Assembly (NCBI GenBank): GCA_031763025.1
Contig: JASSKH010000029.1
Coordinates: forward strand, 8,972,571-9,036,570
From: Macrocystis pyrifera
Taxonomy: Eukaryota > Sar > Phaeophyceae > Laminariales > Laminariaceae
DNA length: 64,000 bases
Direction of reading: 5' to 3'
This document shows positions 1-64,000 of the stretch, piece by piece (positions within the stretch are counted from its first letter, which is position 1; each line of letters starts with the position of its first letter). Both the position numbers and the translations under genes were made by a program. The notes under the pieces are model-generated. The model saw only the letters and a program-made list of their open reading frames with translations, was not told the origin of the DNA and did not search any database.

Positions 1-427
1 TGTAGGACGCGCCGGCGCAAAAACGCAGCGCGATTGCCAAGCGAACCTCCGGCGAGATGACCCCCGCCCCGGTTCTTAACTCTTGAGTGGCAAGATGGGC
101 ACGAAGGACGAAGCGGGAGGTACAACACAACAGAGGACGGCCGAGCAAGTGGTGTGGGAGAAATAAAGACTCAGTAAAAAGGCGCTAAATGTATAGAGGG
201 AGAGCGGAGGGGGGGGGGGGTGTGGTTTCAGTGGGACCGATCGTCAATAGACACAACGAACAAATCGGATCGAACGTGGCGGAAAGGTACAATGCAAAAC
301 GGCAGCCTCTACTGGCTCATACAACAGCTTTTAATGAAACAACACAACACCGGTGCCGTGTACGTGCCAGTGGTGCCCCGTCCGTCATTTGTTCAGTACT
401 ACTGCTGTGCGTGTTCTCCACATAAGA
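1..427. other. Left-edge stretch without a supported gene
   Basis: No convincing coding frame is seen. The stretch is purine-rich and holds a run of ten G near 210. From about 408 it runs into a dispersed motif (family H) that ends in GAGCTCTGTGGTCACA near 513. Relatives of that motif lie at 9452-9570 on the plus strand and 60150-60277 on the minus strand. Confidence 0.5.
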
Positions 428-1511
428 CTGAAATTATCCCTTGTTCACATCCAGCACAACCAATGTCCGAGCCGACTGATATTTGACAGATGAGCTCTGT
501 GGTCACAAAGCGTAACCCTAAGAGATACACGTTGGAAATACAACAAGGGAATCAGGCTATAAAATGCAGACCGGAACACCAGCCGCATCGGCTAGTGTTC
601 GAGGGCGAGAAATATGCATACAGCACGCCAGCCTATTTGCAGGTAAGAACAAAAGAGATAACAGTGTCTGCGCAATAGAAAAATTAGTACGTGTTGTGCT
701 CATCTGCTCCCCCATCACCGACTGCACATCCGAAGGCCTTCGTCGAATATGCTCAAAACAACGACAATACGCATTTCATAATAGCGCATTATATTACTAG
801 CTTGTGACGGCAAATGTGTGACATGAGATTTGGGCTCTACTTATCTTCGACCAAAAATCTCCGGACGTTTTGGATTGGCTAGGCTTGCCCCGCGAGTGGC
901 CTTGGACTATGTCTGCTAGAGGCGGGGTTTCGCTATGACAAGAATTACTGTCATTGTTGCTTCATGCCTCCGCTGCCTGCTGCTACGGGAAATAGATAGG
1001 TGTTGCTGTTGTTGTTCCTGCTCTGCTGCTGCACGTCACGGACTGCTGCTACTGCAAGTAGGGTGCAAGTAGTGTCATGCTGCTGCTGCTGCTGCACAAG
1101 CAGTGCCGTTGCTGTGAGCGTTGCGGCAACCAAGTACTGCGGTGGTAAAGAAACGCTGCTGCCCACAACAAGCGCTACCGCAAGAAAGCGCTGCTGCAAG
1201 CGAGCGCTGCTGCAACCAAGAGAGCCGCCTGAAGCATCGCTGCTGTAAGCGCTGTTGCAGACGCTGCTGCTTCTGCTGCAGCAAGCGCGTGCACTCTTAC
1301 CACCACGCTCCTGACCTTTGCCACTACCACCCCTCTTCGAGAAGAGAAGGCAACAAGGAAGAATAAGGACGATCTCTTCATTGCGGCGGCGTTGCTTGCA
1401 CAGCGAGTATCGAGGAGCGCAACATCGACCGCATCTTTGCCTGTTGGTGGTTGCTGCTGCTTGCTGCCTCCGCAACTTGCAACTAATGCTGCCACTGATG
1501 CTGCTGCTGCT
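428..1511 (+). repeat. CTG-rich repeat family F, first tandem copy
   Basis: This unit is repeated almost exactly in the next 1.1 kb, with an offset of about 1084-1090 bp, so the pair is a tandem duplication. Its first third is ordinary sequence and its second half is a degenerate run of CTG/CTT/GCT codon-like triplets. A short open frame (490-651) ends at a good splice donor, GTAAGA at 652, and holds the residues LVFEGEKY, which loosely recall the start of FLYWCH-type zinc fingers; the match is too short to name. The long Leu/Cys/Gln frames over the CTG part are products of the triplet repeat and not likely proteins. Unlike the second copy, this one lacks the non-CTG tail. Confidence 0.8.
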
Positions 1512-2890
1512 GAAGTTATCCCTCGTTCACACCCGGCACAACCAATGTCCGAGCCGACTGATATTTGACGAGCTCTGTGGTCACAAAGCGTAACCCTAAG
1601 AGATACACGTTGGAATACAACAAGGGAATCAGCTATAAAATGCAGACCGGAACACCAGCCGCATCGGCTAGTGTTCGAGGGCGAAAAATATGCGAACAGC
1701 ACGCCAGACTATTTGCAGGTAAGAACAAAAGAGTTAACAGTGTCTGCGCAATAGAAAAATTAGTACGTGTTGTGCTCGTCTGCTCCCCCGTCACCGACTG
1801 CACATCCGAAGGCCTTCGTCGAATATGCTCAAAACAACGACAATACGCATTTCATAATAGCGCATTATATTACTAGCTTGTGACGGCAAATTTGTGACAT
1901 GAGATTTGGCCGATACTTATTTTCGACTAAAAATCTCCGGACGTTTTGGATTGGCCAGGCTTGCCCCGCGAGTGGCCTTGGACTATGTCTGCTAGAGGCG
2001 GGGTTTCGCTATGACGAGAATTACTGTCATTGTTGCTTCATGCCTCCGCTGCCTGCTGCTACGGGAAATAGATAGGCGTTGCTGTTGCTGTTCCTGCTCT
2101 GCTGCAGCACGTCACGGACTGCTGCTACTGCAAGTAGGGTGCAAGTAGTGTCATGCTGCTGCTGCTGCACAAGCAGTGTGCTGCTTGACGCAGTGCCGTT
2201 GCTGTGAGCGTTGCGGCAACCAAGTACTGCGGTGGTAAAGAAACGCTGCTGCTCACAGCAAGCGCTATTGCAAGAAAGCGCTGCTGCAAGCGAGCGCTGC
2301 TGCAACCAAGAGAGCCGCCTGAAGCATCGCTGCTGTAAGCGCTGTTGCAGACGCTGCTGCTTCTGCTGCAGCAAGCGCGTGCACTCTTACCACCACGCTC
2401 CTGACCTTTGCCACTACGACCCCTCTTCGAGAAGAGAAGGCAGCAAGGAAGAATAAGGACGATCTTCTCATTGCGGCGGCGTTGCTTGCGCAGCGAGTAT
2501 CGAGGAGCGCAACATCGACCGCATCTTTGCCTGTTGGTGGTTGCTGCTGCTTGCTGCCTCCGCAGCTTGCAATTGATGCTGCCACTGCTGCTGTTCTGCA
2601 GCTTGCAATTGCCGCTGGCACCGCTGCTGCTGCTGACACTGCTGCTGCTGCTGCTGTAAGTACTGTAGGTACTGCTGCTTGCACGACTTCTACGTATGTT
2701 ATGCTCGTTTGGTTCTGGGGGTGCTGCCGCTGCTGCAAGTTCTTAGTTCATTCAAACACAATCCCATATTTAGATCTTTTTCATCGACAATTATGCGCAT
2801 GCCGGAAGGTTTGCGACTATGATTTTCTTTCGGACGAACGCAAACCTTCGATAAACAAAGGTGTTTCGCGCAGCCACCCTAAAAATATGT
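1512..2890 (+). repeat. CTG-rich repeat family F, second tandem copy with tail
   Basis: This copy matches 428-1511 over its first 1.1 kb and then adds a tail (about 2650-2890). The tail contains ATTATGCGCATGCC and AAACCTTCGATAAACAAA. Both the CTG body and this tail recur, more diverged, at 57904-58925, so the family is dispersed as well as tandem. In this copy the short frame seen at 490-651 is not maintained. I see no terminal repeats or transposase, so the family cannot be assigned to a class. Confidence 0.8.
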
Positions 2891-3315
2891 AACAAAACCC
2901 AAGACGAAACCGAGAAATGGACAGAACAAAGCGCAATAGCAACACAGGTGAGAGGTAAAAAATGGTACCTTCTAAATAACAAACAAGAAGAAAAAAATCG
3001 AAAGTTATTGAAACAAGACGGCTCATGTTAAATCTGTGTTCGCGTAGCCTCGTACTTCTGTGTTAGTACTGCTGTACATCAACTGTCAAGGTTCCTGGCA
3101 CATAGTACTCCTGCACTCGGACCTGAAAGCACTGTATCACACGAGTACTGGTCTACCCTACAAAAAAAGGCGGCAAAAGTGAGCGACAACATTCAAAATA
3201 CGTGGGTTTCATACTGCATTTAATATACTATGCTTCCAAACACTATGATATGGACAAATTAATACCAGGTGCCACATACAAAATGTAGACGCTATACGGC
3301 AAGCATCATGTATGT
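2891..3315. other. Spacer without a recognised feature
   Basis: AT-rich intergenic DNA. Neither a coding frame, a repeat shared with the rest of the window, nor an RNA gene is recognisable. Confidence 0.4.
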
Positions 3316-3834
3316 TCACACGCACTCACTGGCAAACTTGGCATTGCGCCGGAGAGCAGGACGAAGAATGTTCAAGAGCTTGTGAAAAGACCGCTCCTCC
3401 ATGCGATATGTCCTGCGGAATTCCTTTGCGCCCACGGCGTACGCGGCGTGCCCTTTCCAATCGAGGCGGGATCGTTTCTTCGCTCGAGCTCGACGTCGAG
3501 GCGCGGCCTCGTGCAAGATAGCAAGAACAGCCAAACACGCGATCTCGACTTCGGCGTTCAGAGTGCCCTCTTTCCAAGGCGGAACGTCGTCGTCCGATCC
3601 TTCTCCCTCTGTGCTTTGCTCGTCCTCCTCCTCTGTGCTTTGCTCGTCCTTCTCGTCCTCGTCCTCGTCCTCCTCCTCCTGCTCTTCGAACCTTTCCTCC
3701 TCAAAGCTTCCCTCCACGAGCTCTCCCAGCGCCCTTTTACACTCACGCCTAGCGTCTACCTCGCTATGACCCAGACCAGCTGCTGCTGAGCCTCTTGCTT
3801 TTGCGTGGTTGTCAGGGCTAGACGGGGTAGCCAT
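3316..3834 (-). CDS. PIF/Harbinger-like transposase, N-terminal part only
   Basis: The start is placed at 3834 because its context is a perfect Kozak, GCCGCCATGG; the open frame itself begins at 3960. The product from there is about 172 residues. It begins MATPSSPDNHAK, then has a very acidic Glu/Asp stretch and a basic patch (RRRARAKKRSR), and ends in FRRTYRMEERSFHKLLNIL. The pattern FR-M--xxF--LL--L is what precedes the DDE catalytic domain in PIF/Harbinger transposases and their HARBI1/ALP1-like host relatives. The frame stops soon after this helix, but a textbook donor (GTGAGT, 3330-3325) sits just before the stop, so the catalytic part may have been on a second exon. No DDE domain is visible downstream on the minus strand, so the gene is a fragment or the rest has been lost. 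Family assignment is by pattern only. Confidence 0.5.
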   Translation of the reverse strand: MATPSSPDNHAKARGSAAAGLGHSEVDARRECKRALGELVEGSFEEERFEEQEEEDEDEDEKDEQSTEEEDEQSTEGEGSDDDVPPWKEGTLNAEVEIACLAVLAILHEAAPRRRARAKKRSRLDWKGHAAYAVGAKEFRRTYRMEERSFHKLLNILRPALRRNAKFASECV

Positions 3835-4051
3835 GGCGGCTTGCGAAAGAAAGGAAGGCGAGTGCAGCAGCAAGATGGCGCCTATGGCGTTGTTTGTACA
3901 ACCTTGTGAAGGCGTTATAGGGCTAAAACAGCAAATAAAATAGCAAATGTCACTTTCCAAAAACTTGCCAACGAAGCGGGACGGAAATACCCAGAAAAAA
4001 CTTTGGCAAGTTTTTTGCTATTTTGGCAAGTCCCCATTTCCATAAATTTTG

Positions 4052-5210
4052 CAAGGCGCTTCGCTCCGCGGGCGGCCTTCGCCGCCCGGTACGCTCGCTC
4101 AGGAAGGAAGGAAACATCAAATTATGCGAAGCAGACATTGTTTTTTTTTTTATGGCCCCTGTAGTTTAGCTGTAAACTGGCGACTTGATAATGCCAAGAG
4201 TCTCGCCGCCATGCTTCAGGAGAAAACAGCTCGAACGCCACATATGCTTCGCGTCGCGGGCGGTTTTCCGCTACGCTCGCTCACACGTCGTACATACGTA
4301 CATACCCCAGTTAGGGTACACTTATTTTCTTCTTTCGATATGCTCTGTGTCTGTGTACTCGTCGTATGTACGAAAGATAAAGCACAGAACGGCACAGCAA
4401 CACAGCAAAAACAATGAAAAAGAAACCGAAAAAATCTAAAACAAAAAAAAATCCCCGTCCCCTTTTGTGTAATAATTTACTACTTGAGTGGAACACCTTA
4501 CACCAGTCAAAAAAAAAAAAAAAAAAAAAAATGAAAAAAAGAAAAAATCTTACAGCAGAGCTTCTCTCTCAGCCTCGTACGCCGCCCGCCCCTCTCGCGA
4601 CCATCTCGCCACCGATTCAGTCCGGATAAAGCTTCCCTCCCTCTCTTCCACAGTGAGCCCCGTCGCCCGCCTCGCGTGAAACCCGGTGCTCACCGTCGAC
4701 CTCGACGAAAGCTCGACAATGTTGGTGTTCATTCGGGGTACCTCCCTCTTGTGGCTCTCGGCCCGGTCGCAAAAATATGCACCACTTGAATATTATCTTA
4801 CAATCTTTAACGAACCTTAAATACTCGTACGTACTCTATCCTAGATCACAAATGGAGGCCAGACAGAGCCTATTGATGCATCCCTCGTGTCTCGAGGCAC
4901 ACGCGACGCCTAGGCACGAAAGCGGCGACCGCGCTCCTTGCAACTCCCCCTCTACTCGCCAGCATCCGCTGACACCCGCGACGGTGCCGGGTTCGCCCGC
5001 GCGACCGTGCTCGGAGTACACGCACGCACACGAAAAGAAGAAAAAAAAGGGAAGACGGACTGAAAGTACGACGAGAAATGGAGAAAACAAAGAGGCGCTG
5101 GAACGGTCCGGCAAGTAATAAACGGAGGCGATTCCCAAGTGGGAGCTCTGAGAGGCCAGGGATGTACCAACCGAGCACGCTCAGAGGTTGAGATATCTAT
5201 AAGTAGTTCT
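4052..5210 (+). repeat. Repeat D, copy 1 (outside the hAT element)
   Basis: A 1159-bp unit running from CAAGGCGCTTCGCTCCGC to AAGTAGTTCT. It is the reverse complement of 6498-7658 at high identity along its whole length, so the two form a large inverted repeat with about 1.3 kb between the arms. Near the left end is a perfect 8-bp hairpin with a CTTC loop (CGGGCGGC/GCCGCCCG). It holds a long A-run at about 4510-4530. A third, more diverged copy is split between 57440-57903 and 62180-62400. No terminal inverted repeats or clean target duplication are seen, so its class is unknown. Confidence 0.85.
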
Positions 5211-6311
5211 GTATAAGAAACTAAGAAAGCACGTCAGCTGTGAGTTCAACCGATCGGCAGATCGATCGATACTCAACTTTGCAAGCTGCGTGAACCGCGC
5301 GCGTTTTCCATAATTTCCCTCGCGATTGACTACTGGCCAGAGATTCCCCTGGATGCCACCAGGGTCGACGAGACGAAAATACTTGCAGCTGGTTCGATTA
5401 CCAATTGATTTCGGCCAGTACCATTTCGCGCACTGAAACAGCAGATCGACACGTGAGGGCCGGGGTACACAAGACAGTCGAAAGTTGGTTTACAACAGTT
5501 CGCACGTGACATACACACCAAGCTACCGGAAATTTTTAATACTCCCTGTAAATGTTGCAGCAGGTCTTGACGTACAAGTACGTGTTTTTGGTGAATCTCA
5601 CTATCGTACATGTTCTTGGCCTCTTCAGCTCTTGATACATGAAAAACGCAGCAAGCACACACCTGTAAAATAGCAGAAGGCGATCCAACAGCACAGGAGG
5701 TGATGTTCGTGTTTTCTGCAGGCAGGCTAGCGAGTGGCGCATCTCGATCCCACAGCTCCTTGTTCCACGTCAGACGTTCTACCAGGCAATACGATCACGA
5801 GAGCTGGATCCCAAAGCTCGCCCTGCACACGATGCCAAGAAGATGGAAACAAAGGCTAAAACTGAACGCGAGCGTCACTCTACAGCCTCCTGTCGTGTTG
5901 ATCATTCCGAATCTCAACGACGTCCGGTCCTTGAACATGGTCCGGATCTTGATTGGAGGATTTTGTAGATCCTTGCTTGTGCATGAATGTACCTACAGTA
6001 AAGAATGATCAAGAACGTATGATTAGGATTATTTGGCATGTTGTATCTGGATTTTCATATCACAGCAGTACCATGGTACGGATCCTGCTATTGGTACATC
6101 GTTCACACCGGTATATCACGTACTGAATAGTAGTTGGTCATAAAACACCAAATTCTTGAAAGCAACTACGAGGAAGCCCGATACATGTATCTGCCCAGAG
6201 CAGAAATGATTTGTAATTTTAGCAAAAAACTTGCCAAAACTTGCCAAATACCGGTCGTTAGAAACGGCCCTAAGTTAGCAAAAAACTTGCCAAAACTTGC
6301 CAAATACCGGT
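5211..6311. other. Spacer between the arms of repeat D
   Basis: No gene is supported. It contains dispersed motif E (5230-5292, listed separately). Its right end has two tandem 54-bp units (about 6219-6319) with AACTTGCCAAAACTTGCC and CCGGTCGTTAGAA. The hAT element landed in the second of these units. Confidence 0.45.
5230..5292 (+). repeat. Dispersed motif E, copy 1
   Basis: A short repeat with ACGTCAGCTGTGAGTTC near its left end and ACTCAACTTTGCAAGCTGCG at its right end. The other copies are at 8700-8778 (reverse) and 28735-28819 (forward). Copies 1 and 2 bracket the hAT element in inverted orientation, but they are 0.2-1 kb from its ends and so are not its termini. Confidence 0.65.
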
Positions 6312-6319
6312 CGTTAGAA
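6312..6319. repeat. hAT target-site duplication, left
   Basis: CGTTAGAA, identical to 8534-8541 on the other side of the element. Confidence 0.85.
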
Positions 6320-8533
6320 TAGAGTTGCACCCCGTCTGACTGAGAACCGGGTACCCGGTGGCGGGTATCCGGAACCGTCGGAACCGGAATCGTCCCGGTC
6401 CAACTCACGGAACCGCGGGTATTTGCACCCCAGGTACCCGGGTACCCGTCAGTTGTGGTATACGGAGCGCTCAAGACCGGGGTATGGGTTGATTTATAGA
6501 ACTACTTACAGATATCTCAACCTCTGAGCGTGCTCGGTTGGTACATCCCTGGCCTCTCAGAGCTCCCACTTGGGAATCGCTTCCGTTTATTACTTGCCGG
6601 ACCGTTCCAGCGCGTCTTTGTTTTCTCCATTTCTCGTCGTACTTTCAGTCCTTCTTCCCTTTTTTCTTCTTTCGTTTCGTGTGCGTGCGTGTACTCCGAG
6701 CACGGTCGCGCGGGCGAACCCGGCACCGTCGCGGGTGTCAGCGGATGCTGGCGAGTAGAGGGGGAGTTGCAAGGAGCGCGGTCGCCGCTTTCGTGCCTAG
6801 GCGTCGCGTGTGCCTCGAGACACGAGGGATGCATCAATAGGCTCTGTCTGGCCTCCATTTGTGATTTAGGATAGAGTACGTACGAGTATTTAAGGTTCGT
6901 TCGGGATTGTAAGATAATATTCAAGTGGTGCATATTTTTGCGACCGGGCCGAGATTCACAAGAGGGAGGTACCCCGAATGAGCACCAACATTGTCGAGCT
7001 TTTGTCGAGGTCGACGGTGAGCACCGGGTTTCACGCGAGGCGGGCGACGGGGCTCACTGTGGAAGAGAGGGAGGAAGCTTTACCCGGACTGAATCGGTGG
7101 CGAGATGGTCGCGAGAGGGGCGGGCGGCGTACGAGGCTGAGAGAGAAGCTCTGCTGTAAGCTGTTTTCTTTTTTTCATTTTTATTTATTTTTGACTGGTG
7201 TAAAGTGTTCCACTCAAGTAGTAAATTATTACACGAAAGGGGACGGGGATTTTTTTTGTTTTAGATTTTTTTTCGGTTTCTTTTTCATTGTTTTTGCTGT
7301 GTTGCTGTGCCGTTCTGTGCTTTATCTTTCGTACATACGACGAGTACACAGACACAGAGCATATCGAAAGAAGAAAATAAGTACCCTACCTGGGGTATGT
7401 ACGTATGTACGACGTGTGAGCGAGCGTAGCGGAAAACCGCCCGCGACGCGAAGCATATGTGGCGTCCGAGCTGTTTTCTCCTGAAGCATGGCGGCGGGAC
7501 TCTTGGCATTATCAAGTCGCCAGTTTGCAGCTAACTACCGGGGCCATAAAAAAAACAATACTCAATCATGCACCTCTGTCCGCTTCGCATAATTTGATGT
7601 TTCCTTCCTGAGCGAGCGTAGCGGGCGGCGTAGGCCGCCCGCGGAGCGAAGCGCCTTGTATATACATACACTGATGTGCCCATAGACTCTCGTCTCTCGC
7701 CCCCTGTCTGTCGCGGAGGGATTTGTCGCTCTGCTGTAATTAACTCAGTTGATTTTAGCTACGCTCGCGAAGTACGGCGGGGCACGGTTGCCTCTCTAGG
7801 AAGCGGAGCAACCCTAGCTGCACGATCAAGCCGACTGCCAGCGCGCGCGCCGCTGGTTTTGACCATTCGATCATATAGACGTACGTTGCAACCTTGTGAA
7901 ACATGATACCAGGCGATATTGGACCCACCGCATTTTTTGCGCGCTCGCGTGAACCTTCCGCGAAACGAGTAACAACATAAAAAAAAAACAGTCAATAATA
8001 ACGACGCTCTTTTATTATTTTTCTTTGTTTCTGAATGTGGGTTGTTGTCACATGGTTTCATTGATGCAAGCTAATAAGCTTAATATATTCGAAGGATTTC
8101 CCGATGACTTGACCAGCGAAACAATGATAAGGGTAGAAAGAAAATGGCACCGATGATTGATCGCTTATGTTTCAGCTCCCCTCTCCCCAACTCTCCACTC
8201 GATCCCACACAGAATATCCCACGTGCCTTCTGCCATATTTTTTCAGCATGGTTCATCGAGAGAGACGAAATGAAGTCTTGCCCTCCCACAGCCTTACCAC
8301 GCTGCTGCTCACAGGCTAATAAAGGGGGAGTAAATGGTGTATGGTAATGCGGGTACTCGGGTACCGGTGTCCCGCTCAAAACCTAAAATGGGAGCAAAAT
8401 AGTGTCTGGTAACCCGGGTACCCGGGTACCCGTGTCCGCTGGACCCCCGGGTACCCGGTTCCGGTTCCGTCTGGAACGCCTCCCACCCGGTCGGGTACCC
8501 GGTTCCAATTTTTGAGGCCGGGGTGCAACTCTA
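6320..8533. mobile_element. hAT-superfamily non-autonomous DNA transposon (2214 bp)
   Basis: The ends are inverted repeats of 15 bp, TAGAGTTGCACCCCG on the left and its exact complement on the right. They are flanked by a perfect 8-bp target duplication, CGTTAGAA (6312-6319 and 8534-8541). An 8-bp duplication and an end beginning TAGAG are hallmarks of hAT elements. Just inside each end are clusters of GGGTACCCGG-type palindromes (6350-6450 and 8345-8510), comparable to the subterminal motifs bound by plant hAT transposases. No hAT dimerisation domain or BED finger is seen inside, so the element is probably mobilised in trans. Its middle is repeat D copy 2. The flanking tandem unit at 6257-6275 keeps the uninterrupted sequence CGTTAGAAACGGCCC, which confirms the insertion point. 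Confidence 0.85.
6498..7658 (-). repeat. Repeat D, copy 2, inside the hAT element
   Basis: A 1161-bp reverse-complement copy of 4052-5210, differing by scattered substitutions and small indels. It makes up more than half of the hAT element. Either D was inserted into or captured by the hAT element, or D is a hAT internal region of which copy 1 is a stranded piece. Copy 1 has no hAT termini beside it, which favours capture or independent insertion. Confidence 0.85.
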
Positions 8534-8541
8534 CGTTAGAA
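8534..8541. repeat. hAT target-site duplication, right
   Basis: CGTTAGAA, identical to 6312-6319. Confidence 0.85.
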
Positions 8542-9382
8542 ACGCCCCTTAGAAATACCCCGGGCAGCATCCAGGGGAGCCGTTGGCCTATATCTTTGAC
8601 AAGGAATTACATACCTGGTGGTATAGACTATACGCGCGTTCAGTTTATCACAATACTTGTAAAATTCGGTAACAAAATGGAATATTGACGAGACGTATTA
8701 CGCAGGTTGCAAAGTTGATTGAGTATCAACTATTTAATCAGTGGAACTCACAGCTGACGTATATCAAAATTTATAAAATGCTTGTCGTCTTCCTTTTCTT
8801 TTGCGTTTTTTCTTGTCCATTACTTTTTTTATGCTCCTCTGGTGTTCTTAATAGCGGAGTAAGTATGTATGTTTTTTTTTTGCTTATCTCTGTTCTACAC
8901 CCCTCGCGTAGCTTGCAAGCCTGCCATCTGCGAAAATCTGCGCATTACTTATCTCGTGTTTTTTCCTTTATTGATTTGTTGCTCTCTTGCTTGAATCGTT
9001 TTTGTTTGTTTTTGTTTCTCTCTTCCCTTTTAGATTTTCGATTTTCGACTTTGTTTTTCGATTTTTCGACGTCGAGAAGTTGTTTTTTTCATCCTGTGTA
9101 TTTGATCCTGGGTCGTATGCGGTCTTCTCGGTTTGTGTGACGACTTGTGCAGCGTAGCGCATGACATATACTTGATCCGCACAAGTGCGGACCTCACCTT
9201 TTATTTTGCGTGAGGTGTACTGTAGATGTGAATAGGGTTGTCATGATGTGTATCGTTCTTTGCTTGTTTTTTCTTTCTACCGAGGAATTCTTCCACTCCA
9301 GATTTATCGTTATTGGAGCCTATCCTCAAGAATACATTGCATCGTGACGATCAGTTAATGTGAGAACAACAACACTATATTC
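8542..9382. other. Spacer without a supported gene
   Basis: T-rich on the plus strand. The 151-residue plus-strand frame at 8685-9140 is dominated by Phe/Leu/Ser from T runs and does not look like a real protein. Motif E copy 2 lies at 8700-8778 (reverse). Confidence 0.4.
8700..8778 (-). repeat. Dispersed motif E, copy 2
   Basis: Reverse-strand copy of the motif at 5230-5292. It shares the extended left flank TTTTATAAATTTTGA with the copy at 28735. Confidence 0.65.
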
Positions 9383-10646
9383 ACAAGGTTCTCCACTCCG
9401 GGAGGTGCCGTGGCGCAAGAACGAAATATTTCTCGTTCGTGTAAAATGTGTGTGTGTGTTCTTCACATTAAACCGTTCTTCTACTCGTCGACATCCAGCA
9501 AGCCCAGTGTCCGTGCTGATTCTTCGCCCTAGAAAGATACGAGCTCTGTGGTCACAGACTACGACACAGAGATAACACACCGTAATGCATTATTAGCCTA
9601 CGCAATACCACGCCTTCGCACTAGGTGCGGCCGACACAACATACATACATACGCCAGCAACCACAATACACCATAATAAAGAACGAGAAGCAACGAAGAA
9701 ACCAAACCGAAAAAGAAAAAGAAAAGGAGAAGAATCCCAAATAAATAAATAAAATGGGAAGCCAAAGCTCAGACACATACTTACCCCGACATAAGCCAAA
9801 AGGGACGTGCAAGGGAGAAGAAACGAGAAGGAAAAAGGGAACCATGCATCCCGGTGAATACTTAACTAATTAAAAAGAGAAATAATGAGTGGGCCAAAAC
9901 ACGCTCGTCACCCACCCACTATGTAGTACTTCTTTCATAAGGATAAGAAGGGGAAAATATAGGAAAAAGTTGAGTCATGGAAAAAAAATCAAAGCACCAA
10001 GCCAATACATACCGAACGGCCGCAGCAGTTGGCGGTACGAGTAGCAAACAAACGTCCAACCTATTTGTCGGCCTGGTACCTTGCTACCCTATCTGCGGTC
10101 TCTCTGCTACTCTCTTCTACCGCGGTTTCCGTTCTGCCCCTCCTGTTCCCCCCCCTGCCTACCTAAACACCTGTTTAGAACTAGCGGCATCCACCATCGT
10201 TAATCATGTGAAGAACACACACACATTTCTTTTGTAGACTAACTATACTGCTGTTTGTGGAAATAGTGTGGGACCATTATTTATTACGAAGGACCATAGT
10301 AAAAAGGACTTACGGCACACACAAAAACTTACGCATTAACCTATTATTACTAACAATATTATTTGGTCATGTTTGCCATGGACCCCGTCATAATACGATA
10401 ATATACCTAAAGAGATGAGTACCGGTTAGTGGATATTATTGACCCTGAACAGATGTCTCGCGGCGGTCAATCCAATGTTTTTGCGGCGTACACTCAATCG
10501 AGTACATATGTCGAGTGAGATCGAGGTTGCGACATGATACTTTATGACCGGCTGAATAAAATCCAGCACACACTACAAGAGTATTCCTGCAAAAGAAGGT
10601 TTCACAGATGGATACAGTAGATCTCGAAAACGATTTGTAGTCCAAG
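9383..10646 (+). repeat. Repeat G, copy 1, left part
   Basis: It begins ACAAGGTTCTCCACTCCGGG, as does copy 2 at 16741 (ACAAGGTTCCCCTCCGGG). From about 10190 to 10646 it aligns with 16850-17212, sharing the GTGAAGAACACAC, GTGTGGGA-CATTA and TGTGACCGGCTGA-type blocks. It stops abruptly at the LTR border, and the family resumes at 15979 on the other side of element B1. It includes a copy of motif H (9452-9570). Confidence 0.75.
9452..9570 (+). repeat. Dispersed motif H, copy within G
   Basis: A block running from TGTGTTCTTCACAT through GACATCCAGCA and CAGTGTCCG to GAGCTCTGTGGTCACA. Related blocks are at about 410-520 (+) and 60150-60277 (-). Function unknown. Confidence 0.55.
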
Positions 10647-11096
10647 TGTCATAGAGTCGAGCGGTGCGCGTGTCATGCGTGATGGCGTAGTCTCGTCGGG
10701 CTTTCCGATCGATGTAGCTTATGTTCCTCACATTCCAAAGCATCATGTAGTAATTCGTTCTCAGAACAAACAGGGCCATAGGTCGGCTGGCACGCACTAA
10801 CACGCTCAAGCTCTATCCGTACATTGCAAAGACTGCCACCTGCATTCCCGTTGTTCCACCCAGCCTGCGTAACATACGCCTAAGCCATCTCCTAGTTGTC
10901 TCACTCGGTACTCTTTTGGTGTGGGGAAACACTGCCGGCAACAGGACGAGCTATAAGATGCGGAAGGGGTGGAAAAGGGTTATGACCGTCTGCTCACATC
11001 CCTACAGTCTCCGGGTTCCATTCGCATTGTTCCCTTTTCCTACATGCTGTGTCCACTTCTGGAAACCTCTGGAATCCTTGGATTACCGCCGTAACA
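10647..11096 (-). repeat. LTR of element B1 (3' LTR in element sense)
   Basis: 450 bp, TGTCA...TAACA on the plus strand. It aligns end to end with 15507-15978 and 44841-45319. Confidence 0.8.
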
Positions 11097-13540
11097 TCCT
11101 CCCCAGATGGGCTAGCCGGATAAGGCAAGCCACGTCATATCCTAAACGGTGGACCAGGGGTATTCTACGCCCGCCAAACTGTGGGAAGCAAACCCGGCTG
11201 ATGTTTTTCCGATATGAAACGCCTCCCCCCAATACGCACACTACATGCGTCGCCTTGCTCTCTTGACACGGCGTACACTGTGACGCGCCCTCTCCAACTA
11301 CGTTCCTGAATGCTCGCTTGACTCCTAAACTCACCACAGTGCCCCCAACGTGCAATACCTGTCCCACGTAACACTATCTTGCCAATCGATATGAAAGATC
11401 ACAATCGTCGCGCCAACAAGGTGAACTATAAGCAAAAAAAGACTGTCAGAGATCGCAAGGAACCCCATTCCTTCGCAAAATAGTCTCCTATTGCCCGCTA
11501 CTCCCGCCATAGATACACAGATCGCGACGGTAAATCGGGATAACAGGGGCTTTTTTATGTCTTAAACATAGCCATCATCTGGCGCCTACCAAAACAATGA
11601 ACTCCTGCAAATTCGTAGTGCTGTTGCCGAGCTAAGTGGGATAAAACTTCCAAATTTCTACTGACCTAGAACAACGACCCCCAGCGGCATCCCGCTCATC
11701 CTCCCCTGCTTAGAACAAGCGCTTCCAGAGACGTCACTCCGGATCAATAGCCCAAGTCGCTCCTCGTCCGTCAACCCCCCGAAGCCCCGAAGCCGACGCC
11801 ACCAAGACAGGTGAGTCGGCGTTGCGCGCAGCTGTACTTGAAGATGGACCCCGGACGAGCTGCTCGATCTTCAGTCGACTGTTCGAGCTGCGGTGCGAAA
11901 GATGGAGAGAAGGCGTGAAGACGCAGTCGCAGGCGCAGGCACAAAACCGCGCGCCCATACACCCAGCAACATGCCCGAGGGACGGCGAGGGAGAGGGAGA
12001 GAGAGAGAGAGAACGAGAGAGAGAACATGGGACGGATAGAAGGAGAGATCATGCGCGAGAAATGGTGCGCCCGCGGCCCCACCCTCGCCTTCCTACTCCG
12101 AATCCCCTCGTTTCTGCTGACGTCAGCTATTTCAAATCGTTACCGGCAAAGCGGCCGCGCCAATACGGTGAGTAGAGTCGTAGACCTGCCCGGGCCAACC
12201 CGTTCGCCCCTTTCCGCCCTCGACCGGTGTGATGACTTTCGCGCCGATCGCCAATTTTCTCAGCGCCTCCTTTCTACTCAGCGCGGGACGTCTTGTTGCC
12301 CCCTCTTTTCAGGCTGCGGCTCCGCTCGCTGCCCGGACCCTACAAGGTCCACCACGCGTGAAACGTGCTCCACTACAGCGGAGTGAAGCTGTCCAGTGAC
12401 TCCGCCTCCGAAACCCAGTCCGACGCCTCCTCGTCGAGGTACCCGCCGCGGTACCCCCATCTCGCGACCTCGGTAGCGCTGACCACTTTCCTCCTGTCCA
12501 GTAGCGTGTACATCGATGCTGCTGTAGTTTAGTGCCCTCCGAGCCCAAGGTCCACTCCCCACGCCGTCTGCGCGAACTCATCCTCCATGGGGTGCCGAAG
12601 ATCGGATGGCCTCGTGTACAATGGCTTCAGCGAGGTTGCCCAGCTCTCTGTCAGTCAAGCTCCCTTCTCGAGATGTCTGAAGGGAGATGGCGCTGCGGTG
12701 AGTCTGACGGATGCTGTCAACAATGGTTCCAAGTAGCGACGGCGCAGGGGGCGGGCGTGGTCTCAGCATGCGAGATTTCTGCGAGCATGGTTCGGTGGCG
12801 TGCGGCGTGATAATGACTCTCACGATAAGTTACTGGGCGGTCGAGTCGATTAAGAGTTAGGTGATCCATGTCACGAAAACTCTTGCTGCTGTAGCTTAAA
12901 TCAGACTGTAACCGCCCCTCGGCTGTCCCGGCTACGTGTTCGTGAACTCGCTAATCTAGCCATACTCACCCCGCCTCCTTTGTGCACTACCTACGCAAGG
13001 GAGCGCACGAATACGCTGTATCGGTTGCAAAATACCTACGTATGTGGACAGGATACCGACCATGATGATGTTTCGACCAACTAATAATTTCTCGACCCTG
13101 AAAGCCCATCCCTAAACCGGAGTCCATCAGCCCGCATAAGCGCGAGATAATTATAACAACACCAAAAAACTACATATGGGTCGGCACATCTGGAAGGATT
13201 TGCACATCATGAAGGTGCCGTGTTGAAAGTAGTATTAACAAGAATCGCGCGCTACAGGGGAATAATATGATTACCCCGCATTGCGCAGTTCCGGTGGGGG
13301 TGAGACAACACTGCATTGCAAAAGGTGGCTTCCACGGTTCCAAGCTGTGGCCCCAAATGGGGAGGCACAGCTGGCACGATAACACTGCAAACGGGAAATG
13401 CTGGGTGTTGGAGGAAATGTGTGCAGCGTGTGGGTACATTGTTGACATTGGGATCAGAATGTCCGCACGTTGTGACAATATTTCCGTTACACTGGGAACG
13501 GGCAATACTAGACGCCGTTAAAAAAATAGTGTAGCACGCC
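11097..13540. other. Interior of B1, first half
   Basis: The sequence is shared with 45320-49500 of element B2. It includes a short (GA)n tract at about 11995-12015. The region around 12280-12580, read on the minus strand, matches the part of B2 that lies downstream of integrase. No intact frame is supported. Confidence 0.6.
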
Positions 13541-13900
13541 GGTGCGTAGTTGAATGTTCATACAGCATGCCCTACACTTGAAGCAGTGCAGCCCTACGTG
13601 GTCGTAATTTCGTACTTTATGCCGGTGTACCTCAGAGGAGCGTACAACACTGGACGTTGCTGAAAAAATCCGCAGCATGCCGGTACCTGGTAAAGAAAAG
13701 TGAGTGACTAGATCGAACACGCGGCTAACAAGTTATCTATGAGTGAATACATCGCTGAATGTTCGTTAGCCTGCCAGTACATTGTTACCAATGCAGTACT
13801 ACGTAGCCAGTTGCTGAAATTTCGTGCAGCATGCCGGTGTATGTTAGGGAAAAGTGCAACACTGGACGTTGCGCAGCATGCCGGTAAATATCTAACTTGA
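13541..13900. repeat. Internal degenerate repeats with GCAGCATGCCGGT
   Basis: Several imperfect units of about 70-110 bp carry the word GCAGCATGCCGGT, AACACTGGACGTTG or CACACGCGGCTAA. The same block is present at 49490-49920 in B2, so it belonged to the element before the two copies diverged. Confidence 0.6.
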
Positions 13901-14043
13901 CCGCACACGCGGCTAATGAATTCTGACCACGAAAGTTGATAGAACACGCCGAGCCCTACTAATGTTGTTGTTGTACGGTCGATGCGTACATGGACAAACC
14001 CCGAACATGACTGCCTGCCTGTCTACATTACAGTCAAATTCAA

Positions 14044-14455
14044 ATCACGAAAACGAGCAAGCGACAGCAACCCGTCTTAGCAGCAGTATGATACTTACTA
14101 AGATAAGGTATCTCGCATGCTTCGGGTTCCTGTACGACTGCAAGCTATTCAGTATACGAGTGGGCATCAATCATGGATGCGAAATTTGCAGCTCGTGGAC
14201 GGGTCTAGCGACGTTATTGCGGTAGGTGACGCCGTCAGCATCATATCTTTTTCGTCTTGCGAAAACGACCAATCGACAGCGACCCGTACTTGCAGCAGCA
14301 TGATACCTACTTACTGAAATAAGATATCTCGCATGTTGCGGGTTCCTGTACGATTGCAAATCACTTAGAACACAAACGAGCACCAAGCATGGACACGAAA
14401 TATGCAGCTTGTGGACGGATCTAGGGACGTTCTTGCGGTGGTGCCGTCAGCAGCG
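14044..14455. repeat. Two tandem units of about 206 bp in B1
   Basis: Each unit contains GACAGC-ACCCGT, TATCTCGCATG, GGGTTCCTGTACGA and GTGGACGG-TCTAG. B2 carries equivalent units at about 50045-50450. Confidence 0.65.
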
Positions 14456-14639
14456 TCTCTTAATAGTCACTCCTCGTCCCCGTGCTTTCCTCTGCGGACC
14501 TGGTGAACGAACCGGCGGTACGGCCTTTCACCATTTGCTCTCACCTCCCTGCCTTTCCCCTTCTCGCCCCTGCTGGCGTACGAAAGGGGGTCAGTCTCAT
14601 GCCTCGTGCGCGAGGATTGCCGCGGGTTGCTGTTGGCTA

Positions 14640-14998
14640 GCATAATCGGTATTTCGTTGCATAGATTACTGCCATATTCCTCACGATGCCTGCATTGTTC
14701 GTGAGCGTGTGGTTCACTCCTCGGGTGCTGTTGTTTCCATATGTTTTATACCCAGTATATATAATTTAGTGTGATCCGTATGGGGGACATCATTTCATCT
14801 AGTGGTGGGGCGTCGCGAATAGGTATTTCCTTGCATAAATCGCTGTTGTATTTATTATGATACCTGTTTCATTAATGAGCGCGTGGTTCACTGCTCAGGT
14901 GCTGTCTTTTCTTTTCCATATGCTTAATGCCCGGCATATATGATTCAGTGCGATCCGTATGGGGGACAATATTTCAACTAGCTGGGCGTCGCAACTAA
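14640..14998. repeat. Two tandem units of about 178 bp in B1
   Basis: Each unit has GAGCG-GTGGTTCACT, a CGGGTGCTGT-like block and GATCCGTATGGGGGACA. B2 shows the same pair at about 50640-50957. In element sense these units lie close to the 5' LTR and may be untranslated leader. Confidence 0.65.
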
Positions 14999-15436
14999 CC
15001 CCTCCTCTCTCGCCTGAGTTTACAAAGCTCAAATGTGACGAGGGGTGGGCGCTGCGCAATAAAAAGAGACTATATGCCGCGGCAGACTGCAGGATACCTC
15101 CACCCACTAAACAGACCTGCGTTGAACACATGAAAGGAGTGTGCGGGGCCACTACACTCACGCATACCGAAGCTCACCAGAGGACTGACTCTGTTAAACG
15201 AGGCGTCAGCCACTCCCCTCGCGGGGGACGGAGTCAGCTCTCATTCATCCACACTATACCTCCCACGGCGCGCAGCCGCAAGACCCACACGGTGTCCGCC
15301 CGCGGTCATGCTTGGGGACCGTGGTTCGAACCGATCGTGATCTACCGAAGGTTCCTCAGAATTACGGACTCAGTCGTAGTGTATTGAGAGATACCAGGTA
15401 CGAGTCTACCCAGTGTAAGGAGCCATGGAGATCAAG

Positions 15437-15506
15437 GTCTAATTGGTATAGTGGTCAGTATACCACCTTGGGGCTGTGGAAACCCGAGTTCTCGGATTGA
15501 ACACCA
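15437..15506 (+). tRNA. tRNA-Pro(GGG)-like sequence forming the primer-binding region of B1 (not a normal gene)
   Basis: A cloverleaf can be drawn by eye. The acceptor is GTCTAAT/ATTGAAC (6 of 7 pairs). The D stem is GTAT/GTAT with GG in the loop, and the anticodon stem CCACC/TGTGG has 4 of 5 pairs. The loop TTGGGGC gives anticodon GGG, and the T stem CCGAG/CTCGG is perfect. It ends in an encoded CCA (15504-15506) that touches the LTR border at 15507. Read on the minus strand this is the element's primer-binding site, TGGTGTTCAATCCGAG, but the complementarity continues through the whole tRNA. The T loop is shortened to TT, lacking the nucleotides around position 58. Eukaryotic nuclear genomes normally encode neither CCA nor a GGG proline anticodon. 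The likely origin is copying of a mature tRNA by reverse transcriptase. The alternative is a decayed tRNA gene that happens to abut an LTR. Confidence 0.6.
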
Positions 15507-15978
15507 TGTCACAGAGTTGAGCGGTGCGTGTGTCATGCATATTGGGGTAGTCTCGTGGGGCTCTCCGGCCGATATAGCTTATGTTCCTCAAAATACTGCT
15601 CAGATATACTCACACTCTAAAACTCACGTATGAATTCGTTCTCAGAACAAACAGAGCCATAGGTCGTCTGGCACACATTAACACGCTCGAGCTCTATCAG
15701 TTCATTGCAAAGACTGCCACCTGCATTCCCGTTGTTCTACCCAGCCTGCGGAACACACGCCTAAGCCTTTTCCTAGTTGTCTCACTCAGTACTCTTCTAG
15801 CGTAAGGGAACACTGCCGGCAACAGGACGAACTATAAGAAACTGAAGGGGATGGAAAAGGGTTGTGACCGTCTGCTCACATCCCTAATGTCTCCGGGTTC
15901 AATTCACATTATCCCCTTTGCCTACATACCGTGTCCACTTCTGGAAACCCCTCGAATCCTCTGATTACTACCGTAACA
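15507..15978 (-). repeat. LTR of element B1 (5' LTR in element sense)
   Basis: 472 bp, TGTCA...TAACA on the plus strand. It pairs with 10647-11096. Confidence 0.8.
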
Positions 15979-16715
15979 CGAGTACTGAGAGTTTTTTTGG
16001 AGAGTACTGGCGGCCAAAATGCTGCGAGTACAGAGAAGACCTACATATTGCGAGTACTGAAAAGGCCCAGATCCCGAGAGTACTGAGAGTATGAGCAGTA
16101 CGGAACCCCGAGAGCACACAAGGCCATTGGGTACCCGCAGTATCGAAACACGCAATAGCTGGGAGCACATGCTATATCCCCAGTGAGGAACCTCGGGATA
16201 CTGAGAGTACTCGCAGTACGTCTTCCTCGCAATACATATGCCCGAAATACTCCATACTCCGCGTACACTGGGCATATTGAGAGTATTTGGGTACTGCGAG
16301 TACTCGCAGTAAGAACTCTACCAACGGACGGAATACTGCTAATATGATAGTACTTGCACTCGCAGTACAGAACCCCGAGATACTTTATGCTCACCAGGGA
16401 GTATCCACGGCAGAAGCAGTAAGTGGCAAGTTTTCAATTTAGTACGAGCCCGAAATTATCCGCAGTGCGTATCGAGTGGTATCCGCACTAATAAAACAGA
16501 AAACCTAGAAATACTGCGAGTACTCGCAGTATTTGCAGCACAAACCCGAAATACTGCCAGTGCACAAAGTACCTTCGGTATTTTGTCGAACATTCTTTGC
16601 TGTACTCCCCATGTATTGGGAGCAACTGCTGTAAAAGGTTTAAGTATGAACGCACGCCACATTTGAACGCGCCCAAACTCCGTTGCCTTGCGTAAAAATA
16701 CACAACTTACTTCAT
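15979..16715 (+). repeat. Repeat G, copy 1, right part
   Basis: It resumes repeat G after element B1 with CGAGTACTGAGAG, matching 17213 onward in copy 2. The DNA is dense in GAGTACTG/CAGTACTC palindromic words and ends GTATGAACGCACGCCACA like copy 2. Confidence 0.75.
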
Positions 16716-16740
16716 GCGAATAAATTAATCATACATATAT

Positions 16741-18115
16741 ACAAGGTTCCCCTCCGGGAGGTGCCGTATTAATAGGGGAGTGGCGCAAGAGCGAAAGAAT
16801 AATACTCGTATGAAACCCTGCACACTTTTTTAGAAGTAGCACCTGCACCCACCCATCATCTTAACGTGAAGAACACACAAATCATATTTTTGAGGACAGA
16901 CCATGTTATACTGCTGTTCGCGGAATTAGTGTGGGATCATTAATTACTACAATAACATATTATAGGGTATCGGTAAGTTGAGATATATTGATCCAGCTGA
17001 CTCGCGGCGATTAATTCGTAAGTACATAAAAGTTTCTCGAGGTCGAGGTTGCGCCATAATACTTTGTGACCGGCTGAGTAATAAGGTTTCAGCATATACA
17101 TACATACTACAGGTACTACAATATATATGTTCCCCCAAAATAAATGTTTCTTGGTGCTCAGGGTATAATATCAAGGTTTCACACAGGTAAATGCTCGAGA
17201 ACAAATCGCAGTCCGAGTACTGACAGTATTGGAATACAGGCGGCAAAACTACTGCGAGTACTGAGAAGGCCCAAATACTGAGAGTAATGAGAGTGTGAGC
17301 AGTACCGAACCCCGAGAATACAGGTTGCTTGAAGTATGTACCCGCAGTAGTATCGAAACACGACATAAATACTTGGGGTAAAGGCAATATATGCGCACAG
17401 TACAGAACCTCGAGATACTGAGAGCATTCACAGCAGTCATGCATAATATTATATCGAAATACTGGCAGACTGCTTTGAGTGCTCAAGTTGTCTCCAGCGA
17501 AAGTAGTTTGCTCCAACTCCCACTCGTCTGGGACTATCTGGGTGAGTTTTGTGCCGAACGCTGGGCCTGAGACTTGTCGACACGGCGCACAAACGGTTGA
17601 AGTATACTTCACATACTCGAAGTATACTGGGCATATTGAGGGTATTTCATTACTGCGAGTACTGAGTCTCGCAGAAGAAGCAGCAGTACGAACACTACCA
17701 ATGGACGAAATACTGCTGTAGACTAGTACTTACTGGTATACTTGTAGTACCCGCCGTACAGAACCCCGAGATACTTTAAGCACAACAGGCGGTATCCATG
17801 CCAGCAGCAGTAGCGAACCCCGCATTAGTGCGAGCGCGAAGCGAACCCCGCATTAATGCGAGCCCGAAGAAATTATACGCGGTAGTATCTACAGAACCTC
17901 AAAATACTGCGAGTACTCAGTATCTCGAGTACAAAAACCCCGAAATACTGCGAGTGTCCGAAGTACCTACGGTAATAGCAGCAGTATTTTCTCGAACATA
18001 CTTTGCTTTATAAACTCCCGATTATTCGGAGTAGCTGTGAAATGTTGAGGTATGAACGCACGCCACACGCAAGCGCGCCGCCCAAACTCTTTAATTTGGG
18101 CTAAAACACACAAGT
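16741..18115 (+). repeat. Repeat G, copy 2, uninterrupted
   Basis: Tandem neighbour of copy 1. It preserves the unbroken sequence AGTCCGAGTACTGACAG at about 17208-17224, which is the paralogous empty site of the B1 insertion. It lacks most of the 9470-10190 block of copy 1. The 221-residue minus-strand frame here (16947-17612) matches no family I know and crosses repeat DNA; I do not call it a gene. Confidence 0.75.
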
Positions 18116-18807
18116 AGCATGTACTCTGTCACATTATACGTTCAGAAAAGCAAGGTGTGGACGAATGTATTATTATTACTACTGCTGTAGTACTCTGTTG
18201 TAGTTCTGTGGTACAAAAATAGTCAAAAGTGAGATTAAGAAAAAAGAACGGGGACGGCGCGAGTCGAACCTCGGAAACGAAAATGTTATCCAGCAAGTGC
18301 AGTTTAAACCTATACGCTAGAACAGCGCTCGCACAACTGGCATGTCGTGTTTTTTACGCAATCTAAAACACTTTGCACGATCTTCTACAGCAGTAGAGTA
18401 GCTTGTACAGGTACGACAGCATATTCAGCAGTACTGCTGTAAAATGCAACGCGAGGAACGTACGTGTACTGATCCCCTTTCAGCTGGCTCTAGGATCTAT
18501 CGATCAGCAATGTAGGACACACTGCAATCAGAACTACTGTATGTGTATGCACCGCTGTAAGTATATTACGAACGCTGCAGCTGTACGAATGAGCCGCAGT
18601 ACGATCATCCATACGCGCAAGGTGTGCTCACTGCTGCTGCTGGGCAGCAGGGTTGGTTGTGGTGCTGTAGGAAGCTGGAGGTAAGCACGCTCTGTGCACT
18701 GCTGTGGGTATTGTTCTCTAGGCGGTGGTCCGTGCTCCGTCAACAACCCAAAAAAATGTATGATGAGCCGGGGGGAGAAAACAGAGAGCATGGCAATGTA
18801 CCGATAT
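18116..18807. other. Spacer without a supported gene
   Basis: CTG/CAG-sprinkled DNA with several TACTGCTGTA words. A tRNA-like stretch on the minus strand at 18245-18335 was examined and rejected. Confidence 0.4.
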
Positions 18808-19050
18808 ACGTACGTACAAAATAAGGCATCTTTACCGAAACCAGGGAAATCGTCTTATCCACTCCCGCCGAAAAAAAACATTTAAGCGCCTGCCACGCGC
18901 TTCAGAGTGCACGGATCGCGCCGAGACCTAGACCAATGTGTCCGACAGGGCTTCCCGTGTCCGTGTACTTACTGTTTTGCCTAAAAGTGCTCGTGCGAAG
19001 AGAAAAGTTGGCAAAAGTGCGAAAATTTGACAAATATACGTATACATATA
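18808..19050 (+). repeat. Dispersed repeat J, copy 1
   Basis: It shares ACGTACGTACAAAATAA, AATCGTCTTATCCACTCCCG and AGAGTGCACGGATCGCGCCG with 28104-28385. It ends just before element A. Unclassified. Confidence 0.7.
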
Positions 19051-19077
19051 TAAACCTCATCGCAGGATAAGACTATA

Positions 19078-19530
19078 TGTTACGGTTTTAGACCGTTTCA
19101 GGAGTTACGACGACTTGCGTTTTTGTATCAGCAGGGGCCGCGTCATTTACGGCCCCTCCCCCATTTGTGGATTGCCACTCTTTCTTTCTCTTCTTCGGCG
19201 GTCCTACGTGTTGCCTCGGTCATCGCTCTCGACCGGAGGCTCAAAGCAATCAGTTTACCATCTACATACCTGGGAGACCTTCTCCCTAGCGTCAGAAGCA
19301 CGCTCTACCCCTCTGGGACATGTGCGAGCCCACGTCTCGACTCGGTTGGATCGTGGCCAGACTTGAGGTTGGTCTTATTATTTGTATATTGTAGGCATGT
19401 GTTGTAATCCTGTTCTATCCTGTATCTGAAGCGGACTGTCAACGGCTGTCCTTCGAATAGGCTCATGCCCGTGCTGCTTGCCTCATCCTGACCCAAGACC
19501 TCATGACCTATACGCTCCCGATCCATAACA
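19078..19530 (+). repeat. 5' LTR of element A
   Basis: 453 bp with TGTTA/TAACA inverted ends. Near-identical to 24530-24982. Confidence 0.9.
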
Positions 19531-19547
19531 TGGTGTCCAATCCGAGA
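19531..19547 (+). promoter_or_regulatory. Primer-binding site of element A
   Basis: TGGTGTCCAATCCGAGA begins at the first base after the LTR. It complements a tRNA 3' end CTCGGATTGGACACCA, which differs by one base from the tRNA-like sequence at 15491-15506. Confidence 0.75.
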
Positions 19548-20074
19548 CACGCGCTTGCACGCACTGGGGATCGTTCTACGCATCCCACTCTGTTTTTTTT
19601 TTTTATTTGTGCGGGACCCTGAGATCTCTCTGGGTTTTATGCACACGAGGATACGTACAGCAGCAATACAGCATGCGATACTTGCTGCTGTGCTGCTGTA
19701 CTACAGCAGTATTAAAATAGCAGTCCTGCTGTTTTGTTTTTTATTTTTTTCGTTTTGCCTCGAATGTTTTCGCTTTGTTTTTCGGGGGAGGCAACGGACA
19801 CACTCAGGAGCATATAATGCCCTGGCGTGTGTCTTATCTCTTGGTTCTAACGGCTACCCTATCCAGTTCTGTTTGCCCCTTTGCACTTTGAGGTTTTGTT
19901 GGGATGGCACAGGTGGGAGTCCAAAGCTTGCAGCACACTCGTTAGGCCCCCGCCCTTTTCTTTCCACCGGCAGCGATAAAAATGAATGAAAAGCAAAAGC
20001 CCGAACGTGATGTGACCTGTGGTTTGTGCAGCGCGCCCGAGTGTGCTCGCTTTAGTGACTCCCGGGCCGGGTAT

Positions 20075-20170
20075 CCACTTGCCATCTGTCTGTCTGCGCG
20101 TCCGCTGCTGTCGCCGTACGCCACTCGTCGCTATCGCGACGCGTGGCTCTGCATTGTTGCGAACGCGGCA
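20075..20170 (+). repeat. Direct repeat in element A, copy 1
   Basis: About 95 bp, with CCGCTGCTGTCGCCGTACGC and GCGAACGCGGCA. The second copy is at 22229-22323. Confidence 0.7.
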
Positions 20171-20885
20171 CTTGCTCCACTTTCTCTGCTGTGGGCACTA
20201 CCCACAAGTGCCTGCAGCAGGATTCACGGGGAGATACCTCTTGGTCTAATGTACGATGCTTTTTACAGAGTAGTTACTCTGTACCAGGTATGCATATATT
20301 TATGTTGTACGAGCTACTACTACTGCTGTAGACCGAGGTCAGGTCTCGAAATGTTGTCGATTGCGTTCGACGTGAATATATTATCAAAGATCCAGCTCGT
20401 ACGACGTACCTTTTGGGTCGAGTTGTGACGTATCAATACGACAGAAAAATGATTACGACGTCAAGATTCTACAGATATCTGGCTTTCCAGTGGTAAAAGT
20501 GACAAGTAGGAGCGATCTACTTCGTCAAAGTTGTTGTCGTCGTTCTCACATTTAATTCATCGCCATAATTAAAAGCAATGCAGTTCGTGGTCGCAGGACA
20601 CGAGAATACCTGGTACCTCGGTAAGGCACTTGTAAATTATTTCTCAAACATGCAGCAGTATAGACCCACCAATAAGAACCTGATGGAAACAAGCTCGCTT
20701 TTTTAAGGACGCCAAGAAATTTCATCGAGATGATGCGCTCCGCGAAAAGTACGTCTTCAATAATAGTAGTATACCCGGTACCTGGTACCTGGTACGTGTT
20801 GTTTTGTCGCTGTTGGCCCTGTTTGTTTTATTATGTGTCTCCTCTTGTTTTCGCGCTATACCTTTATGCCCTCATGGTGTCAGAA

Positions 20886-21530
20886 AGGAGAGATAGGCCA
20901 GTGCCTCGTGGAAAGCGAATGGTTTCGTCAACTAAGCTTACACGGGGTCTGCGCCAGTCCTACCTGTGCTTGCATTATGATGGATGAAAAGAGATGGGCC
21001 TGTACCTCGTGGGAATGGTAGTGATGTATTTTCAGTCGTGGGAGACAACCACGAGCTTCCACGAGGTCTGCGCCTATCCTACCTATCTGGCATGCGTTTT
21101 GTTTTTATTGGAGATGGGTCTGTGCCTTGTGGGGACACGGCTATGGTCTTGAACCGAGCCTCCACAGGGTCTGTGCCTGTCGTACCTGTACCTTTATAAT
21201 ATTTTACGTCTGCGCCTATCCTACCTATCTGGCATGCGTTTTCTTTTTATTGGAGATGGGTCTGTGCCTTGTGGGGACATAATTATGGTCTTGAACCGAG
21301 CCTCCACAAGGTCTGTGCCTGTCCTACTTGCCCCTGTTGTTGAGATGGGTCTGTGCCTTGTGGGGATATGGCTATGGTCTTGAACCGAGCCTCCACAGGG
21401 TCTGCGCCTGTCCTACCTGTACCTGTTTATTATTGTATAGGAGAGACAGGTCTGTGCCTCGTGGAAGTGGTGCTGTGTCTTCACCCGTCGCGGGAGACAG
21501 AAACAAAGTTCCACGAGGTCTGCGCCTGTC
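20886..21530 (+). repeat. Array of hairpin-forming units in element A
   Basis: About six units each carry GTGCCTCGTGG or GTGCCTTGTGG and, 30-50 nt later, the complement CCACGAGG or CCACAAGG followed by TCTGYGCCT. Each unit can fold into a stem-loop. The plus-strand short frames across it repeat the same motif and are not convincing proteins. Confidence 0.65.
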
Positions 21531-21673
21531 CTACCTACACGGTCTGTTAGTATGTTCTCGACAATTTTACTTATTTTATTTTGTGGGTGTGTAGTTGCTG
21601 CGCCTATCCAGTTTATGCACTTCCCACCGGGATTATTATTGCTTGCCGATTCGTTTCTTTATTTTTGGTGCGC

Positions 21674-21866
21674 TATGCTGCTCTGCTGCTGGTTGCACTG
21701 ATTTCCCGCGTGTATCGGTGCTGATATTTGCGCTTGTCTCGATATGCTGCTCTGCTGCTGGTTGCACTGATTTCCCGCGTGTATCGGTGTTGATATTTGC
21801 GCTCATCTCGTCATGCGGCTCTGCTGCTGGTTGCACTAATTTTCCTGCTTTCATCGGTACTGATAA
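21674..21866 (+). repeat. Three tandem 69-bp units in element A
   Basis: Units start TATGCTGCTCTGCTGCTGG and include GATTTCCCGCGTGTATCGGT. The period is a multiple of three, so a 23-residue repeat (CCSAAGCTDFPRVSVLIFAL) runs in one frame; whether it is translated is unknown. Confidence 0.7.
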
Positions 21867-22228
21867 TTTCATATTTTTTATGTTCCGTCATCGCAACATG
21901 TTTCTGCAACGACGGGCGAGCGGGAGACAGGAACGGCCGCATGCGTTAATAGTTTTCCTAATTTATCTTGTGGGTGCATGCATATTGTATGGGTTTGTCT
22001 CAGCTTGGGAGGACCGTTGTTGCTGTCTCCATTAGGCAGAGAGATAGCAACAAGGTCTCTGGAATACTGAAACGTTCGGCTAATATACCCCACGGCTTCC
22101 AGCATGCTGTGCGGGCAGCTAAAGATGAACACTCTCGTATTTCCGCGTATATTCATGTGCTCACCAGCTGCTAGTTTGCCGACGTTCCCGTGTTCCACTG
22201 TCCGCGTTCTTCGTCTTATCTTGACATT

Positions 22229-22323
22229 CGCTTGCCATTTGCCTGTCTTCGTATCCGCTGCTGTCGCCGTACGCCGCTCGTCGATGTCGCGACGCGTGAC
22301 TCTACGTCGCTGCGAACGCGGCA
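22229..22323 (+). repeat. Direct repeat in element A, copy 2
   Basis: Matches 20075-20170. Confidence 0.7.
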
Positions 22324-23289
22324 TCTCTTGTTTTATGCTTGTTTGTTTTTTTCGTTTGTCTGTCTGTTTGACTGTTTGTTCATTCCTCGGATGGAGAGTG
22401 GATGTCCAGAGTGGTTGGGTCTGCGCCTATTGGGACCGTTGTTGCTGCCTCCCATGCTAAAGAGAGACGGCAACCAGGCCCCTCTAGGTCTGTGCCTTAG
22501 CCACGGGGCTTTTACCTGTTTGTCGTTCATTTTTATGTCGTTCGTCCGTTTGTTTCTTTGCTCCTCTGTTTGTTCTTGTTTGTTCTATTCGCTTTTATTG
22601 TTTGTTTGGTCGTTTGTTTTGCTTGTGTATTTGTTTCTTGCGAACCCGCTTGCCCGTGCATCCGCTCGCACTGACTGTGACCTTTACTGACACCCGCACT
22701 CCGTCGCATGTGTCCCGCAGTTTGATGCCGTCCCGTGTGCGCTGTGCGTGCGTGTCTATCGTGGTTATTTTAGTTCCTTATCACTACGTTCTTTTCTGTT
22801 CATTTTTTGGCGGGTGAAGGACACATCAAGGAAACTATTGCCCTGACATGTGTGTTATAGCCTGGACCTGACTGTTAGGCTCGCCAGTTGCCTGGACCTG
22901 ACTGTCAGGTTCTCAAGTTCTCTTTTTCTCCCGTTCGCGTCCTTTTTCGTTTCCACTCTCGTTGACGGGGGGAGGGCGACGCGTTCGTCGGAAGCCTGCA
23001 ACGGCATGAAGTCACCGAGATCAACCAAGTGGCTCAAATATCATCAACCCGGTATCCTTCACGCGAAGGCACCGGAACGATACCCATCTGGGTCAGCCTT
23101 GCCCCTGTTTCCGTTAGGCAGTAGGTGTCGCTCTATGAAAATACTTTAATGGCGATCTCAGACGGCAGAACCAGGTGTACGATTGCAGAGACCGCTACTG
23201 GCGAATACGCTACAGCAACCAGAACTGGGAGGAGCTGACCCGCTGCGAGATGGAGCAGTTGAAGAGCGGAAGCGATTATCGAGCATCAA

Positions 23290-23625
23290 GCGCAGTGGAC
23301 CGCTTCCTCGCTTCCCGTGCGCCGTTTCCTTTCTGTCTCGCTTGCCTGTACACCGTTCCCTCGCTTTTCCGCGCGCTGTTCCCTCTATACTCGGCGTACG
23401 CTATTGCCTCGCTTTCCCGTGTACCGCTCCCTTGCACCGATGTCTTGTCCGTGTGCCACTCCCTCGCTTCGACGCCGTGCGTTGTCTCGCCCCGGTGTCT
23501 TGCCCGTCCGCCGCTCGCTGCGACGCTCCCTCGCTCCGGCACCGTGCGTTCCCTCGCTCCGGTATTTCGTCCGTCCATCGCTCGCTTGCGCCCGTGCGCT
23601 GCTTTCTTGCCCCGATGCCTTGATC
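23290..23625 (+). repeat. Degenerate minisatellite in element A
   Basis: Imperfect units of roughly 25-30 bp are built on CCCTCGCTT-CCGTGCG and TTGCCCGTCCG. They sit between two related segments (about 23185-23270 and 23636-23700) that both contain an NW-EELT-like codon pattern. That pattern resembles the Y-DG-WEEL tail found at the end of some Ty3/gypsy polyproteins, and is the only hint of a coding ancestor in this element. Confidence 0.55.
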
Positions 23626-24520
23626 GTACGAGGTACTGCCCAACGACCAGAATTGGAAGGAGCTGACCAGCCGCTATACGGAGCAGTCGAAGACCTAAAG
23701 CGATACTGTGTGTTCGCCGAGGAGGCGAAGATCTTCGACTCCTGCCCTTCGTTGTTTTGTGTTTTTGTATGAAACGGTGGGGGTCCTGCCCGCAACAGCT
23801 GGTCGTTTTGGCGTGAAATTGTTAGGTATAGACTTGTGGGGTGTTGGATGTACGTTGTGACTGCGTGAATGTTTGTGTGTTTGGGTTGGGAAGAGGCGTA
23901 CTCTTCCGTGCCTGGTGGGGTTACAATTTCGTAGTTAAGTGATGTGAGGAGCAGTTCCAGACCGGCAGCGATAATGAGCGTTCGCCGAGGACACAAATAT
24001 CTCTGGTTCTGTTGTTCGAGGTTACGTGTTTTTGTGAGAGATTGAGAGGTACCTGCTTGTTACAGCCAGTCGGTCTGGCGTAGATTAGTTGGGTATTTTT
24101 GTATGGGGGTTTGCTATTCCGTGCCTGGTAGTGGGCTAACTTGTTTTGACGATTCGGCTTCCTCGTATGTTTTCATCCGATTTGGGGGACTCAAATCCCA
24201 CGGGTATTGACTTTTGGCCCGTTCAGAGAACGCAGAGATGGCGGTATAAGCTTAGGCGTTAGTGTACTGCGCTTATTCATTGTTGAAGAAGTGTGGTAGG
24301 ATGACTATAAACCATTGATTATTGGTCAGGCAGTCAAACTCGCAGTAAAAAGGCGGGGGTGAGGGTTTTTATCGGGGATTTCCCGCTGATGGCCCCTGCG
24401 TTTTCGGTTTGTTTTTGCCTATCGCCGAGATCATTATTTCTGTATAGAGCCTTGCGGTTCCTTACCCTTGGTTATAGTCAAAGATTGCCATAGCATATTG
24501 CTCAGTTATTCGCATTATGC

Positions 24521-24529
24521 TAGGGGGGA
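24521..24529 (+). promoter_or_regulatory. Polypurine tract of element A
   Basis: AGGGGGGA lies directly before the 3' LTR, the expected place for the plus-strand primer. Confidence 0.7.
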
Positions 24530-24982
24530 TGTTATGGTTTTAGACCGTTTCAGGAGTTACGACGACTTGCGTTTTTGTATCAGCAGGGGCCGCGTCATTT
24601 ACGGCCCCTCCCCCATTTGTGGATTGCCACTCTTTCTCTCTCTTCTTCGGCGGTCCTACGTGTTGCCTCGGTCATCGCTCTCGACCGGAGGCTCAAAGCA
24701 ATCAGTTTACCATCTACATACCTGGGAGACCTTCTCCCTAGCGTCAGAAGCACGCTCTACCCCTCTGGGACATGTGCGAGCCCACGTCTCGACTCGGTTG
24801 GATCGTGGCCAGACTTGAGGTTGGTCTTATTATTTGTATATTGTAGGCATGTGTTGTAATCCTGTTCTATCCTGTATCTGAAGCGGACTGTCAACGGCTG
24901 TCCTTCGAATAGGCTCATGCCCGTGCTGCTTGCCTCATCCTGACCCAAGACCTCATGACCTATACGCTCCCGATCCATAACA
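24530..24982 (+). repeat. 3' LTR of element A
   Basis: 453 bp, near-identical to 19078-19530. Confidence 0.9.
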
Positions 24983-26032
24983 TACACACAACAACAGGAA
25001 CATGTTTTGCTAACCTTTCGGTTGACTGTAATGGTCACACTGCTATTACTGCTCTCTGTAGGAGAAGCCCAGTAGCAACAGCAGCAGCACCATCACCAGC
25101 ATTATAGCAAGCAGCAGACAGTGCTTCGTACGATGATTGTGTGAACGACGTACATGTCGTGTATAGGCTTACACGCGAGGGAGCGATCGGTTCCATTTCT
25201 TGGGCGCGAAGCGAAAAAAACGAAAAAAATGCCCGCAGACTGCAGCAAGCCGGGGTGCCAGGTGCATAGCGGCCACTATGGTGACATCCACAAGCAACAG
25301 GTACTCGTAGGTGTAGTTGCTGACTGGTGGCCTCTCGGCTGCTGCGAGCATCGCACTGCTGCTTCACACCTGTTGTTGCTGCTCTCCTGCGGTCTACCAG
25401 GTATCTATTAGAAGACTATGTATAGGAAGCAGATTCTGAAAAAGAGCTCAGCAGCACTTAGTCTAAAAGAAATCAATTTGTGCGGTCAAATGTACACCAA
25501 ACACGTCAGGAGACATGTACGTATGTCAAGCAGAAGGCAATACATGCGCTGTCAAGGATGCAAGGCTAGGTGTTACAGACTGAAACCTAGTAGTGATGTC
25601 AGTCGAGGCATGTCCAGAGGTCAACGCAAAGTTGGTGTCTGCCAAGAAGTGAAAATTTCATCTATCTTTCTTGCTTTGTCACACACACAGCAAGCAGCAG
25701 CAGAGCATCTCCGGGACGCAAAAAAAAGAAAAGAAAAATGCAACAGCAACAGCAGCAGCAGCAGCAGCAGCAATGGCGTCATTTGATTGCTCAGCTCGGG
25801 AGAGGCTCCGATATAGAGCAATCATCTACCGTACAGCGCGGGTCTACCACCGTGCGTGGTGCCGCCTGTTGTTAATGCTGTAGTTAGTTGGGTGCTAGCA
25901 CGCTTTCTGCACTGCTGGCTTAGATGTCTACTGCTGCAGTCGCACTGCTGTGCACAACATATATCATGAAGATTACGTGAGACCGCACAACGTTAGAGAG
26001 AGATGTTTGTGGTGTGTTGTTGCGTGGTAATT
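24983..26032. other. Spacer after element A
   Basis: Rich in CAG/CTG words, with a (CAG)n run at about 25741-25772. Apart from the doubtful frame at 25418-25786 I see no gene. Confidence 0.4.
25418..25786 (+). CDS. Uncertain short protein with a FLYWCH-like Cys pattern
   Basis: The 122-residue frame opens MYRKQILKKSS. Its middle, RRQYMRCQGCKARCYRLK, recalls the WRC...CxAR core of FLYWCH zinc fingers, which occur in Mutator-like transposases and some host proteins. The conserved aromatic and the following histidine are not evident. The C-terminus is a poly-Ser/Asn run encoded by (CAG)n and (AGC)n repeats at 25740-25772, a sign of microsatellite read-through. The composition of the first 80 residues is not obviously repeat-driven, which is why I list it. 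It could equally be chance. Confidence 0.2.
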   Translation: MYRKQILKKSSAALSLKEINLCGQMYTKHVRRHVRMSSRRQYMRCQGCKARCYRLKPSSDVSRGMSRGQRKVGVCQEVKISSIFLALSHTQQAAAEHLRDAKKRKEKCNSNSSSSSSSNGVI

Positions 26033-26235
26033 GATCCCAGGCTCAAACATAACCAACTAGCCACATCAGTAGAGCGGAGACCAACGCGCAATGCCATGTG
26101 GAACACAGCACAACATAATAAACAGACGATACAGCAGCAGGGCAAAGAGTGAGCTTGCCTGGATCCCAGGCTCAAATATAACCAACTAGCCACAGCAGTA
26201 CATACAGCGGAGACCAACGCGCAATGCCATGTGGA
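26033..26235 (+). repeat. Direct repeat pair, about 70 bp
   Basis: 26033-26102 and 26162-26235 share GATCCCAGGCTCAAA, ATAACCAACTAGCCACA and GACCAACGCGCAATGCCATG. Confidence 0.8.
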
Positions 26236-26390
26236 TTTTTTCCACACGCGCACGGGGCTGCCCGCTTCTGGTGCTGGTGCTGGTGCTGCTACTTGCTCCT
26301 GTTGGACGGCAGGGTAGCGCTGTAGGCAGCTGGGGGTAAGCACACTCTTTGCGCTGCTGCTGTATCGTCTGTTTATTATGCTGTGCTCAA
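26104..26390. repeat. Inverted repeat with 52-bp arms
   Basis: Arm 26104-26156 and arm 26338-26390 are reverse complements around ATAATAAACAGACGATACAG. The loop is about 180 nt. Confidence 0.75.
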
Positions 26391-26442
26391 GTTCAGACGC
26401 AAACAAAACCGATAGCGGTACAAATGAGGAGGCAAAAATATT

Positions 26443-28082
26443 CAGGGCTTTTCGCGGGCCAGGTCAAATCTCACGGGTCGGGTTTAGTCGGGTCGGGTCA
26501 GCTGACACGACCCGACCCGCGAGATTTTGAAAGCCTCTCGATCCGACCGGACCCGACCCGCGAGGTATAAAAACTTGTTGACCCGACCCGACCCGCGAGG
26601 TTTAAAAACTTGTTGACCTGACCCGACCCGACCCGTGAGATTTGAAAATATCCTGACCCGACCCGACCCGACCCGACCCGACACCTTCGGATTGACCCGT
26701 AACACACGGGTTTCATGCGGGTCGGGTCACCTTGATTGACCCGCGAGACTATTTGTCTTGACCCGCACGTCCGACCTGCGGATCCGGCCCGTGGGTCGAC
26801 ACTTCAAAAACGATTCAATATTCATTTTTGTGCCCACAAGCGATATTATATGTGGCCTGGCTGTACTGGGTATATATCAGGGTTTTTCGCGGTTCAGGTC
26901 AAATCTCACGGGTTGGGTCGGGTCGGGTCGGGTCAGCTGACCCGACCCGATCCGCGAGATTTTGAAAGCCTCTTGACCCGACCCGACACGACCCACGAGA
27001 TTTAAAAAGTTGTTGACCCGACCCGACCCGACCCGTGAGATTTGAAAATATCCTGCCCGGACCTGACCCGACCCGCGAGATTTCCAAACCTCCTGACCCG
27101 ACCCGACCCGACCCGCCGCCTTCGGATTGACCCGTGAGACACGGGGTTTTCTGCGGGTCGGGTTACCTTGACCCGTGAGACTATTTATCTTGACCCGCAC
27201 GTCTGACCGGTTAATCCGGCCCGTGGGTCGACACTTCAAAAACAGTTATTATTCATTTTTGTGCCCACAAGCGATATGTGGCCTGGCTGTAGGCATGCGC
27301 ATATGGATTTAACAGTGTTTTAATGTGTGAAAAAGATACCAAAGGAGTTTTATTGAGAGCATTTGTACGATAAAAGCCTTGAGGTAAGAGAGCGGGAAGT
27401 GCTTTGAGTGTCGGATCCGCGGGCCGGATGCGCGGGCCCGACCCGCGGGTCAGCAGAAAAGAACTCGCGGGTCACGCTGGGCCGACCGACCCGCGAGTGA
27501 CCCGTTTCTGTCGGGTAATGACCTGACCCGACCCGTGAGCTTTTCTTTACCTCTTGACCCGACCCGACCCGACCCGACCGGACCCGACCCGTGACATTTT
27601 GAACACCCCGTGACCCGCGAAAAGCCCTGGTATATATGAATGCGGGCATGCATAGTATATGGATTTGGCAGTGTTTTAATGTTTGAATAATAAGATACCA
27701 AGGGGTATCATTGAGTATATTTGTAAGAGAAAAAATATCTGTATAAGAGAGTGGGAAATGTTTGGAGTGTCGGATCCGCGGGCCGGATGCACGGGTCCGA
27801 CCCGCGGGGTCAGCAGAGAAGAACTCGCGGGTCACGCTGGCCCGACCCGCGAGTGACCCGTTTCTCGCGGGTCATGACCTGACCCGACCTGTGAGATTTT
27901 CATCACGCCTTGGCCCGACCCGACCCGAGATCCGTGAGATTTGAAAAACTCTTGACCCGAACCGACCCGACCCGTGACATTTGAAAACCTCTTGACCCGA
28001 CCCAACCCGACCCGTGAGATTTTGAACACTTTCTGACCCGACCCGACCCGACCCGTGACATTTTGAACACCCCGTGACCCTG
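26443..28082. mobile_element. Older hAT miniature element (outer), interrupted
   Basis: It begins CAGGGCTTTTCGCGGG and ends GTGACCCTG, flanked by AAAAATAT on both sides (one extra T at the left junction). Inside both ends are dense arrays of GACCCG. CAGGG termini, an 8-bp duplication and subterminal arrays fit hAT. Without its insert it is about 880 bp. No transposase frame is present; the Gly-Ser-Arg-Val frames here are simply the GACCCG array read in triplets. Confidence 0.75.
26878..27629. mobile_element. Younger hAT miniature element (inner), nested in its own family
   Basis: 752 bp from CAGGGTTTTTCGCGG to CCGCGAAAAGCCCTG, flanked by a perfect 8-bp duplication GTATATAT (26870-26877, 27630-27637). 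The left half matches 26443-26870 and the right half matches 27645-28082, so it is the same family as the element it sits in. Confidence 0.85.
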
Positions 28083-28103
28083 AAAAATATGACATTTCAC
28101 AGG

Positions 28104-28385
28104 TACGTACGTACGTACAAAATAAAAGGTCTCTCGAGGAGCTGAAACCGGGGAAATCGTCTTATCCACTCCCGCCGGGAAAAAAAGTTTGGGCGCCCGC
28201 CACGCGCTCCAGAGTGCACGGATCGCGCCGAGACCTCGACCAGTGTGTCCGGTTAGGCTTCCCGTGTCGGAGTATTTAATTTGGTATTCTGCCGAAAATT
28301 GATTTTTTATTGTATCAATGTCGAAGAGAAAAGTTGGCAAAAGTACGAAAATTTGACAAAAACATACATACACATATACATACGT
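28104..28385 (+). repeat. Dispersed repeat J, copy 2
   Basis: Matches 18808-19050. It starts 14 bp after the hAT element and its duplication. Confidence 0.7.
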
Positions 28386-30163
28386 ACCTGGCGTGTCTTT
28401 TGTACTCGTAAGGAACCCAGAACTCTGACATTTTCGGCCATGACGCGACGGGTGCTCAACTCTTTCGTAACTATACCGCTCAGTTCCGTTTGGGGGACAA
28501 ACCACTGACATTCTCACTAACTACGTAGTTTACACCCACAACGGGACTGACTGCAGTTAGTCCTAATAATAGAAGTACAAGTTGACTTCTCACTCTTTCA
28601 TCTCTGGGCAGATTTTCACATACCGTGCATAGCAGATAGATATATAATAGGATCTTTGCTGCAATGACCAGACGGACGACTTACTTGAATCATTTCATTG
28701 AACCTCGGGTCCTTTACGTTTTTTTTAATTTTTTTTTATAAATTTTGAAATACGTCAGCTCTGAGTTCGACTGATTACATAGCTGTGTGATAGTTGATAC
28801 TCAGCTTTGCAAGCTGCGTTTATAGAAGTACCAGGTACGTGCATCAATTACCACCGACGTCATAGGAAGAGGCAATTTCAGTAGATCCATTTTTCAGCCA
28901 ATCGCTCGGTGCCACTGGAGATAAATAAAGCACAAACACTGCACAATGATTTCCAGCTCGGAGCAGAGTAGGAGCTGGGACAGAAGACAACCACCTGGAC
29001 AAAACGAAGGGATATCGTGATTTCCCAGACGCGGCAGGGCCCAGATACAGGTGTGTGTGTGGTTTCCAATGCCCCGCGATGCTTCCTCTCCCGGCTGTCG
29101 TTGTAGGCTGTTGTTCTGTTGTAGGCGGGGCATGCATGCAGCAGGAATATTGCACTGCTGTAGGGTACCAGGTATTATTGTCTAATAATAACAGCACTGA
29201 CTGTGCTATATCCGAAAATGTATCCAGAGAAAACGACCCTCGGCCATTCTCTCACGTGACAAACATTTCATACAGCAGTAGTAGCAGGCGCGTGGACAAG
29301 CGAAACAGCATGCTGCCGTGTGTATTTTTATATTTTGTCATCGCTACGTTGCCGGCTCTGGCCCGAAAGTTGCACTCGGCCTCCAACATTATTATAGTAG
29401 TCGTAGAAGTAGCAGATGTACCCTAGAACCGAACACACTCACCTATCACGCTTGCCTTTCGGTCCCCACGTTTTCGTGCCGTCGTTCTATACCTTCGTGC
29501 TGTATCTTCCTACTGCTGCTTGTGTCTGCGATACGTACTTGTACTCGATGCATACCCGTCTCATACTAGCACGGGTAACTACTCCCACTCTGAACGACTG
29601 AGTTGACTGGCACTACTACAAGGTAGATACTGCTGTCGTAGCACTCGAACCGCAATGCGTCACGTCATGCTTCTTGTAGAGTACCAGTATATGTCGCTGT
29701 TCTTGTTAAACTTGTTAAACACACACCACATCAAACATACATGCTCCCGGCTGGGCCCCAGTCCCACGGCAACCTATTTCCCACGATCAAACACACGGCG
29801 GTCGCTTGTTGGCCGCACTGGCCGCACTGCATATTATTCAAGGGTCGGCGACGGCAACTCAGGGTTCGGCCAATTTTGGATGAGCAAGTGGTAATTTGTC
29901 GTTATTTAACAGTCGCTGGCCGCTGATACTACGAGCAGGGCTGTAAGTGGGCTGGACTTTACGGCTACTGCTGTTGTACCTGGCAAATATTTTAGTGATT
30001 TAGTAGGGTGTCGCCAACTAATCGATTGTTTCGTTTTTCGTATTCCTGTTAAAATACTTCCGAAAATTCAGAGGCGCGTACTAGTAAGATAAAAAAAATC
30101 TTGAAGAAAAAATATCAGGAAAACTACCGCACGCAACTACTGCTGTACTAGATATCCAACAGC
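28386..30163. other. Spacer without a supported gene
   Basis: Motif E copy 3 lies at 28735-28819. Otherwise it is unremarkable, with several TACTGCTGTA and TACCAGGTA words. The frames here are short and show no family motifs. Confidence 0.4.
28735..28819 (+). repeat. Dispersed motif E, copy 3
   Basis: Same block as 5230-5292, with the extended left flank of the 8700-8778 copy. Confidence 0.65.
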
Positions 30164-30477
30164 CGGCGTCCCCGGTGGCTTGGTAGGTGGTCCGCGTGGC
30201 TATCAAGATCAATTTCATGGGTTCAAATCTCACCGAGTGCATGCTCGTAGGGACTTTTTCTTGCATAAAAAATTGATAAGCGGAAACCGCGAGAGCGTGA
30301 GTTAGCTACATTCGATGAAAATCGACGAGCAGGGGGAATGCTGAACCCTATGCGCGACAAAAAAGAAAGGCACGTACCGGGGCGGAGAAGGGACGACACC
30401 TGTGACCACGGCTTGTCCAGAAGATCGTCGAGGGTAAAAACCTCCTACGAGTGGGCTGGAAAGTAAAAGTGATGATG

Positions 30478-30507
<30 letters not shown>
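30164..30507 (+). mobile_element. tRNA-derived SINE, copy 1
   Basis: 344 bp ending in about 28 A. The first 75 nt are tRNA-like: an A box near TGGCTTGGTAGG (30175) and a B box GGTTCAAATCT (about 30218), with a T-arm-like stem. The body carries ATTCGATGAAAATCGACG and GGCACGTACCGGGGCGG. Flanks ACTAGATATC (about 30147) and ACTAGTATC (30508) look like an imperfect target duplication. Transcription by Pol III from the internal promoter and use of a LINE's machinery are expected for the class; no LINE was seen in the window. Confidence 0.8.
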
Positions 30508-30509
<2 letters not shown>

Positions 30510-31111
30510 AGTATCTTGGAGGGGACGCTGGCACTCAAGCGTCTCCTGGTTCTCGGGTTTCCGGTCAATCTAGTCTCTAGATGTTTATCGGAACAGAAAT
30601 AAAACATCGTTATATCCTAACACGCTGCGCTTAGAACGTCGACTAGTTCGTGCTCACCGGAGAGCGACGGCGACTTGTTTGAGGTTCACCACAGCAGCTT
30701 GTGTTCGTCTCGGGTTTGATCCCCCGCAGATTCTCAACAGAAGCCTACACCTCGACCAAGAGGTGCTCCGGTGGCCGAAATCGGTCGAAATTTGGGGTAC
30801 ACAAAATGAGACATTTTGCACTCTACTTGCCGACAGTTACAGCTCGTAACAGGAAACTACAGCTAGCTCGCGAAATTGAGAGATGCTCATCGTGGGGTCT
30901 GTGAGGGCGTCGGGTGCGCCAGATGGCAGTCGTAGGAAGCGACAAATGATTCTCACGAGGTGTTTTCGTGTATTCGAAGTTGCGAGCGAGCAGCACATTA
31001 AGCTCGCGAAAACGCTAAAACGTTTCCTTTCACGCAACGGAGCATAGCACAATGGCTATATCAACGATCAGGAAAGGGCCTTCACTAGAAGACTGCTATT
31101 TTCCAGGAGGA
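30508..31111. other. Spacer between the two SINE copies
   Basis: About 600 bp with no gene or shared repeat recognised. Confidence 0.45.
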
Positions 31112-31474
31112 TTTTTTTTTTTTTTTTTCAGCCATCACTTTTACTTTCCAGCCCTACGTACTCGTAGGAGGTTTTACCCTCAGCGGTCTTCTTCTGGACA
31201 AGTCGTGGTCACAGGTGTATTCCCTTCTCCCCCCCGGTACGTGCCTTGATTTTTTGTCGCGCATAAGGTTCATTCAGCATTCAGCATTCCCACCGCGCGT
31301 CGATTTTCATCGAATGTAGCTACGTAGCTTACGCTCTCGCGCTTTTCGCTACGAGTAATAATTTTTTTATGCAATAAAAAGTCCTTACGAACGAGCATGC
31401 ACTCGGTGAGACTCGACCCCAAGAAATGATCTTGATGGGCACGCGGACCACCTACCAAGCCACCGGTGACGCCG
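31112..31474 (-). mobile_element. tRNA-derived SINE, copy 2, inverted
   Basis: Reverse complement of copy 1 over its full length: poly-T of 17 at 31112-31128, body, then the tRNA-like head ending at about 31474. The B box on the minus strand is GGGTCGAGTCT. It differs from copy 1 by many substitutions and small indels, so neither is recent relative to the other. Confidence 0.8.
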
Positions 31475-33340
31475 ATATGCCTCTTAGGGGATCGTCGTCG
31501 AAGATGCTTATGGGCGCAAAACCACGTTCCCATCGTGGGTAGTAAGTTATTCGGCCCCAAAAATTGCAAAAATGGGCGAAAACGCTCAGGATTCTCATAT
31601 ATTTGCGTTAACCATTCTGCAACCTGGAAGTAGGATACTGGTTGTTAATCCTTTACTCTAATTCTTCTTGCAACTCCCCGACCATCTAGGGATATCAAAC
31701 CCCCGCTGCTCGTACCCCCAAGAATAGAGTACTACGGTAGATGGTCTTCTTCCTCACTACTGTGTCAACTCTTCCCAGGCCTAGTTCAACCAACTGCATC
31801 TGTTGCCTACCGCCTCTGTCCAAGCATGCCAACGAATCAATCCCTCTCCACAAATCCTTGATTTCCTCCGTTCAATCTTCTACGTCGTATGCATATGTGA
31901 CCGAAACGCCTACGCTCGGGTACTTGGCGACGCATTGCCAATTTCCCTTTAATATTGCAGTGAATGTCTAGTAATCGTCGGCAACTTCAAGTACAATTCA
32001 CAGCTACCAGTTCTTTTGATCACCTCTTTAAACACCTTAGGATTTGGTGCGTGGGTTCCAAGTCATACAACTGTAGCTATCGTAGCGTGGGTTCCAGTTG
32101 TCAGGGAGCCCCTTGCCCCTTGTCCGTTGGCTCGCGCTCTCTCTTTTTCGTGGACTTAGTCTACCTGCAAACACCGCCAACAGAAGGACTGCCACAGGCA
32201 TTGAGCTGAACGACCTTACATTACTCGGCTGTATCGTTCAATGCCGAAACGGATACCCTACGCCACTCCCAGCAGTTTGTGCACCAAACCACGAGTCAGG
32301 AGTGCAAGGATGCTTACCCTGTAAAAATTGTCAAGTATTACGCACCGAGATGTGTGGATCGAAAAAGCCGGTTTCCGAACGGAGACAAATCGGGGGCTTC
32401 CTGCGTACCGTGGAAAACACTTTTTTTTCGATCTGTTTTCATCTCTACTTTTTGGATCGAGCAATTTGATGCAAAAATCCAGCCGGAACACATGTAAGAT
32501 GATTTCTATAAACAATTATTTATTTAGCCCACCGAATACCTCTGGCCCTGCCACAAGAACTCGATCACACCTCACAGCAACAGTCTAGACGCTCCGGGTG
32601 ATGGCTAGACTGCTGTGCTGCTGCCGCTGCTCACAGCGCACCGTCTACAGGGTGCACCTCCCAGAACCTGCGAGCAGGACACGAACCAGTATATAACCCT
32701 TTTCTGATATGTCCTCAGAATGAGGTTAATAAACTACGACCTCAATCCGACTTACTGCAGCGAATATGGCCAGACGCAACCCGGTGATTTTGTGTGTGGA
32801 TAACAAATTGGATACTTCGTCCCTTTCAATCCGAAGGCATCAGGAAATGATAACCAGCGTTGTTATTTATTAATAATCAAAACAGCAAATCATTTGCGGG
32901 CCGATGAGCAATGGAGAATATACTGAACTTGGTACACGTTTGTTTGAGTGCTCGACCCCAATATCTGCATGTACTTGTGCGAAGACACCAAAACTTGGTT
33001 CATAAGCGACTACGAGTACTTTTATTCTCCTGTTCAGGCTTCTACCAGTTTTTTTTTCAATGTTCGACATCGGCTTTTTCGCCGAATTCGAATTAACGCC
33101 GACTATTGAAGAGGCAACATGTGAGAGAAATATTGCGAAGTAGCTCGACATCTAAGTACGGGCTTGTTTTCGAGCGACCGACAGCTTCACGTATTATTAT
33201 CGCCAAATATTGATTCCCCGCGGACCAGACTCGAGCTGCCCTCCAGATAAGCATATTTCGAGTAGGGTACTCCACGGAGGGGCCGTGGACCCATCGCGAG
33301 AAGTGCATGGCTGGTTGCCTCGGTATATCGCTTTAAAAAA
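31475..33340. other. Stretch without a supported gene or repeat
   Basis: Balanced composition, with no copy elsewhere in the window. Frames up to 123 codons occur (32098-32469 +, 31741-31971 +, 32870-33151 -). None shows a recognisable motif, start context or splice pattern that would justify a call. Confidence 0.4.
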
Positions 33341-33344
33341 AAAA

Positions 33345-33740
33345 AAAAAAAAACCTAAATGTTAGAAGAAATCGCGGGTTAAGTCCAACCTCACAGGTCA
33401 GGTCCGTTCATATTGAGTCAGCTGTCCCCACCCTACCCTACTCCTGAAATTTGATCACCACCTGACCTGAGGCGACCCGATCTTCTAGCTTTTACACTCT
33501 CTTAACCCGACCCGATCAGACCCGTGAGATCTTGACACCTCCCGACTCGGCCCGACTAAACACTTCATATTCCGATTGACTTGTAATACACCGGTCGTCA
33601 ACATTTGGTCCCTTCAACCTGCGAGGTCGCGTGATTCGACCCGAGGATCCGGGTGATGGGTCGATGCTTTATACTCGTAAACCATATAAGCTTTGTATTT
33701 GTACCGCTATGTGATATGGGGGCTGTTTGCACTGAGTTTA
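33345..33740. mobile_element. Decayed left half of a GACCCG-type hAT element
   Basis: It follows a run of about 18 A. The order of blocks matches 26878-27290: AATCGCGGGTTAAGTC, CCCGACCCGATC..., CCGTGAGATCTTGA, then the ATCCGG-TGATGGGTCGA block. It is far more degraded than the pair at 26443-28082. Confidence 0.5.
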
Positions 33741-34913
33741 GATGGGGATAGATACGCGAAAGTCGTCTTTAGCTTACACCAAAGGGAAACGTATTCAGTC
33801 TTGGTACCAGAGAAATGATTGGGCAGAGCGGGGGTGCACCCAGATCGGAATCCCAGACGCCACACTACCCCCCCCCCCCACCTCTATAATGTAAGGCCTT
33901 ACATTGTTTCATAAAACTGTCGTGCAACAAGTACCAAGTCTCTGATCCTGACTATTGCTTGGTATTCAACATTCATATATTTTTTACATATCTCGGTGGA
34001 AAAGTCGTTCTGAACGTTCTGAAATAGATCGGCAGGCAGATCTAGACGAAAGGCGCGTACCGACCGTGACGCCTACCAGATTACCACTGCTGCCACCTGC
34101 CACTCCACGTCGGCTATCTTTTGGCTACCTCTTGACTCCCTCGATGTTGCTCCACGATAGATTATTAACAGTACTAACTAGCGTCGAAACCTACTCAGGA
34201 CAAATCGATACACCAAACCGACAATCAACCCAACTGACTCCACTGCCTTGTCGACGTATAACGCCGCCCGGTCCTGCGAACAGCGTATGTATGGCGTTGC
34301 CGGCCGCCTACACCTCGATCTCCACGCCCGGCATTTTTCTCCCCCATGCCACCAACTCCCCGCCTGTCCTTTTCGTATTTTTCTTCCTCCTCCTCCTCGG
34401 CTCCGTCCTCTTCCGCGTGGCCCCCATAGTCTTCATTGTCGTCCCCCCCGTTGGCTTCGTTTCCCTCTCCCCCCTCTTCCTCCTCCTCCCTCTCCTCCTC
34501 CTCTGCCTCCTCCCGCGCAATATTTTCTGGACGGCCGTGCTTACCATTTAGGGAATGTGGTGATTGTTTCCAAACATCCCCTGCTCTTGTATCATACAAA
34601 TTTTGGGGTGCTTGGTTTATATAGAAAATAATGTGGTACTGCGGTTTATAAGTGTCTAGACTGGTCTTATATGGTTTATATAGAAATTGGTATGCTATGT
34701 CACCCCCCTATACGCCGGAGGATCCCCACATTAATCGTTTGCCCGAATGTGACATGTAGGAGTTTGAGAGACTGAACAGCATCTGGAAAACGATCGCTAT
34801 CCTAGCAGATAGATGGCGGCCACAGGCGGTCAGACAGGAAGGGGATAGCAATAGCAAAACTTTCTAATTATACGGAAACAGCGTTATGAGCGCCCGATTG
34901 TTGGAGGTGTCTC
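33741..34913. other. Stretch with two opposing low-complexity frames
   Basis: The 198-residue plus frame (33955-34551) and the 124-residue minus frame (34225-34599) overlap on a CCTCCT/AGGAGG tract. The minus frame is Glu-rich and begins MYDTRAGDVWKQSPHSL; the plus frame is Leu/Pro-rich. Low complexity explains most of both. If either is real, the minus one has the more protein-like ends, but I do not call it. A 12-C run lies at 33868-33879. Confidence 0.35.
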
Positions 34914-35635
34914 TATTACGAGTAGGAACGGTGCTCCGTCTCGAAAGGGATGCGTGGTCAATGGTCAAATGACTACAAATGAGTACCCCCCCCCCCCCCC
35001 CTTCTATTATATATATTATATATGGGTTGGGTTGGCGTCGGTGGGCAACGACACTGTAAAACATACGGCTCACTACGTGAGCTAGACATCCAGGGTACTG
35101 TTTTTTTTTTTTTTGGCGGTCGCCCACAGCTGGTCGTCTAGTTAGATCATTTGTGCGAAGTCAAGAACCTTTATTCTGCACGAGGGAATTGATCGTATCA
35201 CGTATTGTTCAAGGTAAGGCACCCAAGAGGCAGTTACATAGTACTCCCATTGCTGTCTCTGGAAGTGGCCACACCGGAAATTAAACTAACTCATTGAAGC
35301 TGTTATCCATATGCAAGTCCGCCTCACAAGCGGTTCTTAGTAGGATGCAGCTCACCCTTCATGCGACTCGCCGGACACCTCACGGCGCTTCGCGCTTGGT
35401 GCAAGCAATGTCTGCCCGGTCGGTGAAAACCCGACATGCTCCGTCCCGGCATTGTAGGGATGCGAGGGTCTATGGTCATACGACTACGGCCATGCATGAG
35501 ATCGAGTACATCTTTCCTATCGAGCACACCCCCCCCCCCCCCCGCTCCGTCTCGAAAGGGAGGCGTGGTCAATGGTCAAATGACCAACGCAAGCAACAAA
35601 TGAGTACGCCCCCCCCCCCCCCCCCCCCCCCCCCC
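34914..35635. repeat. Three related units each ending in a poly-C run
   Basis: Units at about 34914-35001, 35451-35543 and 35544-35635 share GCTCCGTCTCGAAAGGGA (or a diverged form), GCGTGGTCAATGGTCAAATG and ATGAGTAC. They finish in 16, 15 and 27 C respectively. Confidence 0.65.
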
Positions 35636-35809
35636 ACATATTTGGTGGGCTTAAAAAAGCATTTGGAGCGTGGCGTCGGATTTTTTGTTTCGTACACCCC
35701 TGGGCAAAGAGCGAGAAAAAAATGTTTTGAAATGCCGATGTACAGGCCCGGGTTCTCTTTTCACCACCTTTTAACCTAAACCGATTCCGTGATATTCCAG
35801 AAACTTTTC

Positions 35810-35906
35810 GCACCACATGACCCGATCCACAATAATCGAATAACTACAACCCGACCCGATTTAACCCGTGGGACGTTGAAAGCCTCTTCACCCGGCAACA
35901 CCCCTG
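35810..35906. mobile_element. Decayed right half of a GACCCG-type hAT element
   Basis: Holds ACATGACCCGATCC, CAACCCGACCCGA, AACCCGTGGGACG and an ending CACCCCTG. With 33345-33740 it may be the two ends of one old element opened by later insertions, including the poly-C units. That pairing is inference. Confidence 0.4.
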
Positions 35907-38900
35907 AGTAAAGCGGCAAGTATCAATTCCAAACCAACCACACGTCTCGCAGATCACGATCTAGATCGGTTAGGCCATTGAGGCCTCTGCGATGTAGTGT
36001 GCCGAATATCTTTATCCTGTAGCTCCCACTCGAGGAACAGGTCTTTCAGGTCCTCGTGTTGAAGGTTATTTATCCCACCAGAACAAGCTTATGCTATTAA
36101 TTGATCATGCAGATAGTTGGTGCTATAGGGTGGAACTATCTGGAAACGGCGGATCTTGTGGATCCCATACGGCCAGATGTGTGTCCTATTAAAGGAGCCG
36201 TCTTGCAAAGATCCCACCTGATGAAATATGTGTCAGAGAGCCGTGTCGTATACATCTCACCCCGGTGAACGCGTGTGTCAATCAGCGGTGGTAAACAGAT
36301 GCCGCTCGCGAAAACATGTTTGCAAGCGCTATCACTAGATCACGTAGCTCGCACGCGGGCAACCATGAGTACATCAATCAGAAAACACAGATCACAAGGC
36401 AGGCGAACATGCGTGTAGGTCTGCAGCGATCAATACACCCCCACCGCAGAACTAAAGACTATCGTGAACTCCCAGACATGCAGCTCCCCAACTCGATAGA
36501 CGTATCGTGCAGCTGACCGGCCGTTTGAATCCATACCAACTGTATCGTATCTCCTTCGCTATTTCGCGGATCTTATTTCGGTCGCTGCCGACATCATCTG
36601 GGTTCCAGTTCCGCTAGAGGCACGGGTAGTGTCTTCGACGTTTGCCATGCTCGATGGCGTTATGTTGTGTTGTGTTAGTTAGCAGTAGTAGCAGTTGCAA
36701 TTGTGAACGCTGTGGAGGCTTGGACGGCAACCACCCACACAGACGCCCCCCACAGCGACGATTACCTACAAACGGGGCCCAAAGGTCAAGCCCCTAAATG
36801 CCGTTTTTTTTTCAACACTTTTCGTAGATACCTTGTAGAAACGTTCAATCGCCGGTGAATGTCCGATCTCATGACGGTAACTCTAAATCTCTCTTGATGT
36901 GTACCTCGATATATTTTTATACCTTGATCGAAACGGAAGGGGTGATACAAATAGCGCGCGGGTAAACATGCACGCGAGAGCTATCTCATACATATCGTAC
37001 ACGACGAAACGTCTGGCTACGAGCCGCCCTGTACTAACCACACCAGGTAAACACATTTGAAACATCTTGGAAGTTTTTATTCCACCCTGACACACATGTG
37101 CTAGATCACGCCGATCTCACAGAAAACCCCGTCCTAAATATACGGCACCCGGGAAGGATATGTGCGTGGATATATTTTCGATCTTCCTACCGCAGGCAAA
37201 CCAAGATCGGATGGGACGTTAAGACTGCTGCTGTGTAGTGTGACGGTGCGTTTAGCGGAGTGGTGGAAAATGCGGTAGACTTCAAAACTGATATCGAAAG
37301 AGAAATCCGATCTTCGCATCCCGTAAGGAAAGCCCGGGTTTTTAGACGGGACGCGTTGATGGGATCGCTCCATCGAGAAAGTCGGGGTCGACAAGGCTCG
37401 TTGTCAAGCAGAGTCAATTCAGTCTCTAGTCAGCAACAGTAGTTTTGATCGACGTATCAGACTTCAATAATTCAACCTCAATCGCCACGTAACACTTTCT
37501 TGAAGAATCGTATCATCGTTTTGATCTAATCTCTGTTTGACAAGAATTCTCCCTTGGACGCACGTTGTGTGGAAATTGTAGATCGTTCTTCAAGGCCATA
37601 TAAAAACTGCTTGAGGGCTGATATTTTTCTAGATTATTCTTGATTCGACCTAAAGTATAAATAAATAAATGGTCAACTGCCTACAAACAACACCAAGCAA
37701 TGGAAAAGACAACCTTCCTCGCTGTTCTTTCGCGTGACCATGCTAAAGAACCAGGCAAAACGCTGGTCCCACCTCCGAAGAATCGTATCGCAGAGATTTG
37801 ATAGCAATTATTCCCCCCTGTCGCTGTCCATCTCGCAGGCACCCTAAGAGTAAATGCCAACGTCGTGAGGCTGCAGTCATATTTCGGAGCCGAGGAAACT
37901 TGCCGCCCGCTGAAGTCGAGTGGACACTCTTGCACCACCCCCTCCCCATCTTCAAAAGGGTGGCAAGCCCCGAATCTGGCATTTGTGATGTTTAACTTGG
38001 TCAATCGTCTTCTGCTATCACTGTCCCGTTGTTTCTTGCTACTCCAGCCTAGTCGCTCACCAAATGACCACAGAGACCAACAACCGGTTGGAAAAGGCCG
38101 TGTTCTCACCTGCGATGTAAGCAGGATCCTACTGTGGGCTCCGGCGTGCGTATCATCTATACTTTGATAGTTTGTGTGCGCTGGATCGCAGCTTCAAGTT
38201 CCCCTAATCATCTCGATGGTTGTTATAGCTGCCTACGACTGCTGTATGTCGCATCGGACATCGTCACACTCCCAATGAAGAGCATGCCTTATTTTTTTGC
38301 CGATCGTGGACGCGTTTGGCGTGAGCTGTTCCGCAACGCAAGTGCCAAATTTTTGTCGGGGGCTGTGGCTTATCTCTCTTTGTGTGTTCCGAGTGTCTTG
38401 AAATTTAGACCACTATCGACCTTTTCACTTCCTATTTGCGCTAGGCTCAGCCCCAATACCGTGTGTTTTCCTATTTGCTTGATGACAAGGAGAAACCTCT
38501 ATAAAACCGACTGCTGACCACCACTGGATGCACTCTTTAAATATATGAGTAATCACGTATATCTTGATGGTAGCATCAACGTAGTCGGGGATCTTTGCCT
38601 AATCTGTCCGCGTAGAGTAGGCTCTGGGGTTTGAAGTATATGCCTGGTACATCATACCAGGTACATATCCTCCGGCGGTTAGTCTGGCTTCCAGCCGACC
38701 AGTCTTGAAATAACCCTCGTGAGTAGATCGATCCTCATCACCCCGTGTCTTCTTCACGTACGTGCTCCACGTCGTCTCAACGATGTCACCCCTGCATATC
38801 ATTCGAAAGCCAGGTTTAAAACGTTTCTGAAAACACGAAGTCTAACAAATTTGACTGCGGCCTTGTGATATGTACTACAGTAGTTTTATCGAGACGTAGG

Positions 38901-39305
38901 GTTAGGCTAACCGTAACCTCAACGATTATGATATCGTGGAAGAGGTATACAGCAAGCAGTTTAAAGTTAGACATTCTCAAGTTGGGTCAGTGTGAATCCA
39001 TCCTCGATGAAGAGCTCGGGTCACCCCATTCCTTCTTAATATAGTACAATTTTACGATGATAGGTGTTCAAATATGTACCAGATATTTAAGACAATAACG
39101 CTTTTGATATCAACTCTCTTCAATTTACCTCAAAAGGCGTACCCAACACTATAGAGGCCAGTCGGTAGGTAACCCATGCATCGTTGTTCTTCAAGTACCT
39201 TCTCGTGTCAGCTTCTTTACCCAGGTCATCCTTGGAACATTTATTGACTGAACAGACACACTTAAGGGTGGCGTCGTCATTTGCTTTTGTGGGGTACTCT
39301 TTTGA
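35907..39305. other. Low-repeat stretch, no gene I can name
   Basis: This is unlike the rest of the window in having no copy of any repeat seen elsewhere. Several frames of 60-142 codons exist (37681-38109 -, 37134-37394 -, 38134-38517 +, 37865-38167 +), often overlapping on both strands. None has a recognised motif. It may hold small-exon or non-coding genes; the sequence alone does not show it. Confidence 0.35.
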
Positions 39306-40039
39306 ACCAACAGCTCCCTGTGTTCAATATTAATAGTATGGGTACGGATTGGATCCGACTCTATTCTTATACTTTACAGTAGTGACCTGTATTCGATTAA
39401 AACGTTACATTGCAAGCGTACGGTAAGGATTCTTGATACACCCCTATGTGAGATTAATGAATTCGTGTTGCCGTTTGCTGGTGGAGATGTAAGGTGTCAG
39501 TGTTTCTATCCGTTTTTATTGGATCTGTACGAAGGTAAACTCAATGCCTTCATTCTTCGAACTAACCTAATGAGGATGTGGAACAAAGTCCTTGAAGATG
39601 GACACGTGTGTACTAGCTTTCGCGACCTAGTAAAAAAAAAAACTATAAACCTTTGGCTTGTAGACGATGTCGACTTAAACAGGATCGTAGTGCCAAAGAT
39701 GACCGGACGTGTTGAAATATCGATAGTCGTCGCTGAAGACGGCCTCAATGTCATTCAACTACTGTATGGAAATATTGAGCATTTCAAATTTTGTCGGTGG
39801 ATGTTGCAAAGCTTAATATAGGGGGCCGGCACGCCGTACACTGTATCCGGCAAATGGGTAGTCGTTTATATCCGACAACACCGGTAATCACGTGGACAGC
39901 AGTACTGAGAGAAAACATGGCAACTGAGAGTAAGGATAAAGGGATGGTAGATTTTCTTCTGAAATCAATGTTTCGTAAATGCCCAATAAAACCTATTGTA
40001 AGGAATGTAACAACTAACCATCGAAGGTGGATATCATAG
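39306..40039 (+). CDS. Unrecognised protein-coding-like locus, incomplete or split
   Basis: An uninterrupted frame runs 39306-39821 (172 codons) with no in-frame ATG near its start. It includes EINEFVLPFAGGDVRCQCFY and LVDDVDLNRIVVPKMTGRVE. A second plus frame overlaps its end and continues to 40039 (MFRKCPIKPIVRNVTTNHRR). The composition is varied, not repeat-driven, and the frame is longer than its neighbours. The lack of a start and the change of frame suggest exons or a decayed host gene. I recognise no domain. Confidence 0.3.
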
Positions 40040-40696
40040 AAATCAAAGTGTCGGACTAGAACTCCTTCTCGTTCAGTGGAACGCCATCGCTCACCCTCGA
40101 TCCTACTTTTTTCTCTTCTTGCTTTTTATTTTCAACCCTAGCTGTCCGGCAAGGGCCACGTTTTTCATCCTTGAAATTGTTGGAGTTATTACCTGAGATG
40201 ACACCGACTTTTTCATCTCCTATGGCATAGGTATGGCCTCCTTGGCTCCAAGCGAGTCCTACGACTAGTGCGGAACCCCACACATAAGGGGATTCATTGA
40301 CAGCGGCCGTTGGAAACCCCGCCGTCCACGCATCCTTCTTGATACGATCTTCACCTGGACCGAATACAGAGATACTCAGGATGGAGTCTTTTAGCACCCT
40401 TGAGGGGACCGCCGTTTTTAATAGCGGTCAAAAGCTTTTGTTGAATTGCGCCTTTCCTGTTCGTGTGGTTTTCCTGTGCAGCGACAGAATCGACAAGAGG
40501 ACTATAGTAGATGCAAGTTGACCACCGAGTGTGAACGTCCTACAGTGTACCAGAGCAGATGCTAGGTTGTCACATAGTAGAACACCGGGACCCCGGCGTC
40601 ATATATCACATTGTGTACTGCAGAGATTCATCCCGGCTGTCTAATGATCCAACTAACGAAGCCACGAACAGGTCCGCAATAGAAATCGATAAATGC

Positions 40697-40778
40697 GTAT
40701 GTCCTTATCACTAACCCGAGGGTTGTTCTAACCGTGTATCGTATTTATCCCCGAAACGTTTTAACATTTGTTTTGCAG
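40697..40778 (+). other. Probable 5'-leader intron (82 nt)
   Basis: The donor GTATGT at 40697, CTAAC-type branch-point candidates at about 40710 and 40729, and the acceptor TTGTTTTGCAG ending at 40778 sit 7 nt before the ATG of the large gene. Splicing would leave a minimal upstream ATG-CGT-TGA, so a non-coding leader is the simpler reading. Confidence 0.5.
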
Positions 40779-40785
40779 GTTGAAG

Positions 40786-42906
40786 ATGGTGTGGACGCGA
40801 CTGATCGGCAGTGGTGCAGTCGTTTTGTTCGCCTACCTCGCCGTGAACACGTTAGTGATCGTCACCAACCCCGCAAAATTTGTAACACAAACTACGGATT
40901 TCCTCGGAGAACCGGTGGGTGACCTAAGTGATGAGGTTCGACTCTACCTGGCGGAAAAAACTGGTGGCGGATCGATTCAGACCAACGTGACGTGGGAGAC
41001 AGACAATGCGATATGTTTTTTCTCTTGGAACTGGAATACACCCGGCGGAGGCCTGGGCTATTTCTTCAGCCAAGACAACAATCTATGCAATCACCTGTAC
41101 TCGGTTGATTACTATTCCGTCGAGGGTATTAATACGCTCTCACCAGTTGGGATGGAAGTGGGTTGTCATGAGTATGGCTACATGGACGGGTTCCGAACCT
41201 ACAAGTTTTGTGACCAAGATACTGGCGAACCCGAGATGATCAGGCACATTTTTGATTTTGACCTCGACAATATCACTGAAACACTGGGGCTACCGGAAGG
41301 GTCGAGATCGAGTGATGTTGAGGTATTATTCTCCTCGATGAGACAATCTGGGATCTATTCGGTCCAGGACCCCACTTTCATTTGCAATGAACCAGTTGGA
41401 GTCTCGGTTGAATGTGAGCTGTTGGCTGATTTCTGGGGGGAGGTCGCGGTTGAGGTTAGGAACGCAACTGTTGGTGTCAGGTCCGCAATCCTCATTGAGT
41501 TGGCTGACCTAGTGGGCAGCGAACAACTTCCTGACAGTCTTTCTACAGTAGGCATGGAGGCAGGAATCTGCGAAGCACTTGGGACTTCGGAAGAACTGAT
41601 AGACTGTTCGATTGGTTGCACCGCGACATACCCATATCCTTCCAGCGTCTGCATTGGGTCGTACGAGTTGAGGTTGGTGAAGGCAATACCACGCAAGACC
41701 CTTATCATCTCGGTTATGGTGGTGATTGTGGTAGTGTCCTGGCTATCACTCGCAACGCTGCGTCTAGGCATGCGCACTGCCCACGGAAGGTCACGCCGCG
41801 GCTACCTAGGCCCTGGCGGTACGTGTCAATATTTGTTTGAGGAAGAGGGCGAAGACGGTGATTGCTTGAGCCTCGCCAACCCTTTACCCTCGATGCATTC
41901 AGTAAAAGTAAGCACACAAGGGACAACAATACCAACACCCTTCATTCCGTTTTCTGAATCGAGATTTCCTAGAGGTAAAGCTGATGAGGAACCCGCCGGC
42001 CTGGGGGTTGTAGTTTGTGCGGGGGTTGAAACGATCCCCAGAAATGCCTTAGTACCGACGTGTACACCGTTTGCGGTCGACTGTCCAAGACGTACCGTGT
42101 TGTCGGGCTCTGGAGGCGGTAGCGAGACCCTACCGATATGCTTCATTGTACGTGAGAACGTAGATGGCTCAGTCGAGAACATGGACGTAGATGAAGTCCA
42201 TCGTCTCCTGGACAAGGATGCTCGTCTGGCTCTTTTGGACGAATCGTTCGGCGGCGACCACGTTGCATGGGCGAGATCATTTTCGTTGGTGGATGCAGTA
42301 GGATGTTTGCTAACATTGTGGACTGTTCATTTCGTGGCGGCTAATAGCGGTTGGGGATCGTTTTATTGGGTCGCAGCCCTTGTCGCCCTCTCAAGGTGGC
42401 AAGAGGAATCGGATATCACCAACCTGATCGGGTCCCTAACGAACGGCATGCGGGTGACGCCAAAAAACAGACATTCCCCGGCACCCCCCTTACCTATTTC
42501 GATGGCGGTGATGGAAGTCTTTTACGATCTAGCAATTCCACGCGTGGAAGTACTAGGATTGATTGTCACTGTAGTTTGGACGCTACTGATAGTACTATTG
42601 TGTGGGCATTTCGTTTTTGTTCTAGGGTATGAGCCAGTTTACTACGGTGGAGGGGTTTATTCGACAAAAGTGTCATTAGCAACAGCCCTGTCAGTAGGAA
42701 CCGCCTTGCACGCGCCTTTCGCCCTCGCGGGAGACTGGATTCGCGGCTCGAGGTGCGGTGACCTGGGAGGAAGACTGGCGGTTGCCTTCTGCCTAGGGAG
42801 CCCTAACACGCCCAATGGTTCAAGGGTGTGCCATATTAATCTTCGGTCAGAGCTGCATCCGGCTTCATTAGAGACGAGCGTCCTTTGTGGCGACGGTGGG
42901 ATGTGA
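40786..42906 (+). CDS. Multi-pass membrane protein of unknown family (706 aa)
   Basis: This is the only long intact gene in the window. The open frame extends slightly upstream, but the first ATG is at 40786 in a good context (AAGATGG) just after a probable splice acceptor. Residues 8-28 are a signal-anchor-like helix. Residues 30-300 form a Cys-rich, acidic, probably luminal or extracellular domain with three N-glycosylation sequons (N67, N162, N226). Residues 305-326 are a strong membrane helix (LIISVMVVIVVVSWLSLATL), followed by a basic stop-transfer (RTAHGRSRRG). A polar segment follows (about 330-490), then hydrophobic helices near 502-520, 524-537, 588-614 and 629-652, and a short Cys-containing tail. 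I recognise no catalytic or transport signature. A receptor-like or wall-associated role is only a guess. It has no internal intron, and neighbouring DNA is repeat-poor. Confidence 0.85.
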   Translation: MVWTRLIGSGAVVLFAYLAVNTLVIVTNPAKFVTQTTDFLGEPVGDLSDEVRLYLAEKTGGGSIQTNVTWETDNAICFFSWNWNTPGGGLGYFFSQDNNLCNHLYSVDYYSVEGINTLSPVGMEVGCHEYGYMDGFRTYKFCDQDTGEPEMIRHIFDFDLDNITETLGLPEGSRSSDVEVLFSSMRQSGIYSVQDPTFICNEPVGVSVECELLADFWGEVAVEVRNATVGVRSAILIELADLVGSEQLPDSLSTVGMEAGICEALGTSEELIDCSIGCTATYPYPSSVCIGSYELRLVKAIPRKTLIISVMVVIVVVSWLSLATLRLGMRTAHGRSRRGYLGPGGTCQYLFEEEGEDGDCLSLANPLPSMHSVKVSTQGTTIPTPFIPFSESRFPRGKADEEPAGLGVVVCAGVETIPRNALVPTCTPFAVDCPRRTVLSGSGGGSETLPICFIVRENVDGSVENMDVDEVHRLLDKDARLALLDESFGGDHVAWARSFSLVDAVGCLLTLWTVHFVAANSGWGSFYWVAALVALSRWQEESDITNLIGSLTNGMRVTPKNRHSPAPPLPISMAVMEVFYDLAIPRVEVLGLIVTVVWTLLIVLLCGHFVFVLGYEPVYYGGGVYSTKVSLATALSVGTALHAPFALAGDWIRGSRCGDLGGRLAVAFCLGSPNTPNGSRVCHINLRSELHPASLETSVLCGDGGM

Positions 42907-44840
42907 TGCGTATCGGGTAAAATAGCCTTTCGCGATTTTTTCGATTTTTATCCGTATGTCTGTGTGTTGTTTGATTCAAGACATCTCAACCTTCAATGTT
43001 CAGCACAAAACATAATATAGTAATTCAAGAATAACATCTTAAGCAGGCTGGTCATGGTTTTTGCGGTGACCTGACGAACCACATGAGTGGAGGGTACCAC
43101 GTGAAGCGTTCTTGTGTATATCATAGCGTCAGTCGGTGTGTCTGCACCGACACCGATACGGTTGAGACTCCTATCGATTGGCTCAGGGCGGTGTGAATGA
43201 GAGGATCGGGCCATGCAGAGGGAATATGCGTACCATATCTTGATAACGCAGTAGCCCTCGAGGTCACCACCAAAACCTTCCTTCTCCTTAAAATGCTAAC
43301 AGTGGCCTCTGCGACGATGCCACGGCAGTTCGTGCATTTTTTTAACCGATCTAGCGGCTTCCTTGGAACTCCTGATGACCTCGAAGTAGCAAATCAAACA
43401 ATCCTTCACAACCATATGGCGCACTCGATGGGATGGGTTTCGCAATTCATACATAAAATAGGCAAACGTCTTGGAGGCCTTTATTCCCCGAAGCCAGGTC
43501 CAGACCAAGGGCGAAGGTGTCGCGATGAGAATGTATGTATCACCTATGATCTGGTCTGAACAATTTACATCGGTCGACGTAGGGGACCTGGTGGTTAGAC
43601 ATGGTTGGAGGTGGCTCAAAGCTGTGAGTCGGTGGTGAACTTGAGTGGTTGACAGAAGCGAATGGGTGCAGCAACTGAGCGAGTGAGTAGACGTGATGAT
43701 GGATCTATAATATAGTCATCTGGTGACCAGTACATATCTCATTCCCAAGAGTGCACATCTTTAGTTCTCCATGGCGATCAATATATAATTATACTGGAAG
43801 TTGTGGTTTAAAAAAAAACACTTGGAATATGAGAGGCCGAGCGTTCGTTTGAACCGCCAGGTGTTGGTTTGAGTCCCCGAGCTACGAATGTTTCGGTCGC
43901 CGAGCTTTGTACGGAGCCGCCTCAGTTCACCTTCGCCACGAATGACTCGCTACTATGTTTTAAGAATAGGCGGGACATGAGTTTCGACGGTGCAACCACA
44001 AGCAGGCGTAGTTGACGCGAAGACAAGCTGTCGGCGCCCAAGCCCGACCATGACTGGTGCCGCGTCGACGAAACGCTATAATTTGACTCGGACTAGGTTT
44101 GACCAATGGATGACTCGCTTCGTACCACGACGTCCCGTGTCATCCGGAAAAAAACCATCACAGCAGAGCAGCATTGTGCGACGATGCTCCTACATAGTTC
44201 GATGAAGAGTAGCTTGATTGGGCTCGGATTGGGCGAGGGGTCTGTTAAATGCAGAGAAGAGGGATACCAGACCCGGAATGAGCTGTACGCAGTGTGGTGT
44301 ATGTATCTCTTGTGTTTCCCATGTAGTTTAGTTCCTCAGTGCTGAAGCCTACCCGACACCTATATGTGATTTAGTCCCCAATTCCCCCCCTCCTGTATAC
44401 AGCTGAGCATGTGGTACGGCAGCATTATTGTATGTCAACCTTATCCATTGAGAATGGGGTCAGCCACCATACACGTGCATTGACATTGTCATTTCTATTT
44501 CGTGAACACAAGTCGTCAGTCGTCGAAAACTCGTCAGCCGACTACAGCGATACCTGACTTTTGACAGGCGCTTCAGACGGCGAGAAAACGGGCTTCAATT
44601 GAACCGCTAACAATGACTCACTAGAGACGCTCTCCGAAAATAACATCTGCGAAGAACACAGCACTATCGTAAAGCCATGTTAGACGCTACTCAATAAACA
44701 TGTGTTACAAACCTTTATCTGATTAAATGTTCTACATACAATCTATGATAGTTGTCTTACTTCGTCAGCTCCCGGTCTGTTGTAAATCTTACCCGCGGTC
44801 ACATAGAGGGCACCCCTCCGGCCTCCCCGCTACGGAATGT
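42907..44840. other. Low-repeat stretch downstream of the membrane-protein gene
   Basis: Two overlapping 107-120 codon frames (43197-43559 +, 43296-43619 -) have no recognisable motif. An AATAAA occurs at about 44693. Nothing else is supported. Confidence 0.35.
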
Positions 44841-45319
44841 GTGCTACTGAGTCGAGCGGTGCGCGTGTCATGCATGATGGCGTAATATTGTCTGGCTCTC
44901 CGGCCGATATAGCTCATTAGGTTCGTCGAAAAGGCTCGTCGGTTGTACTCACACTCTCAAACATCATGTATTATTTCGTTCTCAGACCAAACAGGGCCAT
45001 AGACCGTCTGTCACATATTCTCACGCACAAGCTCTTTCAGTTCATTGCAAAGACTGCCACCTGCATTCCCGTTGTTCTACAGAGCCTGCGGAACGTCCGT
45101 CTGAGCCACCTCCTTGTTGTCTCAGTCGGCACTATTCAGGTATAGGGGAAAACTGCCAGCAACAGGACGAGCTATAAGGAGCTGAAGGGGTGGAGCAGGT
45201 TGTTGTGACCGTCTGCTCACATCTCCGCAGTCTCCGAGTTTCATTCGTATTATCCCCGTTGCCTACATGCCATGCCCACTTCTGGAAACCCCTCGGATCG
45301 TTGGGTTACCACCGTAACA
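44841..45319 (-). repeat. LTR of element B2 (3' LTR in element sense)
   Basis: About 479 bp. It aligns with 10647-11096 and 15507-15978, including the GAGTCGAGCGGTGCGCGTG end and the CCGTAACA end. Confidence 0.75.
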
Positions 45320-46254
45320 TCCTCCCCAGCTGGTTTAGCCGGACAAGGCAAGCCACGTGATGTCCTAGACAGTGGACCCGAAGTATTCTATGCAAACCAA
45401 ACTGGGGGAAGAAGACCCGGCCACTTTTGTTTCTGATAGGAAATCCTTCCCCAGTACGCACACTACATGTGCCGCCTTACACACTAACGCGACGAACAGA
45501 ACGCCCCCACTACGTAACTCATCCCTTCCCGCTCACCCTGCGTACACTCTTACGCCCCCTTCAACTCCGTTTTCGGATGCTTGTTTGACCCGTAACCTCA
45601 CTACAGCTCCCCCGACGTGCGGCACTGGTACCACGTAACACTATTGTGACAATCGATCAAAAATATCACAATCGTGGCGCCTCCAAGATGAAAACTAGGC
45701 AAACACAGAAAGTCAAATGTCGCAAGGAACTCCGTTCCGTCGGACAATATTCCCTTATTGTCTCCTACTCCCGCCATAGATACACAGATCACAACGGTAA
45801 TGCGAGATGACAGATTTTTTTGGCATGACTTCAACATAGTAATCCCTTGGCGCCCACCCAAACTATGAACTCCAGCAAATTCTTAGTGCCGCCGTTGCCG
45901 AGCTAAGTGGAATAGCTTCATGCCGACCAGAGCCGCTGGCCTAGAACAATACCCCCGGCGGCATCTCGTTCATCCCCTCCAGCTTAGAACAAGCGCTTCA
46001 GGAATCGCCACCCCGGAGTAATAGCGTAAGACGCTCCTCGTCCATCAGCCCCTTCGAAGCCCCGAAGCCGACACCACCAAGACAGGTGAGCCGGAGTTGC
46101 GCGCGACCGTTCTGGAAGATGGACCCTGCTGCTCGATCTTCGGTTGGCTGTTCGAGCGGTGGCGTAAACGAAGGAGACAGGGCGCGACGAAACAGGCACG
46201 GGCGCAGGCACATAAACGCACGCCCTTACACCCAGCAGCATGCCCGAAGGACGG

Positions 46255-46268
46255 TGAGGGAGAGGGAG

Positions 46269-46318
<50 letters not shown>
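46255..46318. repeat. (GA)n microsatellite
   Basis: GAGA run of about 60 bp in the B2 interior. B1 has a shorter version near 11995-12015, so the run expanded or shrank after the copies separated. Confidence 0.85.
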
Positions 46319-46322
<4 letters not shown>

Positions 46323-46639
46323 AGAGGGGTAGAAAAGAGATCATGCGCGAAACGGCGCGCCCGCGGCCCTACCCTCGCCTTCCCACTCCGACTCGCCTCA
46401 TTTCTGATTCCTTCATCTCTTCCCAATTTTTGTCAGTGAAATGGACGCGCCAATACGGCGAGTACGGTCGTAGACCTGCCCGGGCCGCCTCTCACGCCCC
46501 TTTCCGCCCTCGACCGGCGTGATGACTGTTGTGCCGATCGTCATTTTTCTCAGCGCCTCCTTTCTACTCGGCTCGGGGCGTCATCGTGACCCCCCTTCTC
46601 AGGCTGCGGGGCGGCTCCGCTCGCCGCCCGGATCCTACA

Positions 46640-47270
46640 AGTTCCACCACGCGTGAAATGTGTCCAACTGCAGCGGAGTGAAGCTGTCCAGTGACTCCGC
46701 CTTGGAGACCCAGTCTGTCGCCTGCCTGTCGACGTACCCGCCGCGGTACCCCCATCTCGCGACACCGGTAGCGCTGACCACCCGCCTCCTGTTCAGTAGC
46801 GTGTACATTGGTGCTGCTGTAGTCAAGTGCCCTTCGAGCCCCAGGTCTGCTCCCCACGACATCTGCACGAATGCATCCTCCATCGGATGCCGAAGATCGG
46901 ACGGCCTCGTGCTGAATTGCTTCGGCGATGCCGTGGAGACCGCCCTGGAGTGCGTCGCTCTCCGCCCTCCATCTCGATGACGACGCTCAGGCCTTCAATC
47001 ACCACCTCTACCCCCGTCCACGGACCAGTCCACTTCTCCTCGACCAGTTTAGGCCCCCTATCCTGCCGGCGGAGGCTGTCGATCTCCCTCATGAGGACGA
47101 GATCACCCGTCACAACCCGGGTGCCCGTCGCGCTGAATCGATAAGCTGCGGCCTTGTCGCGCCTTCTCCCTGCCCTCGTGTATCCTCTCGAGTGCCTTCC
47201 GGACCCCTCGTCGGCTGTGCCGGCGCTCTTCGAATAAGTTCTCGAAGCCTCCCGTGGTCTCCGTGTCATC
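46640..47270 (-). pseudogene. Integrase C-terminal region of B2 (GPY/F-like, possible chromodomain-like tail)
   Basis: 46965-47120 encodes GDLVLMREID and KLVEEKWTGPWTGVEVV, the GPY/F pattern of Ty3/gypsy integrases. Just downstream (46640-46880) the residues LLNRRRVVSATGVARWGYRG and ATDW occupy the place where chromoviruses have a chromodomain. The resemblance is suggestive only. Broken. Confidence 0.5.
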
Positions 47271-47405
47271 CATCTGTGACACTAACAGGTCAAGAGATGT
47301 ACACGGGCTGCGGCCCAACAAGAGCTGGAAAGGTGTCATTGCCGAAGGCAGGGACGGGTCTGGCATTGTACGTTTGATCAAGAATGCCAAAGCTACATAT
47401 TCGTC

Positions 47406-48060
47406 CTAGCAGGTGGACCATTCCTTACACAGCTCCAACAGCACATCGACCATACATACTCCTGTATGCTCTACAGTACCCTGACCCCGTGGGCGATCGG
47501 GAGGGCCGAAATCGATCTGCACCTTTAGCCAAAGGCAGAGATGCTCTATTACGGTGGCTGTGAACTCTCTTCCTCCGTCGACACGGATGAACAAGTGCGC
47601 TCCGAACGTTAGGCATAGGTCCAGGAAAAGGCGTGCGATCCCTTAAGCCCCTTTCGAGGGGAGAAGGTATGCGAACGGGAATCGAAGTGCTTTGTCCACC
47701 ACCAGCAACAAATACTCCTTATCTGTCTCGGACGTGTTGGGGATCCCCAGCAAGTCTACCTCCAAACCTTCCCAAGGCTCTAGGTACCTGGCAGGCAGCA
47801 TACCTACACATTGGCTACGCGTTCGCTTCCTACGCTGGCACACGCACGACAAGACGTACTCCATCACGTCCGTACACATCCTTGGTCAACGGAGGCGCAG
47901 TAGTGAAAGCGTCCTGCCGACTCCTGGGCGTCCATGCTGGCAGTATACTAACGCGAGCAAGTCGGGTACCTGAACGCCTGAAACGTCTAGGACCGACGTG
48001 CGTCTTGCTAGGATCCCGCTTTGCTCTACCTCGTACCATACTAAGTGTTGATGGTCGAGG
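47406..48060 (-). pseudogene. Ty3/gypsy-type integrase zinc finger and catalytic core of B2
   Basis: The order on the minus strand is VPDLLALVYCQHGRPGVGRT (zinc-binding region), PWEGLEVDLLGIPNTSETDK with YLLLVVDK (first catalytic Asp region), DGGREFTATVIEHLCL (second Asp region) and GQGTVEHT (Glu region). This is the layout of the DD(35)E core. The parts lie in more than one frame and the region is broken. The long frame just upstream (to about 48791) is Gly/Pro/Arg-rich and unassigned. Confidence 0.65.
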
Positions 48061-49489
48061 AGATACCTCACCACCTCCTTCTCGCCCATCCGCTCTCCCC
48101 CCCTCGTCTCTACTTCACCCCCAAGTGCTTCTCTAACCTTACCGAGGACCGGGCCTTCCTTGTGGCGTCCCACCAATCCCGGAACTTCCCGCAATGCGTC
48201 GATAGCCCGCCCCACCACCGCTCGTTCTGGCGGCTGCCCACTATATGGCAACTCTTCCCCCCTCGTGGGGGGTCCACCCGAGCTACCCCAGGGTACTGCC
48301 GTGGTCATCCGACGACCCGTTCGCGACACCGCTGACGACGCCTGCTTCTCTGTACCGCCGTTTCCTCTTGAACGCTGCCCGTCCACCCCGTCCACAGCGA
48401 ATGCGCCGACGCCGTGCGGAAAGGAGGGGCCGAGGCCGCCCGAGGTGCCCGCACCGCTTGAACCACGTGATTGGGGAGCGGACGAAGCCTCACGGACGGC
48501 GCGGACGCCCGTGCCGATCACCGAATCGCCACCGCCGGCGTGGCTACCCCTACCGCGGCAAGCCCCGAAAATGATGGCAAGACTGTCGTGAAATGCGAGG
48601 GTGCCCGGCTGTCTGTCAGTCAAGCCCCCTTCTCCAGATGTCTGAAGGGAGAAGGCGCCGCGGTGACTCTGAGGGGTGTTGTCCACAACGGCTCCTAGCA
48701 GCGACGGCGCAGGGGGCGGACATGGTCTCAGCATGGGTGGTTTCTGCGAGCATGGTTCGGTGGCGTGCGGCGTGACCATGACTCTCATCATAAGGTACTG
48801 GGCGGTTGAGTCGATTAAGAGTTAGGCGATCCATGTCATGAAATTTGTTTTTGCTGTAGCTTAAATCAGAGTATAAAAGCCGCTCGGCTGTCCCGGCTTC
48901 ACCTTCTTGAACTCGGTAATATAAGCCATACTCACCACCCCCCTTTGGGCACTACCTACGCAAGGGAGAGCACGAATATACTGTACCGGTTGTAAAATAC
49001 ATGCATATGTGGACAAGATACCGAATATAACGATGTCTCGACCAACTACTATTTTCTCGACCCTGCAAGCCCACCCCTAAACCGGAGTCAATCAGCCCAC
49101 ATGAGCACGAGAAAATTATAGCAATATAAAAAACAAAATACGGGTCCGTACATGTGGAAGGATTTGCACATCATGCAGGTAACCTGTTGAAAATAGTATT
49201 GAAGGGCATCGCGCGCTACAGGGGAACAACATGATTACCGCGCACTGCGCAGTTCCGGTGGGGGTGAGGCAACACTGCGCCGCAACACGTGGTTGCGATG
49301 GTTCCAAGCTGTGGCCTCAAGTGGGGAGGGACAGCGGACGCGATAATGTTGCGAACGGGCAATGCTGGGTATTGTTGAAAATGTGTGCAGCGTGTGGTTA
49401 CATCGTGGACTTTGGGAGCAGAATGTCGTTGCGTCGTGGCAATTGTCCCGTTATACTGGGAACGGGCAATACTTAACACTGTTAAAAAA

Positions 49490-50957
49490 AATGGTGCAGC
49501 ACGCCGGTGCGTAGATGAAAGTTTGTCCAGCATGCCCGTGCAGTTGAAGCAGTGCAGCCCTACGTAGTCACAATTTCGTGCAGTATCCCGGTATAGGTCA
49601 GAGGAGCGTACAACACTGTACGTTGCTGAACAATTGCGCAGCTTGCCGGTACCTTGTGAAGAAAAGCGACCAACAAGATCGCGCACGCGGCTAACACGTT
49701 CTCCACGCGTGAGTACATCGTTGAATGTTCGTAAGCCTGCCGGTACGTTATTACCAGTGCAGCACTACGTAGCCAGTGGTTGAAACTTCGTGCAGCATGC
49801 CGGTGTACCTGGTATGTTAGAGGAAAAGTGCAACATTGGACGTGTTTGCAAAATTGCGCGGCATGCTGGTAAATATCTAATTCTGCGAAAGACTAGACCG
49901 CACACGCGGCTAACGAGTTCTCACAACGAAAGTTGATGAACCACACCGAGCCCTACTAATGCTACTGCTGTACGGTCGATGTGTACACGGACGAACTCCG
50001 AGCATGACTGACTGACTGCCTGTCTACACTACGGTCAAAATCAAATCACGAAAACGAGCAAGCGACAGCGACCAGTACTTGCAGCAATATAATGCCTACT
50101 TACTGAGACAAAGTATCTCGCATGCTGCGGGTTCCTGTACGACTGCAAGCTATTCTGTGTACGAGTGGGCATCAAGCATGGATACGAAATATGCAGATTG
50201 TGGACGGGTCTAGCGACGTTCCTGCGGTAGGTGCCGGCGTAAGCAGCGTATGTTAGTAGTCTCCCGAAAACGATTAGTCGACAGCGACCCGTACTTGCAG
50301 CAGTATGATACCTACTTGCTGAGACAGGGTAGCTCGCATGCTGCGGGTTCCTGTACGATTGCAAGCCATTCAGTATACTAGCGAACATCAGGCATGAATA
50401 CGAAATAAGCAGCTTGTGGACGGATCTACCGACGTTCGTGCGGTAGGTGGTGTCGATAGCAGCGTCTCTCAATAGTCTCTTCTCGTCCCCGTGCTTTCTT
50501 CTGCGGGCCCTCCGGTGAGCAAACCGGAGGTACGGCCTCTCACCGATTCCTCTCACCTCCCTTCCCTTCCCCTTTTCACCCCTGCTGGCGTACGAAGGGG
50601 GCCGGTCTCATGCCTCGTGCGCGAGGATTCCCTCGCGTTGTTGCTGGCCAGCGTCATAGGTATTTCGCTGCATATATTGCTGTTGTATTTCTTACGATGC
50701 CTGTAATATTATTGAGCGTGTGGTTGACTGCTCGGGTGCAGTATGTTGCTTGTGCTTTTTACGCGGTATATATGTTTTTAGTGTGAATGTATGGGGGACA
50801 TTAAATCATATAGCGGGGCGGCGCGAACAGGTACGTCGCTTCATAAGTTGATGTTAAATTCAATACGATCCCTGTGTTATTAATGAGCGTGTGGTTCACT
50901 GCTCGGGTGCTGTCTTTTCCTTATGCTATATACCCGGTATATATGACTTAGTATGAT
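49490..50957. repeat. Tandem repeat blocks of B2 shared with B1
   Basis: These contain the GCAGCATGCCGGT units, the paired 206-bp units (about 50045-50450) and the paired 178-bp units (about 50640-50957), in the same order as 13541-14998. Confidence 0.65.
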
Positions 50958-51425
50958 CAGGGTGGGGGGCTGGCCGGGGACGTGGACACTCAAGGAGACA
51001 ACCATAGCCCGGAGAAGAAGGAAATTTGCCTAAAGCAGGGTGCATGCGTCGACGGGAGCTGGGTGGTGCGTGACACCCGGTTCGTGGACCATGGGAGTCA
51101 CCTGGCAAGTAGTCATACCTACGCTCCCGCTTACCCCGAGGTATATCGACGACCGCGAGAAACCGCGTCGGTTCCACCCTGCCGAGCCACGTGCAAACAT
51201 TTGGGTATGTAACGGGATCGTACACTTCAAACACCAGTGATTTGCGTTGATGACGAGTCGTGACCCCAGGCCGGCGACCCACCCCTTTACCCCACGACCG
51301 ACGCGGCGGGTGCGACGTGATCTTCCACTCTATGGCCCGATGCTGTGCCACAGTGACGCCCGCTGGCGACCTTAGCCCATCGCGGACTGTGCGTTTCAAC
51401 AAAGTTCTTGAGGGGACGAGTGTCA
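50958..51425. other. Junction between element B2 and the copia relic
   Basis: A 166-codon minus frame (50926-51426) includes VYDPVTYPNVCTWLGRVEP and a Pro/Arg-rich end. It may be a remnant of either element; I cannot assign it. Confidence 0.3.
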
Positions 51426-51429
51426 CCCC

Positions 51430-51640
51430 CAGCAGCTAGAGCAACAGCGGAAAGCAGCATCAGCAACAACAATAGTTCGAGCAGCAACAATAGCAACCTC
51501 AACAACAGAAGCAACTCCGGCATCGGGAGCAACAACAGCATTTCTAACGACAACAACGGCAACAACTCGAGCAGCAGCAACAACAGCAACACCAGCCGCA
51601 ACAATATCAGTAACAACAACCCCAGCAACCCCAAAATACA
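51430..51640. repeat. (CAG/CAA/AAC)n low-complexity tract
   Basis: Irregular CAGCAACAACAGC-type triplets, producing poly-Ser/Asn, poly-Ala/Val or poly-Leu frames according to strand. These frames are not genes. It sits at the left edge of the copia relic, where gag would be expected to end. Confidence 0.8.
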
Positions 51641-51689
51641 TTGAGCCATCGCACCTCCTGACGGCGCAATCTGCGTCCGTAGGCTAAAC

Positions 51690-52096
51690 CAACTAGTTGC
51701 GTAATATACGTGGAGTCGATGAACCCTGGATCGAAGACAATGGGGCTACCAACAATGGGGCTACCACGCATATGACCCACGACTGCAAGGTTTTATACCA
51801 CCTGCGTCCCCGCTCTCCGGAGAATGCTGAGGTGTATATTGGTAACACGACGGAACTTGCTGTAGAGTACGTGGAGACCCTTGACTTTACCTTGCAGAGT
51901 GCGACCGACATACCGATTATTTCATACAGTGTGTCGTAGTTGCCCAGACTTCAAGTCGACTTATCGTCCCTTCAACAAAATTCAAGCGAAGGAAGTGATC
52001 TCACTGAATGCAACAGGCGTTCACTCTATCGGTGGTCGCCTATTGTGCCCGAAAGGTTGAGTTGACTCCTGGCTGACAGCAACGAGAAGCACCCCG

Positions 52097-52129
<33 letters not shown>

Positions 52130-54950
52130 TACCCTTGCCCCCTATGCTCCGACGCCCATAGCCCCGGTAAATTCGCCTCAATAGCGGTAAACCTTTCCTG
52201 CCCCCCCCCCATGTGCCGGTGTGTGACATGATGCCGCCAATGATGACGCCGGCGTCACCAATAGTGCCGCCGCCGAGGGTTATGATTTTCATCTGCGTCC
52301 CTCCTCCTTTCACGGCCTACCCCGCAGAGTATCTCTCGGTAGAGGTCCCCCCCCGCATGCGCCGGTGCCCGTCATGGTAGTGAAGGCGATGACGCCCGGG
52401 CTATCGATACCAGGAGTAATGGAGCGGGTAGCAGCTCTCCTCCTCCCCCCTTCACGCCCTACCTCGCGGAGCATCCCTCCGTGAAAATTTCCTTTCCCTC
52501 ATGCGTCAAAGTCTGTCATGACGCCGCCGGCGCTGACACCCCCCTCCCCGGAATGCCCCTCGACAAAGCTCCCTGCCCCCCATGCGCCGGTGCCTGTAAT
52601 CGTGCCGCCGCCGATGACGCCAGCGCCACCGACGGTGCCATCTGCGCCGGGGATTATTGTAACAGCGAAATTTCCTCCCCCACTTTCGCCAGTGCCTGTT
52701 GCGATGCCGCAGGTGATGAAACCGGTGACACCGACCATTCCGCCGCCACCGGCAGTCGATAGTGTTCCTTCCGCCCATTTCTGATGCCGCACTTGTGCTC
52801 AGCGTTGGTCGCTTCAAGGAAACGGACATCAACATTTTTCATGTATGCAACGCACACGATCGCGAAAGCCTTCTACGCGAGACGGACAAGCAACAGAGCG
52901 TCAAGCTCACGGGGACACTGTGGTCACTCTGGCCAGCCGCGTACTGGCGAAGTGATAGCGCGCTTCGGGACCTACAACAACTACCTCTCGGATGGCATAT
53001 CCTTTGCAGCGGGCTTGTGTTGATCTTGTCGACCCCAGGGACGTCGCGTCTTCATGATACTTTCAAAGAATGATGCGACGCGGATGGGATGTATTTACCC
53101 CGTCAGGAGCATGAGTGCGACTGACGTGGCCGCGGCGACAAAAGCGTTCCTTTCCGACGTCGGTGGTGGTGTCGAGTGCTTTCGGACGGACACCGGCACC
53201 AAGTTCGTAAACAACATTTTCGAGCTGCTAAGCAACGGAAAAAAATCAACGATGACCACACGGGGATGGACGGCCGAAGCACGACGGCGTGGTCGATCAT
53301 GACTTAGACCTGATGCAGCAAGGCGACATGACCGCATGCTCAAAGCCCCCCGACTGTTCTCCGCACAACTGCCAAACCTCTACCCCTTCTGAGAAGAAGC
53401 GGCCGTTTACGTGAATGATTGAACAGCCATCACGCCCACCTCGGCGAACGCTTGTTGCAAATTACCGCACGAGATGTTCTACAGAAGAATACCGCCGGCC
53501 AACACCCTCGCTTGTATGCAGCCCGGATTTGCCGTGCCTGCAGATCGCACACGCCTGAGTCCAAGGCCGAGCGGTGCTTCTACCTCAATCTGTGGCGGCG
53601 CCACCCGCGTTGCTGCATCAAGGTAATCTCCGCTTGCAGCGTGGTTAGCAATTGGCGGGATATCTCATCGCAGGCCGGGAGAGTGCCGATTATCATGGCC
53701 GCACCAGACGCGGGGGCAAGCCTCGTGCAGACGACGCCAAAGGACGTCCATTCGCACGTCCGTTCCGTGCTGCCGGGGTGTCACCGGTGTCACCGGCGGG
53801 ACTAGTACCACTGGTATTGCCGGTCAATATTACCTACCATGTGTTAGTTGGAGAAGACACCAAACGCCGCCTGCGACGACGCCGATGAGGACGTCGATGC
53901 CACCGACTGTACCGTTACCGCCGAGGATGATTCCCCCTTCCATCCGTACTGCCGCCCTTGCCAGCCCCACCGGAATCACAAAATCCCCAGATAGACGAGG
54001 ACCCTCCGGATGAAGAGTTTTTGTAACCGGGGAGGAAGAGCATGAGGACGAGGGCGCACTACCTCGCCACCACTGCGGCGCAGGAAACTCATCACGTACT
54101 CTTCAACCAGCCCACCCCTGCCCTGCCCATCAGCGATGCGAGCGAGCGTTCGGAGCCCGAAACGCACCACGAGGTAATGTACGCGGAATAGCGGGCGAAC
54201 TGGTATCATACCAGGGAGTGGGAGATCACCGGGCTGGAAGAGCCAGAGACGTTCGGAATCGCGTCACAACAAACGAGGGGGGGACGTGACCTCAGCTAGA
54301 TAGGTATTCACGTGGGAGTCAGATGAAAACAGTGAAGATCGTGAGATCTAGAGCTGGTCAAGTGGAGAGAAGATTTTTCCTTCTCTCCGGAATTTATGAC
54401 AGTGAGTCGTTTGCCCCCACCCCCGCCGCGCCGAGTATATTGGCGTGGTGGCTGATATTGCCTGCGAGCTACGGTTGAATATGTGTGAGCTCGACGTACA
54501 ACCCGGCGTTTGTTCAGGCCGAGCTGAGAGAGGTGGTTTAGATGCGGACGTCGCAGGGCCGTAGAGGTTTGACTGGCAGAGAAGTATGCCTAAATCGCAG
54601 TCTGTACATCGGAAAGCTAGCATCGCGTACTTCCCACAGCCAACTGGTCGCCCGTCCGAGGAACCCAGGTTTAAGGCAGTGCCACGCAAAGGCGTGTGTC
54701 TTGCGATTGATCGGAATGGTGTCCATTCCATATTTTCAGTGGTACACGTCGATGACATATATGCGGCAGGCCTCAACGAGAGATTTATTCGTCTGGTCCC
54801 CACCAACAACAATGGTGAACTTTGATGGTGTGCTGGATGTCACTGTTCTCCGGACAAGGTCGCGGATTAGCTGACGATTTCGAAGAAATACTAGAAATTG
54901 GTGGTGATGAGGCGCGACCTCAGTAGTACCTGCAGTAGTCAAATCTGCGA
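51690..54950 (+). mobile_element. Ty1/copia retroelement relic
   Basis: Domains occur in copia order on the plus strand. A protease-like segment (51720-51930) has NNGATTHMTHD and VYIGN. An integrase core (53054-53260) has FRTDTGTKFVNNIFELL. A reverse-transcriptase segment (54586-54790) has VVHVDDIYAAGL, the copia YVDD box. Integrase before reverse transcriptase is diagnostic of Ty1/copia. LTRs were not identified. The relic is heavily broken, with many breaks, includes C-rich low-complexity inserts, and is old. Confidence 0.7.
52097..52129. repeat. Poly-C run of 33
   Basis: Uninterrupted C33 inside the copia relic, followed by a C10 run near 52200. Long G/C homopolymers like this also terminate the units at 34914-35635. 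Confidence 0.9.
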
Positions 54951-55207
54951 TGCATCATGCTGGACGAATACAGATTATATTGTGCTGAACCAACACGAAC
55001 AAACGTCAGCGTACCTATTTTGCATCCAAGCACGGGTTACCCCATAGCGTTTGGGTTAGGGCTAGGGTTCGGGTCAGGTGGTCAGCGTCCACTGTATGCC
55101 TGGTATCTCCTGCTGCCATCACTTTTTCTGGAAGCCCACGCATGGAGCAGTAAACAGCGGCAGCAGCAGCTTCTTCAATCAAGTAAAATTCTGCCTCGCA
55201 AGTATGT
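54951..55207. other. Spacer with a telomere-like patch
   Basis: 55048-55078 reads TTTGGGTTAGGGCTAGGG then TTCGGGTCAGG, four imperfect TTAGGG-like units. No gene seen. Confidence 0.45.
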
Positions 55208-55477
55208 ATGTTTCGAGAGACGACTGTAAACAGAGATAGCTTTACAGCAGCAACACAGCATTCTGTCGTACGAGACCTCATTCGCGCAAAACTTGTACCC
55301 ACAGACCAAGTTGCAGAGATAGAGGGAATACAACAAATGGAAACGGACAACGAGGCAGACAGAGCGCAGCGAAAGCACCACCAGCAGCACCACCAAGAGC
55401 ACCACCACCAGCAGCGACAGGACCAGAAGAAGCAGCAACAACGGATTTGCGGCTGTTTTCCTGCTCGTTGCGACTGA
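55208..55477 (+). CDS. Possible small His/Gln-rich protein or exon
   Basis: The frame begins MFRETTVNRDSFTAATQ with a true ATG. It has a plausible amphipathic segment (VVRDLIRAKLVPTDQVAEIE), then a His/Gln tract encoded by CAC/CAG repeats, and ends CGCFPARCD. The first half is not repeat-driven. No family is recognised, and it may be one exon of a longer gene or chance. Confidence 0.25.
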   Translation: MFRETTVNRDSFTAATQHSVVRDLIRAKLVPTDQVAEIEGIQQMETDNEADRAQRKHHQQHHQEHHHQQRQDQKKQQQRICGCFPARCD

Positions 55478-55849
55478 TGGATACCTATCCTCTAAGATGT
55501 TGTTGAAATCGCGGAATCGTACCCAGCAGAAGAACAATTACGTGGAAGGTCAAGGAAGACCAACGCTCATACTGCTGTGCTAGACTACCTCATTAGACTG
55601 CAGTACGAGCACGTACTTTCTGCATCTATTCCCGATACGTACCGTACATTACGATGATCTTTTTCCCCTAACCGACAACCTACTACTTGCTGCCGTACTA
55701 GACTACAAACTATATTAGACCATAGCACGAGTACGTACTTTCAACATACTTTCTCGATACCTACATTACGACGATAACGGTCCACGAAGGACGAGGGTCA
55801 ACCTACCCTGCTATTCGTAACCGTTGAGGTCGTGCCTTCGTTTGTTTCT

Positions 55850-57430
55850 TTGATTCAGGTTGCGGCACTGCGCGTCGAGGCCCTCGAGTTGTGCGCAGCT
55901 GCATGTATATTTTCTGTTTTGTCTACAGAGTTTTGTTCACGGGGTGCATGTGCGTAACGATCATCAGCGAAAGTTTTTCATGTACACCTTTGTCATGTTG
56001 GACATTACTACGGCGTCCTATTTGTTATAGGTGTGTTCACGGCACGTCGAAGCAATCGCAATCTCAGCGATTCGGCTGTACTATTATGTTTTGGTAATAT
56101 ATTTCGAATCTGAAAGTACCCGTGCGACTCGCGAGGATTCGGTCCTTTCAACCCCTCGTACCCTTGAGACTACCGCGGGTTGCAGGTCTGGAGAAGTCCG
56201 TAGTATCACTGTTGTCTTGTCTCGACCTGTGTAGAAGGGAAGGTTTTCTGTCGTCCTTTGTTGTCGTGGACCGTTATCGTCGTAATGTAAGTGTCGAGAA
56301 GAATATCCGTCGTCCTTTGTTGTTATACGACGTTTAAGTTTTGTAGTAGTCTGCGCTTTGTTTCTCCGAACTAATTAGAAATATTTGTTTCCTTTCAGCC
56401 TCTGTTTCCTGGGGATTTTCAGGAGCGATGGACGACGAAAGTCGTCCTTCACGCCGCGCATTGTCGGATGGGAAATTGCTGGCGTCATTAGGGATACTAT
56501 GGACAATTAGGGTCATTCTTATCGCAGAACGTTTTTTGCATAATTTCCATGTTTCTTTCGCGCAATTTTTTAATCTTCCAGGTTTTCCTGATTGTTTTTC
56601 CAAAGATGTGAAATTTAACAACCCTGATTTTGCTGCTTCTGGAAAATTTCACGAATAGTGACAGAACGCCTTCGTATCGTAAAACATATCTTCAATTATT
56701 TCCAAGCTTTGGAAATTCTGGAAAAAACGCTCTACAGCAGCTGTAACAGCAGTCACGATGTTTACCCCCAAGTTTGCGATTTTTCATTTTTTGGGTGATT
56801 ATCTCGCTCGGTTTGAAATATTTTCCGTTTTTTTTTTGTTTTTTACAGTTTCAGCCGATCGATTTTTATTATTTTTATTTTTTCGCCTCCGTTTTTCCAT
56901 TTTCGTATATTTTTCGTGTGTTTTTCCGTAGATTCTCGTCCTGTTTTTGTGATTCGTATGCGACGCACGAATGGTCTGGAGTTAGAGAAGGGGACGCGCT
57001 TAAAGCACCACATGCATGTTCGTTGTCGAAGAGTTCACGATGTATATGCCATTTTTGCGATTTTGTTATCGTTCTCATTCGTTTTTCGCGACTATCTCGC
57101 TCTGTTTCGAATATTTTCCCTTTTTTTCAAGTTTTGGTCGATTAAGTGTTTCGAATTTTTTTGTTTTTTTTTTTCATTTTCGTTTTGTGCCGATTCTTAA
57201 CGCTGTTCCTCGATTTCGTCAGTTTTCGGTATTTTTATCATTTGTGATATATTTCTTCAGAAATATAAACTATGGATGACTATTCGTATGAAGACGAGTA
57301 TGAGAAAGCACCTGTATTCATGAACGGAAATGGGACGCAACAATCGGTCCAAACAATTATAGATGTAAACAGGCGATTAACAAATGCTGAGAGCTCCGTG
57401 CTCCATTCAGTAAAACAACCGGCACGCCGC
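55850..57430 (+). CDS. Possible intron-containing host locus (exons uncertain)
   Basis: Several strong splice-like signals occur on the plus strand: acceptors TTTCTTTGATTCAG (55858), GGGGATTTTCAG (about 56423), TTTTTCCGTAG (about 56932) and TTTCTTCAG (about 57259), and a donor GTAAGTG at about 56287. Between them lie non-T-rich islands with open frames: MDDESRPSRRALSDGK at 56428, RTNGLELEKGTRLKHH at about 56965, and MDDYSYEDEYEKAPV at 57270. The T-rich DNA between looks like introns. Exon joining cannot be settled by eye and no family is recognised. The boundaries given are the extent of the signals and not a transcript. Confidence 0.25.
57246..57335 (+). repeat. Flanking direct repeat K, left copy
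   Basis: ATTTCTTCAGAAATATAAAC... through GAGAAAGCACCTGTATT. The matching copy is at 62405-62495. The two copies bracket the split third copy of repeat D. Confidence 0.6.
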
Positions 57431-57439
57431 ATGCCGTAG

Positions 57440-57903
57440 GTACTTAGATATCCCGGGTAGGGTATAGTTATTTTCTTCTTTTGATATGGTATACGTACGA
57501 AAGAGAAAGCACAGCACGGCACAGCAGCACCGCAACAACAATGAAAATGAAACTGAAAATATCCGAAAGAACAACATCCTGGTCCCCTCTCATGTAATAT
57601 TTTTTTTTTCGATTGGAATACCTTGCACTGGTCAAAAAGTAAACAATCGAACAGGAGAGCTTCTCTCTCAGTCTCGTACGCTGACCGCCCGTCTCGCGAC
57701 CACCTCACCACCGATTTCGGTCCGGGTAAAATCTTCCTGCCTCTCTGCCACAGTGAGCCCCGTCGCCCGCCTCGCGTGAAGCCCGGTGCTCACCGTGGCC
57801 CTCCCCCTACAGCTCGACAAAGGTTGTGCTCAGACTGCGTAGCTCTCTCTGTGAACTTGAACTTGGTCGCGAAAATAAGCACCGCTGGAATATTATTGTT
57901 GTT
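57440..57903 (+). repeat. Repeat D, copy 3, left piece
   Basis: Matches 4300-4795 of copy 1, including CACAGTGAGCCCCGTCGCCC and GTCGCGAAAATAAGCACC. It breaks off where family F begins. Confidence 0.75.
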
Positions 57904-58925
57904 AGAGTGTCTGCGCAAAAGAAAAAATATTACGAATTTTGCTTATCTATTCACCCGTTACCGACGACTAATCAAATATCCTAATCAAATTTGCATAAAA
58001 ATGACGAAGTTGTGCATTTTTGGATAGCATATTATACTAGAGCAATATTTGTGTGAATGAGATTCGACCGCTGCATTATGTTGGCCGAAAACCCTCCGGA
58101 CGCTTTGGATTGGCCAAGCTTTTCCCGAGAGTGGCCTCGGACCCTCGGACCATGTCTCTGCTACCGGCGGAGTTTTGCGAGAAGAAAGAATTGCTGCCGC
58201 TGATGCTGCATGCCTTTGCTGCCTGGTGCTGCAGCAGCAGATAGGTAGGTGCTGCTGCAGCTGCAGCTGCTGCTGCTGCTGCTGCTGTACGTCACCGACT
58301 ACTGCTACTACTGCATGTAGTGTGAGCGCTGCTGCAAGCGAGCGCTCCTGCACACAAGCAACGTCTGCTGCAACCAAGCGCTGCTGCAAGCAAGCAAGCG
58401 CTGCTGGAAACGAGAGAGCTGCCTCAAGCAAGCGCTGCTGCAAGAGCTGTCGCAGGCGCTGCGGGTGTTGCAAGCATGTGCACCTTTGCCGCCACGCCCC
58501 TGATCTTCGCCGCTTCGACCCCTTTTCGGGCAGAAGGGACGACGAAGAAGGAGGGCGATCTTCTCGTTGTGGCGGCGTTGCTTGCACAGCGAGTGTCGAG
58601 GAGCGCAAGATAGATAGCACTTCCGCCTGTTAGTGCTTGCTGCTGCTTACTGCTCCTGCTGCTGCTGCTGCTGCTGCTGTTGCTGCTGCTGCAGGTAGGT
58701 ACTGTGGGTACTGCTGCTTGCACGACTTCTTGTGTTCGGCTCGTTTGGTACAAAAACAAGTGCTGCCGCCGCCGCAAGCTCTTTTTTTCCAAACATAAGA
58801 ATCCAATATATAGCTGTTTTTAGTCTACGATTATGCGCATGCCAAAAGGCTTTCGATTATGATTACCTTTCCCACGGAAATCTTTGATAAACAAAAATAT
58901 TCTGCGCACTCTATTGCCTTCGAAG
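57904..58925 (+). repeat. CTG-rich repeat family F, third copy
   Basis: Begins GTGTCTGCGCAAAAGAAAAA and ends with the tail ATTATGCGCATGCC and GATAAACAAAAATATT, matching the 655-1505 and 2650-2890 parts of the tandem pair. It is more diverged than those two are from each other. Its left border suggests the family's own start is near the GTGTCTGCGC block. It lies inside repeat D. Confidence 0.75.
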
Positions 58926-59187
58926 AAATGCATTAGAGCACTGTTCTCAGTTTGGTTGTCTTGTTTTCGTGAATTCGCTGTTGGAGTTGGTGACAGCTAC
59001 GAGAAGGACCAGTCGGCACTGTGAACCCCAACAAGCAGTTCCACAACAACAGGATTATTTTCCGACGTCTTTTGTGGACAGGCACATTGTGCCTACGAGT
59101 ACTCGTAAAGTTGGGTTTCGTGAGGTAGAACTCTAAAAGCAAAACCGTTATGACCGGTGCCACCACTACCACTACAGTATACTACTG

Positions 59188-59189
<2 letters not shown>

Positions 59190-59274
<85 letters not shown>

Positions 59275-59350
59275 CACTACTACTACCACTACTACTGCTA
59301 CTACTACCACTACTTCTACTACTCCTCCTACTCCTACTACTATTACTGCT
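59190..59350. repeat. (ACT)n microsatellite
   Basis: About 160 bp of ACT/TAC triplets with a few CCT/GCT interruptions toward the right. Poly-Thr, poly-Leu, poly-Ser and poly-Val frames over it are not genes. Confidence 0.95.
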
Positions 59351-60557
59351 ACTACTACTAAGTGCTGCTGTACCGACATCTACAACCGCAGATCTTCTCC
59401 TGCTTCTCCCTCCCCTCATCAGTAGTAGGTGGATGGGCCTGACAACGCCACCTGTAGCATGTCTTAAGACACGGCCCGCACGTTGCTGCTGTGGGTAGGC
59501 ATAGTCTGCCTACGAGTACTCGATAATAGGTTGAACTGAAAAAAACAAACTGTTTGATGTTCTTCCCTTCTGTTTTGCCAGCCGTGCGGCCTGCACACGA
59601 TGCCGCATCCACTGTTGTAGCTCGACCGACTCGCGCTCCCTCATTGTAACCTTTTTGGATAGCAAGCTTCTTGGCATTTTATTTTTATGCATTTCGTCTC
59701 CCCGACTGCGGAGAGTAAATAATTACCTCTGTTTCCAGTACGACTTATGTTTATGCGTCCCACCAGGTCCCACCGAAGTCCCATCGCCCCAGCATGTACG
59801 TATATGTATCAAGGTACCAGGTATTCATTACTCGTATATACGTAAGTACGAAGTACGAGTTTATTTATTCATTTGAAAAGGCTGCAGACGATAATGGGGG
59901 AAGGGGGGAGAGGGCGCTGGCTCGAACGTCCTATACAATACACGTGATCGATATCGGCAGTAATAAGCGTGAAACAAGGTGTATTGCATAATATTCACAT
60001 CAATGTACTACGCCTGCGGACTGCCTATCGAGAATAGAACCCGAATTACTGCTGGGTGTAGGGCAGGATTATTGACGCCAGTACAGTTGTATTAGTACGT
60101 AGCTTACCTCATAACAATGCACAGGAATAGTTTTTCTGTGCCGTAGTTTTGTGACAGCAGAACTTGTACCTATCTAGTATTGAAGAACTGGTACGGGCAC
60201 TGGTTGTACTGGATGTCGACGAGTTGAAAGAACGGTTAAATGTGAAGAACACGCACAGTTCAAACACGACAAGATCATGCCGGTGTCTGCCGTCTTCAGT
60301 CTCCAGTTTCGAATCTTGAGCAGCAGCAGCAGTGTACGGCGGTCGCAAATGCAATCTTTCTTCTCATGATGAGCTAACGAGTACCTTTCGGGGTTCCGCG
60401 TTCTCCGGTTTATTTTTTATTTTTTATTTTAGAACATCCTGGCCCAGCAAAAACGAACGGGACAGCACACCGCACAGCTCTGCAGCAACAGCGCTTATAT
60501 AGCACCGTCACACAATCGGAACCTTCAACCCAAGTACAACCCGCCTATCGGTGGCAC
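59351..60557. other. Spacer with motif H, copy 3
   Basis: No gene is supported. Motif H lies at 60150-60277 on the minus strand (TGTGCGTGTTCTTCACAT, GTCGACATCCAG). Confidence 0.4.
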
Positions 60558-60960
60558 ACAAACATGAACGGGGATAAGAGATCCCCAACAAGCAGTCAGA
60601 CTCTCCTTTGGCCAATGAAAACCATGTACGTTGAGATAAACGACAGACTAACAAGAGATCTCTGTGGCACGCGAAATATGTGAGATCCCCAACAAGCAGT
60701 TCCGCAACGAGATTGTATTTTATTTTCAACAGCGGGGTTTTTTCATAGTACCGAAATATGCGATGAGGATCGCAAAATGAAGGAAACAATACACATGAGG
60801 GGGCACACAGACATGAACGGAGATAAGAGATTGACAACAGGCGGTCGGAGAGCTGACGACTCTAAGTTGGCCAATGAAAAATATATCGTCGATTTTTTAC
60901 TACAAGATATTAAACGACAGATTGACAAGAGATCGCTGTACCGCGAAATATTAGAGATCT
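60558..60960 (+). repeat. Diverged direct repeat, two units
   Basis: 60558-60685 and 60806-60960 share ACATGAACGG-GATAAGAGAT, TTGGCCAATGAAAA and CAAGAGATC-CTGT. The second unit contains a 69-codon frame (60777-60986) of varied composition with KRQIDKRSLYREILEIF; it is unrecognised. Confidence 0.6.
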
Positions 60961-61349
60961 TTCAAGGAACGGTCTTCTCGTGTTGAAACAGCAGTCAGTA
61001 TGGTATCTATACTTGTTCCCGCTCTGTCGCCCTGAAGGCATATGCTCTTGACAAAATGCGCACCTTGCGTACTTCCACAGCGGGGATATTAGAGTTGGTG
61101 CATCAGTATCTATACTTGTTCCTGCTGTGTAGCCCTGGAGGAATACGCTCTTCTTGTGCACTTGACGCTCTGCCATCCTTGTCTTACAAATACCCCCTGT
61201 AAGCGGTTTGGTACTATACAGCAGTATGATATCTAACGATCAATAGCATGCTCTTGCGTACTTGTTGTTGCTGCTGTTGTTCTTCGGGGCGATCATCTCA
61301 CGTGCTTAGCGGACTGTCTCGGTCCTGGTGCTGCTGGCGTTGAAGACGT

Positions 61350-61690
61350 AACTGCTGGCTGCTGTTGCCGTTGCGGCTCCTGCTGCTCCTTGGTGCCATC
61401 GCTTTCAATTTGCACTTCACCTCCTCATATATCACTTCACCGCCTTGCACCTTCATCTCACTTATCACCTCACACATTCAACATATGCTCTTCTTGTGGT
61501 CCTGCTGCCACTGTTGCAGGCGTGTCTGCTGGAGCTGCTGTTGCCGTTGCGGCTGCTGCTGCTCCCTTCTGGTGTCATCGCTCTCCCTTTGCGCCTTTAC
61601 CTCCTTGTATATTACCTAATCACCTTGCACCTTTACCTCACTTATCACCTCATCACATTGCACCTTCAATGTATTGTATGCTCTTCTTGT
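61350..61690 (+). repeat. Tandem pair of about 185-bp units
   Basis: Each unit has CTGTTGCCGTTGCGGCT, TCATCGCT, CACTTATCACCTCA and TATGCTCTTCTTGTG. Confidence 0.75.
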
Positions 61691-61719
61691 GTGCTTACTT
61701 GATGTGATATCGTATGTGG

Positions 61720-61960
61720 GTATATGGTACCTGGTATGATGATACTATGGTTTGATATGATATATATTAATAGAAAAAAATGCGGAATGGGATACGGGAT
61801 AAGTTGGTGGTATGGTACATGGCAAGAACACCGTATGTCGTATGGTACGTGTTGGCGGTATGGTATGGCAAAAACGCACTGGGTGGTATGGCGGCATGGT
61901 ACGATGGTACAGTGTGGTGGATGTAGTATATGGTTAAATTTGTCTGGTGGTACGGTATGT
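61720..61960 (+). repeat. GGTATGGTA-rich low-complexity tract
   Basis: Irregular GGTATGGTAC and TGGTACGATGG words. Confidence 0.7.
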
Positions 61961-62065
61961 TTCAGTATATAAGGTCCGTAAGGTCGAATACGTTGTACGA
62001 ATATCATCTGGAACGACCTTATATATCGACCATTGGAAAGTGTTTGAAGATATAAGCCAACCGGA

Positions 62066-62113
62066 CAGACAGACAGACAGGCAGAGAAGCAGGCAGACAG
62101 ACAGAGAGACAAG
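62066..62113 (+). repeat. (CAGA)n microsatellite
   Basis: About 48 bp of CAGACAGACAGGCAGA-type repeats. Confidence 0.85.
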
Positions 62114-62179
62114 TTTGCAATTACCGCAGCTGAGAATCAGTTTTACAAACTAGGAATTTTGCAATCCTGGACGACCCTT

Positions 62180-62400
62180 GTAGACTCGTATAATTGTATC
62201 GAATTCCACAGATGGAGGCCAGACACAGCCCATCCATGCTTCTCTTGTGTCTCGAAGCACCCGCAACGCCTAGCGACGAAAACGGCGACCGCGCTCCTTG
62301 CAACCCCTCCTCTACCCGCTAGCACCCGCTGACACTCACCACGGCGCTGGCCTCGCCCGCGGTGCCGTGCTTTGTGAGTACACACACGCGTGCGAAAGGA
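62180..62400 (+). repeat. Repeat D, copy 3, right piece
   Basis: Matches 4812-5040 of copy 1 (GATGGAGGCCAGACA, GGCGACCGCGCTCCTTGCAA). It is separated from its left piece (57440-57903) by about 4.3 kb of other repeats. Confidence 0.75.
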
Positions 62401-62404
62401 AATA

Positions 62405-62495
62405 AGATTTCTTCGGAACTATAAGCTACGCTTGACTATTTGTAAGAATGCGACTACGAGAAAGCGCTTGTATTTGTGAACGCGGTTTTTGTTCG
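62405..62495 (+). repeat. Flanking direct repeat K, right copy
   Basis: ATTTCTTCGGAACTATAAGC... through GAGAAAGCGCTTGTATTTG, matching 57246-57335. A further partial unit follows at about 62497. Confidence 0.6.
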
Positions 62496-62529
62496 CAAAT
62501 ATAAGCTACATCAGACCTTAATTGTTACC

Positions 62530-62820
62530 AGAAACAAGTATGCAATGACAGAAAACGTGATCTAACTTGAGTTTGGTGTGCTCTGATTGCCTTGTTTATT
62601 TTGGCGTACCGTAAACTGGCAAAAATACACCGGTGCACCGTTTTTTTTTTTTTTTTTTTGTCATTTTTGTGACTTCGACGGCCAAACATTGATATTTTAC
62701 CAGAAAACGGTACATCGTGACCGCAAACGTTATCTAACTTGCAGTTGATGTACCCTGATTACCTGGTTTTAATGTTTGGTACACTAAACTAGCAAAAACA
62801 ACTGGTGTGCCGACTTTGAT
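62530..62820 (+). repeat. Tandem pair of about 175-bp units
   Basis: Both units contain TTATCTAACTTG or TGATCTAACTTG, TGATTGCC/TGATTACC, GTA-ACTAAACT or GTAAACTGGCAAAAA, and CCGGTGCACCG or CTGGTGTGCCG. A poly-T of about 21 lies between them. Confidence 0.65.
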
Positions 62821-63662
62821 TATTTTGTTTAGTGGAACAGGTTTGTAATTTTGGTCCTAGAAGCTTTAGGTACACCTAGGGAATTGCTAGAACGATACTG
62901 CAGACATAGGAGCGCTGACTCATGAACTTGAGACTCTGCTCCGCACAAATCTACCATACGACATACCACAGATTCAATATGGGGGGCAATCGTTTTCAAT
63001 CTTCCGGTGGCTCAACCTTATAGGTGGAAACGTCGGTGGTCCGTCGTTTGTGCGTGGTCCGTATTCGTAGCGAAGGAGAGGTAACAGACCTCATTCTAGT
63101 TGAAAACAGATTGCTGCTATAAGAAGCACCTCGAATGTAGACTGGGCAGGGCGTGTTGTGTTTGACTCCTGACGCAGGAGGTTCCCCCGTTAAGGACGGA
63201 GATAAAACCAGAGATTGGCGTGCACGTGAGCACGAAGGCCGTGTTGGTCACGCGATAATTATCTCTCCGCTATTTATACTCTGCAGGATTTTCCGCGGGC
63301 TTCGCCCTCACCTTCTTTTTGCTACCGCACGCGGCTAGACACTTGCTGAACGGGATGAGACGACAAATTTGTTTCGTGTCAGACATCAACGTACCTGCCA
63401 TATATTACCTGGGGTTACGTATACCTGGCGATTTCAGTACGAACACACTGCACACACCTGCCGCAGTTTAGACTGCTGGATCACACGGCCGTGCTCGCCA
63501 GCACGGATTACATGGCCTAATTTCTCAATTCTGTACCTGGAGTTCGTGACAGTTATATCGAACATGTATGGAATATGGCCCATACTAACTGGTAGATAAT
63601 TGCAGGAGTGTCATGACTCATAGGAGTAGTCACCACTCTCTAACGATTCCCCGGCACGTGAG
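62821..63662. other. Spacer without a supported gene
   Basis: Frames of 61 and 76 codons (63153-63338, 63369-63599) show no recognisable motif. No repeat is shared with the rest of the window. Confidence 0.35.
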
Positions 63663-63790
63663 TCACAGCGGGTCGTTATCGAGAGGTTGATCGGAGAAAC
63701 AATCTAGTCCCAATTCACGTGGCTTCGCCTGCAATAGGTTGGTCCGGGCTGCCAGACTACTCTGTAAGTCGGTGCGATGACGCCGGAGAA

Positions 63791-64000
63791 ATGAACGTGT
63801 CGGTGGGGTGTTCGAAAGTGGATGAACAAGTCGACGAGATGTCTAACCAAAACAGAAACATACAAACGCTGCACCGTCAATGGCCATACGATCTAAATAC
63901 CTGGATGATTGAGGTGAGGCCCAAATCAGATAGGACGCAGCTAGTCGGGACATGCGACTCCGTGAATAAGTTGGTAGGATCTGCGGCAAGACGTGAGGTG
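63791..64000 (+). CDS. Unidentified open frame running off the right edge
   Basis: The frame is open from about 63663 to the last base, 112 codons in all, with its first ATG at 63791 (MNVSVGCSKVDEQVDEMSNQ). The composition is varied and hydrophilic, with no triplet repeat behind it; the visible 70 residues include NIQTLHRQWPYDL and TCDSVNKLVG. No domain is recognised, and the true start could be upstream or in another exon. It cannot be judged without the next kilobase. Confidence 0.35.
   Translation, partial: MNVSVGCSKVDEQVDEMSNQNRNIQTLHRQWPYDLNTWMIEVRPKSDRTQLVGTCDSVNKLVGSAARREV

Follow-up and report, generated by a model that had tools for sequence, protein, structure and literature searches.

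In a stretch of 64,000 nucleotides of Macrocystis pyrifera DNA (contig JASSKH010000029.1, positions 8,972,571 to 9,036,570; hereafter the window), an almost complete tRNA sequence directly abuts the border of a long terminal repeat (LTR). Such an arrangement could mark a tRNA gene beside which an element came to rest, or a copy of the tRNA that primed the element's own reverse transcription, and the second possibility raises the further question of whether such copies recur elsewhere in the genome and how they were made.

The tRNA sequence and its LTR element

The plus-strand tRNA sequence at 15437-15506 is genuine and occupies precisely the primer-binding site of a minus-strand LTR element, here called B1 (Table 1). 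Its positions 15437-15503 match the Rfam tRNA family RF00005 with 34 bits and an E value of 1.4e-5, the cut-off of the family being 29 bits, and a run of ARAGORN across the window called no tRNAs. The tRNA ends in CCA (15504-15506), as an earlier note made from the sequence alone had described, and the adjoining LTR opens with TGT at 15507. B1 is placed on the minus strand by its two LTRs and by the polypurine stretch at 11097; in this orientation the tRNA complement lies exactly where a primer-binding site belongs. On the element strand, 15437-15506 is an over-long primer-binding site that begins as an ordinary one and continues through the complement of the whole tRNA, as the same note had proposed. 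The stretch lacks the properties of a tRNA gene: its T loop is 5 nt short, CCA is encoded and an LTR follows directly.

Table 1. Features of the window that bear on the tRNA copy
Feature	Position	Strand	Remarks
tRNA-His copy	15437..15506	+	tRNA positions 1-76 minus 5 nt of T loop
5' LTR of B1	15507..15978	-	starts TGT on +, ends CGTAACA; 82.9% identity to 10647-11096
3' LTR of B1	10648..11096	-	LTR comparison and edges
Polypurine stretch of B1	11097..11105	-	TGGGGAGGA (minus strand), adjoins 3' LTR
Internal region of B1	11097..15436	-	short stop-to-stop frames only; relative at 45320-50968
Second B element	44849..50968	-	LTR (to 45319) and internal region
Young LTR element C	19078..24982	+	LTRs 99.6% identical
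Ordinary primer-binding site of C	19531..19547	+	17 nt of tRNA-His; internal control

Both B1 and element C have paired LTRs with TG...CA ends. B1 has a primer-binding site beside its 5' LTR and a polypurine tract beside its 3' LTR, and C has a tRNA-His primer site and a GGGGGG run preceding its 3' LTR. The flanking 4-bp duplications of B1, C and a copy from elsewhere in the genome (L005), judged by eye, agree at three of four bases. Inspection of the frames for gag and pol found no long coding frame in B1 or C, and B1 is probably non-autonomous since its internal region contains only short stop-to-stop frames; C, young and likewise free of long frames, is LARD-like. The match of the second B element to B1 stops at 50968, and neither a 5' LTR nor a primer site was found for it.

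The genome scanned for relatives of this arrangement was the 537-Mb assembly of 223 contigs. A search with 15400-15600 as query gave 42 matches, the window itself counted, and when the long-tract copies were aligned at the LTR edge they proved to be tRNA-His with anticodon GTG. Seven full-length tRNA-His gene-like loci lie without an LTR; all have GTG, none has an encoded CCA, six have T at position -1 and six are followed by a T-run that resembles a Pol III terminator. The gene-like loci were separated from the copies partly by their lack of CCA and of an LTR, so that the statement that genes have no CCA leans on this sorting; the T-runs are the independent sign of gene status. The tRNA-His gene-like loci L144 and L151 have an expanded ATA repeat in the D arm region. 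Judged from these sequences the primer tRNA is tRNA-His(GTG), and there is no support for tRNA-Pro. The earlier note had taken the GGG at positions 34-36 of the window copy for a proline anticodon in which inosine-34 had been read as G, and the GTG of the gene-like loci and of the other copies rules this out; genomic loci of the same tRNA do exist, as that note had thought worth checking, but with GTG and without CCA.

The window copy differs from the tRNA-His gene-like sequence by five substitutions, one of which turns GTG into GGG, and by one 5-nt deletion between TTC repeats. This deletion is absent from the other LTR-edge-aligned copies displayed, and that of L006 (the same locus as L045) is a different one. 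The T-loop gap seen in the window copy is thus real, 5 nt being missing, but it cannot be ascribed to an enzyme that skipped position 58, as was suggested at first, the loss lying between the TTC repeats. The GGG anticodon and the short T loop are therefore later mutations, the decay of an old copy, which fits an element whose LTRs differ by 17%. Of the three oddities that had been cited in favor of a mature template, this leaves the encoded CCA, which is present in the copies and missing from all seven full-length gene-like loci and on this sequence evidence supports a mature tRNA as their template. Mature tRNA-His carries a G at -1 that is added post-transcriptionally. Five of eight full-length copies (the window copy, L006 and six that were tabulated) have a G there, which is a weak and only suggestive sign of a mature tRNA, because the acceptor sequence itself has G wherever it is visible (L002, L003 and L105, and L020 as a relative of the window copy).

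Long tRNA tracts in the genome and their joints

Junctions in which at least 20 nt of tRNA are linked to an LTR number 137 when read individually, or 134 after repeats are collapsed; this count omits the window copy (L001), L006 and L131, which are additional. The tRNA piece is 20-75 nt long, the sequence at the joint is nearly always different, and the LTR starts are many and various. A 24-nt tRNA pattern occurs at 211 places with up to two mismatches (0 for the reversed control), a total that mixes two kinds of site, as the ordinary C-type sites are exactly two mismatches from the pattern; 71 exact matches and, among the matches listed, at least 29 with one mismatch were counted as read-through. 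A 25-nt pattern deeper in the tRNA has 101 matches, genes among them (control 0). The ordinary site of C with the same inner joint is found 141 times with up to three mismatches, 100 of them exact among the matches listed, and C-type LTRs with about 16 nt of tRNA occur at 119 places, 13 of the 100 listed among these being read-through copies already read. Hence the genome holds both short sites and long tRNA complements, the two kinds that the earlier note had thought to look for, and the family of C contains read-through copies as well (L091, L092, L115 and L127). In the long copies the tRNA complement runs from the CCA at the LTR edge past position 58, as it would in an extended strong-stop DNA. 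The identity of LTRs in different insertions reaches 100%, so some of the events are recent. Together the sequences support the conclusion that primer read-through and fixation took place well over a hundred times; what had been proposed for the window copy alone is borne out and appears to be general, and in the other copies the tRNA piece arrived with the element and is not the remnant of a tRNA gene already in place.

Where it can be traced, the sequence beyond the tRNA piece is element sequence, joined at varying points. L091, L092, L115 and L127 map to different positions of C with 89-99% local identity, and L002, L003, L005, L055, L069, L114 and L119 to different positions of B. The overlap of parent and tRNA at these joints is mostly 0-1 nt and reaches 3-7 nt in L003, L095, L105 and L118. 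The internal piece of L105 is inverted, as is a stretch within L092, which indicates that jumps to the opposite sense do occur. In L159 a tRNA copy of 38 nt is joined to a recognizable ordinary C site, and in L014 and L193, where the tRNA piece meets an LTR edge, the ordinary site and internal sequence lie behind it, so that not every case is a deletion. At L009 two tRNA-LTR units stand in tandem about 300 bp apart, with the first LTR cut internally; either the same jump took place twice or the unit was duplicated.

Upstream sequences of 1 kb or more were compared for 65 element-linked loci, and 50 of them have at least 100 nt in common with another locus. At 31 loci a shared stretch reaches to no more than 90 nt from the CCA end; 26 of these share it at different offsets only, and sharing at the same offset is confined to a single group of five near-identical loci (L048, L049, L050, L059 and L060). 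These five have a common 39-nt joint, lie on small contigs and differ in an A-run; they look like duplicated DNA because 1.5 kb on their LTR side, a stretch that extends past the LTR, is 99.9-100% identical. For the other 15 of the 65 loci no shared upstream sequence was found, and host flank is possible there unless they are mapped. Of 19 independent junctions that open at G40 (L091 and L126 among them), 17 have a C immediately before it, and in both of the two whose acceptor is known the acceptor supplied this C. It points to a preference for CG at the jump, and the G40/C bias is left unexplained by the read-through model that is set out below.

Six copies of the form LTR-start piece, tRNA, full LTR were found by script. 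In five of these (L007, L095, L098, L118 and L126) the LTR ends are flanked by perfect target duplications of 4 bp, and the sixth, L100, is rearranged and has none; the LTR-start pieces of L008, L014, L090 and L193 were recognized by eye and stand outside the scripted six. Duplications that enclose the whole chimaera imply that the cDNA was complete before it was integrated, and thus these tRNA-LTR chimaeras were inserted as finished cDNA.

Tract lengths and tRNA positions 58 and 37

Each joint appears to preserve the point at which the enzyme halted along the tRNA. All 71 exact sites of the 24-nt pattern were read for length, and the 68 that remain after repeats are collapsed comprise 7 tracts of 21-25 nt, 9 of 26-29, 21 of 30-33, 27 of 34-40, 2 of 41-66 and 2 of 67-75. 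When both pattern searches are used, 85 junctions have at least 34 nt, distributed as 65, 7 and 13 over 34-40, 41-66 and 67-75 nt, with a peak of 19 at length 36. The lengths thus spread over 20-40 nt and fall sharply after about 40 (G37), and a few tracts reach the tRNA 5' end; in a tract of 38 nt, C38 is the last base copied, one short of G37. The search patterns require only the T-arm side of the tRNA and so do not select against longer tracts. Owing to their deletions, the window copy was scored as 18 nt and L006 lies outside the length counts, and the set of 85 and the set of 140 used for position 58 include a few tRNA pieces with no LTR-like start after them (3 of 140).

Position A58 is mismatched in one of the 137 copies that cover it and faithful in the other 136. 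A pattern for the tRNA body occurs at 28 places genome-wide, of which 13 were set aside (six genes, two gene-like variants, four unclassified loci and one second copy in tandem). Among the 15 long copies that remain, four (L018, L095, L131 and L160) have C instead of G at position 37, against a per-position background mismatch of 3.0%. The excess at G37 has P = 0.0008 when any base is counted, 3.7e-5 when the same base is required and 0.0011 over 30 positions; the set of 15 was put together once the first copies of this kind were already known, and it includes one member (C130) assigned only by its adjacency to a C-type tRNA and LTR site. L088 was scored as a 42-nt tract that reads C at position 37, but a 38-nt tract followed by chance matches fits it equally well. 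Profile searches of the genome gave, above the cut-off, one match to the Trm5/TYW2 family, in which the Trm5 profile cannot distinguish Trm5 from TYW2, and two neighboring matches to the Trm61 family.

Origin of the long tracts

Plus-strand strong-stop DNA is made when the primer tRNA is copied after U5. The explanation that best accounts for the junctions, and one in which we place considerable confidence, is that the primer was read past A58, that copying stopped near G37, that the end jumped to another template and that the product was then integrated; the modification states, the strand identities and the order of events in this scheme we infer. The LTR retrotransposons of this genome are primed by tRNA-His, and in a normal cycle plus-strand strong-stop DNA copies 17-18 nt of the primer, halts before A58 and transfers to the primer-binding site. 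In some cycles, a minority, the tRNA that served as template probably had no methyl group at A58. The enzyme would then have read on, often as far as the base ahead of G37 (which is probably m1G37) and sometimes to the 5' end of the tRNA. An end extended in this way would be unable to prime on the 17-nt site and would jump, mostly with 0-1 nt of homology, to cDNA of the minus strand, either within the element or close to the end of U5, occasionally landing on the opposite sense. The usual product would be an LTR, a tRNA copy of 20-75 nt, a shortened internal region and a second LTR, and integrase would insert this chimaera. A counter-point is that the lengths are spread over 20-40 nt with their peak at 36, with no single sharp stop at 38; the stops at 20-35 nt would need early jumps or trimming, details that the model leaves unexplained.

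Run-off at the end of a template is typically followed by jumping with 0-1 nt of overlap. The joints described above match this behavior, which would also be expected if the primer had been a 3' half of tRNA-His of 38-40 nt, cut in the anticodon loop and copied to its end, with only the copies of 67-75 nt made from whole tRNA. The edge at 38-40 nt suits such a cut as well as it suits a block at G37, and tRNA-His 3' fragments are known in human cells, according to the accessible text of one study (PMC6675128). The many junctions of 20-35 nt, however, would require another cause, the C at G37 in 4 of 15 long copies points to a modified base in a whole tRNA, and the same text describes a human stop before G37 for which the blot showed no matching short RNA at the intensity expected (PMC6675128). 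A 3'-half primer is thus a possible but rather unlikely source of the tracts.

The long complement might instead be an adaptive, over-long primer-binding site that the elements inherit and spread, rather than the outcome of repeated accidents. Complementarity beyond the site is retained by some viruses as a primer over-extension sequence (PMC13191261, in the part available), and one joint is indeed common to five loci; yet these are the five that look like duplicated DNA, no joint is shared among the 65 loci compared outside that group, tract length and joined sequence vary, and the ordinary joint is present at 141 sites, all of which makes an inherited long site very unlikely. Joining by DNA repair or recombination after integration has still less in its favor: the short overlaps do look like end-joining, and L008, in which internal sequence follows the edge of the other LTR, could be an LTR-LTR recombinant, but genes supply no CCA and target duplications enclose the finished chimaera in five of the six testable copies. 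SINEs have a tRNA head with variable 5' truncation, and the tracts resemble them in this respect, but a tRNA gene or tRNA-derived SINE beside or inside the LTR, with ordinary insertions or 5' truncations as joints, is scarcely credible and was rejected, for the copies have the CCA that gene-like loci lack, the tRNA meets LTRs of several families precisely at the primer-binding position, and the units are bounded by 4-bp duplications at the LTR ends.

The preferred reading, read-through followed by a jump, has a close counterpart in HIV-1. There, according to the accessible part of one source, plus-strand strong-stop DNA stops before m1A58. Longer products are seen in vitro, and extension past A58 in TRMT6-mutant cells; those that end at ms2t6A37 or reach the 5' end of the tRNA are described as inactive for transfer, and tRNA-His is listed there among primers with m1A58 (PMC13191261). 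The likeness lies in a primer copied past an unmethylated A58 with stops at 37 or at the tRNA 5' end (PMC13191261), but in the present case the products have been passed on as integrated DNA, well over a hundred copies of it, derive from tRNA-His, and would have been rescued from inactivity by the proposed jump to another template. The primer over-extension sequence of lentiviruses and spumaviruses is similar in that complementarity extends beyond 18 nt next to the site; it is a functional consensus, as far as that text goes (PMC13191261), whereas here the tract is 20-75 nt and its joint differs in nearly every copy. As regards G37, yeast Trm5 methylates tRNA-His(GUG) (PMC6874348, from the portion available), and the available text on human cells reports that very many tRNA-His reads end just before G37 and that G37 and A57 (equivalent to A58) of human tRNA-His are misread by the enzyme used in that study (PMC6675128).

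If faithful copying of A58 marks unmethylated primers, if the edge at 38-39 nt and the change of G37 to C mark m1G37, and if read-through recurrently generates short non-autonomous elements, then this genome would keep a record, written in DNA, of how RNA is modified within retrotransposon particles, and the methylation state of the primer would decide between a full element and a tRNA-scarred derivative. We regard the chances for and against this broader reading as about even. The collection would in any case document in vivo, for several LTR families, at which points read-through of the primer ends and by what route its products are rescued, and it supplies a specific way in which some short non-autonomous LTR elements could have originated. 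Any genome can be scanned in the same manner. TRIM and LARD elements are non-autonomous elements with LTRs, a primer-binding site and a polypurine tract, and without long coding frames. The elements described here share with them the LTRs, primer site, polypurine tract and an internal region without long frames, but where they have been reduced the joint bears a tRNA tract, a hint at how the reduction came about.

Two other associations of tRNA with mobile elements are superficially alike. Ohshima, Okada and others are said to have traced tRNA-derived SINEs to strong-stop DNA in 1993, and in both cases a tRNA is fused to strong-stop DNA and fixed in the genome; the units found here differ from such SINEs in that they keep their LTR ends and 4-bp duplications. 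Helenus elements are non-autonomous LTR elements with a tRNA sequence, and those of animals have 4-bp duplications; in the accessible text their tRNA-like sequence lies in the LTR and an origin by SINE insertion is proposed (PMC10886601). Here, by contrast, the tRNA sequence lies inside the element at the primer site, is that of the primer itself and has CCA. A literature search whose coverage left out most subscription journals found no report of integrated primer-tRNA read-through products, and older retrovirus work on tRNA-containing defective DNA could be prior art. What appears to be new is the large inherited set with its ordinary-site controls; such products were already known in vitro from the source on HIV-1, as far as its accessible part goes (PMC13191261).

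The window contains other repeats as well. A long inverted repeat at 4052-7658 has arms of about 1.2 kb that are 94% identical and about 1.3 kb apart, a tandem duplication of about 1.09 kb (94% identity) at 428-2603 is related to 57906-58908, and arrays in which GACCCGACCCG is abundant, spaced roughly 40 nt apart, lie at 26438-28080 and 33423-33597.
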